Source: Pectobacterium brasiliense (lineage in GTDB: Bacteria; Pseudomonadota; Gammaproteobacteria; Enterobacterales; Enterobacteriaceae). Taken from it: a stretch of 64,000 bases of DNA. A model generated the notes under the pieces. It ran no database searches. It saw only the letters and a program-made list of their open reading frames with translations, and was not told the DNA's origin. Location: NCBI RefSeq assembly GCF_016950255.1, contig NZ_JACGFN010000001.1, positions 1,302,001 to 1,366,000 on the forward strand, written 5' to 3'. Made by a program: the position numbers and the translations under genes. The number at the start of each line of letters is the position of its first letter. Positions within the stretch are counted from its first letter, which is position 1. Below are positions 1-64,000 of the stretch, piece by piece.

Positions 1-508
1 GCCAACCGGTAATCAGATAGTTATCACCTGGCGCTCTTTTATCCCCTTCAAGGCAAAACGACGTGTAGGAGATGATGATGCCGTCGAGGATTTCGCGCAG
101 GGTCATCATCGCCGGAATATTGGCCGAGACTTTGCTGCGCAGCGGACGCAATACCTCACTGACCAGTTCCGTACGCGGATACTCGCGGCCCGCGTCGTAA
201 ATCAGCTGGCGCAGGGATTCGATTTTTCCCTCTTTCAACCGTTGCAACATGCTTTCCTGCAGGGCAAGCCAATTATTTGTTCGACGCGTGCCTGGGCGAG
301 CCAGCAGCGGTTTCACCTGGCTGACCGGGACCCCTTTTTTCACCCAGTCGAGAATTTTTAACGCCTGTTGGACATCGTCATCGCTGTACAACCGGTGGCC
401 ACCCTCTGTGCGCATCGGTTTGAGCAGGCCGTAACGACTCTGCCAGGCGCGGAGCGTCGTCGCATTTATCCCACAAAGCCGGGAAAATTCACCGATGGAG
501 TAAGACAT
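1..508 (-). CDS. MerR-family regulator, MlrA/BluR-like (3' end cut by window edge)
   Basis: About 169 residues are visible from the ATG at 508; the C-terminus lies beyond base 1. The N-terminus is a MerR winged-helix DNA-binding domain with the signature TLRAWQSRYGLLKPMRTEGGHR, shared (from family knowledge) with E. coli MlrA and BluR. The following part (LDGIIISYTSFCLEGDK) matches the helical region at the start of their effector domain, which resembles a B12-binding domain but in MlrA has lost cobalamin binding. Such proteins act as cytoplasmic regulators of curli/biofilm (MlrA) or of blue-light-linked genes (BluR). It is not possible to decide between the two from the fragment. It is transcribed divergently from nothing obvious; the next gene (panE-like) is on the same strand upstream. 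Confidence 0.8.
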   Translation of the reverse strand, partial: MSYSIGEFSRLCGINATTLRAWQSRYGLLKPMRTEGGHRLYSDDDVQQALKILDWVKKGVPVSQVKPLLARPGTRRTNNWLALQESMLQRLKEGKIESLRQLIYDAGREYPRTELVSEVLRPLRSKVSANIPAMMTLREILDGIIISYTSFCLEGDKRAPGDNYLITGW

Positions 509-606
509 GTACTCAGCCTGATAGTAAACAATGCTCTCAATATACTACGAATAACGTCAGGTTGAATGACGGCGTTGTCTTACAAACACGCCTACCGTTC
601 ACGGAA

Positions 607-1497
607 TCAACCCGGCCCTTCGCTCCCTGCCGCCAGCAGCGGGACCAGAACATCGCTAATAGGCGTAGGAATACCCCGCGCACGACCATAACGTTGTACC
701 ACACCGTTGCGGATATCCCATTCCAGCGGGCGGTTAGCCTGTCGGTCTGCAAGAATTGACGTGCCTAAATCCGCAGGCGCACGCTGAAAATTATCCACGA
801 TTTCCTGCGCAACCCCATCATCCAGCGCAGCCCCCTCGGCACGAGCTACCGCAAGACACTCGCGCAAATAGGCCAGAGCCAGCTCAGTAACATCGCCGCG
901 TGAGAACATACCGGCACGGCGATTAGCAAGCACCATCAAGCCTGCGACCGCATTTTGCAACAGTTTGCGCCATGCGACAGATAAAAAATCCGCGGACAGC
1001 TCAACTGCGCAGCGTGTACCACTGAGCGCCTCAGCGACGCATTTTGCTTGCGGTACATCCGGCAGCGTCAGACGCGGTTTGGCGCGCAGCCAGACTGAAG
1101 CATCCGGCTCGCGCTGAGCCGGAAACCAGACCACTGAAGGCAACACCGTTGCGCCATTGACCCAAGGTTCAAGTTGGGTTTTCTGCTCGACGCCATTTTG
1201 CAGAGCACAGACCACCGTATTTTCATCGCATAACGCATTCAGCCACTCGGCGCTGTCGACGTTTTGGGTGGTTTTCACCGCGACAAACACCAGATCGAAT
1301 GGATGGCTGATAGCCACCGGATTGCTCAATACCGGGCCCGGCACCACAATTTCACCATCATCGTGACGCAGAACTAATTGCGGATGCGCAGTGCGTCCGC
1401 AAAGGACTGGCGTACGGTTAACGTCATGCAGTACAGCGGCAATAGTAGTACCGATTGCCCCCGGCCCAAGAAGAGCAATAGTGGGATGATCTGACAT
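607..1497 (-). CDS. 2-dehydropantoate 2-reductase family protein (PanE/ApbA-like)
   Basis: This 296-residue protein starts with a Rossmann dinucleotide-binding loop (ALLGPGAIGTTIAA) and has the family's catalytic lysine motif in WRKLLQNAVAGLMVL and a C-terminal EWDIRNGVVQRYG segment. These are hallmarks of ketopantoate reductases, which reduce 2-dehydropantoate to pantoate with NADPH in pantothenate and CoA synthesis. Enterobacteria often carry a second PanE paralogue, so this may be a paralogue acting on another 2-keto acid. The start at 1497 is chosen because an AGGAG lies 8 bases upstream; the open frame extends 20 codons further upstream from a GTG without a good ribosome site. Confidence 0.85.
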   Translation of the reverse strand: MSDHPTIALLGPGAIGTTIAAVLHDVNRTPVLCGRTAHPQLVLRHDDGEIVVPGPVLSNPVAISHPFDLVFVAVKTTQNVDSAEWLNALCDENTVVCALQNGVEQKTQLEPWVNGATVLPSVVWFPAQREPDASVWLRAKPRLTLPDVPQAKCVAEALSGTRCAVELSADFLSVAWRKLLQNAVAGLMVLANRRAGMFSRGDVTELALAYLRECLAVARAEGAALDDGVAQEIVDNFQRAPADLGTSILADRQANRPLEWDIRNGVVQRYGRARGIPTPISDVLVPLLAAGSEGPG

Positions 1498-1787
1498 CTT
1501 GTGTTCTCCTGATTTGATTAACCCATCATCAGTGTGCCGACGGCAATCACCGGGCACACCCGCATTTTCTCCGCGTTATCGATCTCGGTAAATAGCATCA
1601 TTCACTTTTAGAGATCTTCCGACATCCTGACCACATGCCTCTGAAAAGATCGCTATGCGGAAAACACGATTCGCTCCGCACCCGCTCATCAGCGGTGAAG
1701 ATCCTGTTGCGAAGCGCTTTGTTAAGCCCTAACGTGAGCACTATTCTTCACCCGTTGGGTATTCATTACTTTGATTGACGAGGGAAA

Positions 1788-2123
1788 ATGGAACGCTTGT
1801 TTGTCTACGGGACGCTGCGCCCAGGCCACGAAAATGCCTATATTCTGGAAAACATCGGTGGAGAATGGCTGCCGGGTGATGTGGCTGGCACATTTTATGA
1901 GAGTGGCTGGGGCGCTGCCGAGGGGTTCCCAGGGCTCGTATTGGACGATCACGGGCCGCGCGTCAGCGGTTATCTATTTTTATCTGACAATCTTGAAGCG
2001 CACTGGCCAATGCTGGATGAGTTTGAAGAGGGTTACGATCGCGTTGAGGTTATGGTTACTACAGCGGAAAACCAGCAGGTTACGGCATGGGTTTATCAGT
2101 TGCAGCCACAGACAGGCCAGTAG
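1788..2123 (+). CDS. Gamma-glutamylcyclotransferase-like (AIG2/YtfP-type) protein
   Basis: The 111-residue protein begins with RLFVYGTLRPGHENA, the YGTLR loop typical of the gamma-glutamylcyclotransferase fold, and contains the conserved acidic region LDEFEEGYDR with the catalytic-type glutamate. Members of the fold remove gamma-glutamyl groups as 5-oxoproline; the exact substrate of this short YtfP-like branch is unknown. It stands alone, preceded by a 290-base spacer and followed by a terminator for the opposite strand. Confidence 0.85.
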   Translation: MERLFVYGTLRPGHENAYILENIGGEWLPGDVAGTFYESGWGAAEGFPGLVLDDHGPRVSGYLFLSDNLEAHWPMLDEFEEGYDRVEVMVTTAENQQVTAWVYQLQPQTGQ

Positions 2124-2168
2124 CGTTACAAATCAAATACCCCCATCGCCCTGCCCCAGCCAAATTGA

Positions 2169-2200
2169 AAAATCCCGCTTACGGCTACCTAAGCGGGACG
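2169..2200 (-). terminator. Intrinsic terminator behind ymjA
   Basis: Perfect 8-bp stem (TCCCGCTT at 2173-2180 with AAGCGGGA at 2191-2198), followed on the minus strand by TTTTT. It lies 50 bases beyond the stop codon of the YmjA-like gene. Confidence 0.65.
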
Positions 2201-2250
2201 CGACCATCACAACCTCAATGTTGCTTGTTTCCAAACGCCCTTAACAAGCG

Positions 2251-2496
2251 TTATTCATTGCCCCATTGATTCAGGAACGTCGCGATCTCATCAATACGAA
2301 ACGCGTCGATCCCAGCTTCACTGGCCATCTCTTTCTGCGCCTCTTCACTGATCTCTTCGTTATTCATTAAGCGGGTGATCAGCAGTTGGAAATAATGCGC
2401 CAGAGCGTCACGTTCTGACTCGCTCACCGGCTTTTCAGATTCCGTCGCATACTCATCCGTGATGTCATAAAATTTAAGCGGTATTTCATTGTTCAT
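2251..2496 (-). CDS. ymjA: YmjA family protein (DUF2543)
   Basis: An 81-residue acidic soluble protein closely resembling E. coli YmjA along its whole length ([15 protein letters not shown] near the start, [20 protein letters not shown] in the middle, FLNQWGNE at the end). No function is known for the family. The start at 2496 follows a GGGGA ribosome site; an upstream in-frame start at 2562 would add 22 residues not found in the family. Confidence 0.85.
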
Positions 2497-2948
2497 CAGT
2501 CGTCCCCAAGGGTTAAGGTCTATGCCGTTGATGCCTGCATCATCTGACCTGAATAATACCATTCTTATGTCATTTTTCTGTCATCCGTGTGGGACAAGGA
2601 ACTAAACGAGGACCGTTTTAGCCTCTTAGGCGCGAAAGGCAGGGTGAGCTTTTCGTTTTAGCCTTACCATAAGGTTATGCAGTCAATCGAAACTAACTAA
2701 TTGAATTATAAATTTAAATATAGCTTTATAAGGGATACCGCAACAGCACCAATTCGCACCGTACACCAGGTCATGAAGATGGCTCATGTCTATTGAAATT
2801 AAATCACTTTTACTCACTCAATGACTCTGGCATAAATTGTGCAGTATTATAGACAATATGAAACCTGCAAAATTATAAGACCTGAAAACCTTGGAAAAAC
2901 AAGCAATAAATTCAGGTTTTATATCAAGAATTAGGATGCAAGACCGCG
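2497..2948. other. Intergenic region upstream of mesX
   Basis: 452 bases, strongly AT-rich towards the mesX side. It must hold the promoters of ymjA (minus) and mesX (plus). An 11-bp direct repeat CGTTTTAGCCT occurs at 2614-2624 and 2654-2664. I see no clear MetJ box (AGACGTCT tandem) or MetR box. No gene is visible. Confidence 0.5.
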
Positions 2949-3926
2949 ATGAATAAGAATTTTGCCTTTACGATTAAGAACACGTGTTTCGATGAAAATT
3001 ATAACCCCTCCGAAAACACGCGTATCACGACCAACTTTGCGAATCTGGCGAGAGGAAAAAACCGCCAAGAGAACTTGCGCAACGCCTTAACGATGATTGA
3101 CAATCGTTTCAATTCCCTGGCGAGTTGGGATAACCCCAAAGGGGATCGCTATTCTGTCGAACTTGATATCATTTCCGTTGAGGTTGATATAGAAGGCAAT
3201 GGCGACAGCTTCCCCGTTATTGAAATACTGAAAACCAATATTGTTGATAAAAAAACTAACGAGCGCATTGAAGGCATTGTAGGAAATAACTTCTCCTCCT
3301 ACGTGCGAGATTATGATTTTAGCGTCTTGCTGTCAGATCATAATAAGAATCACCCCGGATTTAGCACCCCCGATAACTTTGGCGATCTGCATGGCAATCT
3401 ATTTAAATGCTTCGTAAATTCAGATTGTTACAAAGAGAACTTTAGTAAATCGCCAGTTATCTGCCTGAGTGTTTCAAGTAAAAACACCTATCATCGGACT
3501 GGCAATCAGCACCCTGTATTAGGCGTCGAATATCAGCAAGATGAATATTCATTGACCGATCAATACTTCCATAAAATGGGATTGCAGGCTCGCTATTTTA
3601 TGCCGCCAAATAGCGTCGCGCCTTTAGCTTTCTATTTTTCTGGTGACTTACTGAGTGATTACACGAATCTTGAGCTGATCAGCACCATCGCCACGATGGA
3701 GACTTTTCAAAAGATTTACCGACCTGAGATTTACAATGCCAATTCTCCGGCAGGCCAATGCTATCAGCCAAGCCTGAATCATCAGGATCATTCATTCACT
3801 CAAATTGTTTACGATAGAGAAGAACGTAGCCTGTTGGCTATCGAGCAGGGAAAGTTTACTGAGAAAAACTTCATCAAACCATACCAAGCTATTCTTGAGC
3901 AATGGTCTGCTAATTACGTTCTTTGA
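2949..3926 (+). CDS. mesX: MesX (DUF1852), partner of folate-independent methionine synthase
   Basis: The 325-residue soluble protein is recognised as DUF1852 by its N-terminus (FAFTIKNTCFDENY) and its fixed position directly before a core-MetE gene. From established work on folate-independent methionine synthases, MesD needs MesX and oxygen to make methionine from homocysteine with a methyl donor that is not methylfolate; the exact role of MesX is unresolved. The stop is 30 bases before mesD, so the two are probably one operon. Base composition is lower in GC than most of the window, which could indicate transfer. Assignment rests on recognition plus synteny, not on a search. Confidence 0.8.
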   Translation: MNKNFAFTIKNTCFDENYNPSENTRITTNFANLARGKNRQENLRNALTMIDNRFNSLASWDNPKGDRYSVELDIISVEVDIEGNGDSFPVIEILKTNIVDKKTNERIEGIVGNNFSSYVRDYDFSVLLSDHNKNHPGFSTPDNFGDLHGNLFKCFVNSDCYKENFSKSPVICLSVSSKNTYHRTGNQHPVLGVEYQQDEYSLTDQYFHKMGLQARYFMPPNSVAPLAFYFSGDLLSDYTNLELISTIATMETFQKIYRPEIYNANSPAGQCYQPSLNHQDHSFTQIVYDREERSLLAIEQGKFTEKNFIKPYQAILEQWSANYVL

Positions 3927-3956
3927 TTAACCAAACACACAAGGTCACCGATTATT

Positions 3957-4988
3957 ATGAAAATATTATTACCCACCTCCACTGCTGGCAGCTTACCGAA
4001 ACCTTCTTGGCTGGCGCAGCCTGAGACACTTTGGTCCCCTTGGAAATTGCAAGGCGAGGAACTGATTGAGGGCAAACAAGATGCGTTGCGTTTGAGTCTG
4101 GCGGATCAGCAACAGGCAGGCATTGATATTGTCAGCGATGGTGAGCAAACGCGCCAACATTTTGTCACGACGTTTATTGAGCATCTCAGCGGTGTTGATT
4201 TCGAGAAACGTGAGATCGTTAAAATTCGTAATCGCTATGACGCGAGTGTACCGACAGTCATTGGTGCGGTGGTTCGCCAGAAGCCCGTTTTTGTTGAAGA
4301 CGCCAAATTTTTACGTCAGCAAACCACGCAACCCATTAAATGGGCACTGCCTGGCCCAATGACGATGATCGATACGCTCTATGATAGCCACTATAAAAGT
4401 CGCGAAAAACTCGCCTGGGAATTCGCCAAAATTCTTAATCAAGAAGCCAAAGAGTTAGAGGCTGCGGGTGTCGACATTATTCAATTTGATGAACCCGCCT
4501 TTAATGTGTTTTTTGATGAGGTGAATGATTGGGGAATTGCCGCTTTAGAACGAGCCGTTGAAGGGCTTAAATGTGAAACTGCGGTACATATTTGCTATGG
4601 CTATGGCATCAAAGCTAATACCGATTGGAAAAAGACGCTGGGGTCCGAGTGGCGTCAATATGAAGAAATTTTCCCTAAACTGCAAAAATCGGCTATCGAT
4701 ATCATTTCACTGGAATGTCAGAACTCTCGTGTTCCAATGGATCTTATTGAACTCATTCGCGGTAAAAAAGTGATGGTAGGTGCCATTGACGTGGCAACCA
4801 ATACCATTGAGACGCCAGAGGAAGTCGCTGATACGTTACGAAAAGCCCTTCAGTTTGTGGATGCTGACAAACTCTATCCGTCCACCAACTGTGGCATGAC
4901 CCCTTTATCTCGTCGCATCGCAAGAGGCAAACTCAATGCGTTAAGTGCCGGCGCGGCAATCGTCCGAAAAGAACTCTTGGCTAAATAA
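3957..4988 (+). CDS. mesD: Folate-independent methionine synthase MesD (core-MetE)
   Basis: At 343 residues this corresponds only to the C-terminal catalytic half of cobalamin-independent methionine synthase MetE; the N-terminal folate-binding half is missing. The zinc/homocysteine ligands of MetE are all present: His211 and Cys213 (HICYG), Glu253 (LECQNS) and Cys312 (TNCGM), with the FDEPAF loop upstream. It should transfer a methyl group to homocysteine in the cytoplasm. The neighbouring DUF1852 gene places it in the MesD class rather than in the MesA-C classes. A hairpin terminator follows 60 bases after the stop. Confidence 0.85.
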   Translation: MKILLPTSTAGSLPKPSWLAQPETLWSPWKLQGEELIEGKQDALRLSLADQQQAGIDIVSDGEQTRQHFVTTFIEHLSGVDFEKREIVKIRNRYDASVPTVIGAVVRQKPVFVEDAKFLRQQTTQPIKWALPGPMTMIDTLYDSHYKSREKLAWEFAKILNQEAKELEAAGVDIIQFDEPAFNVFFDEVNDWGIAALERAVEGLKCETAVHICYGYGIKANTDWKKTLGSEWRQYEEIFPKLQKSAIDIISLECQNSRVPMDLIELIRGKKVMVGAIDVATNTIETPEEVADTLRKALQFVDADKLYPSTNCGMTPLSRRIARGKLNALSAGAAIVRKELLAK

Positions 4989-5048
4989 CGTCGCCATATA
5001 GATCGCTTGAAGCAGGTTCAGCCCGAGTTGAGTGATACATAAGCCTTA

Positions 5049-5076
5049 ATGAAAAGCCCGTAAGGGCTTTTCATCT
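5049..5076. terminator. Bidirectional hairpin between mesD and yaiL
   Basis: Perfect stem GAAAAGCCC (5051-5059) / GGGCTTTTC (5064-5072) with a GTAA loop, lying between the convergent mesD and yaiL genes. The A/T arms flanking the stem suit termination on both strands, though the T-run is short. Confidence 0.6.
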
Positions 5077-5100
5077 ATATACGCATCGGCAAAACGTTAA

Positions 5101-5640
5101 TTACCACATTAAATCATCAGGCACTTTAAAATCAGCGTACGGATCGTCTTCGTCTTGCTCTTCCTGACTCAGCGCACTATTTAATACAATACTACTCGCA
5201 TCTCGCTGCGCAATTTTATCGGCTACGATCGCGGGAATAATTGCGTATTCGTTCTCACCGCTGCTATCAATCACCAAACGAGCAATGGCGAGGCGACCGC
5301 TAATCAGCTGAGCCTGAGTCAGCTTATCCACCGTTATTTTTTTAATTAAATTATTATCTGTGAAGTTAAAACCAATATCGCCTTTTGCAATATTGATCCT
5401 GTTCATTTCAATAAGCTGCTTCACCTGAGCTTTATACTCTTTAGATAAAGCAGCTTGTTTTTGTTGTTCGCTTAGCTGTTTATCACGCTCAAGCTGTGCT
5501 TTTTTATTTTCTTCCACAGCCTCTCTTGCTTCACGAGCCTGAACGCGTGATTTCTTCGCCGTTCTTTGGACTTTGGCCATTTTTTTGCTGGTCACTAATC
5601 CCGCTTTTAGCATCTGCTCTTGTAAGGTGAGCTTTGTCAT
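5101..5640 (-). CDS. yaiL: YaiL family protein (DUF2058)
   Basis: A 179-residue protein with the family opening MTKLTLQEQMLKAGLV, a lysine/glutamine-rich probably coiled-coil segment (residues about 20-75) and a conserved C-terminal half ending in ADFKVPDDLMW. E. coli YaiL has been listed as a nucleoprotein/polynucleotide-associated protein, but its function is not settled. The basic N-terminal half fits nucleic-acid contact. It is convergent with mesD. Confidence 0.85.
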   Translation of the reverse strand: MTKLTLQEQMLKAGLVTSKKMAKVQRTAKKSRVQAREAREAVEENKKAQLERDKQLSEQQKQAALSKEYKAQVKQLIEMNRINIAKGDIGFNFTDNNLIKKITVDKLTQAQLISGRLAIARLVIDSSGENEYAIIPAIVADKIAQRDASSIVLNSALSQEEQDEDDPYADFKVPDDLMW

Positions 5641-5819
5641 CTTCGTTCCTAAACCCGTTGAATAATATGTGGGATTATACCTGTAATTTTTGAGGCTGCA
5701 CCAGGTTGCAGGATCCGATCGCGGTGTGGGGTGAGTTTGGAGGGGGCTAGCAGAAACAATGCCGAAATTCTGCTTATGAATGGCGCAGAGATTTCGGCAC
5801 AGGAACAGTCCGAATGATG

Positions 5820-6302
5820 TCAGACCTTGAGCAGTTTCGCCGTGGCATCGATGTCTATCTCATCTTCCGAGAAGATTAACGTCGTTCCCTGGAAGGTGGT
5901 GATCGCCAGTTTTTTCAGCGAGCGCATTTCACCCGGCTTAGCGGTTGATTTCGGCCTGATACTATTCATCAGGATCCCCACAGACAGCACCACATTTTCT
6001 TTATCAATGCCAGTGTCGGCGGGCACTTCTTCGCTGTAAACCAGATAAGACTTGATCGACGTAAGCTTAAGGCGCTCACCCGCGATATAGATGTATTTGC
6101 TTTCCGGCACCACTTTCACAGCATAAGCTGACAACCCCTTGTTATTCGTGGTGGGTTCGAAAGTGACCTCCGCATCTTTCTTAATCAGATCAGGATTGGC
6201 GACCTTAATCACATGAAAATAACGGTTATCGCCGTTTTCATCTTTGATAAATCCAAAACCTTTATCTTTAAACCAGGTTGTGATCGTTCCGTTCATCGCC
6301 AT
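5820..6302 (-). CDS. Cold-shock-domain protein with C-terminal extension
   Basis: Residues about 3-65 form a cold-shock (OB-fold) domain, with the RNP1-like motif KGFGFIKDE and an RNP2-like YFHVIKV, which normally bind single-stranded RNA or DNA. The remaining ~95 residues (including GERLKLTSIKSYLVY and TTFQGTTLIFSEDEIDID) are unlike CspA-type proteins, which end after about 70 residues, and I do not recognise the domain. The start at 6302 follows an AGG five bases upstream; a second ATG two codons later is possible. It stands alone. Confidence 0.75.
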   Translation of the reverse strand: MAMNGTITTWFKDKGFGFIKDENGDNRYFHVIKVANPDLIKKDAEVTFEPTTNNKGLSAYAVKVVPESKYIYIAGERLKLTSIKSYLVYSEEVPADTGIDKENVVLSVGILMNSIRPKSTAKPGEMRSLKKLAITTFQGTTLIFSEDEIDIDATAKLLKV

Positions 6303-6864
6303 TGTCGCCTACTTAATCGTTTATCTGCTCAGTTTTTGCAGCGCGCAGTGTAAAACACAATGCCTGCGCAGACTACGTCTTTGGGTTAAGTTTTGATGAT
6401 AAATGTCTGCTCAGCCAGGGAGCATCCAAAATTTGACACAACGCTCGGTTAGTAATGAGCACTTTGGCATGCGACTGTCAGAAACCCTTGCTTCAACACC
6501 AAAAAAAGTGGCAAGGAACCCTTGATTGCTACTACAACTGTAAGTTAGATACCTCTTTCTAAGAGGGCTATTTTTTCAATAGCTTCGAGTCTAAAGCCAC
6601 CAAGATAGGTGTGAAGTAAACGATTTAGATCTTTGCGATTCAAGCAGATAAGATAAATAATCTCAACCAGATATAAATTTAGAAATCCTACTTAAGGAAA
6701 TTTAAGTATTTTTCCCATTACAATACATTGCCTTGGCATGACACCATCACATACTCAGAAAATGCTGGATAATCTTTTACTTTTCATAGTATTGTTCGAT
6801 TGGCAGGTACGAAGGCATGCCATTTATTCAACGACACGCCTGTATTATCATCAAAAAAAGGTGA
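6303..6864. other. AT-rich intergenic region
   Basis: 562 bases without a convincing gene. A weak terminator-like hairpin on the plus strand (CCTCTT 6552-6557, AAGAGG 6561-6566, then TTTTTT at 6571-6576) has no gene in front of it; it could end a small RNA or be a relic. The ORF reading through 6738-6944 is antisense to the lipoprotein gene and not supported. Confidence 0.4.
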
Positions 6865-7473
6865 CTAAATCACAGCCGCACCTTTCGTATACCAGGGTTG
6901 TTGTCCCAAACAGTTTTTTACATCTAAGATTTCCACATGCTTAAGCTTTTTCTTCCCTATACTGTCGTCAATAATCTGATAAATCCTAAGATATTTTCCT
7001 GTTTCAAGATTCTGATTTTCAAAGTCAACCGTAACATAATAGAATGCACCGGATTGAGGTTTAAAAGTAATTACGCTCTCAGACACAGTTGCTTTAGGTG
7101 AAAAGAAGTTTTTACTACCTGTTTCCCCAGTGTAGATTACTCTTATAGCAAGATTATCATTAGCACTGACCCAGAACTCCTGACTACCTTTTCCCATTCC
7201 TTCAGCTTCAGGAACACCTATTTTTTTACTGTCAGAAAACGAACTTCCGCCAAAAATAACTCGCGGTACAAAACCATTATTTTTTGAATATAAATCAATA
7301 CAATCTTTGGTTTCTGGATAGACCCTAACTTGATTAAAGCCAATATTAAATGCAATTCCAGATTTTTTGTTCCCTGAATAATCCGTTAAGCTTCTATTAT
7401 AGTCGCGCACTGTAGAAAGTGTTGAGCAACCTGTTAATAATAAAACCCCAACTAATCCCATCAAAAATTTCAA
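6865..7473 (-). CDS. Putative lipoprotein, function unknown
   Basis: A 202-residue protein with a type II signal peptide: a hydrophobic start and the lipobox LLTGC with Cys16 as lipid anchor. No Lys/Arg pair precedes the hydrophobic stretch apart from Lys2. The mature part is rich in beta-prone segments and shows no motif I recognise; it contains two cysteines (DCIDLY and KNCLGQQ) that might form a disulfide in the periplasm. The start codon is TTG at 7473, chosen because AGGAG lies eight bases upstream. Gene and flanks are AT-rich compared with the rest of the window, which suggests horizontal origin. It stands alone between two long non-coding stretches. Confidence 0.65.
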   Translation of the reverse strand: MKFLMGLVGVLLLTGCSTLSTVRDYNRSLTDYSGNKKSGIAFNIGFNQVRVYPETKDCIDLYSKNNGFVPRVIFGGSSFSDSKKIGVPEAEGMGKGSQEFWVSANDNLAIRVIYTGETGSKNFFSPKATVSESVITFKPQSGAFYYVTVDFENQNLETGKYLRIYQIIDDSIGKKKLKHVEILDVKNCLGQQPWYTKGAAVI

Positions 7474-7979
7474 TTGAAATACTCCTGTTTAAAATTAATG
7501 CTATCCTGCTCATCACACTGCCTTTCTCTATCGGGACCAAACCCGTGTTCCCCATCAGCACCTTCTTTTTTGAAACATAATATATCAGAGGGAAGTATCT
7601 CCGAATGAGATGATACTCTAATCTATGCATAGTGAATGGTTGAACAGCTATTCATTCTATTTTTGATTTAGGCTATATACTGCAATGATTTTTCTTCCCC
7701 AATTGCAAGCACATTCACCTTTTCGGCATAGTCCGCAATCGTATATAGCTTTGTTACTGCACCAAACGAAGGAAACGAACAGTCACCAGTAGCAGAAAGT
7801 GCCACGTAATGCGGCAATTGCAGTACTACAAAAATAGTTTTATGCCTCAGTGAGCGTGGCTTTAACACTATTATCACGATTACAGAGGCATAGGACGCCC
7901 TCACATTGAGGACATACGTGGCTATAAAATATCAATGCCACGATCCACAAATGAATGCAAAACAACGTGCCAAGGCTAT
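7474..7979. other. Intergenic region, possible gene remnant
   Basis: 506 bases. One short frame on the minus strand (7668-7904) gives 78 residues; its second half reads plausibly protein-like (GAVTKLYTIADYAEKVNVLA), but there is no convincing start and no family I recognise. It may be the tail of a decayed gene. Nothing else is visible. Confidence 0.3.
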
Positions 7980-9428
<1,449 letters not shown>

Positions 9429-9618
9429 TTATCAATGCTGATTATTTATCGATGGTGATTCTTTAATGTCGTGGTTCTGCCTGACGTTGCTTTGATTCAA
9501 CACGACCCGAATGGCGGAAATTCTAGAGGAAAAGAGAGGGTATGAACAGAAATAAGGAACCGGTTGCATATCCGGTACAAGCGGGTCTGGCGGCGTAGCC
9601 CCCCCGCCCCGGACAGCG

Positions 9619-10074
9619 TTATTTTTTCGTTTTCTGAGGCGCTTTTCGCGTGGCTGACTTGCTCGTTTTATCGCGCATCTGGCTCTTTCGATGCGTGGTC
9701 TCCACGAGTTTCCTGAACGTCGGACACTCCATATGCGATGGCGCAGAACAGTCGGCAACGTGCCGCAACGTGTCGCGCAATATCGTCAATTCATGGATTT
9801 GCCGATCGATGTCGTCGGCCTTCTGATGCAGCGCAGTGCGGGGCAAGTCCGGCATCCCATCCTTGTTAAACATGCCAGCGATTTCTTGCAATGAGAACCC
9901 CGCGGATTTCCCCATCGTAATCAACCTGAGTTGCAGCAGCACGTCGGCAGGAAACTGCCGCCGAAGCCCATGGCGGGACACCGAAGCAATTAGCCCAATT
10001 TCCTCGTAATAACGCAGCGCCGAAGGCTTGATTCCACTCTTCTCCGCGATTTCGCCTATATCCAGAAATTTCAT
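9619..10074 (-). CDS. MerR-family regulator with CX7C loop
   Basis: A 151-residue MerR protein. Residues 4-45 are the DNA-binding winged helix (IGEIAEKSGIKPSALRYYEEIGLI), residues ~75-105 the dimerisation helix, and Cys109 and Cys117 form a CX7C loop (CSAPSHMEC). CueR uses a CX7C loop to bind copper, but here the loop differs and several non-metal MerR branches also carry it, so the signal is uncertain. The tail after residue 125 is very basic. The start at 10074 is chosen because the fold begins there; upstream codons overlap the divergent promoter. It is divergent from the MFS pump at 10141 and probably controls it. Confidence 0.85.
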   Translation of the reverse strand: MKFLDIGEIAEKSGIKPSALRYYEEIGLIASVSRHGLRRQFPADVLLQLRLITMGKSAGFSLQEIAGMFNKDGMPDLPRTALHQKADDIDRQIHELTILRDTLRHVADCSAPSHMECPTFRKLVETTHRKSQMRDKTSKSATRKAPQKTKK

Positions 10075-10076
10075 GC

Positions 10077-10107
10077 TTGACCTCAAGTCGACTTTAACTT
10101 GTAGCAT
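10077..10107 (+). promoter_or_regulatory. MerR-type promoter/operator of the MFS gene
   Basis: A -35 element TTGACC (10077-10082) and a -10 element TAGCAT (10102-10107) are separated by 19 bp, the abnormally long spacer typical of promoters activated by MerR proteins. The dyad CAAGT-N8-ACTTG (10084-10088 and 10097-10101) lies in the spacer. This predicts that the divergent MerR protein twists the promoter to switch on the pump. Confidence 0.65.
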
Positions 10108-10140
10108 GCTCTGGAACCCACATTCTGACAAGGATAAAAA

Positions 10141-11376
10141 ATGACAATTAACCCACCGGGCGAACCAGAGCACGCCAAATCGGGGGTCACTATCACACTG
10201 GCACTCGCAATACTGTCGGCCTCACTGGGAACAAGCATTGCCAATATTGCCCTACCGACACTGACAGAGGCATTTTCTGCGCTCTTCGCGCAGGTGCAGG
10301 CCGTTGTCATCGCCTATCTTGCAGCCATGGCGCTTTCGGTTGTGATCGCGGGTCGCCTTGGCGATCGCTATGGGCTGAAACCCGTTTTCATTACAGGTCT
10401 TGGACTCTTCGCCATCGCGTCGCTGCTGTGCGCCATTGCCCCCCAGCTGTGGCAACTTATCGCGGCAAGAGCATTTCAGGGGATCGGCGCAGCCTTCCTG
10501 ATGACGCTCGGCATGGCACTGCTGAGGCAAACAGCCGGTGAGAAGCATGTCGGGCGAGCGATGGGGATATTGGGAACGGTATCTGCACTGGGTACCGCAC
10601 TTGGCCCTTCTGTCGGCGGCTTCCTGCTTGCGATAGCAGGATGGCGTAGCCTGTTCTGGATACAGATCCCGCTGGTCACGATCGTGTTGTTCATGGCTTT
10701 TACCCTACTGCCAGCCACGCCGGTGAAGGAAAAGGCTGTGTTATCAGGGGGATTGCAGCTACAGAACACGACGCTGTTGCCGAACCTCACGATCAATGCC
10801 GCCGTCACCGCCATTATTATGACGACGTTAATCGTCGGACCTTACTACCTTGGTCTGGGTCTTGGACTGAAGGAAACGTTGGTGGGACTGGTGATGGCCA
10901 TTGGCCCTGCCGTTGCGACCTTTAGCGGAATTCCGTCAGGGCGGCTGGTCGATACCTGGGGATTTAGACGGGCACTGATCGCCGGACTTTCTCTCGTGAT
11001 TGCTGGCACCTTTATGCTAGCAATCTTGCCAACAATGCTTGGCGTCACGGGTTATATCCTTGCCATTATTGTCCTGACGCCAGGCTACCAGCTCTTTCAG
11101 GCGGCAAACAACACCGCCACCCTTGCCGAGGTTCCAGGAAATCAGCGCGGTACGGTCTCTGGCCTGCTTAACCTGTCGCGCAATATTGGGCTGATCGTCG
11201 GAGCATCGCTTATGGGACAGATTTTCGCTTTGGGTGTCGGTACGGAAGATTTTGCCCATGCCGCCCCCACTTCCCTCGCACATGGCATGCAACTGACCTT
11301 CTTTCTGGCTGGCGGTATGGTGGTTGTCGTCCTTGCCTTCACCCATTTGCCAATCTGGAAGCGGATTACTCAATAA
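10141..11376 (+). CDS. MFS efflux transporter
   Basis: A 411-residue inner-membrane protein with about 12 hydrophobic segments. It has the major-facilitator motif A between helices 2 and 3 (GRLGDRYGLKPVF) and the drug-efflux motif C-like GTALGPSVGGFL in helix 5, which mark it as a proton-driven exporter of the drug:H+ antiporter type. The substrate is unknown. The divergent MerR regulator and its 19-bp-spacer promoter suggest it is induced by its own substrate. An AAGGA ribosome site precedes the ATG. Confidence 0.85.
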   Translation: MTINPPGEPEHAKSGVTITLALAILSASLGTSIANIALPTLTEAFSALFAQVQAVVIAYLAAMALSVVIAGRLGDRYGLKPVFITGLGLFAIASLLCAIAPQLWQLIAARAFQGIGAAFLMTLGMALLRQTAGEKHVGRAMGILGTVSALGTALGPSVGGFLLAIAGWRSLFWIQIPLVTIVLFMAFTLLPATPVKEKAVLSGGLQLQNTTLLPNLTINAAVTAIIMTTLIVGPYYLGLGLGLKETLVGLVMAIGPAVATFSGIPSGRLVDTWGFRRALIAGLSLVIAGTFMLAILPTMLGVTGYILAIIVLTPGYQLFQAANNTATLAEVPGNQRGTVSGLLNLSRNIGLIVGASLMGQIFALGVGTEDFAHAAPTSLAHGMQLTFFLAGGMVVVVLAFTHLPIWKRITQ

Positions 11377-11425
11377 TCTGTGGGTCTGTTTTCAGGTCAC
11401 ACGCACACACTAATCTAGACGTATT

Positions 11426-12061
11426 TCATTTCGTGCTAATTCCCGGTGCCATGTTTATGAATTGATCATCCAGTAATTGATCGAACATAAACGTAGCTAA
11501 TGCTTCACGGGATAACGTCATGGTGTGTTTGGTCTTACCATAAAGCCCCACATTAAGGTGACTCGATGTGGGATGGTTATTAAGAAAGGCGACGCGGACC
11601 AACGTCCAATCTAATTCCGAGGCACGGATTGTTTTTGCGAGAGCAATAATGTCCTGATAAGCGCTCGCCATCATTATTTTGATCAACCATGCAGGAATCC
11701 GAATTTTCCAGTCCGAACCGTCGTCTGGGTCAGTCGCTGTTCCGGTCGATATCGCAATCAGACGGGTGACATTCTCCTGTTTCATCACCGCAATGATTGA
11801 CTGCATCGCTCGGGTAATCGGTAACGTTTTAGGGTGCTTCAACGCGGTTGGGCCAAGCGCGGACAGCACCGCATCTGCTCCTTGAATCGCATCTTTCAGC
11901 GCTTCTTTGTCAGTTAATTCACCGCGAATAACACGGACGTTTGGATCGTCAAATAAAGAACCTGTACGCGCAAACACCGTCAGTTCTAGTCCGCGCTTAA
12001 GGCCCTCGGAAATCAAATAACGCCCTGTTTTCCCCGTCGCACCAAACAGTGTCACTTTCAT
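11426..12061 (-). CDS. NAD(P)-binding oxidoreductase, NmrA/atypical SDR type
   Basis: 211 residues with the glycine-rich NAD(P)-binding loop GATGKTGR directly at the N-terminus, the atypical short-chain dehydrogenase pattern. After it come the conserved segments GADAVLSALG and ISTGTA; the last lacks the classical YxxxK pair of true SDRs, so it may be a redox sensor or a flavin/quinone-related reductase. It follows the DoxX-like gene on the same strand (56 bases apart) and probably forms one operon with it, under the divergent HxlR regulator. Confidence 0.8.
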   Translation of the reverse strand: MKVTLFGATGKTGRYLISEGLKRGLELTVFARTGSLFDDPNVRVIRGELTDKEALKDAIQGADAVLSALGPTALKHPKTLPITRAMQSIIAVMKQENVTRLIAISTGTATDPDDGSDWKIRIPAWLIKIMMASAYQDIIALAKTIRASELDWTLVRVAFLNNHPTSSHLNVGLYGKTKHTMTLSREALATFMFDQLLDDQFINMAPGISTK

Positions 12062-12117
12062 GTTGTTCCCTTATATATTGATAAAATGTGAAAGGCCAAA
12101 AAGAACGAAACTTCAGG

Positions 12118-12543
12118 TCAGTACGTACTCTCCTTACCGCAACTCGCCAGATGGTGCTCTGTGACGATATCGCCATAAGGCGAAAGGGTGTCACGCGCTG
12201 CATTTTGGGTAGCAAAGGAAGCGATCAAAAATACGAGCCCTAGCCCTGCCGGTAAGGCACCGCTAGGCTTACGAACGCCAATGTGCGCAATAGCCGAAAG
12301 AAGCAGATGAAAAAACATGCCCGCATAGACCAGATCGCTGAGCGGCACGCTAATACGGGAGAGGATGGCCGCGACAGCAAGGAGCTTCACTGCGGTGAGG
12401 ATCGGCACAAGATAGCCGGGATAACCAAAGTTAATTATCGTCTGGTGGACCCACTCCTTTTTGGTGATGTATATCGTCGCTGAGGCGATATACAGCAGTG
12501 ACAACAATGCGGTACTGATCCAGTAAATGTAGTGTGCTTGCAT
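12118..12543 (-). CDS. DoxX-like membrane protein
   Basis: 141 residues with four hydrophobic segments (around 5-25, 45-65, 70-90, 95-115), matching small DoxX-family inner-membrane proteins; the segment KEWVHQTIINFGYPGYL between helices 1 and 2 is characteristic. Proteins of this family are often linked with oxidoreductases and stress responses. It is divergent from the HxlR regulator 77 bases away and precedes the NmrA-like gene. Confidence 0.75.
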   Translation of the reverse strand: MQAHYIYWISTALLSLLYIASATIYITKKEWVHQTIINFGYPGYLVPILTAVKLLAVAAILSRISVPLSDLVYAGMFFHLLLSAIAHIGVRKPSGALPAGLGLVFLIASFATQNAARDTLSPYGDIVTEHHLASCGKESTY

Positions 12544-12620
12544 AGTGTTTCCGCAAAGGTATCTTTCAATGTTGGTGCAGAATGTCTGCTAACATGAATC
12601 ACCGCAAGTAGGATGAAATA

Positions 12621-13025
12621 GTGATAGTTAGTATGGAAAATAAGACTAATGGCGATCCTGAGATCAACATGCACGAGGAAATGCGCCGGGCATTTGGGCT
12701 GCTGGCAGGCAAGTGGAAGCTAGAAATTATGTGGCTGCTCAATCAGCGGATTTATCGCTTTGGAGAGCTCCGAAAAGCGATACCTGGCATTACGCAACAC
12801 ATGCTGACGGCTCAACTGCGCGAGCTGGAAACGGACGGTCTAGTATCTCGCACTGTTTTCGCGGAAGTCCCTCCACGCGTCGAGTATGAAATTACGGATA
12901 AGGCTCGGGGGCTTGGACCGACAATGCAGGCGTTAACCGCATGGTGGATGGAGTACGGCCAAACGGTGCCCGTCAAATCTGCTGTGCGGGGACGCACAGC
13001 CAGGCCAAAATCGCAGGTAAAGTAA
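12621..13025 (+). CDS. HxlR-family transcriptional regulator
   Basis: A 134-residue winged-helix protein with the HxlR pattern LLAGKWKLEIMWLL, FGELRKAIPGITQHMLTAQLREL and VPPRVEYEIT. HxlR proteins are dimeric sensors, often of reactive electrophiles or aldehydes, controlling a neighbouring oxidoreductase; here the divergent DoxX/NmrA-like pair is the likely target. The start is a GTG at 12621 with AGGA eight bases upstream; the ATG at 12633 is an alternative. The C-terminal ~20 residues are basic. Confidence 0.87.
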   Translation: MIVSMENKTNGDPEINMHEEMRRAFGLLAGKWKLEIMWLLNQRIYRFGELRKAIPGITQHMLTAQLRELETDGLVSRTVFAEVPPRVEYEITDKARGLGPTMQALTAWWMEYGQTVPVKSAVRGRTARPKSQVK

Positions 13026-13040
13026 TACCTTGAGCACCCC

Positions 13041-13379
13041 TTACTGCTGGCGAGAGGCGACCTTTGCAAGCTCAGACAATACCGAGGTCGCCTCCTCTAA
13101 ACGCTCAGGGACGAGCTTGTAGAACACCCAGTTTTTGATGCGCTTCGATGTGACAATCCCGGCTTTCGCAAGATATTGAAGATGACCGGTGACGGTTGGC
13201 TGGCTCAGGCCGATCTTCTCGGTGATAAAACCGACACAGACCCCATCGTTAACCAGATCCCCGTCCTGCTGTTCCGGGAAGTGCGCGCGGGGATCGGCCA
13301 GCCATTCCAGAATGATGAGTCGTTGCTCATTGCCGAGCGCTCGCAGCAAATCGGCCGTTGTCGCCACATGCTTGTTCAT
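13041..13379 (-). CDS. ArsR-family transcriptional regulator
   Basis: 112 residues of a winged-helix ArsR repressor: LLRALGNEQRLIILEWL in helix 1 and the recognition segment GLSQPTVTGHLQYLAKAGIV. The classical metal-binding CxC is absent; the only cysteine is in a loop insertion (NDGVCVGFI), so a non-metal signal is likely. It is divergent from the dehydratase gene (52 bases between starts), its probable target. Confidence 0.87.
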   Translation of the reverse strand: MNKHVATTADLLRALGNEQRLIILEWLADPRAHFPEQQDGDLVNDGVCVGFITEKIGLSQPTVTGHLQYLAKAGIVTSKRIKNWVFYKLVPERLEEATSVLSELAKVASRQQ

Positions 13380-13431
13380 ATAGCCAAATACCTATATAGT
13401 CATTTCCATATACAGTTGATAGGGAAATACT

Positions 13432-14436
13432 ATGACAAGCGAACACCAAAGGGCAACCGACTCTGTAACGTTGAAAGATATTTACGCCGCCGCTCAGCAA
13501 ATCAAGGGAACAATAAACAGGACACCGCTGGATCCTTCGTCATCGCTATCCGCCCTTGTCGGTGCCGAAATCCGACTCAAAATGGAAAACCTCCAGCAGA
13601 CCGGTAGCTTTAAGCTGCGTGGTGCGGCAAACGTTCTTGCCAATCTGGATGCAGAACAGCGCCGTGCTGGCGTTATTGCCCCCACAGCAGGAAATCATGG
13701 ATTAGGACTCGCCTATGCCGGGCAGGTCGCAGGCATCCCCGTAACCATCTTTTTGCCACGCGCGGCAGATCCAATGAAGGTCGCAGCCATGAAAGGCTGT
13801 GGCGCACGTATTACGTTCTTTGATGATATCGAAGAAGCGAGGCAGGCAGCTATCGCCGCTGCGCAGCAGTCAGGTGCCACCTTCGTTTCTGCCTACGACA
13901 ACCCGCATATGATTGCAGGCGGTGGCACTGTCGGTCTTGAAATCATGGAAGACTGGATGGATGCAGAGATCATCCTGGTGAACATCGGCGGCGGCGGGCT
14001 CATCTCAGGAATTGCGACAGCGGCCAAAGCAATCAATCCAGCTATCGAAGTATGGGGGATACAAAGTGAAGCGAGCCCAACGTTCGCCCGCTGGAAAGAA
14101 GCGGGTGAAGCGATTCCCGTCGATCTGGCTCCCTCCATCGCCGAGGGCGTGAGTGGCTATATAGAGCCCAGCGCGATGACCTGGCCGCTGGTTCGCGATC
14201 GCGTCGATCGTGTGCTCACCGTCTCTGAAGACGAAATCAAAGCCGCGATGCTATCAATGCTCGATCTGTATCGCCATGTCGTCGAGCCTTCAGGGGTGCC
14301 CGCTGTCGCGGGAGCCCTTCGCTACGCGAAAGAGATTGGCGGACGCAAAACCGTCTGCGTCATCACCGGCAGGAACATCTCAAGCCAACGCTATCTCACG
14401 CTACTTAATGACGCGAAACCCCGTACGGACAAATAG
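13432..14436 (+). CDS. Threonine/serine dehydratase-like PLP enzyme
   Basis: A 334-residue fold-type II pyridoxal phosphate enzyme. The cofactor lysine is Lys61 in QQTGSFKLRGA and the phosphate loop is IGGGGLISG near residue 185. There is no C-terminal ACT regulatory domain, so it is of the catabolic (TdcB-like) or serine-racemase-like type that deaminates threonine/serine to 2-oxo acids. The usual SGGN near the end is replaced by TGRN, so substrate preference may differ. It is divergent from an ArsR regulator, an unusual partnership. Confidence 0.82.
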   Translation: MTSEHQRATDSVTLKDIYAAAQQIKGTINRTPLDPSSSLSALVGAEIRLKMENLQQTGSFKLRGAANVLANLDAEQRRAGVIAPTAGNHGLGLAYAGQVAGIPVTIFLPRAADPMKVAAMKGCGARITFFDDIEEARQAAIAAAQQSGATFVSAYDNPHMIAGGGTVGLEIMEDWMDAEIILVNIGGGGLISGIATAAKAINPAIEVWGIQSEASPTFARWKEAGEAIPVDLAPSIAEGVSGYIEPSAMTWPLVRDRVDRVLTVSEDEIKAAMLSMLDLYRHVVEPSGVPAVAGALRYAKEIGGRKTVCVITGRNISSQRYLTLLNDAKPRTDK

Positions 14437-14473
14437 GACAAACATCGTCTTTTCGGCAATACGGAATGAGACG

Positions 14474-14776
14474 TTACAGCGTGAACCCGTAGTGAGAACC
14501 GTCCGGCAGTTCAACATCAAGGCGTAGTTTACTGCCGGTCGCCTCAACATAGCGTTTGAGTGTGGAAAGTTTCAAATCGCGACCGGGCTTCTCCATTCCC
14601 GCAATGGTCGGTTGCTTTAATCCAAGCACCTGCGCCATTTCCACTTGCGTTTTTTGCACCCTCTCACGCAGTTCGGCGAGATGAATATTGAGTAACATGT
14701 CTGCCGCTATAGCGTGAGCCTCAACGACGACGTCTGGTTTTTCATCCGCAAGAAGCTGTTCCAGCGTTCTGCCCAT
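14474..14776 (-). CDS. Antitoxin, HigA-type XRE helix-turn-helix protein
   Basis: 100 residues. The helix-turn-helix (QVEMAQVLGLKQPTIAGMEK, roughly residues 43-62) binds the operon promoter, and the N-terminal helices are expected to wrap the toxin. The gene begins 4 bases after the toxin stop, in the toxin-first order typical of HigBA systems. Confidence 0.87.
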   Translation of the reverse strand: MGRTLEQLLADEKPDVVVEAHAIAADMLLNIHLAELRERVQKTQVEMAQVLGLKQPTIAGMEKPGRDLKLSTLKRYVEATGSKLRLDVELPDGSHYGFTL

Positions 14777-14780
14777 AGCA

Positions 14781-15134
14781 TTACCCCTTCTTCTCTGATT
14801 TTTTCAGATACGTTGTGAACTCCCGATCGGCAAGCGGAATCATCTCATCATAAAAGCGCTTTTCATTGCCGGACTTATTCCCCGCACAGAGGAGGATCCC
14901 CGTGCGATGTGGATCGAAAGCAAAAAATGCCCGGATTGGCATCCCTCCGCTCTGAATACGTAATTCTTTCATGTTGCTATACCGGGAGCCTTTTACCGTA
15001 TCAGCATAAGGCCTGGATAGCATTGGGCCTTTTTCCCGTAACACGATAAGTGCTGCAAGCACATATGCGCGATCCCTATCGTTTAATGTGCTGAACCAGC
15101 TATCAAACACGTCCGTCGTTTCAATTTTCCACAC
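14781..15134 (-). CDS. Toxin, RelE/HigB-type (Gp49-like) mRNA interferase
   Basis: 117 residues matching the HigB/Gp49-like branch of the RelE/ParE toxins: WKIETTDVFDSWFSTL at the start, VKGSRYSNMKELRIQ, then PIRAFFAFDP, LLCAGNKSGNEKRFY and EMIPLADREF. Such toxins cut mRNA on the ribosome. I choose the GTG at 15134 as start because AGAGG lies seven bases upstream and family members begin MW.IETTD; an upstream TTG at 15158 would fall inside the palindromic operator. Confidence 0.87.
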   Translation of the reverse strand: MWKIETTDVFDSWFSTLNDRDRAYVLAALIVLREKGPMLSRPYADTVKGSRYSNMKELRIQSGGMPIRAFFAFDPHRTGILLCAGNKSGNEKRFYDEMIPLADREFTTYLKKSEKKG

Positions 15135-15147
15135 AGGGCTACCTCTA

Positions 15148-15167
15148 ATATAGCTCAAATGCTATAT
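15148..15167. promoter_or_regulatory. Palindromic operator of the HigBA-type operon
   Basis: Perfect inverted repeat ATATAGC-N6-GCTATAT just upstream of the toxin GTG start, the expected place for autoregulation by the antitoxin's helix-turn-helix. Confidence 0.5.
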
Positions 15168-15571
15168 AGGTTAAAAGCAATAATGTGAATAATGACGTGG
15201 TATAAAACGACATGCACCGACATAACTAAAGAAGCCGAAGCGGCATTCCAGATTTACGATGCAAGTGAAATGACATGCTGCCTCATGCGAACAAGGTCGC
15301 ATAATGCCGTGATATGTGGGCCGTGGTATGTAGATTGAGTCGATATGGCGATACCATCCGCTAAAACTCTGCGTCTTTTGCGCTAACGCTTTACCACCAG
15401 CGAGTCAATTCTGACGACGATCCGCATAGTGATCAGCCCTCTCAGCAATATGCGAGTCTTTCGTTATATCAATATGAATAAGAGATAGAACGGAACGGTA
15501 TCAGCGAGCTGTGTGAGTTTGTTATGGTATTGACTTAACTCGCTCTCTTTTCATGCATAAGGAGTTTTTGA
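15168..15571. other. Intergenic region between the toxin-antitoxin pair and yghU
   Basis: About 400 bases carrying the promoters of the divergent toxin-antitoxin operon and yghU. No gene, long repeat or recognised operator is visible; the yghU ribosome site (AAGGAG, 15560-15565) lies at its end. Confidence 0.4.
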
Positions 15572-16411
15572 ATGGCTACCTCCCCAACGTATGTGCCGCC
15601 AAAAGTCTGGCAACCAGCCTCTTCCGGCGGTGCTTTTGCCAATATTAATCGTCCGATAGCTGGCCCAACGCACGAAAAAGCACTGCCCGTTGGCAAACAT
15701 CCGCTTCAGCTTTATTCGCTGGCAACGCCGAACGGCGTGAAAGTGACGATCATGCTGGAAGAGCTGCTGGCACTGGGCCATTCAGGTGCCGAGTACGATG
15801 CCTGGCTGATTAAGATAGGCGATGGCGATCAATTCTCCAGCGGGTTTGTCGACGTCAATCCGAACTCCAAAATCCCGGCGCTGCTTGACCAAAGCGGCGA
15901 GAAACCGATTCGCGTGTTTGAGTCCGGTTCCATTCTGGTGTACCTGGCAGAGAAATTTGGTGCGCTGCTGCCAAACGACCTCGCCACGCGCACGGAAACC
16001 CTGAACTGGCTCTTTTGGCAGATGGGTTCCGCCCCTTACGTTGGCGGTGGATTCGGCCATTTCTACGCCTACGCGCCGGAAAAATTCGAATATCCAATCA
16101 ACCGTTTCACGATGGAAACCAAACGTCAGTTGGATGTGCTCAACCGCCAACTGGCAGAGAATCGCTATCTGGCCGGCGACAGCTATACGATTGCCGACAT
16201 TGCGGTTTGGCCGTGGTACGGCGGGCTGGTACAAAACGCGCTTTACTCTGCCGGAGAGTTCCTGTCTGTACACGAATATGAGCATGTGATTCGTTGGGCT
16301 GACGAGATTGCCGCCCGTCCAGCGGTGATCCGTGGCCGCAAGGTCAACCGCACCTGGGGTGAAGAGTCTGAGCAGGTCGCCGAACGCCATCAGGCATCCG
16401 ATCTGGATTAA
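15572..16411 (+). CDS. yghU: Glutathione-dependent disulfide reductase YghU
   Basis: 279 residues, very similar to E. coli YghU over the full length: GGAFANINRPIAGPTHEK at the start, LYSLATPNGVKVTIMLEELL at the thioredoxin-fold N-domain, VNPNSKIPAL (cis-proline glutathione-binding loop), and IADIAVWPWYG in the helical C-domain. YghU is a Nu-class glutathione transferase that lacks the catalytic cysteine and reduces disulfides and peroxides with two bound glutathiones. It is cytoplasmic and monocistronic. Confidence 0.95.
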   Translation: MATSPTYVPPKVWQPASSGGAFANINRPIAGPTHEKALPVGKHPLQLYSLATPNGVKVTIMLEELLALGHSGAEYDAWLIKIGDGDQFSSGFVDVNPNSKIPALLDQSGEKPIRVFESGSILVYLAEKFGALLPNDLATRTETLNWLFWQMGSAPYVGGGFGHFYAYAPEKFEYPINRFTMETKRQLDVLNRQLAENRYLAGDSYTIADIAVWPWYGGLVQNALYSAGEFLSVHEYEHVIRWADEIAARPAVIRGRKVNRTWGEESEQVAERHQASDLD

Positions 16412-16470
16412 TCTTCTGCCGCCTGCCGATCAATGCAGGCGGCATTCTACTTTGTCTTCAGCGCCCTTCT

Positions 16471-17715
16471 CTATTCCGGCGCGCGACTATCGGTCAATGT
16501 TTCTTCCATACTATCGACACCCGCCTGCCGTGAGGCATACCACCCGCTCAGCAGTGCGCCTATCGCACAGACGGTTAATAGCATCACCGGCGGAAGCAGC
16601 GTGCCGTCATGTATAAACCCCATAATCACGCCAGCTACCCCGCCAAAAACATACTGCAATACGCCGAGCAGCGAGGAAGCCGAACCGGTCTGACCCGGTG
16701 CCGCATTCATCGCCACCGCCACCACATTGCCGAATACCAGACTCAGGAAGCTCATGGTCAGGAATAACAATGCAGTGACAACCCACAGCGATGCAATGCC
16801 AGCCAGCAGCACACCGGATAGCACCAGCCCTCCCGCGACATGCAAGGCAATTCCGACAGGCAAGATTTGATATTCACGCCAGCGATTCAGCAGAAAGATA
16901 TTAATTTGTCCCAGCGCCACCATGCCCAGCGCATTCGACGCAAAAATGTAGCTGTACGTCGTGGGCGACAGGTGAAAGTATTCAATAAAGATGAAGGCAG
17001 ACGCGCCAATATAGGTAAACAGGCCACCCATCACAAAAGAACCGGACAGCGTATAGCCCATGAATTTTCTCTGCCGTAATAGTGCGGCAAAGCCGGTTAA
17101 CGCTGACAACGTGCCGCCGGCGACGCGGTCACGCCGCGGCAGGCTTTCCGGTACCCAGCGCCAGGTGGCAAACAACATCAGCATGCCGACAACCGTCAGT
17201 ACCCAGAAAATGGCTGACCACCCCAGCGAGCCAAGCAGCAGGCTGCCCAACGGCGGCGCGACAATCGGCGCTATCGCCATCACCTGCATGAGCAGCGAGA
17301 ACACTTTTGCAGCATCGCGCTCCGAGTATAAATCCGCCACGATGGCACGCGGAATCACTAATCCGGCGGCCCCCCCGAGGCCTTGCATGAGGCGGAAAAA
17401 GACAAACCACGATAGCGTGGAAGCATGGGCGATCAGCAAGGAAGACGCGGAAAACAGCACAATGCCCAGCAGCAGCGGCCCTTTTCGACCATAGCGATCG
17501 GTCAGCGGACCATAGACCAGTTGACCAAGCGCCAGCCCGATCAAAAAGACCGACAGCGAGGTCTGCATTCCCGCCGCGTCCGCCCCGATATCCTGCTGGA
17601 TCGCAGGGAAAGCCGGGAGATACATATCAATCGACATAGCATCAAACGCACACAGAATGCCTAAAATGCCGATGAGAATAAAACTGCGCGACGCCAATAA
17701 AGACGAATCAGACAT
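16471..17715 (-). CDS. Bcr/CflA-type multidrug efflux MFS transporter
   Basis: 414 residues with 12 hydrophobic segments. Early DAMSIDMYLPAFPAI is the DMYLP signature of the Bcr/CflA subfamily; GPLTDRYGRKGPLL is MFS motif A; APPLGSLLLG corresponds to motif C of drug:H+ antiporters. Substrates in this family include bicyclomycin, sulfonamides and chloramphenicol; the actual one is unknown. The start at 17715 follows residues typical for the family; upstream codons cross the promoter. It is divergent from the double TetR protein, the likely regulator. Confidence 0.9.
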   Translation of the reverse strand: MSDSSLLASRSFILIGILGILCAFDAMSIDMYLPAFPAIQQDIGADAAGMQTSLSVFLIGLALGQLVYGPLTDRYGRKGPLLLGIVLFSASSLLIAHASTLSWFVFFRLMQGLGGAAGLVIPRAIVADLYSERDAAKVFSLLMQVMAIAPIVAPPLGSLLLGSLGWSAIFWVLTVVGMLMLFATWRWVPESLPRRDRVAGGTLSALTGFAALLRQRKFMGYTLSGSFVMGGLFTYIGASAFIFIEYFHLSPTTYSYIFASNALGMVALGQINIFLLNRWREYQILPVGIALHVAGGLVLSGVLLAGIASLWVVTALLFLTMSFLSLVFGNVVAVAMNAAPGQTGSASSLLGVLQYVFGGVAGVIMGFIHDGTLLPPVMLLTVCAIGALLSGWYASRQAGVDSMEETLTDSRAPE

Positions 17716-17790
17716 CGATAACACCTCAAAAATGGACCACTCAATGGTGAATAACCGACAGCAAAGGGGGTGCGAATCGGATAAGATGCG

Positions 17791-17807
17791 TATTGCTGAG
17801 CGCAATA
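17791..17807. promoter_or_regulatory. Candidate TetR operator in the divergent promoter
   Basis: Inverted repeat TATTGC-N5-GCAATA between the efflux gene and the double TetR gene; size and placement suit a TetR-type operator, but no sequence rule proves it. Confidence 0.4.
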
Positions 17808-17841
17808 TATGACTGACAAGTCGAAAATACAAGGCAATGTG

Positions 17842-19095
17842 ATGGCGCGCAAAAAAACCATTGAAAACGATCTGATTCTGGATGCTGCGGAAAAGGTGCT
17901 GCTACGTGATGGCGTGCATCGTTTCACGTTAGATGCGGTTGCCGCCGAAGCAAGCATTAGCAAAGGCGGACTGGTTTACAGCTTTCCCAGTAAAGACCAA
18001 TTGATCATGACTATGCTGTCGCGTGAGCTCACGCGTTTTGAGCAGGAGGCACAGCAGCAAACCGCACGCTACGCCAACCAGCCTCACGCCGATGTGTTGG
18101 GCCACATTACAGCGATTGGTCAGGAAGAAGACGAGACAACATCGCGCGCGGTGGGTCTGCTTACCGCTCTGGTTCACTCCCCTGCGATGCTGGAACCCGT
18201 TCGGGAATTTTACCGCACCCGACTGGATCGGTTACGTGACGCTACACCGACCATGCGGCGCATCCGCCTGGCGTTTCTCGCCACAGAAGGCGTTTTTCTG
18301 TTGCAGGGACTGGGCTTCGTGGCGCTGGATCGCGAGGAACGGCAGACGATGATTGATGATGCCAAATCGTTGTTTCAGTCGGACGATAACGCCAGTACGC
18401 TGACGGCATATATCACTGCGGATCACCGCGTCACATCGTCAGCCTCCATCACCACTTATCAGCAAGAAACGTCTTTCATCCCCACAGGAGAAACGATCTC
18501 CGAACAGGCAATCGCCTGGCTGGCAAAGAAAGGCGTTACGCCGAGCGTCACAGGATTGGAAGCGGTGCATTCCCGTGCGGCACATATTGTCGAAACGGCC
18601 ACAAACATCATCAAACGTGACGGTATCAGCGCCTTAACGCACCGCGCCGTCGCAAGTGAAGCCCACGTGCCGTTAGGGTCGACGACCTACCATTTTAATA
18701 GCCTGGACGACATGCTAAATGCCGTGATGAGCAGTGCGATTGCGCTGTTTCGCGATGATATGTTTAGCTGGTTTCACCAGCGTCGCCACGACGACCCGCG
18801 CGATGTCCTGACCGATTTTGTCATGCGCGGCATCGAAGATATCGACGATCTGGCGCGTGAGTACGAGCTCTTTACCGCCGCCATTTCACGCCCTTCCCTG
18901 CGCCCCATCGCGCTCGAATGGTCTAACACCGTTGTCGCCATCATCAAAGTCGTCACTCCCGACAGCGCCGCGCTGCCGCTGGGTACGCTGCTGAACGGCT
19001 TTTTCATCCGTGCACTGCTGGAAAAACACGAACGCACGCTGCCACGCGATCTGATTTATCAGTCGATTTCTGCGCTGTATAACGCCTTCCGCTAA
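17842..19095 (+). CDS. Double-length regulator with two TetR units in one chain
   Basis: 417 residues, about twice the usual TetR length. The first helix-turn-helix lies at residues ~10-55 (LILDAAEKVLLRDG, FTLDAVAAEASISKGGLVYSFPSK) and the second at ~245-295 (IVETATNIIKRDG, LTHRAVASEAHVPLGSTTYHFNS). Each is followed by an all-helical ligand-binding region. It reads as one uninterrupted frame, so it is a true tandem fusion and may work as a built-in dimer or bind two operators. The ATG at 17842 has AAGG upstream; an ATG at 17809 lacks a ribosome site. It is divergent from the Bcr/CflA pump and lies upstream of the TonB receptor. Confidence 0.85.
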   Translation: MARKKTIENDLILDAAEKVLLRDGVHRFTLDAVAAEASISKGGLVYSFPSKDQLIMTMLSRELTRFEQEAQQQTARYANQPHADVLGHITAIGQEEDETTSRAVGLLTALVHSPAMLEPVREFYRTRLDRLRDATPTMRRIRLAFLATEGVFLLQGLGFVALDREERQTMIDDAKSLFQSDDNASTLTAYITADHRVTSSASITTYQQETSFIPTGETISEQAIAWLAKKGVTPSVTGLEAVHSRAAHIVETATNIIKRDGISALTHRAVASEAHVPLGSTTYHFNSLDDMLNAVMSSAIALFRDDMFSWFHQRRHDDPRDVLTDFVMRGIEDIDDLAREYELFTAAISRPSLRPIALEWSNTVVAIIKVVTPDSAALPLGTLLNGFFIRALLEKHERTLPRDLIYQSISALYNAFR

Positions 19096-19218
19096 ACCAT
19101 ACGGTTTTCTCACGGGAAAGCCGTTTACCCCTCAATGATTGTCGATTTCCTTTTCTCTCTATCTGCCCGCCACAATAAAAACTGTACATATGTACTATTT
19201 TTTGCCAAATTATCAAAC

Positions 19219-19237
19219 GCAAATAACTCTCGTTTGC
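19219..19237 (+). promoter_or_regulatory. Fur-like box upstream of the FepA-like receptor
   Basis: GCAAATAACTCTCGTTTGC resembles the GATAATNATTCTCATTATC form of Fur sites (about 12 of 18 positions) and is a partial palindrome, 41 bases before the receptor start. This fits iron repression of an iron-siderophore receptor. Confidence 0.5.
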
Positions 19238-19277
19238 ATTCGTACATATGCGCGTCGTTAGGGATGAAAAATAAAAA

Positions 19278-21467
19278 ATGCACAAACCTCAATTCCATAC
19301 CATAAAACCACTGGCACTGATCGTTGCCGGGCTACTTGGCGCACACGTCGGCACGGCGCAGGCCGCCGACGAGGATGTGATGACCGTCAAGGCCACTGCC
19401 GAGCAGGAATTAAAACAGCAGCCAGGGGTGTCGATCATCACGGCGGACGATATTAAAAAAGCGCCGCCCGTTAACGATCTCTCCGACATTATCCGCAAAA
19501 TGCCGGGCGTGAATCTCACCGGCAATAGCGCTACCGGGGCCAGGGGCAACAATCGCCAGATCGACCTGCGCGGAATGGGGCCGGAAAATACGCTGATTCT
19601 TATTGATGGTCGTCCGGTGACCTCACGTAACGCGATTCGCTACGCCTGGGACGGTGAACGGGATACCCGAGGCGATACTAACTGGGTACCAGTAGAAGAA
19701 GTGGAACGCATTGAAGTTATCCGTGGTCCGGCGGCGGCACGCTACGGTTCCGGTGCGGCTGGCGGCGTGGTGAACATCATCACCAAACGTCCATCCAACG
19801 TCTGGACCGGTTCACTCTCGCTGTACGGCAATCAGCCAGAAAACAGCAAAGAAGGTGCCACACGTCGCGCCAATATCAACCTGAGCGGCCCGCTGGCCGG
19901 TGATGCGCTCACCATGCGCCTGTATGGCAATATCAATAAAACCGATTCTGACAGTTGGGATATCAACCGTAACCAGAACGGTTCTGCCGCCGCCGGGCGT
20001 GAAGGCGTGCGCAATAAAGACCTCAATACGCTACTGTCCTGGAAACTCTCACCACAGCAGATCGTTGATGTTGAAGCGGGCTATAGCCGTCAGGGCAATA
20101 TCTATACCGGCGATACACAGTTCAGTGGCGGAGGGGTCATCCCCGAAAGTCTGGCAAAAAGCGGAGCGGAGACCAACCGACTGTACCGCCAGAATTATGC
20201 CATTACGCACAACGGTATTTGGGATTGGGGACAATCCAAGCTGGGTCTCGCTTATGACCAAACCAATAACACCCGGCTTGACGAAGGATTATTCGGCCGC
20301 TTTGAAGGCTCAATCAATAGCGATCGCTACAGTACCAGCCGTTTGAAAAATCTGCGTATTAACAGTGAGTTGAATATTCCGCTTGATCTTTGGGCCGAAC
20401 AAACGCTCACACTGGGTGCAGAGTGGAATCGGGAGCAGCTAAACGATCCCTCCGCCAGCAGCTACACAGGAACGACTGGCGATACGATCCCCGGCACATC
20501 CGTCAACCCTGCTCAGCGCAGCAGCAAAAATAGCGCCGAACTCAGTGCGCTCTATTTTGAAGACAACATCGAAGTCGTACCCGGCACCAAAGTGATTCCC
20601 GGCCTGCGCTTCGATTATCACGATAAATTCGGCGGTAATTACAGCCCCAGCCTGAACATTCAGCAGGAGTTGGGCGAGATGTTCAGCGTGAAAGCCGGTA
20701 TCGCACGCGCCTTTAAAGCACCAAATCTTTACCAATCCTCTACCGGTTATTTGCTCTATTCGCGCGGTAACGGCTGCCCGTTCGGCGTAGATTATAATAA
20801 CGGCGGCAGCTGCTACCTGGCGGGCAATGACAATCTGGATCCCGAGATCAGCGTCAACAAAGAAATCGGTCTGGAATTCAAACATGCCGGCTGGCAGGCA
20901 GGTGTGACCTACTTCCGCAATGACTATAAAAACAAGATTGTTTCTGGCACCGATATTCTCGGGCTGACGCAGTCAAATGCGGCGATTTTACGTTGGGAAA
21001 ATGGCGGTAAAGCGCTGGTAGAAGGGCTGGAAGCCAACCTGCTGGTGCCGGTGATTGAGGACACGCTAGACTGGAGCACCAACGCCACCTATATGATTGA
21101 GTCAAAAAATAAAGATACCGGTAATCCGCTGTCGATCATCCCGAAATACACCGTCAATACGATGCTGGACTGGCAGGCTACGGATAAACTGTCCGCCAAC
21201 GTCAGTTGGACGATGTACGGCAAGCAAAAGCCACGTCAGTACGCGACGAACCATATAGAGAGCCAGGCTGGTGGGCTTTCTTCGCGCGAAATCGGCAGCT
21301 ACTCCGTTGCGGGCGTGGGAGTGAACTACCAGTTTAGCAAGAACCTGCGCGTCAATGCTGGTATCAGTAACCTGTTTGATAAGCAGATTTATCGCGAAGC
21401 AAAAGGTGCGTCGACCTACAATGAGCCGGGACGCGCCTACTATGCGGGGGTCACTACCTCATTCTAA
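19278..21467 (+). CDS. TonB-dependent ferric-siderophore receptor, FepA-like
   Basis: 729 residues: a signal peptide (cleavage near AQA-AD, residues ~28-30), the TonB box (DVMTVKA), a plug domain with LRGMGPENTLILIDGRPV and EVERIEVIRGPAAARYGSGAAGGVVNIITK, and a 22-strand barrel ending in a terminal Phe (YYAGVTTSF). The length and plug motifs match the FepA/PfeA group that imports ferric enterobactin and related catecholates. It stands alone, so periplasmic and inner-membrane steps must be encoded elsewhere. The exact siderophore is uncertain. Confidence 0.9.
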   Translation: MHKPQFHTIKPLALIVAGLLGAHVGTAQAADEDVMTVKATAEQELKQQPGVSIITADDIKKAPPVNDLSDIIRKMPGVNLTGNSATGARGNNRQIDLRGMGPENTLILIDGRPVTSRNAIRYAWDGERDTRGDTNWVPVEEVERIEVIRGPAAARYGSGAAGGVVNIITKRPSNVWTGSLSLYGNQPENSKEGATRRANINLSGPLAGDALTMRLYGNINKTDSDSWDINRNQNGSAAAGREGVRNKDLNTLLSWKLSPQQIVDVEAGYSRQGNIYTGDTQFSGGGVIPESLAKSGAETNRLYRQNYAITHNGIWDWGQSKLGLAYDQTNNTRLDEGLFGRFEGSINSDRYSTSRLKNLRINSELNIPLDLWAEQTLTLGAEWNREQLNDPSASSYTGTTGDTIPGTSVNPAQRSSKNSAELSALYFEDNIEVVPGTKVIPGLRFDYHDKFGGNYSPSLNIQQELGEMFSVKAGIARAFKAPNLYQSSTGYLLYSRGNGCPFGVDYNNGGSCYLAGNDNLDPEISVNKEIGLEFKHAGWQAGVTYFRNDYKNKIVSGTDILGLTQSNAAILRWENGGKALVEGLEANLLVPVIEDTLDWSTNATYMIESKNKDTGNPLSIIPKYTVNTMLDWQATDKLSANVSWTMYGKQKPRQYATNHIESQAGGLSSREIGSYSVAGVGVNYQFSKNLRVNAGISNLFDKQIYREAKGASTYNEPGRAYYAGVTTSF

Positions 21468-21551
21468 TCGTCATATTTTTCTGGCAGTAACACCTTTCTG
21501 GTTCGGCGTATTCAGGAGCCAGAAAGCACACTATTCAGATAATTAGCGACT

Positions 21552-21602
21552 AAAAAAAATCGGCCTCTGCCCTCTCCCGTCAAGGAGGAGGCAAAGGCCG
21601 AA
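21552..21602 (-). terminator. Intrinsic terminator behind cheV
   Basis: A GC-rich hairpin (arms GGCCTTTGCC... and ...GGCAGAGGCC read on the minus strand) followed by eight T, 26 bases beyond the cheV stop. Confidence 0.75.
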
Positions 21603-21627
21603 TGTGGTCACACCATCGCTCGGCTAC

Positions 21628-22593
21628 TTATCGGCGTACTTTGTTCAGCACGGTCTGAATCGCAGACGACAGTTCGTTGATCTCGAATTTCGCGACGTAA
21701 GCATCCGCACCAACATTGCGTACGTGATCTTCGTTCGCGCTGCCGGACAGTGAAGAGTGAATCACGACGGGAATATTCTTCAGATATTCTTCACGCTTGA
21801 TATTTCTTGTCAGCGTAAAGCCGTCCATTTCCGGCATTTCCAAATCGGTCAGAACCAGTGAGATCTTATCCGAGATAGGTCGGCCTTCTGACTGTGCTTC
21901 TTGCGCAATTTGTCGAATCTTGTTCCAGGCATCCTGTCCGGTGATGTGCATACTAAACGGAATGCCCATCTGGGTTAGCCCCTGCTCAAGCAGCGAACGA
22001 GCGACTTTGGAATCTTCCGCCACAATCGCAATCGCACCTGGCGTATAAGGGTAAATTTTCTCTTCTGCGTTCTTGAGCTTGGTTTCGCGATCGCCAGGAA
22101 TGATATCAAACAGAATCTGTTCAACATCCAGCACCAGCGCCAGACGGTTACTGTCTTTATCGTTATCAAGACGCGCAATACTGGTGATATAAGAGCTGCT
22201 CACGCCTGCTTCAGCGGCCAGAACCTGACTCCATTCCAGACGCACGATATCGTCGACTGATTCTACGGCAAATGCCTGCGTACTACGTGCATACTCTGTG
22301 ATAAGGAGGATGTTCAGGCCGGTTTCTGATGAACTGCCGACTACGGCAGGAAGATCGATAACGGGAATGATTTGTCCACGAATGTTGACCATGCCCAGCA
22401 TCGGCGATTTCATGCCAGCCGCTTTGGTCAGCGTAGGCATCGGCACTATTTCACGCAGTTTAAACACGTTGATGCCAAACAGCTCAGATTTGCCACCTTC
22501 AGGTGATTTGCCCAGTTGGAATAATAAGAGTTCAAATTTATTAGCAGAGGTGAGGTTTGTTCTCTCATCAATTTCTTTTTGAAAATTATCCAT
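21628..22593 (-). CDS. cheV: Chemotaxis protein CheV
   Basis: 321 residues: an N-terminal CheW-like coupling domain (FELLLFQLG, FGINVFKLREI, GMVNIRGQIIPVIDLP) and a C-terminal response-regulator receiver domain with the phospho-acceptor aspartate in LVLTDLEMPEMDG. CheV couples chemoreceptors to CheA and adapts signalling by phosphorylation. The start at 22593 has GAGGA seven bases upstream. It lies apart from a chemotaxis cluster, as is common for cheV. Confidence 0.95.
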   Translation of the reverse strand: MDNFQKEIDERTNLTSANKFELLLFQLGKSPEGGKSELFGINVFKLREIVPMPTLTKAAGMKSPMLGMVNIRGQIIPVIDLPAVVGSSSETGLNILLITEYARSTQAFAVESVDDIVRLEWSQVLAAEAGVSSSYITSIARLDNDKDSNRLALVLDVEQILFDIIPGDRETKLKNAEEKIYPYTPGAIAIVAEDSKVARSLLEQGLTQMGIPFSMHITGQDAWNKIRQIAQEAQSEGRPISDKISLVLTDLEMPEMDGFTLTRNIKREEYLKNIPVVIHSSLSGSANEDHVRNVGADAYVAKFEINELSSAIQTVLNKVRR

Positions 22594-23134
22594 GCTTTCC
22601 TCAGTGCGAGTCATTGTCATTATAGGTACACCGTAACAAGGCAACATTCGAGATGTGAGCAAACAAGAACCAACATCCGACCGCTCCACTGTACGTGATA
22701 GTCGTGTTCTTCAATCTTATCCAGCGTCAAACGTAAATATTTATTAAGTGTGTCAACCTTATCATCCAACGATGCTAATCATCGGACCAGTAGACGGATA
22801 TCAGCCCTCTTCAGTATCACTGTCGGCTAGCATCCTTAAAGTGTAGATAACATTCCCTGAATCATTAATATCGGCAGAATTTGCCAACACCTTATCCCAA
22901 ATCGTGACAGAAATGTTGCCTGAGAAGAAAACCTCACCCCTCTCTTGACACCGCGGTCAGAAAAAACTAAAAACATACCGTACAGTTTAGTTTTAAAAAG
23001 GTACGCATGCCGACATTTACGCATAGCAACAGTGAAGGTGCTCTGGTACCTAAGCGGCTGGCGTGACTGGACGTCGTGTGGCTAAGGCTGCGTGTTCTCA
23101 CGCTATTTCGCGGTTCTCTTTACAGGATTCTCAT
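22594..23134. other. Intergenic region between cheV and the lipoprotein-pqi operon
   Basis: 541 bases with divergent promoters. A plausible sigma-70 promoter facing right is TTGACA (22945-22950), 17-bp spacer, TAAAAA (22968-22973). I see no clear sigma-28 promoter for cheV. No gene visible. Confidence 0.35.
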
Positions 23135-23797
23135 ATGTTCACATTATCCCGGATTGCATGTCCTACCGTATTGGCGCTGGCTGTCGTACTCGCGGGCTGC
23201 GCGAGTAATCCCCCCGTGCGCTACAGCGGCATCGCATCGTCTTCGCAATTGACGCAAAACTCAGGTGAGCACGCGGATCGCATTCCTTACCGCTACACCA
23301 CGCCCGTCGACTGGACGCAATACACTCACATCATCATTGATCCGGTCAGCATTTATCAGGGCAGCGATAACCAGTTCAAGGACATGTCACAGCAGGACAA
23401 GCAGTCGTTGGCCACCTATATGCAGGATACGTTCAGTAAAACCTTGCGTTCTCGTTTCAACGAAGTGACTTCGCCTGCCCCCGGTACATTACGGCTGAAA
23501 CTGACGCTGACGGGTGCCGACACCACCACGCCGGTTGCCGGTACGTTTACCAAATTCGACCTGGCTGGCGGGCCCTACAACATCGTGCAGTCCATCCGTG
23601 GCAAAGAAGGTCTGCTCAACGGATCTGTGAACTATGCCGTTGAAATTTATGATGCGACGACCAACAAACTGCTCAATGCCTATGTCGCGAAGCAGTATCC
23701 GAACGCCATGAACGTCAGCGCCAGCGTGGGCGCACTGAGTGCTGCGGAAGTCGGTATCGATAAAGCCGCTGAAGAACTGGCGGACATGCTGAAGTAA
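23135..23797 (+). CDS. DUF3313 family lipoprotein
   Basis: 220 residues with a lipoprotein signal peptide and lipobox VLAGC (Cys near residue 22). The mature part has the DUF3313 pattern YTHIIIDPVSIYQG, LRLKLTLTGAD and VNYAVEIYDA. Such proteins are thought to sit in the periplasmic face of a membrane; function unknown. It is 33 bases upstream of the split pqiA pair on the same strand, so it is probably the first gene of that operon. The start at 23135 immediately precedes the signal peptide. Confidence 0.82.
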   Translation: MFTLSRIACPTVLALAVVLAGCASNPPVRYSGIASSSQLTQNSGEHADRIPYRYTTPVDWTQYTHIIIDPVSIYQGSDNQFKDMSQQDKQSLATYMQDTFSKTLRSRFNEVTSPAPGTLRLKLTLTGADTTTPVAGTFTKFDLAGGPYNIVQSIRGKEGLLNGSVNYAVEIYDATTNKLLNAYVAKQYPNAMNVSASVGALSAAEVGIDKAAEELADMLK

Positions 23798-23830
23798 GCG
23801 AAAAACGAATAGACAACGGTGCGGAACAGC

Positions 23831-24469
23831 ATGATGACAATCTATCCCCACTTAATTATCTGTCCGCACTGCGACAGCGTGCATCATTACCGGGCGTTAA
23901 ATCCCGGTGAGGCGGCACGCTGTACGCGCTGTCAGGCCACTCTTTATCGTTCAGGCTGGATGAATATCGGGCATCGGCTGGCGCTGATACAAACGGCGGC
24001 CATCCTGTTTTTTATCGCGAATAGCTATCCGGTACTGAGCGTTAGTTTTCATGCGCTACAGAATACGGCCACGCTGTGGCAAGCGGCGCTCGCATTGGCT
24101 AACGGGGCGACCTTGCCGCTGGCGATAGGCTGTTTTTTTCTCCTGATTACTGCCCCATTTCTGCAAATCATGCTGACTGGCTGGATACTGATGTTCGCCA
24201 ACCAAGGCCGCTGTGCGCCCGGTTTTATTCCCGTGATGAAGATACTGCTGTGGCTTCGTCCCTGGAGCATGCTGGAGATTGCGATGCTGGGCTTTCTGAT
24301 CGCCGCCATCAAGCTCTCCGGCTTTATGCAGGTCATGCCGGGAACGGGTTGCTGGGCGCTGGCCGCACTGATGTTGCTACTCGTCGTCGTCAACAGTCTG
24401 GAGCTTCGCACGCTGTGGTCGCTGGTGCCCACGGACAGCAACCGCAGCGTGGTCAGCCATGAAAGATAA
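23831..24469 (+). CDS. PqiA-like inner-membrane protein, first half
   Basis: 212 residues: a zinc-ribbon-like N-terminus with two cysteine pairs (CPHCDS and CTRCQA) followed by four hydrophobic helices, one of the two repeats that make up E. coli PqiA or YebS. PqiA-type proteins work with MCE proteins in lipid movement between the membranes. Here the two repeats are separate proteins. The ATG at 23831 is preferred; a GTG at 23819 is possible. The 3' end overlaps the next gene by 11 bases. Confidence 0.85.
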   Translation: MMTIYPHLIICPHCDSVHHYRALNPGEAARCTRCQATLYRSGWMNIGHRLALIQTAAILFFIANSYPVLSVSFHALQNTATLWQAALALANGATLPLAIGCFFLLITAPFLQIMLTGWILMFANQGRCAPGFIPVMKILLWLRPWSMLEIAMLGFLIAAIKLSGFMQVMPGTGCWALAALMLLLVVVNSLELRTLWSLVPTDSNRSVVSHER

Positions 24470-25082
24470 TCCGTCCGCCCAGCCGTTGTCGTTGGTTGCC
24501 TGTCCGTTATGCGGCCTCGTCTGCCAGCATGATGCCGATACGCACGACGCGGCGCGCTGCCCACGCTGCCAGTCGCGTCTGACGTCTTCCCACAAAGACA
24601 GCACCACGTTCTCTTGCGCGTTACTGGTCGCCGCCCTGATTTTTTATATTCCCGCTAACGTGTTACCCGTGATGTATACCCGCCTGTTCGGACTGGAGAG
24701 CGAAAGCACCATCCTAAGCGGCGTGATGGATTTCTGGCACAGCGGCGATTACGGCATCGCCCTGCTGATCTTTACCGCCAGCATTGTCATCCCCTGTATG
24801 AAATTTCTGATTCTCGGCCTGCTACTCGTCATGTCTCGCCAAAAAAGCAGTAAAGCGATGGCCGAACGCGCGGCACTGTATCGGCTAACGGAATGGGTGG
24901 GTTACTGGTCCATGCTGGATGTCGTCGTCATTGCCGCCGTCTCTGCGCTCGTCAGATTTCCGCCGCTGAGCGAAGCGGAACCTCGCAGCGGCATTCTTTT
25001 TTTTGGGCTGGTGGTGATACTGACCATGCTATCTGCCATGAGCTATGACCCGCGTCTTATCTGGAAAGGTGACAAGACATGA
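24459..25082 (+). CDS. PqiA-like inner-membrane protein, second half
   Basis: 207 residues, the second PqiA repeat: two cysteine pairs (CPLCGLVC and CPRCQS) then four membrane helices with the conserved PANVLPVMYT and KFLILGLLL. It has its own start and a different frame from the preceding gene, and its own zinc-ribbon motif, so this is a natural gene split rather than a recent frameshift. It overlaps the PqiB gene by 4 bases (ATGA). Confidence 0.87.
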   Translation: MKDNPSAQPLSLVACPLCGLVCQHDADTHDAARCPRCQSRLTSSHKDSTTFSCALLVAALIFYIPANVLPVMYTRLFGLESESTILSGVMDFWHSGDYGIALLIFTASIVIPCMKFLILGLLLVMSRQKSSKAMAERAALYRLTEWVGYWSMLDVVVIAAVSALVRFPPLSEAEPRSGILFFGLVVILTMLSAMSYDPRLIWKGDKT

Positions 25083-26725
25083 TCCACGAACAACCCGACG
25101 AGCCGGTGATTATCCGCCAACGCTGGCGAATCTCATTAATCTGGCTGGTACCGGCGCTCGCCATGCTAACGGGGCTCGCCATGCTGATTCACACCTGGTC
25201 GGACACCGGGCCGGAAATCGTGATTTCCTTTCAGAGCGCAAGCGGTCTTGAGGCGGGCCGCACCGTCGTCAAATATAAAGACGTCGTGGTAGGCAGTGTA
25301 AAAGACATCTCGCTGAGTCAGGACAGTCAGCAGGTTCTCGTCACGGTGCAGCTCAATAAAAATGCGGAAAGTCTGGCGCATGTCGACAGCCGTTTTTGGG
25401 TGGTTCGTCCACGCGTCGCCATCAACGGCGTGACGGGCATCGATACCTTGCTTTCCGGCGCTTATATCGGGGCCGATAAAGGCGAATCGACTCAGGGAGA
25501 AACTCAATTTATCGGTTTAGAGTCGCCACCCGCGGTGATTAACGGCATGCCGGGCAGCCGTTTTATCATTCAGGCGGACGATCTCGGATCGCTGGATAGC
25601 GGTTCGCCGGTTTACTACCGCCGCATCCCCGTCGGCCGCATCGCGTCTTACCAGTTGAATCGCGATGGTCGCAGCGTCCAGCTTCAGGTTTTCATTGATG
25701 CACCCTACGACCGTTTTGTTACGCCAAATACCCGCTTCTGGAATGCCAGCGGAGTAGACCTCTCGGTAGACGCCAACGGTTTTCGTCTCAGAACACAAAC
25801 CCTCGCGACAGTCATGGCCGGCGGCATCGCATTTTCCACGCCCGATCTGGACAACACGATTGCCCGACCAGAACCGCTGACCACCTACAAGCTGGCGAGC
25901 GATCGAGAATCGGCCCTGTCACCACCGGATGGCCCGCCTACCCGCTTCAAACTCCGCTTTGACCGTTCGTTGCACGGTCTGGAGGTCGGTGCACCCGTTG
26001 AATTTTCCAGCGTCAAAATCGGCCACGTGACCGCCATTGAGCTGGATTACAACAAAACGGGCTATCGCTTTCCAACCGTCGTCAGCATTGACGTGTTTCC
26101 TAACCGTCTCGGCAACGTGCTGGATAAGTTACCTAAACAAGCGATGTCGCTCGAACAGCAAACGGCTGAGTTTACGCGCGATCTGGTTGAACACGGCCTG
26201 CGTGCACAGGTGGCACCGAGCAATTTGCTGACCGGACAGCTCTATATCTCACTTGATTTTGTGCCCGATGCGGCGAAGACACCGTTTGATCTCAACGCCC
26301 GCCCGTTAGTGCTGCCAACCGTCGATGGGGGATTTGACCGGTTACAAACGCAGATGGCGAGTATCATCGGCAAGATCGATAACCTGCCGCTGGATGCGAT
26401 CGGCCGCAACATGAACACTACGCTGGTCGAAGCCAATAAAGCGCTGCGACAGGTTAACGGACAGACATTGCCGGAGGCCAATCGGTTGATGCAAAACATG
26501 CAGCAGGCCACACGCCGCGCACAGGATGTTCTGGAAGAGGATTCGCCGCTGCAACTAGGCATCACACAGTCACTACAGGAAATTCAGCGCACCTTGCGCG
26601 CCCTGCGCAGTCTGGCCGAGCAGATTGACCGTCACCCGGAGTCGCTGCTGCAAGGGCGACCAAGTGATGCCTCATCGGCGGCATTGAACCGCGATCCCCT
26701 TTCCCGAGAAGGATCTTCAAGATGA
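25079..26725 (+). CDS. pqiB: PqiB-like MCE intermembrane transport protein
   Basis: 548 residues, matching PqiB in size. One N-terminal membrane helix (WLVPALAMLTGLAMLI) anchors it in the inner membrane; three MCE domains follow (starting near GPEIVISF, GSRFIIQADDLG and TRFKLRFDRSL), then a long C-terminal helical region. In E. coli, PqiB hexamers form a tube across the periplasm that carries lipids between membranes. It overlaps both neighbours by 4 bases, so the pqi genes are translationally coupled. Confidence 0.93.
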   Translation: MIHEQPDEPVIIRQRWRISLIWLVPALAMLTGLAMLIHTWSDTGPEIVISFQSASGLEAGRTVVKYKDVVVGSVKDISLSQDSQQVLVTVQLNKNAESLAHVDSRFWVVRPRVAINGVTGIDTLLSGAYIGADKGESTQGETQFIGLESPPAVINGMPGSRFIIQADDLGSLDSGSPVYYRRIPVGRIASYQLNRDGRSVQLQVFIDAPYDRFVTPNTRFWNASGVDLSVDANGFRLRTQTLATVMAGGIAFSTPDLDNTIARPEPLTTYKLASDRESALSPPDGPPTRFKLRFDRSLHGLEVGAPVEFSSVKIGHVTAIELDYNKTGYRFPTVVSIDVFPNRLGNVLDKLPKQAMSLEQQTAEFTRDLVEHGLRAQVAPSNLLTGQLYISLDFVPDAAKTPFDLNARPLVLPTVDGGFDRLQTQMASIIGKIDNLPLDAIGRNMNTTLVEANKALRQVNGQTLPEANRLMQNMQQATRRAQDVLEEDSPLQLGITQSLQEIQRTLRALRSLAEQIDRHPESLLQGRPSDASSAALNRDPLSREGSSR

Positions 26726-27366
26726 AACGAGTGGCACTACTCTTATCGATTACCGTTATTGCGTTGCTGAGCGCCTGTTCGTCGCCTCCGGTGCGTTACC
26801 ACACGCTGCTGACGCCCGCCTCGCCCGTTGCAACCCTATCCTTTATGGCAAACACAACGCACGCAGCACCCTTTTTCATCGATGTGCTGCCTGTTGGCGT
26901 CCCGGCACAACTTGATACGTCGCAGATCGTTATTCGACAAGGTGATAGCGGTGCTGTCGTGCTGGATAACGAGCGTTGGCTCAGCCCGCTGAGTGAGGAA
27001 ATCCGTACCGCGCTTTCCGCCGATCTGACGCAGCGTCTCAACACGCAGGACGTTTCAGGCTTGGTGCGTTCGGCAGACACGCCGGTGGTCAGAATTCACC
27101 TGCAGGTTCGGCGATTTGATAGCTGGCCCGGCCAATCGGTGATGTTTGAGGCCGACTGGAGCCTAAGCGCCGTTGGGGAAGAAGATGAGCGCGCACGATT
27201 GCTCTGTAGAAGCCAGTTTACCGAGCAGGCGGCGAACAGTGATACCGCCATGCTGCGCGCTCAGCAGCAGGTCATCACGCGGCTAGCGGAGCAGATCGCC
27301 GCAACGGCGACCCGCTGGATGCCGGATCGCCAAGGCACCTGCCCTACGCCGCCGCGCCGGCCATAA
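26722..27366 (+). CDS. pqiC: PqiC-like lipoprotein
   Basis: 214 residues with a lipobox (LLSAC) and the ABC-type transport auxiliary domain (FFIDVLPVGVPAQLDTSQIV, LSEEIRTALSADLTQRL). PqiC is the outer-membrane lipoprotein that docks the PqiB tube. It begins in a 4-base overlap with pqiB and its 3' end overlaps the convergent TetR gene by 23 bases. Confidence 0.9.
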   Translation: MKRVALLLSITVIALLSACSSPPVRYHTLLTPASPVATLSFMANTTHAAPFFIDVLPVGVPAQLDTSQIVIRQGDSGAVVLDNERWLSPLSEEIRTALSADLTQRLNTQDVSGLVRSADTPVVRIHLQVRRFDSWPGQSVMFEADWSLSAVGEEDERARLLCRSQFTEQAANSDTAMLRAQQQVITRLAEQIAATATRWMPDRQGTCPTPPRRP

Positions 27367-27958
27367 ACATGCTGACCGCATCCCCGACGATCTCGCGGAT
27401 GCGGTCGAGGCTTATTGGCTGTAAATGACGGTGGAAAATACGATCATCGATTTCTGCCGTCAGCAGCGCCAAAAACTGTAACGCCCGCAAACGTGGGTTT
27501 CCCGGCTTCAGTTCCTGCCGTGCTATCGCCGCCGCCATCAGATCAGAAAGTTTATCGACGTTCTCTTTTGGACCAGAATCATAAAACAGCGAACCAATAT
27601 CAGAATGCCCAGCCTCTGCCACCACCATCCGATAAATTGCCATCGCACTGCTATCGTTGGTCAACACGTACAGAATGCGTTCGCCGAAGCGTGTCAGTTG
27701 CACGTCCAACGTTTCGGCTGCTAGCGTGTCCGTCATCAGCTCCGCCGTTGCCTCGGACAGATGCATGGTCGCATGTTCACGAACGACAGCCGTAAACAGT
27801 TCTTCTTTGGTTGAAAAATAGCCATACAGCGTCGCCTTGGAACCGCCGACCCGCTTCGCCAGCTCATTCATGGTAGCGCGTTCATAGCCCATTTCCTGAA
27901 AAAGCTGCGCCGCCGTTTTGACAATGGCCTCACGACGAGCCTTAGTGCGGACTTTCAT
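27344..27958 (-). CDS. TetR/AcrR-family regulator
   Basis: 204 residues. The TetR helix-turn-helix spans residues ~10-55 (IVKTAAQLFQEMGYERATMNELAKRVGGSKATLYGYF). The C-terminal half is the AefR-like helical domain (AETLDVQLTRFGERIL, IYRMVVAEAG), common in regulators of efflux pumps. It is convergent with the pqi operon and may control it or a distant gene. The ATG at 27958 has GGAG five bases upstream. Confidence 0.87.
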   Translation of the reverse strand: MKVRTKARREAIVKTAAQLFQEMGYERATMNELAKRVGGSKATLYGYFSTKEELFTAVVREHATMHLSEATAELMTDTLAAETLDVQLTRFGERILYVLTNDSSAMAIYRMVVAEAGHSDIGSLFYDSGPKENVDKLSDLMAAAIARQELKPGNPRLRALQFLALLTAEIDDRIFHRHLQPISLDRIREIVGDAVSMFMAGAAA

Positions 27959-28177
27959 CATCACTCCTGCCAGCCGATGCTGACGAGCAAAATAGGATTC
28001 GATATAGCAATATTATCAAAACATTAGCCTCGCCGCCGCCTCTTTACACAACGCAGCATTGCAGCCTGTAACGGCGGGAGAATAGGGAGAAAGGCATGAC
28101 GATGAACAGCAAAGGACGACGGGGGTTGATAAGCGAAAACGGATTATTTACTATCCAGCTCCGAATGACGGAATACC

Positions 28178-28296
28178 CCTAAATAATTCAAATTGCAGGA
28201 AGGCGGCAACGCAGTGAATCCTCAGGAGCTTACTCCAGTAAGTGACTGGGGTGAACGAGAAAAGCCAACGCACATGCAATTTGAAGTATGACGGGA
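28178..28296 (+). repeat. ERIC (enterobacterial repetitive intergenic consensus) element
   Basis: The core reads GTGAATCCTCAGGAGCTTAC ... AGTAAGTGACTGGGGTGAAC, close to the classic ERIC primer sites. Terminal inverted repeats TTCAAATTGCA (28188-28198) and TGCAATTTGAA (28275-28285) bound it. ERICs are non-autonomous intergenic repeats of about 127 bp that fold into a hairpin and can affect mRNA stability. Confidence 0.87.
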
Positions 28297-28304
28297 GAGC
28301 TGTT

Positions 28305-28339
28305 TTTAGGGCGTGTGGCTTGATACCACACACCCTAAA
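28305..28339. repeat. Hairpin directly after the ERIC element
   Basis: Arms TTTAGGG + GTGTGG (28305-28318) pair with CCACAC + CCCTAAA (28326-28339) with one mismatch and a 7-base loop. There is no T-run, so it is not a clear terminator; it may be part of another small repeat family. Confidence 0.5.
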
Positions 28340-28574
28340 TTCAGTAGACAGAACAGGAACAAAATTATGGGTAATTCCCTGGGTTGGCAAATCAATTTGT
28401 AACAATTTTTTTAAAATTTACTTTCTTAAATTTTTTATAAATTGTCCTGTTCATGAAAAAATTATAAGTGATATCATGGGGTAACAGTAGTTAGACTTAG
28501 GTATAGGTCAGCACTATACTTTTAGGATGCCATCTATATCATGGGTACTTTCTCGCTTTTATTGAGGCCGTTAC

Positions 28575-29312
28575 ATGTCTGTATTTTGCTCTGACAATGA
28601 AATTATCAATAACACGATAAAAAGCTATCTCGGCCGAAAATTAAAGCAGTATGGCGACCTGAAATACGCCTATATGATCATGAACAAGAAGAACCCCTCT
28701 CAGGTTGTGATCATCTCAAATTACCCGCAGGAATGGGTTAATACCTATAAAGAAAATAACTATCAGCATATTGATCCGGTTATTTTGACGGCGATAAATA
28801 AAGTCTCGCCGTTCTCCTGGGAAGACAACATCGTTATTAACTCTAAGCTGAAGTTCTCCAAGATTTTTAATCTGTCAAAAGAGTACGATATTGTTAATGG
28901 CTACACCTTTGTCTTGCATGACAACAATAATCATCTGGCGGCGTTATCGATTATGTTTGAAGAGCACGCGCCAACGGATATGGAAAATATTGTTGAGGAA
29001 AACAAAGACAAACTGCAAATGCTGCTTATTGCCGTCCATGAGAAAATCACCACGCTTTACAAAGAGATGACGCAAAGCACTCAAAGCAAAAAACAAGGTG
29101 AAAAAGAGATTTTCTCCCAGCGCGAAAACGAAATTCTGTACTGGGCCAGTATGGGAAAAACTTACCCGGAAATTGCGCTGATTCTGGATATCAAAATCAG
29201 CACCGTGAAATTCCATATTGGTAATGTGGTAAAAAAACTGGGCGTGCTGAATGCCAAACACGCCATCAGACTGGGCGTAGAATTACAGCTCATTAAACCT
29301 GAACCGTTATAG
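28575..29312 (+). CDS. LuxR-type quorum-sensing regulator, ExpR/VirR-like solo
   Basis: 245 residues: an N-terminal acyl-homoserine-lactone-binding domain with the conserved pocket residues ([33 protein letters not shown]) and a C-terminal LuxR helix-turn-helix ([39 protein letters not shown]). It closely resembles the ExpR/CarR/VirR proteins of soft-rot bacteria, which repress virulence enzyme production until the signal binds. No luxI gene adjoins, unlike expI/expR1, so it is a solo and most like VirR/ExpR2. Its 3' end faces the ABC transporter with an 18-base gap. Confidence 0.9.
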
Positions 29313-29321
29313 TCATTATCA

Positions 29322-29349
29322 AGTCTATTTCACCTTAGTGAGATAGACT
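29322..29349. terminator. Hairpin between the convergent LuxR and YbtQ-like genes
   Basis: AGTCTATTTCAC / GTGAGATAGACT with a 4-base loop and one mismatch; it overlaps the stop codon of the YbtQ-like gene. There is no long T-run. Confidence 0.35.
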
Positions 29350-31102
29350 GCTGCGCGTTCCACAGCGCGCGATAACGGCCTTCAACACGCAGTAATTCGC
29401 TATGCGTTCCCTGCTGGGAAATCCCCCCATTCTCGACAACCAGAATTCGATGTGCGCCCACAATTGTCGATAGCCGATGCGCGATGACAATGACCGTCTT
29501 GTCCTGAACCAGCCTGTCAATCGCCCGCTGTACGGCGAGCTCGCTTTCGGTATCCAACGCCGCCGTCGGTTCGTCCAGAATCACAATCGGCGCGTCCTTC
29601 AATAATGCCCGCGCAATCGAAATACGCTGCCGTTCGCCGCCAGATAATCTGCCGCCAATATCGCCCAGCCGTGTTTGCCATCCCTGCGGCAGCCGCTGAA
29701 TAAAATCCAGACACTGGGCAGCCTCGGCAGCCCGCTCGACCTCTGTGTCGCTGGCATCCGGGCGGGCCATTCGAATATTTGCCAACACCGAATCATCAAA
29801 CAGATAGACATCCTGAAACACCACGGAAATCAGCCGATTCACTTCACGCGTTGGAATGTGCCGAATATCCACACCGCCAATACACACGCGTCCACGTTGC
29901 GGATCCGCATGACGCATGAGCAGTCGCGTTATCGTCGTTTTCCCCGAGCCCGACGGCCCGACCAACGCCGTCATCCCCTTCTCCGGCAGCACAATGTCCA
30001 CGCTATCGAGCACCGCCTCAGCCTCGTTGGCATAGCGAAAACTCACCTGCTCGAAAGTAACCGCATGCGTCATTGGCACATCGACAGGTCGATGTACGGG
30101 AAGCGGTTCAATCGCCAGCAGATCGTCAATGCGATGCAGCGCCGTATTAATCAATTCCAGCACGGCCGTATAACTGACAAACGTCGCCAGCGGTTCAGAG
30201 AAGCGCACCACAATCACCATCATCGCGGCGACGATGGCAACATCCCACGCGCCCATTACAACGCCGCTGATCCCCAGAATCAGTACGCCCTGAAGACCTA
30301 ACTCCACGACGCTGGCAACCACCGCGCCGGGTTTGGCACCGCTGCGGTGAGCCGACGTTTGTATCTGCTGTAGATGCTGAAAACGCTGACGCAGCAAAGA
30401 TGTACGTTCAGCCTGCTGACAGCTGGTTCTCAGAACGGCGAGCCCCTGCACATATTCCACAATGTCGGCGCTGGTTTGCTGATTCGCCTCCGCCAGCGCC
30501 TGCATCGTGTGCGCAAATGCCGGTCGCCGCCAGCGATAAAGCAGCGCGATGGCGGGAAAGATCAGCAGTAAACTCACGCCCAATCGCCACTCCACCATCA
30601 GCATGACGAGCGCTATCACAACGGGCGTCACGATAGCCAACAGCAGTTGGTTTATTATCGCCAGCATATAGTTCAGGTTCTCATCCACGCTGCCCAGCAG
30701 CAGCGCGTTGATATCCCCCGCCCGCGCGGACTGGAGCGTGGTTAGCGGCATACTGCGCAGCTGTTCTCCCAGACGCATACGCAGCTCATGAGTCGCCACC
30801 GCAAGCTGCCCGCGATATTCAAATCCTTGACCATACCAGCGCAGCGCCAGCGTCAACAGGCTAAGAAATGTCATGAGTACCAGCCAGATCGCTATCTCGC
30901 GGGAAGCCGCCGCGTGGGTGAACGCCGACAGTAGCGGAAACAGGCACGCCAGCGCCACCCCCTGCGCAACAGCCGCTGCCAGCAGGCTTACGCAACACCG
31001 ACGGAACAGCCGAGATTGTGAACCCGTCACCCGCTCCAATTGACGATACGTGTGCCACCATGCGAATAACTGCGTCGTTATGACGGTATGGTTTTTGTTC
31101 AT
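29330..31102 (-). CDS. ybtQ: YbtQ-like ABC transporter (permease-ATPase fusion)
   Basis: 590 residues: six membrane helices (residues ~35-310) fused to an ATPase with Walker A (GPSGSGKTT), signature (LSGGERQR) and Walker B (PIVILDEPTAA). It is the second half-transporter of a YbtP/YbtQ-type pair that imports ferric yersiniabactin although built like an exporter. It starts in a one-base overlap (TGATG) with the upstream YbtP-like gene, so the pair is translationally coupled. Assignment relies on pairing and on the neighbouring FyuA and YbtA homologues. Confidence 0.85.
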   Translation of the reverse strand: MNKNHTVITTQLFAWWHTYRQLERVTGSQSRLFRRCCVSLLAAAVAQGVALACLFPLLSAFTHAAASREIAIWLVLMTFLSLLTLALRWYGQGFEYRGQLAVATHELRMRLGEQLRSMPLTTLQSARAGDINALLLGSVDENLNYMLAIINQLLLAIVTPVVIALVMLMVEWRLGVSLLLIFPAIALLYRWRRPAFAHTMQALAEANQQTSADIVEYVQGLAVLRTSCQQAERTSLLRQRFQHLQQIQTSAHRSGAKPGAVVASVVELGLQGVLILGISGVVMGAWDVAIVAAMMVIVVRFSEPLATFVSYTAVLELINTALHRIDDLLAIEPLPVHRPVDVPMTHAVTFEQVSFRYANEAEAVLDSVDIVLPEKGMTALVGPSGSGKTTITRLLMRHADPQRGRVCIGGVDIRHIPTREVNRLISVVFQDVYLFDDSVLANIRMARPDASDTEVERAAEAAQCLDFIQRLPQGWQTRLGDIGGRLSGGERQRISIARALLKDAPIVILDEPTAALDTESELAVQRAIDRLVQDKTVIVIAHRLSTIVGAHRILVVENGGISQQGTHSELLRVEGRYRALWNAQQSISLR

Positions 31103-32940
31103 CACGCGCGATCTCCTGACTGTCCGCTGCTCGACGATGTGCTGCTCGGTGTGTTGCCTAACGCCCAGTTCTGTGCCTGCTCATAGTGTCGCCACAGTTC
31201 GCTATAGCGGCCTTGTGCCGCCAGCAGCTCGTCATGACGACCAGACTCGCTCAGCCGTCCACGGTCGAAGACCACGATCTGGTCAGCATCACGAATCGTC
31301 GACAGACGGTGCGCCACCATGATGACCGTCTTACCCCGCATCAGGATGCCAAGCGCCGCCAGCAGCGCAGCCTCGTTTTCCGGGTCGGCAAAGGCCGTCG
31401 GTTCGTCCAGCACCAGAATCGGCCGGTTGTGCAACAGTGCCCGAGCGATAGCGATACGCTGGCGCTGTCCGCCGGACAGGAACTGGCCGCGCTCACCCGC
31501 CAACGTGTCGTAACCCTGCGGCAACGCCATGATAAAATCGTGCGCCTGTGCCGCCTTCGCGGCGGCAATCACCTCTTCCATGCTTTTTTCAGGCAAGCCG
31601 AGCCGGATGTTATTAGCGATGCTATCCGCAAACAGGAAGGATTCCTGAAAAACAAACGACACCTGCTGCATGAGCGTGGCGGTTTTCATCTGCCGGATAT
31701 CAACGCCGCCAATCAAAATGCGCCCAGCCGTCACATCCCAAAAGCGGGGAATGAGCCGCGCTACGGTGGTTTTCCCTGCACCAGACGCCCCGACCAGCGC
31801 CGTAACCGAGCCTGCCGGCACCTGAAAGCTGACCTCCTCCAGCACCCAGTCGTTCGCATGCTGGTCGTAGCGGAAACTCACCTGTTCAAAGCTCACGCTG
31901 GCATCGGCAGGCAGGGCATCGCTTTCCGCTTCCGGCAGCGGCGATAGCGCCAGCACGTCCTGAATCCGGCTGATACTCAATCGGGTTTTCGCTACCATAT
32001 GGTTCAGCGCCATCATCGGCATAACCGCTTCTGCCATACCATTGCCGAGCAGCAGCACCGCGATCCACAGGCTGAAATCAAGCTCGCCGGCGTGATAGAA
32101 ACCGTACGCCACCCAGCACAGCACCAACAGCGTGGGAAGCGGGTTAAGCACCGCGAAAGAGAAACGCGCCGAGAACCCCGCCTGCTGATACCAGCGCGTA
32201 AGCACGTCCAGATAATTTTCCAGCGCCTGCTGGTAGCGCCCAAACGTTGACGCACCCGTATCGAAGGTGCGCACCACCGGCATTGCCTGCACAAATTCAA
32301 TCACGGCGGTACTGACTTCTTCCCGCGCGTGGTTATAGCGCTGGTTCATCTCACCGGCATTGCGCATCGCCAGCATCAGCACCACGGCACCGATGACCAG
32401 CACCAGCAAAGCAGCCAGTGCCAAACGCCAGTCCAGCCAGAACAGTAACGCCCCCGTGCACAGCGGTGCCACAAAGGCGCGGGCATAGAGCGGCGTGCTG
32501 TCCGCTACAAATAGGTGGAGCGCTTTGACATCATCCTGCACGATCTTCGCCAGCGAACCGGTGCCCAGACGCTGCACCTCGCCCAGCGGGATCCGCGCCA
32601 GCTGTTCCGCCAACGCGCTGCGAATCTGATTTTCCAGCCGAAATGCGGCGTAGTGAGACTGATTAAAAGCCAGCAGACGCAGCAGATAGCTGGCGCACAG
32701 GCACAGTACAGCCCCGACCATCGTCAACAGCGGCCATGACGCGGGTTGCACGATCAGCAGTTGGATACTCCACGCCAGAAAAAGCAGAAATGCGATGCCA
32801 GCCAGAACCGACAGCCCCGACAGACACATCGCCAAACGAATTTGCCCTCTTACGGGGTGCATAATGTGCCAGGCTCGGTTCTGTGGCATAGAAGACGGCA
32901 TAGCAGCGGATGAACCGCCCTCAACAGCGGAATGTGGCAT
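31102..32940 (-). CDS. ybtP: YbtP-like ABC transporter (permease-ATPase fusion)
   Basis: 612 residues: six membrane helices followed by an ATPase with Walker A (GASGAGKTT), signature (LSGGQRQR) and Walker B (ILVLDEPTAF). With YbtQ it should form the heterodimeric inner-membrane importer for ferric yersiniabactin-like siderophore. The ATG at 32940 is chosen; a GTG at 32967 would extend it by nine residues. The proline-rich N-terminal tail is longer than needed for the fold. The promoter region upstream is shared with the YbtA-like regulator. Confidence 0.87.
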   Translation of the reverse strand: MPHSAVEGGSSAAMPSSMPQNRAWHIMHPVRGQIRLAMCLSGLSVLAGIAFLLFLAWSIQLLIVQPASWPLLTMVGAVLCLCASYLLRLLAFNQSHYAAFRLENQIRSALAEQLARIPLGEVQRLGTGSLAKIVQDDVKALHLFVADSTPLYARAFVAPLCTGALLFWLDWRLALAALLVLVIGAVVLMLAMRNAGEMNQRYNHAREEVSTAVIEFVQAMPVVRTFDTGASTFGRYQQALENYLDVLTRWYQQAGFSARFSFAVLNPLPTLLVLCWVAYGFYHAGELDFSLWIAVLLLGNGMAEAVMPMMALNHMVAKTRLSISRIQDVLALSPLPEAESDALPADASVSFEQVSFRYDQHANDWVLEEVSFQVPAGSVTALVGASGAGKTTVARLIPRFWDVTAGRILIGGVDIRQMKTATLMQQVSFVFQESFLFADSIANNIRLGLPEKSMEEVIAAAKAAQAHDFIMALPQGYDTLAGERGQFLSGGQRQRIAIARALLHNRPILVLDEPTAFADPENEAALLAALGILMRGKTVIMVAHRLSTIRDADQIVVFDRGRLSESGRHDELLAAQGRYSELWRHYEQAQNWALGNTPSSTSSSSGQSGDRA

Positions 32941-33020
32941 AGTTGTTCTCTTTTCTCCTTCCCGCACAGTCGCTTACCTGCAAGACAAGCAAATCAACTC
33001 GACGGCGGCAATAAAGTCAG

Positions 33021-33039
33021 GAATAATAACTATTCTCAA
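33021..33039 (-). promoter_or_regulatory. Fur-like box in the ybtP/ybtA-like intergenic region
   Basis: Read on the minus strand, TTGAGAATAGTTATTATTC matches about 11 of 14 positions of the TGATAAT-N-ATTATCA Fur motif. It lies between the repeat pair and the ybtP start, where it could block that promoter. Confidence 0.45.
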
Positions 33040-33047
33040 TTGCGTAT

Positions 33048-33079
33048 CTACCCGATTCGAGCCGATTTCTACCCGAATC
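33048..33079 (-). promoter_or_regulatory. YbtA-type operator pair upstream of ybtP
   Basis: Two copies of the 11-mer GATWCGGGTAG (minus strand: GATTCGGGTAG at 33069-33079 and the variant GAATCGGGTAG at 33048-33058), start to start 21 bp, i.e. two helical turns. The same pair recurs at 34168-34199 and 35982-36013. A degenerate plus-strand copy (GGTACGGGTTA, 33080-33090) points towards the regulator gene. Confidence 0.7.
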
Positions 33080-33171
33080 GGTACGGGTTACCGTCATCAA
33101 CTGCGGTGCGATGATCGTCCAATTACCGGATCGTCCGATGTTCGCAACCCGTCTCTTCAGGAGCCTGTCCA

Positions 33172-34140
33172 TTGAATGCCTCCCCACTGAAAGCCACCAG
33201 CGAGCCTGAAGTCACCATTTCGAATTTGATCGCTGAACTGCACGTCATGCGGCCGGATACCGGTGCGGACTGTAGCCTTCTGCGCGCTACGCTTCAGGAA
33301 GGGTTGGATATTCTGGTGTGGCGCGGACAGTTCCGACAGCCCACCACCATGCATTTGCATGACGACTGGGGACGCATCAATTTTTCCTGTTCGTTGCAAG
33401 GAGATTCGCAATTTGCACTGAAAGGCGATCGGGGACGGGAACACGTACTGAAGCAAGGATCGGGTTGTATTAGCTATACCCCAGACTGTCAGGGTACGTC
33501 ATCCTACGCCGGACAATTTGAAAGCGTCACGGTGTCGCTGAGCCCTGAGCTACTGGCTAACTGGGTGCCGGATCTCACCGGTAACCTGCAACAGCAGCTG
33601 GACTCTGGTCGGCTCTGCACCCACTGCGACTGCAATGCCGAAATGCGGGCAACCGCGCAGGTGTTAAGCCACGCGCTGTCCAGCCTGACGCACCCGCAGC
33701 AGACCGGTGAAAACCGCCATTCACCGCTGTGGCTACTGGGGCAAAGCATGATTCTGGTGAGTCTCGCCGTCGCCGGACATGCCGACGCGGTTCCCCAGCA
33801 GGACACGCTCAGCCTGGCCGATCGCCAAAAGCTGTTGCGGGCCAAAGACTTACTGCTGGCGGATCTGTCACAGGCTCCTACTATCGCCATGCTCTCCAGA
33901 GAAACCGGATTAAGCGTACTCAAGCTGAAACGCGGATTCCGTCAACTCTTCAATAACAGTATCTATGGGTTATTTCAGGCCGAACGTATGCACGAAGCGC
34001 GGCGTCGGCTGTTTGTCACGGGCGCGCCCGTCATGGTGGTCGCCACCGATCTGGGTTACGCCAACGCCAGCCACTTTAGCGCCGCCTTCCAAAAGCAGTT
34101 TGGCGTCACGCCTTCTGCTTTCAAGCGCCTAAACATTTAG
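33172..34140 (+). CDS. ybtA: YbtA-like AraC-family regulator
   Basis: 322 residues. The C-terminal AraC/XylS DNA-binding domain has two helix-turn-helix units (IAMLSRETGLSVLKLKRGF and VVATDLGYANASHFSAAFQK). The N-terminal part is the PchR/YbtA-type effector region that senses the ferric siderophore. YbtA activates uptake genes and represses itself when the siderophore is present. The start is TTG at 33172 with GGAG eight bases upstream. It is divergent from ybtPQ and precedes the uptake genes on the same strand. Confidence 0.85.
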   Translation: MNASPLKATSEPEVTISNLIAELHVMRPDTGADCSLLRATLQEGLDILVWRGQFRQPTTMHLHDDWGRINFSCSLQGDSQFALKGDRGREHVLKQGSGCISYTPDCQGTSSYAGQFESVTVSLSPELLANWVPDLTGNLQQQLDSGRLCTHCDCNAEMRATAQVLSHALSSLTHPQQTGENRHSPLWLLGQSMILVSLAVAGHADAVPQQDTLSLADRQKLLRAKDLLLADLSQAPTIAMLSRETGLSVLKLKRGFRQLFNNSIYGLFQAERMHEARRRLFVTGAPVMVVATDLGYANASHFSAAFQKQFGVTPSAFKRLNI

Positions 34141-34167
34141 TCGATCGCCAACGTCCCCGTTCATCCT

Positions 34168-34199
34168 GATACGGGTACAAATAGACTGGATTCGGGTAG
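34168..34199 (+). promoter_or_regulatory. YbtA-type operator pair upstream of the 140-residue protein and ybtX
   Basis: GATACGGGTAC (34168-34178) and GATTCGGGTAG (34189-34199), 21 bp start to start, same orientation as the downstream genes. Confidence 0.7.
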
Positions 34200-34211
34200 C
34201 GCCGCAACAGC

Positions 34212-34230
34212 GAATGATTATCATTTTCTC
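34212..34230 (+). promoter_or_regulatory. Fur box upstream of the 140-residue protein and ybtX
   Basis: GAATGATTATCATTTTCTC contains the 13-bp palindrome AATGATTATCATT (34213-34225), a strong Fur core, 24 bases upstream of the start codon. Confidence 0.7.
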
Positions 34231-34253
34231 CATAATAAGCCGGAGAAACCCCC

Positions 34254-34676
34254 ATGCCCGATTCCATTGCAACGCCACATCCTTTCCTTGATACAGACGC
34301 CTGGCCGGTGGTCTTCTTACACATGCCGGAACAGGTGCCCGATGATAAATCTGCGGGTTATATGGCGCAGATCGCTCAGCTGTATGCTGCGCAAGAACGC
34401 TTTGTTCTCTGTATGACGGGTGCCGACCTGCCCCATCGCTCCCCTGATTTTATGAATGCTTATCTTCAGTGGACGCGCGATAACGTCAGCCTACAACAGC
34501 AATACTGTGCGGGTGCGATTCGCATCGAAAGCGACGAAACCAAAAGACAAAAGTACGTGGAATGGGCGGAGAACTGGGCGCAGTCTGGGCAGGCGCCGTA
34601 TGCCTATTTTGTCGTCGCCACCTCGCTTGAAGCACAGGCGCTGGCGATAATGCTGCTGGATCGCGACAAACCATGA
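34254..34676 (+). CDS. Conserved protein of unknown function in the ybt-like operon
   Basis: 140 residues, soluble, no signal peptide or membrane segment. I do not recognise a family. Visible features are a hydrophobic beta-type stretch (WPVVFLHMPEQV, ERFVLCMTGADL), an acidic/aromatic middle (YLQWTRDNVSLQQQY, YVEWAENWAQSGQ) and a C-terminal helix. It starts 24 bases after a Fur box with a GGAG ribosome site and ends in a 4-base overlap with ybtX, so it is translated together with the transporter. No equivalent gene lies at this place in the Yersinia yersiniabactin island as I know it. A role in handling the siderophore or its iron is only an inference. Confidence 0.8.
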   Translation: MPDSIATPHPFLDTDAWPVVFLHMPEQVPDDKSAGYMAQIAQLYAAQERFVLCMTGADLPHRSPDFMNAYLQWTRDNVSLQQQYCAGAIRIESDETKRQKYVEWAENWAQSGQAPYAYFVVATSLEAQALAIMLLDRDKP

Positions 34677-35950
34677 CGCCCAATTCGATGACACGCTACC
34701 TGCCCTATTGGTGTTTCTACCTCCATCAGGGCATGATCACCGCACTCATTATGCAAGGCGTGGCAGGCTATTTTCGCCACGCGGGGTTGGATCTTGCGCA
34801 GCTAAGCTGGCTGTCGCTGACCTTTCTGCCATGGATTGCTAAATGCCTGTGGGCACCGTGGGGCGAGCGTCACGCGCTTCCTCTACGCGGTAATCCCTAT
34901 TTAGGCAGTCTGGTGCTGCTCCAGATCGCGATGGCAGCAACGCTGGTTGTGATTGGCGTCATCTCCCCCGAGCACTCTGTCCTGACTATCATCATGGCGC
35001 TGATGCTGTTGGCATTGCTCTCCGCCAGCCACGATATCTATGCCGACGGCATCACGATCTGCACCACCAGCGCCGCCAGTCGCGCGCTGGCGAATACCGC
35101 ACAGGTCGGCGGCAGCTATCTGGGTATTCTGTTCGGCTCTTATGCGTTCCTGAGTATTGCGGAACAGGCAGGATGGCAAGGCGGCTTCTTCGCACTGGCG
35201 GGGCTGTCGCTGCTGATGCTCATCTTGCCACTGCGCTATATCCAGCAGTCCCCTATTCAGCACAACCAGACTTTGGATCGTCAGAGTCCGGATCGTCAGA
35301 GTCAGAAATCCGCACGCCCAACGCTCAACTGTCTGACGTTTAAAGCGCTCTGGCCAGTATTAACCTTCACGGCCATTTTCTATCTGGCGATGCGCGGCAT
35401 GATGGCGCTACAGACCGTCATGCTGATCGACAGACAACTCAGCCTGAGCCAGTTGGGCATCGTCATGACCGTGTACAGCACCGCCGTCAGCGGCGTAGGG
35501 ATTATGCTCGCCAACGTCCTGATTCGCCGTATGGGCGCGCTGCGCTGTCTGTTGCCCGTCATGGTCGTGCACGCTCTGCTCGCCATTGTGCTAGCCGTCG
35601 GCTACCCGCTGTATTCATTGAACACCTGGATCGCGATCTTTGGCGTGGTCAATCTGGCTGCCGCAATCGGGTTTGTCACGCTATACAACGCCCTGATGGG
35701 CTTAGTCAGACCGCATCAGCCTGCTTCCGACTATGCGCTGTTTCAATCGACCGATGCGGCTGTCGCCATGATCGTGTCGATTGCTGCGCTCCAGTTAGCG
35801 CATCACACAAATTACCAGACCACGCTGGGCGTGCTGGCCTGCTTCGCCGTCGCCAGCCTGTGGCCTGCCAAACGGCTATCTGTACGGCTTTCCCGCGCGT
35901 TTTCTGACGGTGCTGCACCAGCGATCATAAGCCGGCAGGGACAGGATTAA
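34673..35950 (+). CDS. ybtX: YbtX-like MFS transporter
   Basis: 425 residues with about 12 hydrophobic segments and the opening YLPYWCFYLHQGMITALIMQGVAGYF typical of YbtX/RhtX-like siderophore-locus permeases. Yersinia YbtX sits in the yersiniabactin locus and has been linked to zinc acquisition rather than iron uptake. A short tandem repeat in the central cytoplasmic loop encodes DRQSPDRQSQ (12-bp unit GATCGTCAGAGT twice). Overlaps the preceding gene by 4 bases. Confidence 0.83.
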   Translation: MTPNSMTRYLPYWCFYLHQGMITALIMQGVAGYFRHAGLDLAQLSWLSLTFLPWIAKCLWAPWGERHALPLRGNPYLGSLVLLQIAMAATLVVIGVISPEHSVLTIIMALMLLALLSASHDIYADGITICTTSAASRALANTAQVGGSYLGILFGSYAFLSIAEQAGWQGGFFALAGLSLLMLILPLRYIQQSPIQHNQTLDRQSPDRQSQKSARPTLNCLTFKALWPVLTFTAIFYLAMRGMMALQTVMLIDRQLSLSQLGIVMTVYSTAVSGVGIMLANVLIRRMGALRCLLPVMVVHALLAIVLAVGYPLYSLNTWIAIFGVVNLAAAIGFVTLYNALMGLVRPHQPASDYALFQSTDAAVAMIVSIAALQLAHHTNYQTTLGVLACFAVASLWPAKRLSVRLSRAFSDGAAPAIISRQGQD

Positions 35951-35981
35951 CAAAACGGAAAAACGGGCAGGAAGCCTACTG

Positions 35982-36013
35982 TATTCGGGTTGAAATAGAC
36001 CCGATACGGGTAG
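35982..36013 (+). promoter_or_regulatory. YbtA-type operator pair upstream of the FyuA-like receptor
   Basis: TATTCGGGTTG (35982-35992) and GATACGGGTAG (36003-36013), again exactly 21 bp apart and upstream of a Fur box. Confidence 0.7.
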
Positions 36014-36025
36014 CTCAAAAAACGC

Positions 36026-36043
36026 AAACGATTATCATTTAAC
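36026..36043 (+). promoter_or_regulatory. Fur-like box upstream of the FyuA-like receptor
   Basis: AAACGATTATCATTTAAC carries the GATTATCATT core of Fur sites and lies just downstream of the operator pair, about 105 bases before the start codon. Confidence 0.6.
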
Positions 36044-36147
36044 TTTCATCGTTCTCTGTCTTACGCGCTTTTCGTACCGCAATAAAGCGTGACGTGATGA
36101 AAACCGTTGCCTTTGACATCGATTTTAGTCTTTTCAGGGATTTAATA

Positions 36148-38157
36148 ATGAAAATAACGCGTCTTTATCCGCTTGCCTTAACCGGCATATTTCTCTCTTC
36201 CTGTGCCTTTGCCGCTCAGGACGATACGCTTGTTGTCACCGCCAGCAAACAGTCGCCCTATTCCGCCTCGGCCAATAATGTCTCCTCCACCGTCGTGACG
36301 GCACCGGAGCTGAAAGATGCTGGCGTTACCAGCACTGACAAGCTGACCCGTGTGATGCCCGGCCTCAACCTCGGCAATAACGGTAGCCTGCTGTTCCCCT
36401 CCATCTCACTGCGCGGCGTGTCTTCCGCCCAGGATTTCTACAGCCCGGCGGTGACGGTCTACGTGGACGGTGTGCCACAACTCGCCACTAACACCGTACA
36501 GGCACTCTCCGATGTGGAAAGCATCGAAATGCTGCGAGGTCCGCAGGGAACGCTGTACGGTAAAAGCGCACAGGGTGGCATTATCAACATCGTGACTCAG
36601 CAGCCGGACAGCACGCCGCGTGGCTATGTAGAAGGCGGTGTCGCCAGCCGCGACGGCTATCACGGTAAAATCAACCTCAGCGGCCCCATTCAGGATGGCC
36701 TCCTGTATGGCAGCGTTACGCTGCTGCGTCAGGTCGATTCAGGCGCGATGACCAACCCCGCCACGGGCAGCGACAATCTCGGCGGTACAAAATCCAGCGT
36801 CGGGAATCTTCGACTGCGGTTGGCCCCTGAGGGTCAGCCGTGGGAAACCAGTCTGGCACTAACGGAAGACTGCACGCGCGCCACGCAGGATACCTATCTG
36901 CCGTTTGGCGATGCCAAAAACCGGACGCTGGAGATCGCTGCGGGCGCACCCGACCCGACATTGCGCCGCTGCACGCACAGCCAGTCGCTAAGCGGAAAAT
37001 ACACCACCGATAACTGGATCTTCAGCCTGATCGGTGCATGGCAGCAGCAGAATTACGACCGCACCTTCCCGAACGGTACGCTGATTGCCGATATGCCGGA
37101 GCGCTGGAATCAGGACGTGCAGGAACTGCGAGCCGCCACGCACGGCGCAGGCCGCGCGGTGGATATGGTATTCGGCCTTTACCGGCAGAACACGCGTCAG
37201 AAACTCGATCTGACCTACATCCAGGCAGGTTCTCCGTTTATGAAAAGCAATGCCAACACATCGTCGGAGACCTTAGCCGCCTACAGCGATCTGACCTGGC
37301 ATCTGACCGACCGCATCGATCTGGGCGGCGGGCTGCGCGTATCGCACGATAGAGCCGAAACCCGTTATCGCCAGCAGTTCTCCGGCATGAACGTGGGTGA
37401 CCGCAATAGCGTCGATGACGATCAGGTACTGGGACAACTCTCCGCCAGCTATCTGCTGAACAATGACTGGCGTGTCTATACCCGCGTCGCGCAGGGCTAC
37501 AAGCCAACGGGCTTTAACTATTCGCCTGCCGCTGGCACGCAGGCCATTCCGTATAGTGCAGAGAAATCGATTAACTATGAAATCGGCTCGCGCTATCAGA
37601 GTGGCGATGTGCAGCTTCAGGGCGCGGTGTTCCACACCCACACGCGTGATATGCAGCTATATTCCGGCCCGGTCGGTATGCAAACGCTCAGCAACGCAGG
37701 TAGCGCCGACGCCAGCGGCGTAGAAATGATGCTGAAGTGGCAGTTCGTTCCCAACTGGTCATGGGATATCAACGGCACCTATGTCCGCTCTGAATTCGCT
37801 GGCGACAGTGAGAGCTATCAGGATAAACGTGTACCTTTCGTCCCGCGCTACGGGGCTGGCACTAGCCTGAACGGACTGATCGACACCTCGTTCGGCGCGT
37901 TAATGCCGCGTCTGGCCTTCAACGTGGTAGGGCCGCACTACTTCGACGGCGATAACGCGTTGCGTCAGGGGACTTATACCACCACCGACCTGCGCCTCAG
38001 TTGGCAGGCCACCGCTCGGGTGAATATCGCCGGCTATGTGGATAACGTCTTCGACCGTCGCTACCGCACCTTTGGCTTTATGAGCGGTACATCGGGCTAC
38101 GCACAGGTCAACGAAGGCCGAACCGTTGGCGTGGACGTACGGGTTGACTTGTTCTGA
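36148..38157 (+). CDS. fyuA: TonB-dependent receptor, FyuA/Psn-like (yersiniabactin receptor)
   Basis: 669 residues, almost the length of Yersinia FyuA. Signal peptide ending near AFA, TonB box (DDTLVVTASKQ), plug domain (SISLRGVSSAQDFYSPAVTV, EMLRGPQGTLYGKSAQGG) and a beta barrel ending in VDVRVDLF. Long stretches match FyuA as I remember it (NIVTQQPDSTPRGY, GPIQDGLLYGSVTLLRQVD), so ferric yersiniabactin or a very similar siderophore is the expected substrate; the Yersinia protein is also the pesticin receptor. The ATG at 36148 follows CAGGGA; the earlier ATG at 36094 lies outside the signal peptide pattern. Confidence 0.92.
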   Translation: MKITRLYPLALTGIFLSSCAFAAQDDTLVVTASKQSPYSASANNVSSTVVTAPELKDAGVTSTDKLTRVMPGLNLGNNGSLLFPSISLRGVSSAQDFYSPAVTVYVDGVPQLATNTVQALSDVESIEMLRGPQGTLYGKSAQGGIINIVTQQPDSTPRGYVEGGVASRDGYHGKINLSGPIQDGLLYGSVTLLRQVDSGAMTNPATGSDNLGGTKSSVGNLRLRLAPEGQPWETSLALTEDCTRATQDTYLPFGDAKNRTLEIAAGAPDPTLRRCTHSQSLSGKYTTDNWIFSLIGAWQQQNYDRTFPNGTLIADMPERWNQDVQELRAATHGAGRAVDMVFGLYRQNTRQKLDLTYIQAGSPFMKSNANTSSETLAAYSDLTWHLTDRIDLGGGLRVSHDRAETRYRQQFSGMNVGDRNSVDDDQVLGQLSASYLLNNDWRVYTRVAQGYKPTGFNYSPAAGTQAIPYSAEKSINYEIGSRYQSGDVQLQGAVFHTHTRDMQLYSGPVGMQTLSNAGSADASGVEMMLKWQFVPNWSWDINGTYVRSEFAGDSESYQDKRVPFVPRYGAGTSLNGLIDTSFGALMPRLAFNVVGPHYFDGDNALRQGTYTTTDLRLSWQATARVNIAGYVDNVFDRRYRTFGFMSGTSGYAQVNEGRTVGVDVRVDLF

Positions 38158-38172
38158 TTCCTGTCGTTTTAT

Positions 38173-38215
38173 CGCGGCCTTTTAATCACATTACTATGTA
38201 GGTTAAAAGGCCGCG
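38173..38215. repeat. 13-bp perfect inverted repeat behind fyuA
   Basis: CGCGGCCTTTTAA (38173-38185) and TTAAAAGGCCGCG (38203-38215) with a 17-base loop, 15 bases after the fyuA stop. It has no T-run; it may still act as a 3' stabilising hairpin or terminator. Confidence 0.5.
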
Positions 38216-38389
38216 TCATGTGCCATTCCACCACCATTCTCTCTTACAATCCGTTACCGATTAGCCTTTCTCCTTTCACCAAAGTCATATTAATGACATC
38301 GCCGCTGCCCCATACTGGCTTATCACTGATTTATCATGCCTTGTTTTTCCCCGCTACTTAGCGCTTTCTGCGCCTGCTGGAGACCCGTC

Positions 38390-39145
38390 ATGAAACGTAA
38401 CACGATCTTGATCTTCACTGTTTCTGCCATCATTTTACTCACGGCCGCGGCAATAGGCTGGAAAGTTAGCCGAGGGAACAGCAATGCACTGTGGGAGATC
38501 GTCAGCGAACAATGCGTGCCCAATCAGCAGCGCAATGGTAATCCGGCTCCTTGTCTGGAAGTTAATCTGGCAGAGGGCTACGTGCTCTTCGATGACAGAA
38601 ACGGTCCCTATCACGACTTGTTGCTCCCAACGGATAAAATTAGCGGCATCGAAAGCCCTGAACTCTTGCAGCAAAACGTACCTAATTTCTTTATGCAGGC
38701 GTGGGATCGACGCGGCCATCTTTCACGTGAAGCGGGCAAACCGATCAAAGATGACTACCTCTCGCTGGCGATTAATTCACGCTATGGACGCACGCAAAAC
38801 CAACTGCATATCCACATTGCCTGCCTGCGCCCGGAAATTTATCAAACGTTGAATCAGCAATTCCCGACGCTCTCTGCCGACTGGAAAACGCTGCCGGTCA
38901 AAATCAACGGGCATACCTATCTGGCAAAAACGCTCACGGCGAACGAACTGACCCAAAGCGATCCGTTCAAAACACTCGATCGCTACGCCCAACAGCGGGA
39001 TGAATCTATCGGCAAATACGGACTCGCAATGGTCTCCACGCCAGCAGGCGAAAAGGTACTGCTCGCCAGCAGCCTTGACGTGTTCAATATGAGTCTCGGG
39101 TCCGTGGAAGAAATTCAGGATTTTTCCTGTGCGCTGGCAAAATAG
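38390..39145 (+). CDS. cdh: CDP-diacylglycerol pyrophosphatase
   Basis: 251 residues, the same length as E. coli Cdh. One N-terminal membrane helix (ILIFTVSAIILLTAAAIGW) anchors it; the catalytic region has the HIT-like histidine motif QLHIHIACL plus the family segment LWEIVSEQCVPNQ. It hydrolyses CDP-diacylglycerol to phosphatidate and CMP at the inner membrane. The start at 38390 matches the E. coli start; the frame is open 18 codons upstream. Confidence 0.93.
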   Translation: MKRNTILIFTVSAIILLTAAAIGWKVSRGNSNALWEIVSEQCVPNQQRNGNPAPCLEVNLAEGYVLFDDRNGPYHDLLLPTDKISGIESPELLQQNVPNFFMQAWDRRGHLSREAGKPIKDDYLSLAINSRYGRTQNQLHIHIACLRPEIYQTLNQQFPTLSADWKTLPVKINGHTYLAKTLTANELTQSDPFKTLDRYAQQRDESIGKYGLAMVSTPAGEKVLLASSLDVFNMSLGSVEEIQDFSCALAK

Positions 39146-39272
39146 CCGCTGACCGCGCCAGACGGCGGCCTGCGTGCGCTGAAGCTCTATAGCAATCAAT
39201 TTGCTATAACTTATGACTTTTTGTTCATTGCGTTGCCGGCCGACCTCCGCCTAAAAAGTGGGGAAAATCGAT

Positions 39273-40229
39273 ATGTTAGGTAGCTGCAACATGCATCTGG
39301 ATTTACGGCAATTACGCAATTTTCTTGCACTGGCCGAACATGGTAGTTTTGTACAAGCCGCAGAGGCCGTCTGCCTGTCGCAATCGGCATTCAGCCGCAG
39401 CATTCAGGCGCTGGAACAAACAATGGGGCATCCGCTTATCGACCGCCAGAGCCGCCGTTTTGCACTGACGTGGCAGGGTAATACGCTGCTGCCGTTTGCG
39501 CGGCGTATGCAGGAGCTGTCGTGGGAATTGATGACCGACATGCGGCAAATCAGCGAGGCACAAGAAGGCGAACTCACATTTGGCTGCGGCCCCGCACCGT
39601 CGACCACGCTGATCCCCAAAGCGGTCGCGCATTTCCATGCCCTTCGTCCGCGCGCCAGAGTCACCTACAGTGTGGATAACTGGCAGTCCCTGCGTGAGCG
39701 GCTGCTGGCCGATGAGTGGCCTTTTATCGTTGCCGACACCTGGCAGGCCGAAATGGAAACCAACCTCCACGTACAGCCATTAAGCCAGCAGCGCTGCTTC
39801 TTTATCTGCCACTCTTCACACCCGCTGGCGCAGCAGGCAAACGTGACGCCGGACGATCTCCTGCGCTTTCCGCTCGCTTCCCCCTTTATGCCCGTTGGTA
39901 TGCGCAAGGTGCTGGCGGCGTTAACGCGCCAGCCCGATTATCGACCACAGATTCAGTGTGACCATATCTATTCCGTCTTCAGCATCCTGCGGCATACGCA
40001 GGCCATCAGCTTCGCCAGCGAGGATGGCTTTGCGCTGGGGCGATTAAGCCATCAGTTGGTAGAAATTCCGCTGACGGGCACGCCGCCGGAATGGGGAAAT
40101 ATGCAAACCCGCTTCGGTATCGTCACCTGTTTGCAAAGAACGCTGCCACCGCTGGCTGAGTTGATGATCGAAAGCATACTGGCGCAGGACAGGCTGCGCT
40201 CACCGGCTCCGGCACTGCCGACCCTGTGA
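39273..40229 (+). CDS. LysR-family transcriptional regulator
   Basis: 318 residues: a winged helix-turn-helix at the N-terminus (LRQLRNFLALAEHGSFVQAAEAVCLSQSAFSRSIQALE) and a LysR substrate-binding domain. Its location beside a sulfonate/sulfate-ester-type transporter suggests it controls that system, but it is not of obvious CysB/Cbl type (different helix-turn-helix). The start at 39273 is preferred for its GGGGA upstream; ATG at 39291 is an alternative. It is convergent with the binding-protein gene (12 bases). Confidence 0.85.
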   Translation: MLGSCNMHLDLRQLRNFLALAEHGSFVQAAEAVCLSQSAFSRSIQALEQTMGHPLIDRQSRRFALTWQGNTLLPFARRMQELSWELMTDMRQISEAQEGELTFGCGPAPSTTLIPKAVAHFHALRPRARVTYSVDNWQSLRERLLADEWPFIVADTWQAEMETNLHVQPLSQQRCFFICHSSHPLAQQANVTPDDLLRFPLASPFMPVGMRKVLAALTRQPDYRPQIQCDHIYSVFSILRHTQAISFASEDGFALGRLSHQLVEIPLTGTPPEWGNMQTRFGIVTCLQRTLPPLAELMIESILAQDRLRSPAPALPTL

Positions 40230-40241
40230 GCGCATTCGTGA

Positions 40242-41378
40242 TTATTTCGTGGGATTACCGCTAGCGTCATATACCGCCCAGTTCGATTCCAGCCCTTTGG
40301 CTTTCAGCGCCCTATCAACAAACTGGCCGGCAAACCAGTCGCTGGCCGAGAATGTGTTGCGAATCAGCCCGGCTGCTTTCGCCCGCTCGATACTGTCCTG
40401 CAAGCTGCTGAGCAGGAACGGATCGAGACGCGGCGAGCTTTGGAAAGGGAGATCTTCCGCTTTCAGCTCTTCCTGAAAAATCGCCTGCGGAATCTGACTC
40501 TGTTCGGCCATTAGCGCGGTGTATTCCGGCAGGTGCTGCGCATCGCCGATCCACTGCGCATTGTCCACCAGCACATTCACCAGTTGCTGCGTCGTGCCCG
40601 GATAACGGTCGATAAAGTCCTGCGTCGCCAGCACGGCAGCCTGTGTGGTGTTCGGCCAGCCCAGCGCCCGGCTGGTGGTCACAATATTAATGCCCTGTTT
40701 ACGCAACGCCAGCAGAGAGACGCCGCCCCACACCGCATCCACGCGTCTGGCCGCCAGCGCCGCTTTGCCTGCCGTCCAGTCAAGATTGATCACCCGTACG
40801 TCCCGCTCGTTCAGCCCGACGCTTTTAATCGCGCGCTCAAACGACAGCTGATCGGCCGTTCCCTTGTAGACTGCAATCCGCTTACCGCGTAAATCTTCAA
40901 TGCGTTGAATACCCGATTCCGGCGTCGCCGCCAGATAAGAATTAGAGCCGCGCGATCCCACCAGCACCCGCGTCGGCAATCCCCCCGCCCGACCAATAAT
41001 GGCCGCCAGATCGCCCAAATACACCACATCCAACTGCTTGTTTGCCAGCGCCTCATTCACCGCCGGGCCCGCGCCTTTAAAGAACGACCACTGAATCTTG
41101 ATGCCCTGCGGCTCAAATTCTTTCTCCAGTTGTTTTTGAATATGTGCCAACCCCAGCGGCCCGCGGATAAAAGGCTTGCTGCCTGCGCTCTGATCCGGCA
41201 AACCAATGCGAATCTCCGTCGGCTTTTGTGCATCCTGCGGTGCGTCGTCGTTTGCCTGAACGGTGGAAACGAGTGCCGCACCCATCAGCAAGGCAGTACT
41301 TAACACCTTCATCCCCCTGCGCCAGCGGGAAGATGCCGTTATCGGCGAGGCAGTGAACAACAGGGTGGTTTGTTGCAT
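40242..41378 (-). CDS. ABC transporter periplasmic binding protein (SsuA/AtsR-like)
   Basis: 378 residues with an N-terminal export signal (VLSTALLMGAALVSTVQA) and the type II binding-protein fold of the nitrate/sulfonate/taurine family (IRIGLPDQSAG, GAGPAVNEALANKQLDVVYLGD, GKRIAVYKGTADQLSFERA). Likely ligands are alkane- or aryl-sulfonates or sulfate esters. It is divergent from the permease-ATPase-sulfotransferase operon; the 237-base spacer between them should hold both promoters. Start 41378 is preceded by AAGGA. Confidence 0.87.
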   Translation of the reverse strand: MQQTTLLFTASPITASSRWRRGMKVLSTALLMGAALVSTVQANDDAPQDAQKPTEIRIGLPDQSAGSKPFIRGPLGLAHIQKQLEKEFEPQGIKIQWSFFKGAGPAVNEALANKQLDVVYLGDLAAIIGRAGGLPTRVLVGSRGSNSYLAATPESGIQRIEDLRGKRIAVYKGTADQLSFERAIKSVGLNERDVRVINLDWTAGKAALAARRVDAVWGGVSLLALRKQGINIVTTSRALGWPNTTQAAVLATQDFIDRYPGTTQQLVNVLVDNAQWIGDAQHLPEYTALMAEQSQIPQAIFQEELKAEDLPFQSSPRLDPFLLSSLQDSIERAKAAGLIRNTFSASDWFAGQFVDRALKAKGLESNWAVYDASGNPTK

Positions 41379-41615
41379 ACGGTTTTCCTTAATAATCCAT
41401 TTCATCTGCCATGAAACTAGCGAACCGTCGACATCAGGCTTAAATAACATTTACAGGTTTGCTCAGCGGAAAAAAGCATAAATCAGGGGTGACGGGCTCG
41501 AGCCACGCATATGCATTTCTTGCACGGCGACCATCGCTTTATTGCATTGGCGTTCAACGTCGAAACCTGTTTTTTATTCCCTATTCATCCAGCTGCGATG
41601 GTTTTCGGGAATAAA

Positions 41616-43220
41616 ATGAATAAGCCGATACTGCTGAAAAAAAACGCGATCGTCTGGCCTGCACTGCCGATAGCACGAGCCTATTCTCTTGTCATGCCAA
41701 TACTTGTGGTGCCACTCATCGTGCCGCTGGCGCTGCTGGCCCTGTGGTATATCAGCACCCACTACGGTTGGATGCCCGCTCAGATTCTCCCGGCTCCCGA
41801 TGTCGTCGCTAACACCGCCGTCGAACTCTGGCACAACGATCTCCTGCCGCAGCTCTTTATCAGCCTGCAACGGTTGGCGAGCGGCCTGCTGGCAGGCGTT
41901 CTGGCGGGAACGCTGCTTGGTGCGCTGATGGGCGCCTCGCGCCGCGCCGAACATCTGCTGCACCCGACGGTATACGCGCTGGCACAAATTCCAACGCTGG
42001 GCTGGATCCCGCTGTTTATGGTGCTGTTCGGGATTGATGACGGTTTAAAACTCGCGGTCATCATCAAGGCCGTGATTATCCCTGTGACGCTGCATACGCA
42101 AACGGGCGTGCGTAACGTGCCGCATGCGCTACAGGAAGTCGCTCGCACTCTGCGCCTGCCGTGGCATCAGCGTCTCATCAAATTAACGCTGCCCGCCGCG
42201 CTCCCCACCTGGTTAACCGGCTTACGGCTGGCGCTCTCGCAGGCGTGGGTGTCGCTGATTGTGGTCGAACTGCTGGCGTCATCTCAGGGCATTGGTTACC
42301 TGCTGGTATGGGGACGTCAGCTGTTTCAGTTGGATATTGTATTTGTCTGCATCGCCGTGATTGGGCTGGCGGGGCTGGCTATGGAGTGGGCAATCAATCG
42401 GCTGGAACGCCGTCTGGTCTTCTGGCCACATCCACCGCTCAGTCGCTTAACTACCGCACCGTCTCGTCGTTTATCCGCTTTGGTTTTACCTTTTCTGCTT
42501 CTGCTGCTCTGGCAACAGGCCAGCCGTTTTGGCTGGATAGACCCGCTGTTGCTGCCACCGCCCGCTGATGTATGGCACATGCTGCTGCAAGGCATCCGTG
42601 ACGGTTCGCTCACCGAGGCGATGCAGGCCAGCCTGACCCGAGCGCTTGCCGGTGCAGTATGCGGCATTATTGCGGGGCTCGTGTGCGGTGTGCTGCTGGG
42701 GCTGAATGCCACCAGCGATGCCCTCTTTACACCTACGGTCGCGACGCTGCGCCAGATCGCGCTGTTTGCCTGGCTGCCGCTGCTGACCGCTTGGGTCGGC
42801 AACGATGAAGTCGGGAAAATCACGTTTGTGGCGCTGGCCTCATTCTTTCCCATGCTGGTGGCCAGCCATCGCGGTATCCGCCAGCGTTCTCAGGCTTTAC
42901 AGGAAGTCGCACAGGTGTTGCAACTCCGTCTCTGGACACGCCTGCGGGTGCTGATCCTGCCGGGTGCCGCTCCCGCAATCTTTGCCGGTTTACGTCTGTC
43001 GCTGATTTACGCCTGGCTTGGCACCATCGGTGCGGAATATTTCATGTCATCCGGCACCGGGATCGGCAGCCTGATGATCAACGCTCAGCAGCTACTGGAT
43101 ATGCCCTTGATTATCAGCGGCATGCTGTTGATTGGATTAACGGGCGCGGTGCTCGATCGCGTCGGATTAGGTCTGGAACAGCGGATGACACGCTGGCGTT
43201 CCGCAGGAGAAATCGCATGA
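41616..43220 (+). CDS. ABC transporter permease, two permease domains fused
   Basis: 534 residues, twice the size of SsuC/TauC. Both halves carry six-helix permease domains with the EAA-type loop for the ATPase (first: EVARTLRLPWHQRLIKLTLPAALP; second: EVAQVLQLRLWTRLRVLILPGAAP). A fused permease is a feature I associate with AtsB of the Pseudomonas sulfate-ester transporter. The start at 41616 follows GGGA; upstream ATGs at 41511 and 41598 have no ribosome site. It overlaps the ATPase gene by 4 bases. Confidence 0.85.
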   Translation: MNKPILLKKNAIVWPALPIARAYSLVMPILVVPLIVPLALLALWYISTHYGWMPAQILPAPDVVANTAVELWHNDLLPQLFISLQRLASGLLAGVLAGTLLGALMGASRRAEHLLHPTVYALAQIPTLGWIPLFMVLFGIDDGLKLAVIIKAVIIPVTLHTQTGVRNVPHALQEVARTLRLPWHQRLIKLTLPAALPTWLTGLRLALSQAWVSLIVVELLASSQGIGYLLVWGRQLFQLDIVFVCIAVIGLAGLAMEWAINRLERRLVFWPHPPLSRLTTAPSRRLSALVLPFLLLLLWQQASRFGWIDPLLLPPPADVWHMLLQGIRDGSLTEAMQASLTRALAGAVCGIIAGLVCGVLLGLNATSDALFTPTVATLRQIALFAWLPLLTAWVGNDEVGKITFVALASFFPMLVASHRGIRQRSQALQEVAQVLQLRLWTRLRVLILPGAAPAIFAGLRLSLIYAWLGTIGAEYFMSSGTGIGSLMINAQQLLDMPLIISGMLLIGLTGAVLDRVGLGLEQRMTRWRSAGEIA

Positions 43221-44023
43221 CATCCACAACTCTTGACGTATCACCGCCGGTGGTGCAGTTCGATCGACTTCGTAAACAGTTTCGCGTACAGGGCGAGGCG
43301 TTAACGGTGATTGATGATTTTTCCCTGTCGATCCACAGCGGTGAACTGGTGGCGATTGTTGGCAGCAGCGGCTGCGGTAAATCCACGCTCTTGCGTATGC
43401 TGGTCGGTCTGGACAACGACTATCAGGGACGCGTGCTGGTCGAAGGGAAAACCGTGCGCGGCATCGGACGTGAGCGCGGCATGGTGTTTCAGGAACCGCG
43501 CCTGTTTCCGTGGCTGACGGTGCGGCAAAACATCGCGCTCGGGCTGGCAAATGAAGCCATCGACGAAAAAGAGCGGAAGCGTCTGATCGACCACTTTATC
43601 CAGCTCGTGCATTTGCAGGATTTTGCCGATGCCCTGCCCGCCCAGCTTTCCGGCGGCATGGCGCAGCGAGTGGCTATCGCACGTGGGCTCGTCGCCAATC
43701 CACGCATCCTGATGCTGGACGAGCCTTTTGGCGCATTGGATGCGTTGACCCGTCAACAGATGCAACAGGAGCTGCGCCGCATCCATCAGGCGGAGGGCAC
43801 CACTACGCTGCTGGTGACGCACGACGTCGAGGAAGCCGTCTATCTCGCCGATCGCGTCGTCGTGCTGGCACCGCGACCGGGACGTATCCGCCAGATTGCG
43901 ACAATTTCGCTGCCGCATCCGCGCCAACGTGACAGTCAGGCCTTCCACCAACAGTGCAGCGATTTGCTCGCCTTGCTGACGCAGCCCGCCGATACGGCGG
44001 CTCTCTCTTCTCTGAACACGTAA
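43217..44023 (+). CDS. ABC transporter ATPase (SsuB/TauB/AtsC-like)
   Basis: 268 residues with Walker A (GSSGCGKST), Q-loop (MVFQEPRLFPWLTV), signature (LSGGMAQR) and Walker B (ILMLDEPFGALD), the pattern of nitrate/sulfonate/taurine ATPases. It powers the fused permease. Translation is coupled to the permease by an ATGA overlap and the sulfotransferase-like gene follows after 16 bases. Confidence 0.9.
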   Translation: MTSTTLDVSPPVVQFDRLRKQFRVQGEALTVIDDFSLSIHSGELVAIVGSSGCGKSTLLRMLVGLDNDYQGRVLVEGKTVRGIGRERGMVFQEPRLFPWLTVRQNIALGLANEAIDEKERKRLIDHFIQLVHLQDFADALPAQLSGGMAQRVAIARGLVANPRILMLDEPFGALDALTRQQMQQELRRIHQAEGTTTLLVTHDVEEAVYLADRVVVLAPRPGRIRQIATISLPHPRQRDSQAFHQQCSDLLALLTQPADTAALSSLNT

Positions 44024-44039
44024 ATACTGGAGCACCATT

Positions 44040-45833
44040 ATGGGACACCCTTCCGTCTACCCGACCGGCACAACGATTTACAACCCGGAAAAAGCCTGGG
44101 GCGGCTACACCGTCTTTCAGGCACTGGAACGTGGCGCGGTACTGGTGGATATGAACGGCACCGAACTGCGCCTGTGGGAAGGCCTGCACGGCTTCCCCAA
44201 TAAAATCCTGCCCGGCGGTTATATCCTCGGACACAGCGGTGAACGCGATTCGCGCTACGGCATGCAGGACATGGTCGATCTGATTCAGATCGACTGGGAC
44301 GGCAACGTCGTGTGGAAATTCAACGGCTATGAGCACATTACCGATCCCGATCTTCCGCCTGAATGGATGGCGCGCGTCCATCATGACTACCAGCGCAGCG
44401 GCAATCCGGTCGGCTATTATGCACCGGGACAAGAGCCGCAGTCGATTGGCGGCAACACGCTACTGCTGGCGCATACCAACCTACACAATGAACGCATTAG
44501 CGACAAACTGCTGCTCGACGACACCATCATCGAAGTGGACTGGGAGGGCAACATCTTGTGGGAATGGCGTTGCAGCGACCATTTCGACGAGCTGGGCTTT
44601 GACGACGATGCGAAAACCGCACTGTACAACAATCCTAACCTGCGCAAAAGCGGCGGCGGCATGGGCGACTGGATGCACATCAACTCCATGTCGGCACTCG
44701 GCCCCAATCCGTGGTTCGATCAGGGCGATACCCGTTTTCACCCGGATAACATCATCTGGGACGCCCGCGAATCCAACATAATCGCCATCATCGACAAGCA
44801 AAGCGGCAATATCGTCTGGCAGCTTGGCCCCAACTACAACACACCTGAACTCAAACACATCGGCTGGATTATCGGCCAGCATCACGCGCATATGATCCCC
44901 GCAGGCTTGCCGGGCGCGGGCAATATTCTGGTGTTTGATAACGGTGGCTGGGCAGGCTACGGCGCGCCCAATCCGGCATCAGCCGACGGTGTGAAAAACG
45001 CCTGGCGTGACTATTCCCGCGTGCTGGAAATCAACCCGATAACGCTGGATATTGTCTGGCGCTATTCGCCGTACGAAGCGGGCATCCCCCATCCAACCGA
45101 CGCCTTCCGTTTTTACAGCCCGTACATCAGTAATATCCAGCGCCTGCCAAACGGCAATACGCTGATTAACGAAGGCGCCAACGGCAGACTCTTTGAAGTC
45201 ACCGTCGATCACGAGATTGTCTGGGAGTTTATTTCCCCCTACTGGGGCAAAACGGTGAACACCAACATGCTGTATCGCGCCTACCGCGTGCCCTACGAGT
45301 GGGTACCACAGCTGTCGCGTCCACAGGAAACGCCGGTGATCGCCCCCGACAACACTCAGCTACGTCAACCGGGAGCCGCCGCCCCCGGCTTCGCCAGCGT
45401 CATTCGTATTGAGGGCACGCGCCCCTACAAAAAGAGCGGCGATGCCCTGTGCGTCGCGACTGACAGCGAAGACCTCAAGCGCAGCCCGAAACTCTTTGCC
45501 GTCAACCGTGAGCGTTTTGCTCCACTGACCGCCGACGACTGGCCTGAACTGGCAGCCCAACAAGGTCCACAGTTGCTGCTGGTCGGCGCAGAGCGCTGTG
45601 TCCACTGCAAGAGCCTCTACCGCCAGTTAGAAGCGATTCTGGATAACGAGGAATACCGCAACTTGCCGAGCCATTATCTGGATGCCGATCATCACATTGC
45701 CCTCGCGGAGCAATTGGCGGTCAGGACGCTACCGACCCTGCTATGGCTCGTCAGTGGTGAAGAACAGGCTCGCCTGAGCGGTGCACAGCAGCCCGAACGC
45801 CTGCGCCAGTGGCTCACCGAGCAACAGATTTAA
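44040..45833 (+). CDS. Arylsulfotransferase-like protein fused to a thioredoxin-like domain
   Basis: 597 residues, no signal peptide, so cytoplasmic. Residues ~1-450 are a beta-propeller of the arylsulfotransferase type with repeated W-D-G-N blades (DWDGNVVWKFNG, DWEGNILWEWR) and active-site-like His213-x-Asn215 (DWMHINSM) and His281/282/284 (GQHHAHMIP) before VFDNGG. These enzymes move sulfate from one phenol to another without PAPS. Residues ~485-597 resemble a thioredoxin fold with a CVHC pair (Cys520, Cys523) and a cis-proline motif (VRTLPTLLWL). I know of no described fusion of this kind. It follows the ABC ATPase by 16 bases, so it likely acts on an imported sulfur compound. Confidence 0.8.
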   Translation: MGHPSVYPTGTTIYNPEKAWGGYTVFQALERGAVLVDMNGTELRLWEGLHGFPNKILPGGYILGHSGERDSRYGMQDMVDLIQIDWDGNVVWKFNGYEHITDPDLPPEWMARVHHDYQRSGNPVGYYAPGQEPQSIGGNTLLLAHTNLHNERISDKLLLDDTIIEVDWEGNILWEWRCSDHFDELGFDDDAKTALYNNPNLRKSGGGMGDWMHINSMSALGPNPWFDQGDTRFHPDNIIWDARESNIIAIIDKQSGNIVWQLGPNYNTPELKHIGWIIGQHHAHMIPAGLPGAGNILVFDNGGWAGYGAPNPASADGVKNAWRDYSRVLEINPITLDIVWRYSPYEAGIPHPTDAFRFYSPYISNIQRLPNGNTLINEGANGRLFEVTVDHEIVWEFISPYWGKTVNTNMLYRAYRVPYEWVPQLSRPQETPVIAPDNTQLRQPGAAAPGFASVIRIEGTRPYKKSGDALCVATDSEDLKRSPKLFAVNRERFAPLTADDWPELAAQQGPQLLLVGAERCVHCKSLYRQLEAILDNEEYRNLPSHYLDADHHIALAEQLAVRTLPTLLWLVSGEEQARLSGAQQPERLRQWLTEQQI

Positions 45834-45847
45834 CTCTCACACCTTGA

Positions 45848-45876
45848 ACGCGATCTCGCTCCCAGTGAGATCGCGT
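45848..45876 (+). terminator. Hairpin behind the sulfotransferase-like gene
   Basis: Perfect 10-bp stem ACGCGATCTC / GAGATCGCGT with a 9-base loop, 14 bases after the stop codon. It is followed by CGTTACTTTCATTT, which is not a clean T-run, so its strength as a terminator is uncertain. Confidence 0.45.
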
Positions 45877-46007
45877 CGTTACTTTCATTTCTCACTTTTC
45901 TTGTGTACATCCTTCCATATCGACGCAGTCTTCCTCCGCACTTCTTCCCTGCCCGTATCCGCCTCTTTTACCATTGCCTACAGATTATTCAGGGACGGAA
46001 AAACAGC

Positions 46008-46904
46008 ATGGCCGCGCATGATGCGATTTTTAAACAGTTTCTCAGCGATCCCGCTGTCGCAAAGGATTTCTTCGCCATTCATCTGCCAGAAGAAATCAGG
46101 AATATCTGCGATTTCAGCTCGCTACAACTGCAATCGGCCTCTTTTGTAGACGAGGAACTACGCGCAAGAATATCGGATATGCTGTATTCAATTCAGACCA
46201 CCGCAGGGCAAGGCTATATCTATTGTGTGATTGAGCATCAGAGTCGCCCAGAAAAACTGATGCCATTTCGCCTGCTGCGCTACGCGCTGGCTGCTATGCA
46301 ACAGCACCTCTCTCAAGGTCACGACACTTTGCCGCTCGTCGTTCCTTTACTGTTTTATCACGGCCAGCGTAGCCCTTATCCCTATACGCTGCGTTGGCTC
46401 GACGGTTTTACCGACGCTATTCAGGCAGAAAAACTCTACAATTCATCCTTTCCTTTGATTGACCTAACGGTAATCCAAGATGAGGAAATCAAGACGCATC
46501 GCCGCGTAGCGCTACTGGAGTTAGTACAAAAACACATTCGCACGCGAGATATGCTGGAACTGGCGCAGGATATCGGGCTATTATTTGAGCGCTGGCAGGT
46601 GCCACTACCGCAAAAAAGAGCGATTCTGTTTTACATCGCGCGGAGCGGCAATACATCAAGGCCGGCAGAGTTTATTGAGACGGTTGCGCAGTCTCTGTCA
46701 ACGGATCGGGAGGCGATCATGACCATCGCACAGCAGCTTGAGAAAATCGGGTTTGAAAAAGGCATCAAACAAGGTATGAAAGCCAGTGCTCGACACATTG
46801 CTCGTCAGCTTCTGCTTAGCGGCATGGAACCTGCTCAGGTCAGCCAGATTACTCAGTTGAGCGCGACGGAACTGGCACAGCTTGTTGACTCATCGAACGA
46901 GTAG
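46008..46904 (+). CDS. Rpn-family recombination-promoting nuclease (transposase_31 type)
   Basis: 298 residues starting AAHDAIFKQFL, the PD-(D/E)XK-type N-terminus of RpnA/YhgA proteins, with the catalytic-type segment IYCVIEHQSRPEKLMPFRLLRYALA and a lysine-rich C-terminal helical region (EKIGFEKGIKQGMKASAR). E. coli Rpn proteins are nucleases that raise RecA-independent recombination; earlier they were annotated as transposases. There are no inverted repeats or target duplications beside it, so it is not an insertion sequence. The start at 46008 fits the family and has GGACGG upstream. Confidence 0.9.
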   Translation: MAAHDAIFKQFLSDPAVAKDFFAIHLPEEIRNICDFSSLQLQSASFVDEELRARISDMLYSIQTTAGQGYIYCVIEHQSRPEKLMPFRLLRYALAAMQQHLSQGHDTLPLVVPLLFYHGQRSPYPYTLRWLDGFTDAIQAEKLYNSSFPLIDLTVIQDEEIKTHRRVALLELVQKHIRTRDMLELAQDIGLLFERWQVPLPQKRAILFYIARSGNTSRPAEFIETVAQSLSTDREAIMTIAQQLEKIGFEKGIKQGMKASARHIARQLLLSGMEPAQVSQITQLSATELAQLVDSSNE

Positions 46905-47059
46905 GCTCTAAAAATACACGCCACGAGATAGTCCGCACTTCCCTGCGATTATTCTCCCCCTCATTTTTTCATCATCGGCGCGGTCGACTATGACGGCGTC
47001 TCTGCGCCAATTTATTCGCGCTGGATCACATTTCCTTTGCATCACTTCGTTGTAATTTG

Positions 47060-47077
47060 TTATGTTATTACATATCG
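47060..47077 (+). promoter_or_regulatory. Zur-like box before the metallophore-type ABC operon
   Basis: The core ATGTTATTACAT (47062-47073) matches 11 of 12 positions of the Zur palindrome ATGTTATAACAT known from enterobacteria. It lies 30 bases upstream of the chosen start (47104). Zinc repression of the following operon is inferred. Confidence 0.55.
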
Positions 47078-47103
47078 ATTTACACTGCCCCTATACGTTA
47101 TCT

Positions 47104-47937
47104 ATGATTAACCGGAACAGACACACAGACGCCATTCTTCAGGTAGAAAACCTGAGCCTGTCCATGGGCGGTGAAACCAAAGTCAGCGATATCAGCTTTA
47201 CGCTGTTCGCGGGTGAACGTGTCTGTTTACTCGGGGCGTCCGGTTCTGGTAAATCCCTCACCGCCAAAGCCGTAATCGGCACACCGCCGTCGGGCTGCCA
47301 GATTCGTGGCAGTATTCGGGTGAATGACGAAGAGGTTGGTCAGTTGAAAGCGCTGGCACGCCCATCGGTTAGCCGCGTTTCTGCCGTGTTCCAGGACTCG
47401 GCAACGGCGCTCAATCCCCTCATGCCGTTGGGAAAACAGCTGTCACTGGCGTTGAAAACCACCTCTTCCGCTGAACTTTCTGCGCTTCTGGCTGCGATGA
47501 AGCTGGATGATATCCCCAACCTACTGCAGCGTTATCCTGCCGAACTGTCCGGCGGTCAGCGTCAGCGCATTTGCATTACCCTTGCATTGCTCGGCAAGAC
47601 GCGCCTACTGGTAGCAGACGAACCCACCACCGCGCTCGATGTCATGACCCAGCAGCAGGTATTGACGGTCTTACAGGAACGTAGCACGCAGCCGGATGCT
47701 CCGGCCCTACTGTTTATTACGCATGATATCGCCGTTGCCGCCCAGCTCTGCCAGCGTGGTCTGGTGATGGAAAACGGCCAGATCGTTGAATCCGGCAGCA
47801 TGCAGCAACTACTGAATGCACCACAGCAGCCCTATACCCGTAGTCTGGTCGCTGCCGCGCGTCGCGCTGACACGCTTTTATCTGACACTCTATTATCCGA
47901 CAGGATGTTACCTGCTGCCGGAGCACTCGCCGGATGA
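47104..47937 (+). CDS. ABC transporter ATPase, DppD/NikD/CntD-like
   Basis: 277 residues with Walker A (GASGSGKS), signature (LSGGQRQR), Walker B (LLVADEPTTALD) and the C-terminal region of the oligopeptide/nickel ATPases (APQQPYTRSL). It is one of two ATPases for the fused permease further downstream. The start at 47104 is chosen because an earlier ATG at 47062 falls within the Zur-like box. The C-terminus contains a small duplication (LLSDTLLSD). Overlaps the next gene by 4 bases. Confidence 0.87.
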   Translation: MINRNRHTDAILQVENLSLSMGGETKVSDISFTLFAGERVCLLGASGSGKSLTAKAVIGTPPSGCQIRGSIRVNDEEVGQLKALARPSVSRVSAVFQDSATALNPLMPLGKQLSLALKTTSSAELSALLAAMKLDDIPNLLQRYPAELSGGQRQRICITLALLGKTRLLVADEPTTALDVMTQQQVLTVLQERSTQPDAPALLFITHDIAVAAQLCQRGLVMENGQIVESGSMQQLLNAPQQPYTRSLVAAARRADTLLSDTLLSDRMLPAAGALAG

Positions 47938-48770
47938 ACCACCACCTGCATGCGGTTCCCTCACCGTTTTTAAGTCTTGAGCACGTTAGCCGCTATCGCC
48001 AGACGCCACGTTTGCCGTGGCAAAAGGCCGATCCCGCCAGTGCGATTTTTCACGACCTGTCGCTAAACCTGCAACAGTACGAACGCGTCGGGCTGGTTGG
48101 TGCGTCCGGCTGTGGTAAATCCACGCTGCTAAAAACCCTGCTCGCGCTTGAAGCGCCGGAGCGTGGCGCGGTGTACTGCGACGGCAACCTGATTACGCCC
48201 GGTTCGGTGCGTTCGCTGCTCTGGTATCGCCGCCGCGTTCAGTACATTCCGCAGGATCCGGCAGGCTCGCTCGCGCCGCGTCAGCGCGTCGCCGATCTCC
48301 TCATAGAGCCATTGAAGCGACTCCGCCCCGATGAAGTCCGCCACGCTAATGGAAATCATTCTGCCCGACTGGGCGATGTCATGGATCAGGTAGGACTGAG
48401 CGTCACGCTTCTGGATAAGGTCGCCGGACAGCTTTCCGGAGGACAGGCACAACGCGTTGCGCTGGCGCGAGCGCTGATCGTTAGACCCGAGTTTTTATTG
48501 GCAGACGAGCCCGTCAGCGGCCTGGACTTGCCGCTGCGCGAACAGATTAAAACCCTGCTTCAACAGATTACCGAACAAAACAAGATGGGCTTGCTGATGG
48601 TCTCGCACGACATTTCCATGCTCGCCGGGCTATGCGACAGAATGCTGGTCATGGACGGCGGACGCATTATTGAAGATCGCCCTACAACCGAGGTGCTGGC
48701 TTCGCCGCAGCAGGCGCACACCGCCCGTCTGTTGCAGGCCGTTCCCGCCCTATCGACGTCGGGCTATTAG
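47934..48770 (+). CDS. ABC transporter ATPase, DppF/NikE/CntF-like
   Basis: 278 residues: Walker A (GASGCGKST), signature (LSGGQAQR), Walker B (FLLADEPVSGLD) and the conserved VQYIPQDPAGSLAPRQRV of this family. It should pair with the preceding ATPase. Starts in an ATGA overlap and is followed by the MFS gene after 83 bases. Confidence 0.88.
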   Translation: MNHHLHAVPSPFLSLEHVSRYRQTPRLPWQKADPASAIFHDLSLNLQQYERVGLVGASGCGKSTLLKTLLALEAPERGAVYCDGNLITPGSVRSLLWYRRRVQYIPQDPAGSLAPRQRVADLLIEPLKRLRPDEVRHANGNHSARLGDVMDQVGLSVTLLDKVAGQLSGGQAQRVALARALIVRPEFLLADEPVSGLDLPLREQIKTLLQQITEQNKMGLLMVSHDISMLAGLCDRMLVMDGGRIIEDRPTTEVLASPQQAHTARLLQAVPALSTSGY

Positions 48771-48853
48771 CTCGCTGAAAACACGCTTTTTACCATAAAA
48801 TATCGCATCAATAACACATTCCCCGTAACGGGCTTTTTATAACGGATCATGAC

Positions 48854-50101
48854 ATGTCAGACCTTACCGCCAACCGCGCCCCACGGCCTTATCCCCCGTT
48901 ACTTCTGGGTAGCCAGCTGGTTTTCAACATTGGCTTTTATGCCGTCGTGCCGTTTCTGGCCATTTTCCTGCGTGACGATATGCTGCTTTCCGGCTGGGCC
49001 ATCGGGCTGGTGATTGGCTTACGAACCTTTTCTCAGCAGGGCATGTTTTTAGTCGGCGGTGCGCTGGCCGATCGCTTTGGTGCGCGCGTGATCATCCTGT
49101 GCGGCTGCGTCGTGCGTATCAGCGGCTATCTCCTGCTGGCCTTAGGCGACTCACTGTGGCCGATCATCCTTGGTGCCTGTCTGACCGGTGTCGGCGGTGC
49201 TCTGTTCTCCCCCGCGATTGAAGCGCTGATGGCACAGGCCGGTACGCAAAGTGAAAAAGAGGGAAAACGCAGCCGCTCCGAGTGGTTCGCCCTGTTTGCC
49301 ATTTGCGGCGAGTTAGGCGCGGTGCTGGGGCCGTTGCTCGGTTCGGTACTGGCGGGATACGGATTCCAGCGCGTGGCGCTAGCCGGTGCGGGCGTGTTTG
49401 TTATCGCACTCATCGTCCTGTTTTTCAGCCTGCCGCCAACGCAGCGTAATCGGGGAGAATTACAGATTGCCCCGTGGTGGGAAACGTTCCGCCAGCGCCG
49501 TTTTGTCGCGTTCATCATTGCCTACAGCGCTTACCTGTTCAGCTACAACCAGCTCTATCTGGCGCTGCCGGTTGAACTGCATCGCTCCGGCAGCAGCGAG
49601 AAAGATCTCGGTCCGCTATTTGTCCTCGCTTCACTGCTGGTGATCGGATTGCAGCTCCCGCTGGCGCGTTTTGCCCGCCGGGTTGGCGCGGCACGCATGC
49701 TGCCACTGGGCTTTGCGCTGCTAGCTGCATCGTTCTTTAGTGTCGCGCTGTTTGCTTCCAGCACGCCACCTGAAGGCTGGCAGCGTCTACTTCCCGCTAT
49801 CTCGTTAATTACGCTGCTGACGCTGGGGCAGATGCTGATCGTTCCCGTCGGGATGGACCTTATCCCGCGCTTTGCCAACAACCAGAATTTGGGGGCGCAC
49901 TACGGCGCGCTGGCGTCGATGGGTGGCATCGCCGTTCTGGTTGGCAACTTTATCCTCGGCAGCCAGCTTGACCGCGCGCTGACGCCGTCACCGCAGGCCG
50001 CCATTCCGTGGGTGCTGCTCGCCGCCGTGCCGTTGTGCAGTTCGCTGGCGATGATGGTCATCTGCCGCCCGTTTAAATCCGCTCCAACCGTGAATGAATA
50101 A
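48854..50101 (+). CDS. MFS transporter in the metallophore-type operon (CntE-like)
   Basis: 415 residues, about 12 membrane helices, with MFS motif A (GGALADRFGARVIIL). Its place between the ATPases and the binding protein recalls the cnt operon of staphylococci, where the MFS protein CntE exports the opine metallophore staphylopine. No nicotianamine-like synthase or opine dehydrogenase genes are visible here, so if it is an exporter the metallophore would be made elsewhere. It could equally export another compound. The stop is 10 bases before the binding-protein start. Confidence 0.82.
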   Translation: MSDLTANRAPRPYPPLLLGSQLVFNIGFYAVVPFLAIFLRDDMLLSGWAIGLVIGLRTFSQQGMFLVGGALADRFGARVIILCGCVVRISGYLLLALGDSLWPIILGACLTGVGGALFSPAIEALMAQAGTQSEKEGKRSRSEWFALFAICGELGAVLGPLLGSVLAGYGFQRVALAGAGVFVIALIVLFFSLPPTQRNRGELQIAPWWETFRQRRFVAFIIAYSAYLFSYNQLYLALPVELHRSGSSEKDLGPLFVLASLLVIGLQLPLARFARRVGAARMLPLGFALLAASFFSVALFASSTPPEGWQRLLPAISLITLLTLGQMLIVPVGMDLIPRFANNQNLGAHYGALASMGGIAVLVGNFILGSQLDRALTPSPQAAIPWVLLAAVPLCSSLAMMVICRPFKSAPTVNE

Positions 50102-50111
50102 GGACAGATTG

Positions 50112-51623
50112 ATGAATATGCGTAATCGCCTGTGGCCCGTTTCTGGCTTGCTGTCAGCCACGCTGCTGCTTTCTGGTTGCTTCAACGAGCCGGAGGAAAA
50201 CCATTCCTCGCATCATGACGGTCGAATCAAACTGGCGATGCTTCAGCCGCCGCGCTCCGGCCTGACACCGCTGAGCGATGATGCCTTTAAGCTGTCGCGT
50301 TGGAGCACCGCAGAAACGCTGGTGGTACTCGATAAACTCGGCGAAGCCCAGCCTGCGCTGGCGACAAAATGGCAGCAGATCGATGATAAATCCTGGCGTT
50401 TTGAACTACGCCCGAACGTCCATTTTCACGATAACACCGCCTTAAACGCTGCCACGGTAGTGAATGCGCTCACCGTGGCCTCCACCGCCGCCCCCAAACC
50501 GCGCATTCTGGACGGCGTGCAGTTAACGGTAAAAGCCGATGGCGATAACGCCGTCGTTGTCTCCACGGCTAAACCGGATCCGCTGCTGCCGCAGCGTTTA
50601 TCCAGCCCGCAGTTGGCGATTCTCTCCAGCGCGGCATATGGTAAAAATGGCGTCGTCAATCCGATCAACACCGGAAGCGGCCCGTTCGTTCTGCGTACCG
50701 TCACCGGCACCAGCAGCGCGGTATTGGATCGATTCGACGGTTACTGGGGTGAGAAAGCACAGGCCAGCGGTATCGACGTGAGCTTTGTCTCCGACGGCGC
50801 AGCACGTGCTGCTGCATTACGTACCGGCACGGCGGACATTGTCGAAGCCATTCCCGTTTCACAGGCACCGCTGCTGGAGCAATCGCTGGTGCATGAAGTG
50901 CCAATGCCGCGCACCAATACGCTGTATCTGAATACACGTCATGGCGTGATGCAAGATCCTGCGATGCGTGCCGCCGTGCGCGATGCAATCAATCGCCAGC
51001 AGCTGGTAGACAACGTGTATGAGAAACGCGCCGATATCGCGCAGGGTCTGTTAGGCCCTGCACTGCCGTGGGCGGCAGGACTGCGTCAACCTGTAGTGAA
51101 CCCAGTCAAAGCCGGTACGCCTGCGGGTGCCACCATTACGCTGGCAACCTTCAGCGATCGCGCTGAGCTACCTGAAGTGGCAGTCTATCTGGCACAGCAG
51201 CTCACTGCCGCTGGGTTTACGGTAAAACAGGTGGTGCGTGAATATGCACAGATCGAATCCGACGCGCTGGCAGGCAAGTTTGACGCCTTTATCTTATCGC
51301 GCGCGACGGTGCTGGATTCCGGCGATCCAGTTGCCTATCTATATAGCGACTTTGCCTGCGAAGGATCATTCAATATCGCTCAACTGTGCCGCCCGGAGAT
51401 CGATCAGGCGCTGCAAAAAGCAGCGGCGATTCCTGCTGGCGAAGCTCGCCGTCAGGCCATCATGCAGGCAGAAAACCTGATCCTTGCCAGCGATGCCGCG
51501 ATCCCAATGCTGCATGAGCGTGTGATTCAAGGTGAAAGTGCACAGGTAAAAGACGCACTGCGCGACCCGCGTGAACGCACGCTGATTAACGCCGCTACGC
51601 ATATTGTTACCAGCGCCAAGTAA
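50112..51623 (+). CDS. ABC transporter substrate-binding lipoprotein, NikA/CntA-like
   Basis: 503 residues. A lipoprotein signal peptide with lipobox LLLSGC (Cys near residue 21) is followed by a histidine-containing stretch (NHSSHHDG) and the family-5 binding-protein fold (PALATKWQQIDDKSWRFELRPNVHFHDNTAL; GSGPFVLRTV). This family binds peptides, nickel or opine-metal complexes. The histidines close to the anchor could touch metal, but that is only a suggestion. Start 50112 has AAGGA upstream; an ATG at 50094 overlaps the MFS stop. Confidence 0.88.
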   Translation: MNMRNRLWPVSGLLSATLLLSGCFNEPEENHSSHHDGRIKLAMLQPPRSGLTPLSDDAFKLSRWSTAETLVVLDKLGEAQPALATKWQQIDDKSWRFELRPNVHFHDNTALNAATVVNALTVASTAAPKPRILDGVQLTVKADGDNAVVVSTAKPDPLLPQRLSSPQLAILSSAAYGKNGVVNPINTGSGPFVLRTVTGTSSAVLDRFDGYWGEKAQASGIDVSFVSDGAARAAALRTGTADIVEAIPVSQAPLLEQSLVHEVPMPRTNTLYLNTRHGVMQDPAMRAAVRDAINRQQLVDNVYEKRADIAQGLLGPALPWAAGLRQPVVNPVKAGTPAGATITLATFSDRAELPEVAVYLAQQLTAAGFTVKQVVREYAQIESDALAGKFDAFILSRATVLDSGDPVAYLYSDFACEGSFNIAQLCRPEIDQALQKAAAIPAGEARRQAIMQAENLILASDAAIPMLHERVIQGESAQVKDALRDPRERTLINAATHIVTSAK

Positions 51624-51660
51624 CGGATAGCGCACCCGCAACCAGAAAGATGACGAGTTT

Positions 51661-53439
51661 ATGAGCGAATCGCTGTATTGCCGCACTTGTGCGACCATCA
51701 ACCAGACGCAACGCCCGCGATATGGCGTGCTGATCCCGCTGTTTTCGCGGCTGCTGACGCTGGCGGGGATTGTGGTGCTGATTGGCATGTTGCCGTGGCT
51801 ATCCGGTCAGGATCCGGCGCTGGCGCTGCTGCGCGCCCGTTCCGGCGAGCAGGAAGCGACGGCGGAAACGCTAAACGCAATTCGTCACTCACTCGGGCTG
51901 GATCAAGGCCCGCTGCAATTGCTGTTGAACTGGCTGACCGGCCTGTTGCACGGCGATGCGGGCAATTCCTGGGTGTCTGGTCGGCCGGTTCTTCCAGGGA
52001 TGCTGCAAGCAACGGGTGTCTCGATCACGCTAATGGCCTCCTCAGCGCTGGTGGCCTTCACGCTGGCTGCCGTGCTGTGCGCCCCGACCTTTCGGCAGGG
52101 ATTGCGCGGTCAGGTTCATCGTTCAGGCGGTCTGTTTGCCGCCTTATTTACCGCGCTGCCCGAATTCCTGCTGGCATCATTTCTGCTGATTGTCGGTGCC
52201 GTCTGGCTACAGTGGTTTCCCCCTTATGGCTGGCTAGGCCTGCACTACGCGGTGCTGCCGTCGCTGGCGCTCGGTATTCCAGCAGGCGGCTACCTTGGCC
52301 GGATTATTGCCGACGCGCTATCTGCCACCTTCAGCGAAAACTGGCTCACCACCTGGAGTGTGGCAGGTGTGAGCCGCCGTCATATCGCGCTGGCCGTGCT
52401 GAAACGCACGTTGCCCAGCGTGATGCCGCTGGTCGGGCTGGTGCTGGTCTCGTTAACCGGCGGTGCCATTGCCGTCGAAAAAGTATTCGCGATTCCCGGT
52501 CTGGGACGCGCCACGCTGGGGGCGGCAGCGGCACAGGATCTGCCCGCTTTACAGGTCGGCGTGCTGATTCTCTTACTCATTGCCTCGCTGGCAGGCATCG
52601 CCGCCAGCGGCGTGCGGCTGCTGATTCTTGGACGCGCGCTGCGGAGCGGCGCGATGCCCGTGCCGGAAGAGCGTGGTAGCCCCGCGTCTCGCCATGCCAT
52701 CTGGCTACCGATTATCTGCGTGCTGATCCTGGCGCTACTGTTGCTGGCTGGCCTGCCGCGCGATCCCTATAATTCGGCCTTTCTGCGTCTGCAACCGCCG
52801 TCGTTTCTGCTGCCTTTTGGCGCGGATGCGATGGGGCGTGATTTGCTGGCGCGCGTCGCACACGGTACGTTAAATACCTGTCTGCTGGCGTTGGCGGTAT
52901 CGCTGGCCTGTCTGGCAATTGGCCTGTTGGTTGGGCTCTTTCCGCGTCTGTTCACCGGCCCGATTGAAGTGACTAACGCCCTGCCGCCAGTGATTGCCGG
53001 GCTGCTGGTTGCTGCGGTAAACGGCCCGACTGCAACGGGTGCGGCGATTGCCGTGATTGCCGTGAGTTGGGCACCGCTCGCAGCCCACACGGCGGCGTTG
53101 GTGGCTGAAATCAATGCGCGCCCTTATATTCGAATGCTGCCGATTCTCGGCGTCGGCCCGATACGGCGCAGCCTGTTCTATATTCTGCCCGCGCTGATTG
53201 GCCCGCTTTTCCGTCACGCCATGCTGAAACTGCCGGGCATCGCGCTGGCGCTCGCATCGCTCGGCTTTTTAGGTCTGGGCGCATCACCGCCGACGCCAGA
53301 ATGGGGACGCGTGCTGGCTGAAGGGATGCCGTATATCGAACGTGCCTTCTGGGGCGTGCTGGCACCAGCAGCGGCACTCGGCGTGCTGTCGATACTGGCG
53401 GTAAGCGCAGCGAATCTTTCCGGTCGCCACAAGCACTAA
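51661..53439 (+). CDS. ABC transporter permease, DppB and DppC fused
   Basis: 592 residues made of two permease domains that are normally separate proteins. The first half is of DppB type (IRHSLGLDQGPLQLLLNWL, AGVSRRHIALAVLKRTLPS); the second of DppC type (PFGADAMGRDLLARVAHGT, LGVGPIRRSLFYILPAL). It reads as one open frame. It is the second fused permease in this window. It closes the transporter operon; amn follows after about 150 bases. Confidence 0.9.
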   Translation: MSESLYCRTCATINQTQRPRYGVLIPLFSRLLTLAGIVVLIGMLPWLSGQDPALALLRARSGEQEATAETLNAIRHSLGLDQGPLQLLLNWLTGLLHGDAGNSWVSGRPVLPGMLQATGVSITLMASSALVAFTLAAVLCAPTFRQGLRGQVHRSGGLFAALFTALPEFLLASFLLIVGAVWLQWFPPYGWLGLHYAVLPSLALGIPAGGYLGRIIADALSATFSENWLTTWSVAGVSRRHIALAVLKRTLPSVMPLVGLVLVSLTGGAIAVEKVFAIPGLGRATLGAAAAQDLPALQVGVLILLLIASLAGIAASGVRLLILGRALRSGAMPVPEERGSPASRHAIWLPIICVLILALLLLAGLPRDPYNSAFLRLQPPSFLLPFGADAMGRDLLARVAHGTLNTCLLALAVSLACLAIGLLVGLFPRLFTGPIEVTNALPPVIAGLLVAAVNGPTATGAAIAVIAVSWAPLAAHTAALVAEINARPYIRMLPILGVGPIRRSLFYILPALIGPLFRHAMLKLPGIALALASLGFLGLGASPPTPEWGRVLAEGMPYIERAFWGVLAPAAALGVLSILAVSAANLSGRHKH

Positions 53440-53595
53440 TCTATTGCAGGACATCACCTAAGCGCCCGCTTCTCTCCACGTTCACAGCTCTGCCAGATTT
53501 CACGATGGCGGGGCTGGGCATCTTCAGTTACGCTGTGAGCTAACCTCTGCCGAAGTACATATGAATATGTGTAGAGCGTGATTAAAGGAGAGAAT

Positions 53596-55056
53596 ATGCA
53601 TAACAGCGGATCCCACGTCAGTCTTACCGTCACTCAGACTCTGGATAAACTGGAAGCGCTGTATGATGACGCCGTTTCGGCGCTGCGCGACGCCATCGGG
53701 GACTTCATCAATGATGGCACGCTGCCTGATGCTAACGCGCGTACGGCGGGGCTATTTGCCTACCCTGCTCTCCGCGTTAGCTGGAGTGGCAATTCGACCG
53801 GCCATCCTCGTCATCGCGCCTATGGGCGTTTTACCCATCCCGGCAGCTACTCCACTACCGTTACCCGTCCGGCATTTTTGCGCGCTTATCTGGCGGAACA
53901 GCTGGCGCTGTTGGAGGGGGATTATGACGTCACCATCGAGGTTAGCCCGTCACAGCAGGAAATCCCGTTCCCTTACGTGCTCGACGGTTCCGATCTGATT
54001 CTTGACCGTTCGATGAGTGCCGGTATCGCCAAGCATTTCCCCACGACAGAGCTGTCGCAGATTGGAGATGAAACGGCAGATGGGCTGTTTCACGCCACCA
54101 CCACGTCGCCGCTGTCACACTTCGACGCGCTGCGTACCGATTTCTCGCTGGCGCGGCTTCGTCACTACACCGGCACGCCAGTAGAACATATTCAGCCGTT
54201 CATCCTCTTCACCAACTACACGCGCTATGTCGATGAGTTTGTGCGCTGGGCCTGTGCGCAGATTGCCGATCCCGATAGCCCGTATGAGGCGCTATCTTGT
54301 GCTGGCGGTATTTACATCACCGCCGAGACGCCAAACCCCGAGCAGACGGTGTCCGATCTGGCCTGGAAGAACCACCAAATGCCGGCCTATCATCTGATTC
54401 CTCGTCAGGGTAAAGGGATTACGATGGTCAACATTGGCGTCGGGCCATCCAACGCGAAAACCATCTGCGATCACCTCGCGGTGATGCGTCCGCATGCCTG
54501 GCTGATGATCGGCCACTGCGGTGGCCTGCGCGAAAGCCAGTCCATCGGTGATTATGTACTGGCGCACGCTTACCTGCGTGACGATCACGTACTGGACGCC
54601 GTGCTACCGCCGGACATCCCGATTCCCAGCATCGCCGAGGTACAGCGCGCGCTGTATGACGCCACCAAGATGGTCAGCGGTATGCCGGGGGAAGAAGTTA
54701 AACAGCGTCTGCGTACCGGCACGGTGGTTACCACCGATGACCGCAACTGGGAGCTACGCTATGCGGCTTCTGCCCTGCGGTTTAACCTCAGTCGCGCCGT
54801 CGCCGTGGATATGGAAAGTGCAACGATTGCCGCACAGGGGTATCGCTTCCGTGTCCCTTACGGCACGTTGTTGTGCGTCTCGGATAAGCCGTTGCACGGC
54901 GAAATCAAGCTGCCGGGACAGGCAAACCGTTTCTATGAAGGGGCGATTTCGGAGCATTTGCAGATTGGCATCTGCGCTATCGATCTGCTGCGGGCGGAAA
55001 GCGATAAGCTGCACTCGCGCAAACTGCGTACCTTTAACGAGCCACCGTTCCGTTAA
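53596..55056 (+). CDS. amn: AMP nucleosidase
   Basis: 486 residues, the length and sequence of E. coli Amn: N-terminal regulatory domain (GLFAYPALRVSWSG, GRFTHPGSYSTTVTRP) and C-terminal nucleoside-phosphorylase-like catalytic domain (GVGPSNAKTICDHLAVMRPHAWLMIGHCGGL, AVDMESATIAAQGYRFRVPYG, CVSDKPLHGEIK). It splits AMP into adenine and ribose 5-phosphate. The start at 53596 has GGAGA upstream; a GTG at 53578 is possible but less likely. Confidence 0.96.
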   Translation: MHNSGSHVSLTVTQTLDKLEALYDDAVSALRDAIGDFINDGTLPDANARTAGLFAYPALRVSWSGNSTGHPRHRAYGRFTHPGSYSTTVTRPAFLRAYLAEQLALLEGDYDVTIEVSPSQQEIPFPYVLDGSDLILDRSMSAGIAKHFPTTELSQIGDETADGLFHATTTSPLSHFDALRTDFSLARLRHYTGTPVEHIQPFILFTNYTRYVDEFVRWACAQIADPDSPYEALSCAGGIYITAETPNPEQTVSDLAWKNHQMPAYHLIPRQGKGITMVNIGVGPSNAKTICDHLAVMRPHAWLMIGHCGGLRESQSIGDYVLAHAYLRDDHVLDAVLPPDIPIPSIAEVQRALYDATKMVSGMPGEEVKQRLRTGTVVTTDDRNWELRYAASALRFNLSRAVAVDMESATIAAQGYRFRVPYGTLLCVSDKPLHGEIKLPGQANRFYEGAISEHLQIGICAIDLLRAESDKLHSRKLRTFNEPPFR

Positions 55057-55121
55057 TCGAATGACGCAGTTAGACAGCCGACCCTATTCGGGCGGTCGGC
55101 TGCTCTGGCGTGACTAAATAC

Positions 55122-55139
55122 GTTATGTTATAACAAACC
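55122..55139 (+). promoter_or_regulatory. Zur-like box before the small cysteine-rich protein
   Basis: GTTATGTTATAACAAACC with the core ATGTTATAACAA (55125-55136), 11 of 12 matches to the Zur palindrome ATGTTATAACAT, 24 bases upstream of the start at 55163. Confidence 0.55.
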
Positions 55140-55162
55140 AAATACCCTAGCGGATAAGCCCG

Positions 55163-55402
55163 ATGAAAAAAGGTCTGTCAGTTCTGTTTCTTTCCCTGGT
55201 GGCGACACAAGCCTCAGCGTTTCAGGCAAAAATGGCTCAGTCTACGGAGAGTGGATTGAACAATAGCGATGAGCCTAAGCGCACCTTTTCAAGCTTTACG
55301 CCAATGGGGCTGGAAACCATTCATCCCGGCCAGTGCGATGCGACCTCCATTAACGGCTGCGGTTGCCCATTTTGCACCCAGCTGCGGCTCATTGGTCGCT
55401 AG
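55163..55402 (+). CDS. Small secreted cysteine-rich protein, unknown function
   Basis: 79 residues: a signal peptide (KKGLSVLFLSLVATQASA, cleavage after Ala19) and a ~60-residue mature part with four clustered cysteines near the C-terminus (Cys58, Cys66, Cys68, Cys71 in GQCDATSINGCGCPFCTQL). The CxCxxC arrangement could bind zinc or form two disulfides in the periplasm. It has its own Zur-like box and is followed by a terminator, so it is a separate gene. I do not recognise the family. Confidence 0.75.
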   Translation: MKKGLSVLFLSLVATQASAFQAKMAQSTESGLNNSDEPKRTFSSFTPMGLETIHPGQCDATSINGCGCPFCTQLRLIGR

Positions 55403-55436
55403 CCCTACGTGACAGAGTCGTTGTTCGCGACATAGC

Positions 55437-55464
55437 AAAAGCGCCACATTCGTGGCGCTTTTTT
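55437..55464. terminator. Intrinsic terminator shared by the small protein gene and proP
   Basis: Perfect stem AAAAGCGCCAC (55437-55447) / GTGGCGCTTTT (55452-55462) with an ATTC loop and T-run on the plus strand; convergent genes on both sides. Confidence 0.8.
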
Positions 55465-55481
55465 ACTATCGGTAAGCGGCG

Positions 55482-56984
55482 TCAATTAATCTCAGGATGC
55501 TGTTCGGTCAGCCGCTTTCTTTTCTTCTCCAGTTCGGTGATTTGCTCGTCAATTTCTTCTATTTTTTGCTCGATATTGTCGTACTGTTCCTGCAACAGCT
55601 CTTTGGCTTCCGTCCGATCCGATGCCGCTGGCGTTGCGCCTTTCAGGGGCTGGTTAGCGGTTTCACGCATCGACATCCCGGTAATCAGGCCGATCAGCCC
55701 AATTACCATTAGGTAGTACGCCGGCATATACAGGTTGCCAGTCGATTCCACCAGCCACGCCGCCGCTGTTGGCGTAAAGCCCGCAACCAGTACGGAAACG
55801 TTAAATGAGGTCGCCAACGCGCTATAACGAATATGCGTCGGGAACAGCGCGGGCAGCGTTGAAGCCATCACCCCCGTGAACGAATTCAGCAGTACAGCCA
55901 GCATCAGTAATCCGCAGAAAATTAGTCCAATCACATCGCTGTTGATCAAGATGAAGCTCGGCACCGACAGCAGCAGCAGCCCAATACTGCCGCAAATAAT
56001 AAACGGCCTGCGCCCGTAGCGGTCGCTCATCAGCCCCATCACTGGCTGCACAAACAGCATCCCGATCATGACGGCAATAATAATCATCACCCCGTGATCT
56101 TCCGAGTAATTCAGGCTGTGTGAAAGGTAGCTCGGCATATAGGTCAGCAGCATGTAATAGGTGACATTGGTGCTAATCACCATCCCGATACAGATCAGCA
56201 GACCTTTCCATTGCTTGGTCACAATTTCACGCAAAGAAATCTTCGGCGGAGATTGGATGCTGTCTTTTGATTCTTTATCAATGTTGTCAACGTGCTGTTG
56301 GAATGTCGGCGTTTCTTCCAGCGCATGACGCAAATAAATCCCTATTAATCCGAGCGGCGCGGCAATAAAGAACGGAATACGCCATCCCCAATCCAGAAAG
56401 CTTTCTTCTCCCACGATGGAGGAAATGAGCACCACGACGCCCGCGCCCATCACGAACCCGGCAATAGAGCCGAAATCCAGCCAGCTTCCTAAAAAGCCGC
56501 GTCGTCTGTCTGGGGAATATTCAGCAACGAAAATCGCGGCGCCGGTATATTCGCCGCCAACGGAGAATCCCTGCGCCAGTTTCGCCAACAGCAGTAATAT
56601 CGGTGCCCAAATACCAATCGATTCATAGGACGGAATCAAGCCGATACAGAATGTACTCACCGACATGATAATAATGGTGATCGACAGGACTTTCTGGCGA
56701 CCAAATTTATCCCCCATCGCGCCAAAGAATATCCCACCGAGTGGTCGAACCAAAAAGGGAACCGAGAACGTTGCCAGCGCGGCGATCATTTGTACGCCGG
56801 GATCGGCTCCGGGGAAAAAGACCTGTCCGAGCGCATACGCTACAAAACCATATACACCGAAATCAAACCATTCCATCGCATTACCTAATGCGGCGGCGGT
56901 AATGGCTTTTTTAAGTCTGGCATTATCAATAATGGTAATGTCCTGAATTTTCATCGGTTCGACTTTTTTCTTTTTAAATCTCAT
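55482..56984 (-). CDS. proP: Proline/glycine betaine:H+ symporter ProP
   Basis: 500 residues, the E. coli ProP length, with nearly identical stretches (KAITAAALGNAMEWFDFGVYG, ATFSVPFLVRPLGGIFFG, AQGFSVGGEYTGAAIFVAEY). Twelve membrane helices are followed by a C-terminal tail that forms an antiparallel coiled coil (YDNIEQKIEEIDEQITELEKK), needed for osmosensing. It imports osmoprotectants in response to high osmolality. The start at 56984 follows AAGGA. About 275 bases upstream are non-coding and would carry the promoters. Confidence 0.96.
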   Translation of the reverse strand: MRFKKKKVEPMKIQDITIIDNARLKKAITAAALGNAMEWFDFGVYGFVAYALGQVFFPGADPGVQMIAALATFSVPFLVRPLGGIFFGAMGDKFGRQKVLSITIIIMSVSTFCIGLIPSYESIGIWAPILLLLAKLAQGFSVGGEYTGAAIFVAEYSPDRRRGFLGSWLDFGSIAGFVMGAGVVVLISSIVGEESFLDWGWRIPFFIAAPLGLIGIYLRHALEETPTFQQHVDNIDKESKDSIQSPPKISLREIVTKQWKGLLICIGMVISTNVTYYMLLTYMPSYLSHSLNYSEDHGVMIIIAVMIGMLFVQPVMGLMSDRYGRRPFIICGSIGLLLLSVPSFILINSDVIGLIFCGLLMLAVLLNSFTGVMASTLPALFPTHIRYSALATSFNVSVLVAGFTPTAAAWLVESTGNLYMPAYYLMVIGLIGLITGMSMRETANQPLKGATPAASDRTEAKELLQEQYDNIEQKIEEIDEQITELEKKRKRLTEQHPEIN

Positions 56985-57259
56985 CTTTTTTCCTTTGCTT
57001 AAAAAGCGACCATTTATTAAAAATAAAACACTCTCTTTCATGCACAGGGAACCACCCGACTGCACGCTGAAAGAAAAATGAACAGCTTTGGCCGCAATAT
57101 CTATTACACGTTGATGCTGCTGGATGAAGTATAGAGGAATTTAGACAAAAGCTCGGCTTCTGGCACCGTATGCCTAAATAACGCACAGAGATATCGTAAA
57201 AGGAAAATAATGGTAAATAGTTATGACAAAATCATCACATTACTGTTAGAGGGGTATTT

Positions 57260-58198
57260 TTACTTACGCGAAGTAATCATTTTCGGGTTACGGTTAAAAT
57301 AGCGCGTAAATGCCAGACTGAAATTAGCAGGGTGTCGATAGCCAACTTGCCATGCCGTCTGCGCCACCTGAAATCCCTGTTCCAGCAGCTGATGTGCCCG
57401 TTCCATCCGCATCTGCAATAGCATCTGACCCGGTGTGGTCGCAAAGCAGCGATGAAACCCCAGTTTGAGTCTGGATTCACTCATTCCAGCCTGAGCTGCA
57501 ATAGAGGCCAGCGTCAGCGGTTCGGCCAGATGCTCACGCATCCAGCGACATACTTGATCCAATTGCTGCCGTTCCTGTGGGCGGATACCACCGCGCTTCT
57601 CTTCCGGTTGTAGGACGTGCCGATACTGTGCCAGCAGGCTTAAGGCATGGATATGTCGATTTAGCGGATCGCCATCACTGCACAGCGCATTGACGTGCAC
57701 CTGACTAGCCGCAGAGACGGGCGTAAATGCGCGCAGCTGTACCCTATCATCGTTAAACAATTGCTCCGCACAGTCCGCGCCAAAATAGCGCGCTGCCGCC
57801 GTTTTCCCCACCAGCAGCCGTAGCTGATCGACCTGCTGCTGAGCCTGATAATGGCGCTCGCCCGCGCTGGCACCAAACGTCGTCATCGTGACATGCTGCT
57901 GGCGAAACCCGATCGATGAGCCGCCGCAATCGTAATAAGCAGACTCCCCTGCCAGCGCAAACGTCATGATCAGCATCGGCTGCGAATGCGGGTTCTGCGT
58001 TTCTTCCACCAAGGCACGATACGGGCGATATTGCGAACGCGCCAGCGACAGATCCGCATCAATACGGCTGAAATCCGACCAGCACTCACCGATGTTGCCT
58101 GGCAGTGTTCGACGCGAATCAGAACGATTCACCTCATTCATCCGGCACAGATCGCCCGATGATAATCCCTCTCGCACCCGTTGCTGTCTTTGCACCAT
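57260..58198 (-). CDS. AraC-family regulator divergent from a methyltransferase
   Basis: 312 residues. The C-terminal domain has the two AraC helix-turn-helix units (LASIAAQAGMSESRLKLGFHRCF and TAWQVGYRHPANFSLAFTRYF), in the PchR/YbtA branch that senses siderophores. The N-terminal part has no motif I recognise. The reading frame is open to 58267, but the Fur box occupies 58252-58270, so translation must begin later; 58198 has GGGGAG just upstream and 58219 is an alternative. It shares a short promoter region with the methyltransferase and likely controls it. Confidence 0.82.
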   Translation of the reverse strand: MVQRQQRVREGLSSGDLCRMNEVNRSDSRRTLPGNIGECWSDFSRIDADLSLARSQYRPYRALVEETQNPHSQPMLIMTFALAGESAYYDCGGSSIGFRQQHVTMTTFGASAGERHYQAQQQVDQLRLLVGKTAAARYFGADCAEQLFNDDRVQLRAFTPVSAASQVHVNALCSDGDPLNRHIHALSLLAQYRHVLQPEEKRGGIRPQERQQLDQVCRWMREHLAEPLTLASIAAQAGMSESRLKLGFHRCFATTPGQMLLQMRMERAHQLLEQGFQVAQTAWQVGYRHPANFSLAFTRYFNRNPKMITSRK

Positions 58199-58251
58199 CT
58201 TCTCCCCGCCGTTTCGCATATGAAAAACGCCGTCTCGCATAACAATGAACA

Positions 58252-58270
58252 TAATAACGATTCTCATTTA
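58252..58270 (-). promoter_or_regulatory. Fur-like box between AraC regulator and methyltransferase
   Basis: Minus strand TAAATGAGAATCGTTATTA resembles the GATAATGATAATCATTATC Fur consensus in its AATGAGAAT and GTTATTA halves. It sits in the shared divergent promoter region. Confidence 0.6.
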
Positions 58271-58319
58271 TAGATAGCATATTCCCTATCGACTGACCAT
58301 CTATGGGGAAAAACCACTT

Positions 58320-59306
58320 ATGAATCAATTAGAGACGTTATGGCAGCTTGCCGCCAGCAGCGTGAAGGCTGACGCCTTATATCTGGCGCTGGAACAGCAG
58401 ATTTTCGACCGACTGGAAGAGATCACCACGCCGCAGCAACTGGCGAAAGCGCTGGGCTGGCAGCAGGAGAAAACCGGGTTTCTACTTGAGATCCTGTGGA
58501 GCATGCAGCTATTGACGCGCCATCACGACGGCTATCGCACCGCTCCAGCCTGCGCCGCCGTGCTCTGTCGCAGTAGTTCACGTTTTCTGGGCGACGCCTG
58601 GCGCTTTCGCCTGACCAGCCTGCGTCAGTTTGGTCAAGGGCTCGGCGACGGCATGTCTCAGCCGCTGCAAACGCAGTTGAGCGAATTACCGCGCGATGCG
58701 GCGTGGGCCAATGCCGCGGAACAGCAAATCGCTCAGGAACAGCGGGCAATAACGGCCGACCGTGCCGAGCAGTTGATCGCCAGCCTGCCGGATTTCCCGC
58801 AAATCAGACACGTTCTCGATCTGGGCGGCGGCCCCGGCTGGGTAGCGATTACGCTGGCGCTGCGTCATGCTCAGATCTCCGGCACGGTGTATGACCTGCC
58901 GCAGACTGCCGCCGTAGCGCAGCGCAATATCGATGCAGCCGGATTATCCGCACGCCTGTCGGAGCAAAGCGGCACGTTTCCCAGTGAAACATACGATCTG
59001 ATCTGGAGCTCCTCATTCCTGCATTTTGTCGAAGACATTCCCACTATGCTGAGCACGCTCTACGATACGCTGGCATCGGAGGGCACGCTGGTTCTGGCAC
59101 AGGCGGAGATTGCCGAAGCGCCGGAGGATGCCGCACCGGTTCTGCCGTTCTACCTGCCGATGCAAATGAGTGGACGCCACGTCACGCGGGAAGGTCAACT
59201 GACGCAGTGGCTGTTAGAAACGGGCTTTACCTCCGTCGAAACTCGTCGTCATCAGGCATTTCCCATGGCACCGCTGAATGTACTGATCGCCCGCAAACAC
59301 CGATAA
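58320..59306 (+). CDS. SAM-dependent O-methyltransferase (class I, dimerising)
   Basis: 328 residues. Residues ~1-100 are a winged-helix dimerisation domain as in plant and antibiotic O-methyltransferases; the catalytic domain carries motif I VLDLGGGPGWVAI (near residue 165), YDLPQTAAV and the motif IV-like YDLIWSSSFLHF. It should methylate a small hydroxylated molecule in the cytoplasm. The adjacent Fur box and siderophore-type AraC regulator link it to iron status; the substrate is unknown. The methyltransferase has no other enzyme directly beside it. Confidence 0.87.
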   Translation: MNQLETLWQLAASSVKADALYLALEQQIFDRLEEITTPQQLAKALGWQQEKTGFLLEILWSMQLLTRHHDGYRTAPACAAVLCRSSSRFLGDAWRFRLTSLRQFGQGLGDGMSQPLQTQLSELPRDAAWANAAEQQIAQEQRAITADRAEQLIASLPDFPQIRHVLDLGGGPGWVAITLALRHAQISGTVYDLPQTAAVAQRNIDAAGLSARLSEQSGTFPSETYDLIWSSSFLHFVEDIPTMLSTLYDTLASEGTLVLAQAEIAEAPEDAAPVLPFYLPMQMSGRHVTREGQLTQWLLETGFTSVETRRHQAFPMAPLNVLIARKHR

Positions 59307-59365
59307 CCGCAGATACTTCGTACCCGCTGACACCGGCAAGACTGACAACGCCGCTGCTGCATCAT

Positions 59366-59384
59366 GTTGATGATTATCATATTT
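59366..59384 (+). promoter_or_regulatory. Fur-like box before the strong terminator and the esterase gene
   Basis: GTTGATGATTATCATATTT, about 13 of 19 matches to the Fur consensus, with the core TGATGATTATCATATT. It lies 60 bases after the methyltransferase stop. Confidence 0.5.
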
Positions 59385-59462
59385 CTGCACACCTAAGGTT
59401 GTCAGTACGATGCAAAGCGCCTATAAATGACATTACAGGGCGTGACTGATTGAAAAAAGGCG

Positions 59463-59507
59463 AACCTGCCAGACGTGATAGACATATCACGTCTGGCAGG
59501 TTTTTTT
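59463..59507 (+). terminator. Very strong intrinsic terminator 25 bases before the esterase start
   Basis: An 18-bp perfect stem (59463-59480 with 59485-59502) and a 4-base loop, directly followed by seven T (59501-59507). It can end transcripts from the methyltransferase, or a short transcript starting near the Fur box, or attenuate the esterase gene. Confidence 0.85.
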
Positions 59508-59531
59508 GTTTTCATCCCTAAGGAAAAACGC

Positions 59532-61076
59532 ATGGATAAAAAAATCACTGCCAGCCTGATATTACTACTGGCTGCCGTCAGCCAGCCAGCGCTGGCAAAC
59601 GATCCGCAGGTAACGTTAGACAGCGGTCGCATCAGCGGGACCGAGACGCAAGGCGTCGATGCTTTTAAAGGCATCCCCTTTGCCGCCCCTCCCATCGGCG
59701 AACTGCGCTGGCAACCGCCGCAACCAGTGCAAAGTTGGAGTGATATTCGCTCAGCAACGGCATACGGCAAGGATTGCATGCAGAATCCTTTTCCCGGCGA
59801 TGCCGCGCCGCTCGGTGTTGGATTCAGTGAAGATTGCCTGACCGTCAACGTGTGGCGGCCAGCTAACGTCACAGGCTCGCTGCCGGTGATGGTATGGATT
59901 TATGGCGGTGGTTTTGTCAACGGCGGTGCCTCGCCCGAGATTTATTCCGGGCAGGAATTTGCCCGCCAGGGCGTCGTCTTCGTCAGCTTCAACTATCGCG
60001 TCGGCCGCTTTGGCTTTTTTGCTCATCCGGCGCTGGCCGACCAGCCGCTGCGTGGCAACTACGGCCTGATGGATCAAATTGCAGCGCTGAAGTGGGTGCA
60101 GAAAAACATCGCCGCTTTCCATGGCGATCCGCAAAACGTCACCCTGTTTGGTGAATCCGCAGGCGGTTTTGCCGTCGGATCGCTGCTGACTAGCGAACTC
60201 TCGCAGGGATTATTCCAGAAAGCGATTATTCAATCCGGCTCCGGCAGACAAAATATCGTGCCTAACCAAAGCTGGCAAAAAGCAGAACAGGCCGGTCTCA
60301 CCTTCGCCAGCGCAAATGGCATTAGTGGTCACGATGCGAAAGCCCTGACGGCGCTGCGGCAAATTCCCGCAGATAAAGTGGTGAACGGCCTGAATATGGC
60401 CTCCATGAATGCACCGGATTATTCCGGCCCGATGCTCGATGGCAAAGCGATCGCCGCAGAGCCGCAGGATAGCTACCGTCAGGGTAACTTCCAGCGTGTG
60501 CCGCTGATGATTGGCGCCACGGATGCCGATATCAGTTTCCCGCCGAAGGTCGCAACGTCAGACGACGCCGTTGCCGTTTTCCCTGCCAGCGATCGGCAGC
60601 AGGCTCTTCAGGCTTACCACGGTATGTCACCGCAGGAGATCGCCAAGGCCGTTTCGAGCGACCGTTTCATGGTGGAACCGGCGCGTTTTGTCGCACGTAT
60701 TTGGGAAAAAGCCGCGCTGCCCGTCTGGCAGTTCCGTTTTGGCTACGTTGCCGACAGCATGCGCAAACAGTGGCCTGCTGCCGTTCACGCCAGTGAAATT
60801 CCGTATGTCTTTAACACGGTAACCGCACGCTATGGCGAGAAAACCACACTGCAGGATCGTGCCGTTGCCCAGCAGATGAATCAGTACTGGGTGAACTTTG
60901 CCCGCACCGGTAACCCTAACGCCAGCGGTTTGCCGACATGGAGCGCCTATAGCAGCCAGAAAGACAACATTCTGTTTATCCCTGCGGCGGGTGCAGAACA
61001 GACTCGCGATATCACCGATCCATGGAAAGCGCGTCTTGATCTGGTCGAAAAACTGGCGGAGAGCGGTACGCCATAG
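59532..61076 (+). CDS. Secreted type-B carboxylesterase/lipase
   Basis: 514 residues with a signal peptide ending near ALA (residues ~1-20), so exported. The alpha/beta-hydrolase signature is complete: oxyanion-hole segment YGGGFVNGG, nucleophile Ser209 in FGESAGG, and probable catalytic His419 (AVHASEIPY). The N-terminal GKDCMQNPF and EDCLTVNVWRP segments are typical of carboxylesterase type B. Natural substrates may be plant-derived or polyketide esters. The ATG at 59532 follows AAGGA. The terminator hairpin ends 25 bases upstream, so expression is either attenuated or from read-through. Confidence 0.9.
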   Translation: MDKKITASLILLLAAVSQPALANDPQVTLDSGRISGTETQGVDAFKGIPFAAPPIGELRWQPPQPVQSWSDIRSATAYGKDCMQNPFPGDAAPLGVGFSEDCLTVNVWRPANVTGSLPVMVWIYGGGFVNGGASPEIYSGQEFARQGVVFVSFNYRVGRFGFFAHPALADQPLRGNYGLMDQIAALKWVQKNIAAFHGDPQNVTLFGESAGGFAVGSLLTSELSQGLFQKAIIQSGSGRQNIVPNQSWQKAEQAGLTFASANGISGHDAKALTALRQIPADKVVNGLNMASMNAPDYSGPMLDGKAIAAEPQDSYRQGNFQRVPLMIGATDADISFPPKVATSDDAVAVFPASDRQQALQAYHGMSPQEIAKAVSSDRFMVEPARFVARIWEKAALPVWQFRFGYVADSMRKQWPAAVHASEIPYVFNTVTARYGEKTTLQDRAVAQQMNQYWVNFARTGNPNASGLPTWSAYSSQKDNILFIPAAGAEQTRDITDPWKARLDLVEKLAESGTP

Positions 61077-61132
61077 CGCACGTTATCCAGCGTGAAGCCG
61101 TTGCAAAGGCGTTTTCGAAGCGTAGAGCCAGC

Positions 61133-61169
61133 ATAAAAAAAGCCAGTCAGTAAGGGCTGACTGGCTTTC
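61133..61169 (-). terminator. Intrinsic terminator behind patA
   Basis: Stem AGCCAGTCAG (61141-61150) / CTGACTGGCT (61157-61166) followed on the minus strand by a run of T (61134-61140). It lies 45 bases beyond the patA stop. Confidence 0.75.
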
Positions 61170-61211
61170 GGAGTGAACCTAATAGGGTGCTGCGTGTTTC
61201 CGTCTCGTTTT

Positions 61212-62949
<1,738 letters not shown>

Positions 62950-64000
62950 TCAGTGCCGGATCATGATATGACGCACGATGGTGTAATCCTCCAGACCGTA
63001 CATCGACATATCCTTGCCATAGCCGGACAGCTTCTGACCGCCGTGCGGCATTTCACTCACCAGCATGAAGTGGGTGTTCACCCAGGTACAGCCGTATTGA
63101 AGGCACGCGGCCAGACGGTGTGCCCGCCCGATATCGCGCGTCCAGACCGACGAGGCCAGCCCGTAATGCGAGGCATTCGCCCAGCCAATCACCTGCGCTT
63201 CATCGTCAAACGGCGTGATGGAGATAACAGGCCCAAACACCTCTTTCTGGACGATTTCGTCTTCCTGCTTTGCCCCCGCCAGCACCGTAGGTTGGAAGTA
63301 GAATCCCTGCCCTTTCACCCGCTCGCCGCCGGTCACTACCGTAATGTGCGGCAGCGCTTTGGCGCGTTCGACAAAGCCAATCACGCGTTCCAACTGCGGC
63401 TCGGTAATCAGTGGCCCCAGCTCGGTGGTTTCATCATGCGGATCGCCGATTTTCAGCGTCGCCACCGCTTTTCCTAATGCTTCCACAACCTTATCGTAGA
63501 TCGCACGCTGTACATACAGTCGACAGGCCGCGGTACAGTCCTGCCCCGCATTGTAAAAACCGAAACTGCGGATCCCATCCACCACCTGTTCGATATCCGC
63601 ATCATCGAAGACAATCACCGGCGCTTTGCCGCCCAGCTCCATGTGTGTGCGTTTTACGCTCGCGGCGGTATGCGACAAAATATGCGCGCCGGTGTCAATC
63701 GAACCGGTCAGCGACACCATGTTCACTTTCTCATGCCCCGTTAGCGCATCGCCGATATCCGCCCCGCGCCCGAACACGATATTCACCACACCCGCCGGCA
63801 GAATCTCCGCCAGCAGCTGTGCCAGATAGAATGTGGTCAGCGGGGTTTGCTCCGCCGGCTTCAGTACCACGCAGTTGCCCGCCGCCAGCGCCGGTGCCAG
63901 CTTCCACGATGCCATCATCAGCGGATAATTCCACGGGGCGATGGACGCCACCACACCAACCGGATCGCGTCGGATCATCGAAGTGTGCCCTTCGAGATAC
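62950..64000 (-). CDS. patD: Gamma-aminobutyraldehyde dehydrogenase (5' end cut by window edge)
   Basis: 350 C-terminal residues of an aldehyde dehydrogenase; the start lies beyond base 64000. It matches E. coli PatD ([39 protein letters not shown] with the general-base Glu, [15 protein letters not shown] with the catalytic cysteine in [24 protein letters not shown]-like end [14 protein letters not shown]). It oxidises 4-aminobutanal to GABA with NAD+, following patA in putrescine breakdown. Confidence 0.93.

What the first reader, a model, noticed from the sequence alone, without database searches (positions are those of the whole stretch)
39273..45833. Sulfonate/sulfate-ester uptake system linked to a cytoplasmic arylsulfotransferase-thioredoxin fusion
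A LysR regulator, a divergent SsuA/AtsR-like binding protein, a fused permease and an ATPase are followed in operon order by an arylsulfotransferase-like propeller fused to a thioredoxin-like domain with CVHC. Classical AssT enzymes are periplasmic and rely on a separate DsbL/DsbI pair; here the redox domain is built in and there is no signal peptide. The set suggests import of a sulfated or sulfonated (perhaps plant) compound and intracellular sulfuryl or thiol chemistry on it. This is the strongest candidate in the window for an undescribed pathway.
Basis: partly seen in the sequence, partly recalled or inferred. Interest (0 to 1): 0.75.

Follow-up and report, generated by a model that had tools for sequence, protein, structure and literature searches.

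The report
Thioredoxin-fused sulfate ester reductase operon
A plant-associated bacterium carries an operon that seems to import sulfate-bearing organic molecules and use an enzyme with a built-in thioredoxin to turn their sulfate straight into sulfite, a shortcut that would skip the energy-costly normal route.

Summary
In detail: a Pectobacterium operon of LysR, SsuA-like binding protein, fused permease, ATPase and arylsulfotransferase(AST)-thioredoxin. The AST keeps the sulfuryl-transfer active site (72 of 72 sequences) and folds like Cpz4 and AssT. The fusion is not unique: it occurs in Enterobacterales, Pasteurellaceae, Bacillota and Fusobacteriota, with unfused relatives at 61-69% identity. 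Half of the unfused loci (19 of 38) carry a dedicated glutaredoxin-like gene instead (all 20 genomes with it, of 305, have AST), some with lipoyl carrier GcvH, LipA/LipB and lipoamide dehydrogenase; one has a free thioredoxin; several fused forms sit beside thioredoxin reductase. Three loci place sulfite reductase genes beside AST (AsrABC twice, AsrC-like once), two a YeiH exporter. The propeller has no conserved cysteine pair for an oxidase to act on. Best reading: the enzyme moves the sulfuryl group of an imported sulfate ester onto a protein thiol and a second thiol frees sulfite: ATP- and PAPS-free sulfate-ester reduction, analogous in logic to PAPS reductase. The chemistry is inferred and the substrate unknown.

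The parts
39258..40229 (+). LysR-type regulator, convergent with the binding protein
   Evidence: PF00126 and PF03466 above cut-offs; LysR hit in 33 of 33 Enterobacterales loci
40242..41450 (-). SsuA-family periplasmic substrate-binding protein; likely translated from about 41312 (MKVLSTALLMGAALVSTVQA signal-like start, by eye)
   Evidence: TIGR01728 136.5 bits, under its 163.5 cut-off; SsuA structure 3uif E 7.8e-31
41511..43220 (+). Fused (two-domain) ABC permease
   Evidence: two BPD_transp_1 stretches, 148.4 bits
43217..44023 (+). ABC ATPase
   Evidence: PF00005 123.1 bits; 4 bp overlap with permease
44040..45833 (+). Arylsulfotransferase-type propeller (res 1 to about 445) + flexible tail (about 446-482) + thioredoxin domain (about 490-597), no signal peptide
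44382..44384 (+). His115, aligned with AssT His252
   Evidence: 72 of 72; alignment
44676..44678 (+). His213, aligned with AssT His356 (Asn215 with Asn358)
   Evidence: 72 of 72
44766..44768 (+). Arg243, aligned with AssT Arg374
   Evidence: 72 of 72
44880..44882 (+). His281, aligned with AssT His436, the proposed sulfuryl-carrying residue
   Evidence: 72 of 72; role recalled, H436N entry titles
45450..45452 (+). Cys471, near-invariant cysteine in the disordered C-terminal tail
   Evidence: 70 of 72, 47 of 48 after removing near copies; 7 of 11 in a later set; pLDDT under 50 at 465-482
45597..45608 (+). CVHC (Cys520-Cys523) of the thioredoxin domain
   Evidence: both Cys in 33 of 33 fused sequences of the 72
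45848..45876 (+). 13-pair terminator-like hairpin after the AST gene, possible operon end
   Evidence: pattern match only; 10 such sites found in the stretch, 5.9 expected

Best explanation
The operon imports an organic sulfate ester and the AST-thioredoxin converts it to sulfite. Steps: (1) SsuA-type binding protein, fused permease and ATPase bring the anionic ester into the cytoplasm (inferred from families). (2) The propeller takes the sulfuryl group from the ester onto His281, releasing the alcohol or phenol (active site shown to be conserved; catalysis inferred from AssT). (3) Instead of an alcohol, a protein thiol is the acceptor: Cys471 on the flexible tail in most members, or the thioredoxin nucleophile Cys520 directly, giving Cys-S-SO3- (inferred). 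(4) The thioredoxin thiols attack, releasing sulfite and leaving a disulfide (inferred). (5) Cellular thioredoxin reductase and NADPH reset the enzyme; sulfite goes to sulfite reductase (inferred). In relatives the thiol donor is separate: free thioredoxin, or a glutaredoxin-like protein with lipoyl-GcvH and lipoamide dehydrogenase. Net: R-O-SO3- + 2 e- gives R-OH + sulfite, with no ATP sulfurylase, APS kinase or PAPS.
Against: No activity or substrate is known. Cys471 is absent from a divergent fused group with thioredoxin reductase (L134-L136), from L091 and from unfused L137, so it cannot be the acceptor everywhere. 19 of 38 unfused loci show no Grx-like gene; the 13 Paenibacillus/Bacillus loci match none of the thiol-gene queries used. 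AST without a Grx-like match: 1 of 10 and 3 of 14 genomes. Sulfite reductase adjacency is rare: 1 of 80 loci (L087) and 2 of 11 stretches (L133 AsrC-like, L138). YeiH: 2 of 80; L071's scores 197 bits, below its 232.6 cut-off. The 33 Enterobacterales loci matched none of the redox, Asr or YeiH queries. More distant cytoplasmic-looking ASTs (27-28% identity, Pantoea, Alloyangia) also lie beside transporters without an annotated thiol gene next to them, so transport linkage is not specific to the thiol forms. Genomes counted are related, so co-occurrence p values overstate independence.
Confidence: 0.6

Rival explanations
1. Ordinary cytoplasmic arylsulfotransferase (Cpz4-like): moves sulfuryl from an imported aryl sulfate to an alcohol or phenol acceptor; the thioredoxin domain only regulates or stabilises it.
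For: Best structural match is Cpz4, a sulfotransferase; known ASTs transfer to many phenols and alcohols (PMC13426309 and PMC11576661, passages).
Against: No biosynthetic or acceptor-forming genes recognised beside it among those scanned; redox partners of unrelated families and sulfite reductase in three loci are unexplained; no cysteine pair in the propeller to regulate.
Confidence: 0.14
2. Sulfonate desulfonation: the imported compound is a C-sulfonate and AST plus thiols cleave the C-S bond to sulfite.
For: SsuA-type transporter; TTT, TRAP and DASS importers are often sulfonate carriers (recalled); AST lies inside a nitrogenase-like/radical-SAM cluster in L131 like isethionate reductase (PMC11423573, passages).
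Against: His attack on sulfur with a carbon leaving group is chemically unfavourable (general knowledge); the active site is that of sulfate-ester enzymes; L131 already has its own candidate C-S enzyme; L099 has an alkyl-sulfatase-domain protein beside AST.
Confidence: 0.1
3. S-sulfonate (Bunte salt, S-sulfocysteine or thiosulfate-like) reductase: substrate R-S-SO3-, products R-SH and sulfite.
For: Sulfite and dithiol partners fit.
Against: Thioredoxins can reduce such compounds without a propeller (recalled); the arylsulfate active site would be superfluous.
Confidence: 0.08
4. Hydrolytic sulfatase: water accepts the sulfuryl group, giving sulfate; redox neighbours are incidental.
For: Not excluded by any search; water is the simplest acceptor (inference).
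Against: All 20 genomes with the Grx-like protein have AST; thioredoxin fusion with at least two changes of state; six other genes of this genome match PF00884, some of which may be sulfatases.
Confidence: 0.06

Closest known systems
Cpz4, caprazamycin sulfotransferase (PDB 9kf4, 9kf6)
   Different: About 20% identity; acts in antibiotic synthesis, preferring a sugar hydroxyl as acceptor (PMC13426309 passages)
AssT of uropathogenic E. coli (PDB 3elq, 3ets; L102)
   Different: AssT has a signal-like start and lies beside two ORFs that I read by eye as DsbL- and DsbI-like (no family scan); AssT residues before 117 have no counterpart here; here cytoplasmic, thioredoxin fused, reductants as partners
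PAPS reductase CysH with thioredoxin (entry 2o8v, seen as a title)
   Same: Works alike: sulfuryl group to a tail cysteine, then thioredoxin releases sulfite (CysH mechanism recalled)
   Different: PF01507 not matched; donor here is a sulfate ester, not PAPS
SsuABC / AtsRBC importers
   Same: SsuA-like binding protein, SsuC/TauC-like permease halves, ATPase
   Different: Paired with AST-Trx instead of SsuD or AtsK (those names recalled); below curated SsuA and SsuC cut-offs
Isethionate reductase IsrBHDK of Rhodobacter capsulatus
   Same: Anaerobic release of sulfite from an imported organosulfur compound (PMC11423573 passages); similar genes flank AST in L131
   Different: Nitrogenase-like and radical SAM chemistry on a sulfonate

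Membership tests
Arylsulfotransferase PF05935 | Curated family score | tested here: met
   81.2 bits, cut-off 24.2
Arylsulfotransferase PF05935 | Active-site His252/His356/Arg374/His436 equivalents | tested here: met
   His115/His213/Arg243/His281 in 72 of 72; roles recalled
Arylsulfotransferase PF05935 | Propeller fold of AssT/Cpz4 | tested here: met
Arylsulfotransferase PF05935 | Sulfuryl transfer from aryl sulfates | not testable with these tools
   needs enzyme assay
AssT-DsbL-DsbI system | Signal peptide and periplasmic location | tested here: not met
   8 codons of open frame before the start in the window; under 15 codons in 56 of 72, the other 16 inspected by eye only
AssT-DsbL-DsbI system | Structural disulfide in the propeller | tested here: not met
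   Window residues 1-440 hold one Cys, 178, kept in 56 of 72
AssT-DsbL-DsbI system | Neighbouring dsbL and dsbI | tested here: not met
   the eight genes scanned at 36094-46904 are not Dsb proteins; L102 as contrast (by eye)
Thioredoxin | Thioredoxin fold with CxxC | tested here: met
PAPS reductase CysH | PF01507 domain (accession recalled) | tested here: not met
   no match at E 0.001; likeness is functional only
SsuA aliphatic sulfonate binding family TIGR01728 | Curated score 163.5 | tested here: inconclusive
   136.5 bits
AtsRBC sulfate-ester importer | Sequence similarity to characterised AtsR/AtsB/AtsC | not tested
   no reference sequences at hand; the label is used for P. carotovorum genes in PMC4079955 (passages), not tied to these coordinates

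The most novel reading that the evidence does not exclude
A further biological way to use organic sulfate esters, beside hydrolysis and oxidation: direct thiol-dependent reduction to sulfite without ATP or PAPS, run by a cytoplasmic arylsulfotransferase clade with interchangeable dithiol partners (fused thioredoxin, free thioredoxin, or a dedicated glutaredoxin plus lipoyl-GcvH and lipoamide dehydrogenase). Facultative bacteria would use it for sulfur assimilation; anaerobes with AsrABC or dissimilatory sulfite reductase would use sulfate esters as electron acceptors without paying for sulfate activation.
Probability: 0.5. Interest if true: 0.9.

Novelty: new variant of a known kind. Interest (0 to 1): 0.8.

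Why it matters
[quoted passage not shown] This work proposes the acceptor for one cross-phylum clade (a protein thiol) and the product (sulfite), with a simple assay. If true, sulfate esters could be reduced without sulfate activation, which changes the energy budget for sulfate-ester use in gut, soil and sediment anaerobes, and gives soft-rot bacteria a cheap sulfur source. It also suggests a role for a lipoyl/glutaredoxin cassette in sulfate reducers.

Tried and rejected
Rejected: thioredoxin domain as a built-in DsbL (no propeller cysteine pair, reductant neighbours). Rejected: fusion unique to this window. Weakened: thiamine-precursor transport (NMT1/THI5 Pfam hits are generic; the SsuA family fits better; no thiamine gene among the eight genes scanned). 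Considered: SaoP/SaoA hits for permease and ATPase (264.8 and 233.4 bits, cut-offs 295 and 360); not pursued. Considered: Cys178 as acceptor; absent in 16 of 72. Tail cysteine as universal acceptor; not met in L091, L134-L137. Led nowhere: genes beside some Paenibacillus ASTs (a group II intron reverse transcriptase and two proteins without a family match); a promoter scan (4 sites against 3.2 expected); most literature searches.

Counting notes. The genome-contig scan found 171 relatives and returned the best 80. The 72-sequence set is the window plus 71 of those 80; nine near-identical Pectobacterium rows were left out. One search used all 80 loci: 33 Enterobacterales (frameshifted L055 included), 9 other fused (L087, a Kluyvera, is counted there), 38 unfused. 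The first gene caller hid Grx-like genes in high-GC loci (L083, L084), so the counts come from tblastn with the queries named. The label DASS there also covers an NhaC/ArcD-type query. L055 was dropped from the tree. The G409 AST is broken. Class scans found AST in 11 of 391 genomes around Blautia and 27 of 398 around Enterococcus; flanks were fetched for 10 of those 11 (the eleventh is L073's own genome) plus G096, and for none of the 27. In one search the rows L018 and L021 were wrong-frame artefacts and were ignored. AssT numbering: one search printed values one too high, because the reference used lacked the first codon; the correct offset is precursor minus 27. Grx thresholds were E 1e-25 and AST thresholds E 1e-100.

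Full report
WHAT IS THERE. The window lies in a Pectobacterium genome (nearest named loci P. brasiliense 98% and P. versatile 97% for the AST). The same order, LysR> <binding protein, permease> ATPase> AST-Trx>, is seen in Pectobacterium, Brenneria, Samsonia, Yersinia, Klebsiella, Raoultella, Kluyvera and Enterobacter; tblastn finds all four transport/regulator genes in 33 of 33 Enterobacterales loci.

LOCATION AND CYSTEINES. The window protein has 8 open codons before its start; 56 of 72 sequences have under 15. Three more distant homologues at 36-39% identity (Calothrix, Methylosinus, Acidisoma) begin with signal-like stretches and end with the propeller; two at 27-28% (Pantoea, Alloyangia) do not look exported. 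The window propeller has one cysteine, Cys178, kept in 56 of 72. One cysteine outside the propeller, Cys471, is kept in 70 of 72 (47 of 48 after removing near copies), in a tail predicted to be disordered (pLDDT under 50 at 465-482), in fused and unfused forms alike. Exceptions are L091, the frameshifted L055, and, in a later set of 11 sequences, L134-L137 (7 of 11 have it). PAPS reductase also uses a cysteine on a flexible C-terminal tail and thioredoxin (recalled). Here the likeness is in logic, not descent.

WHERE THE SULFUR GOES. In L087 (Kluyvera intermedia) the order is NhaC-like carrier, thioredoxin reductase, AST-Trx, AsrA, AsrB, AsrC; the three Asr proteins exceed the NCBIfam equivalog cut-offs (537.2/323.15, 409.6/288.6, 496.5/324.1). 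L138, from genome G096, has reductase, AST-Trx and AsrABC (83-90% like those of L087). L133 has ABC importer, AST, an O-acetylhomoserine-sulfhydrylase-like enzyme, an AsrC-like NIR_SIR protein, TusA and thioredoxin: a nearly whole assimilation route in one gene run, though the sulfhydrylase-like and AsrC-like proteins score below their NCBIfam cut-offs. In all, sulfite reductase genes flank 1 of the 80 loci and 2 of the 11 stretches. L069 and L071 carry a YeiH-family exporter, and the L069 genome shows no NIR_SIR match (16 of 17 genomes do, but the family includes nitrite reductases). L131 embeds AST among NifH-like, nitrogenase-component-like and radical SAM genes, resembling the isethionate reductase set that releases sulfite for assimilation (PMC11423573, passages). 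Importers beside AST are SsuABC-like ABC, DASS, TTT, TRAP, NhaC-like and an aromatic-acid MFS carrier, all fitting organic anions. L099 has an alkyl-sulfatase-domain protein beside AST, a hint at sulfate esters.

MECHANISM. Shown: conserved sulfuryl-transfer site, cytoplasmic form, absence of a conserved propeller cysteine pair, fused or neighbouring dithiol reductants, neighbouring sulfite reductases in three loci. Inferred: His281 takes the sulfuryl group; a thiol (Cys471 or Cys520) takes it next; a second thiol releases sulfite; NADPH or NADH pays. The alternative that thiols only regulate the enzyme leaves the dedicated partners and sulfite reductases unexplained.

LITERATURE. Searches combining arylsulfotransferase terms with thioredoxin, sulfite, lipoamide, electron acceptor, glutaredoxin or GcvH listed no paper whose title or abstract start describes this system; I saw listings, plus passages of four papers. 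The open-licence library misses most subscription journals. PMC13426309 has no occurrence of thioredoxin or sulfite in its main text. PMC4079955 lists atsR and astB as sulfate-ester transport genes among predicted host-interaction factors of Pectobacterium and Dickeya; I could not tie them to these coordinates.

LIMITS. Substrate unknown; no assay; the 13 Paenibacillus/Bacillus loci match none of the reductant queries; the strongest evidence comes from relatives, not from the window, though the window propeller shares 61-69% identity with the unfused forms.

Noticed in passing
window 29330-38157: Two tandem ABC exporter-type genes, AraC-like regulator, MFS-like gene and TonB siderophore receptor: resembles a yersiniabactin-type uptake set (read by eye except the receptor; name recalled); synthesis genes were not looked for.
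   Followed up: no
window 45903-46904: Rpn/YhgA-like recombination-promoting nuclease (PF04754) right after the operon; short or absent in several related loci.
   Followed up: no
window 47062-50101: Two Dpp/Opp-looking ATPases and an MFS-like gene, seen downstream in several Pectobacterium and Brenneria loci (read by eye).
   Followed up: no
L061:6125-6967 and relatives: Grx-like protein fused to a radical-SAM-like barrel without the CxxxCxxC motif; all 20 genomes with it also have AST. Role of the barrel unexplained.
   Followed up: partly
L131:3444-14649: AST inside a cluster with nitrogenase-like genes and two variant radical SAM genes, like isethionate reductase.
   Followed up: partly
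L055:2444-8704: Kluyvera genomosp. 3 copy has LysR, permease and AST each in two pieces.
   Followed up: no
L017, L019, L020 and G087:C1:1591534-1592829: A second enterobacterial AST type, 38-47% identical; L017, L019 and L020 have signal-like starts and no counterpart of Cys471.
   Followed up: no
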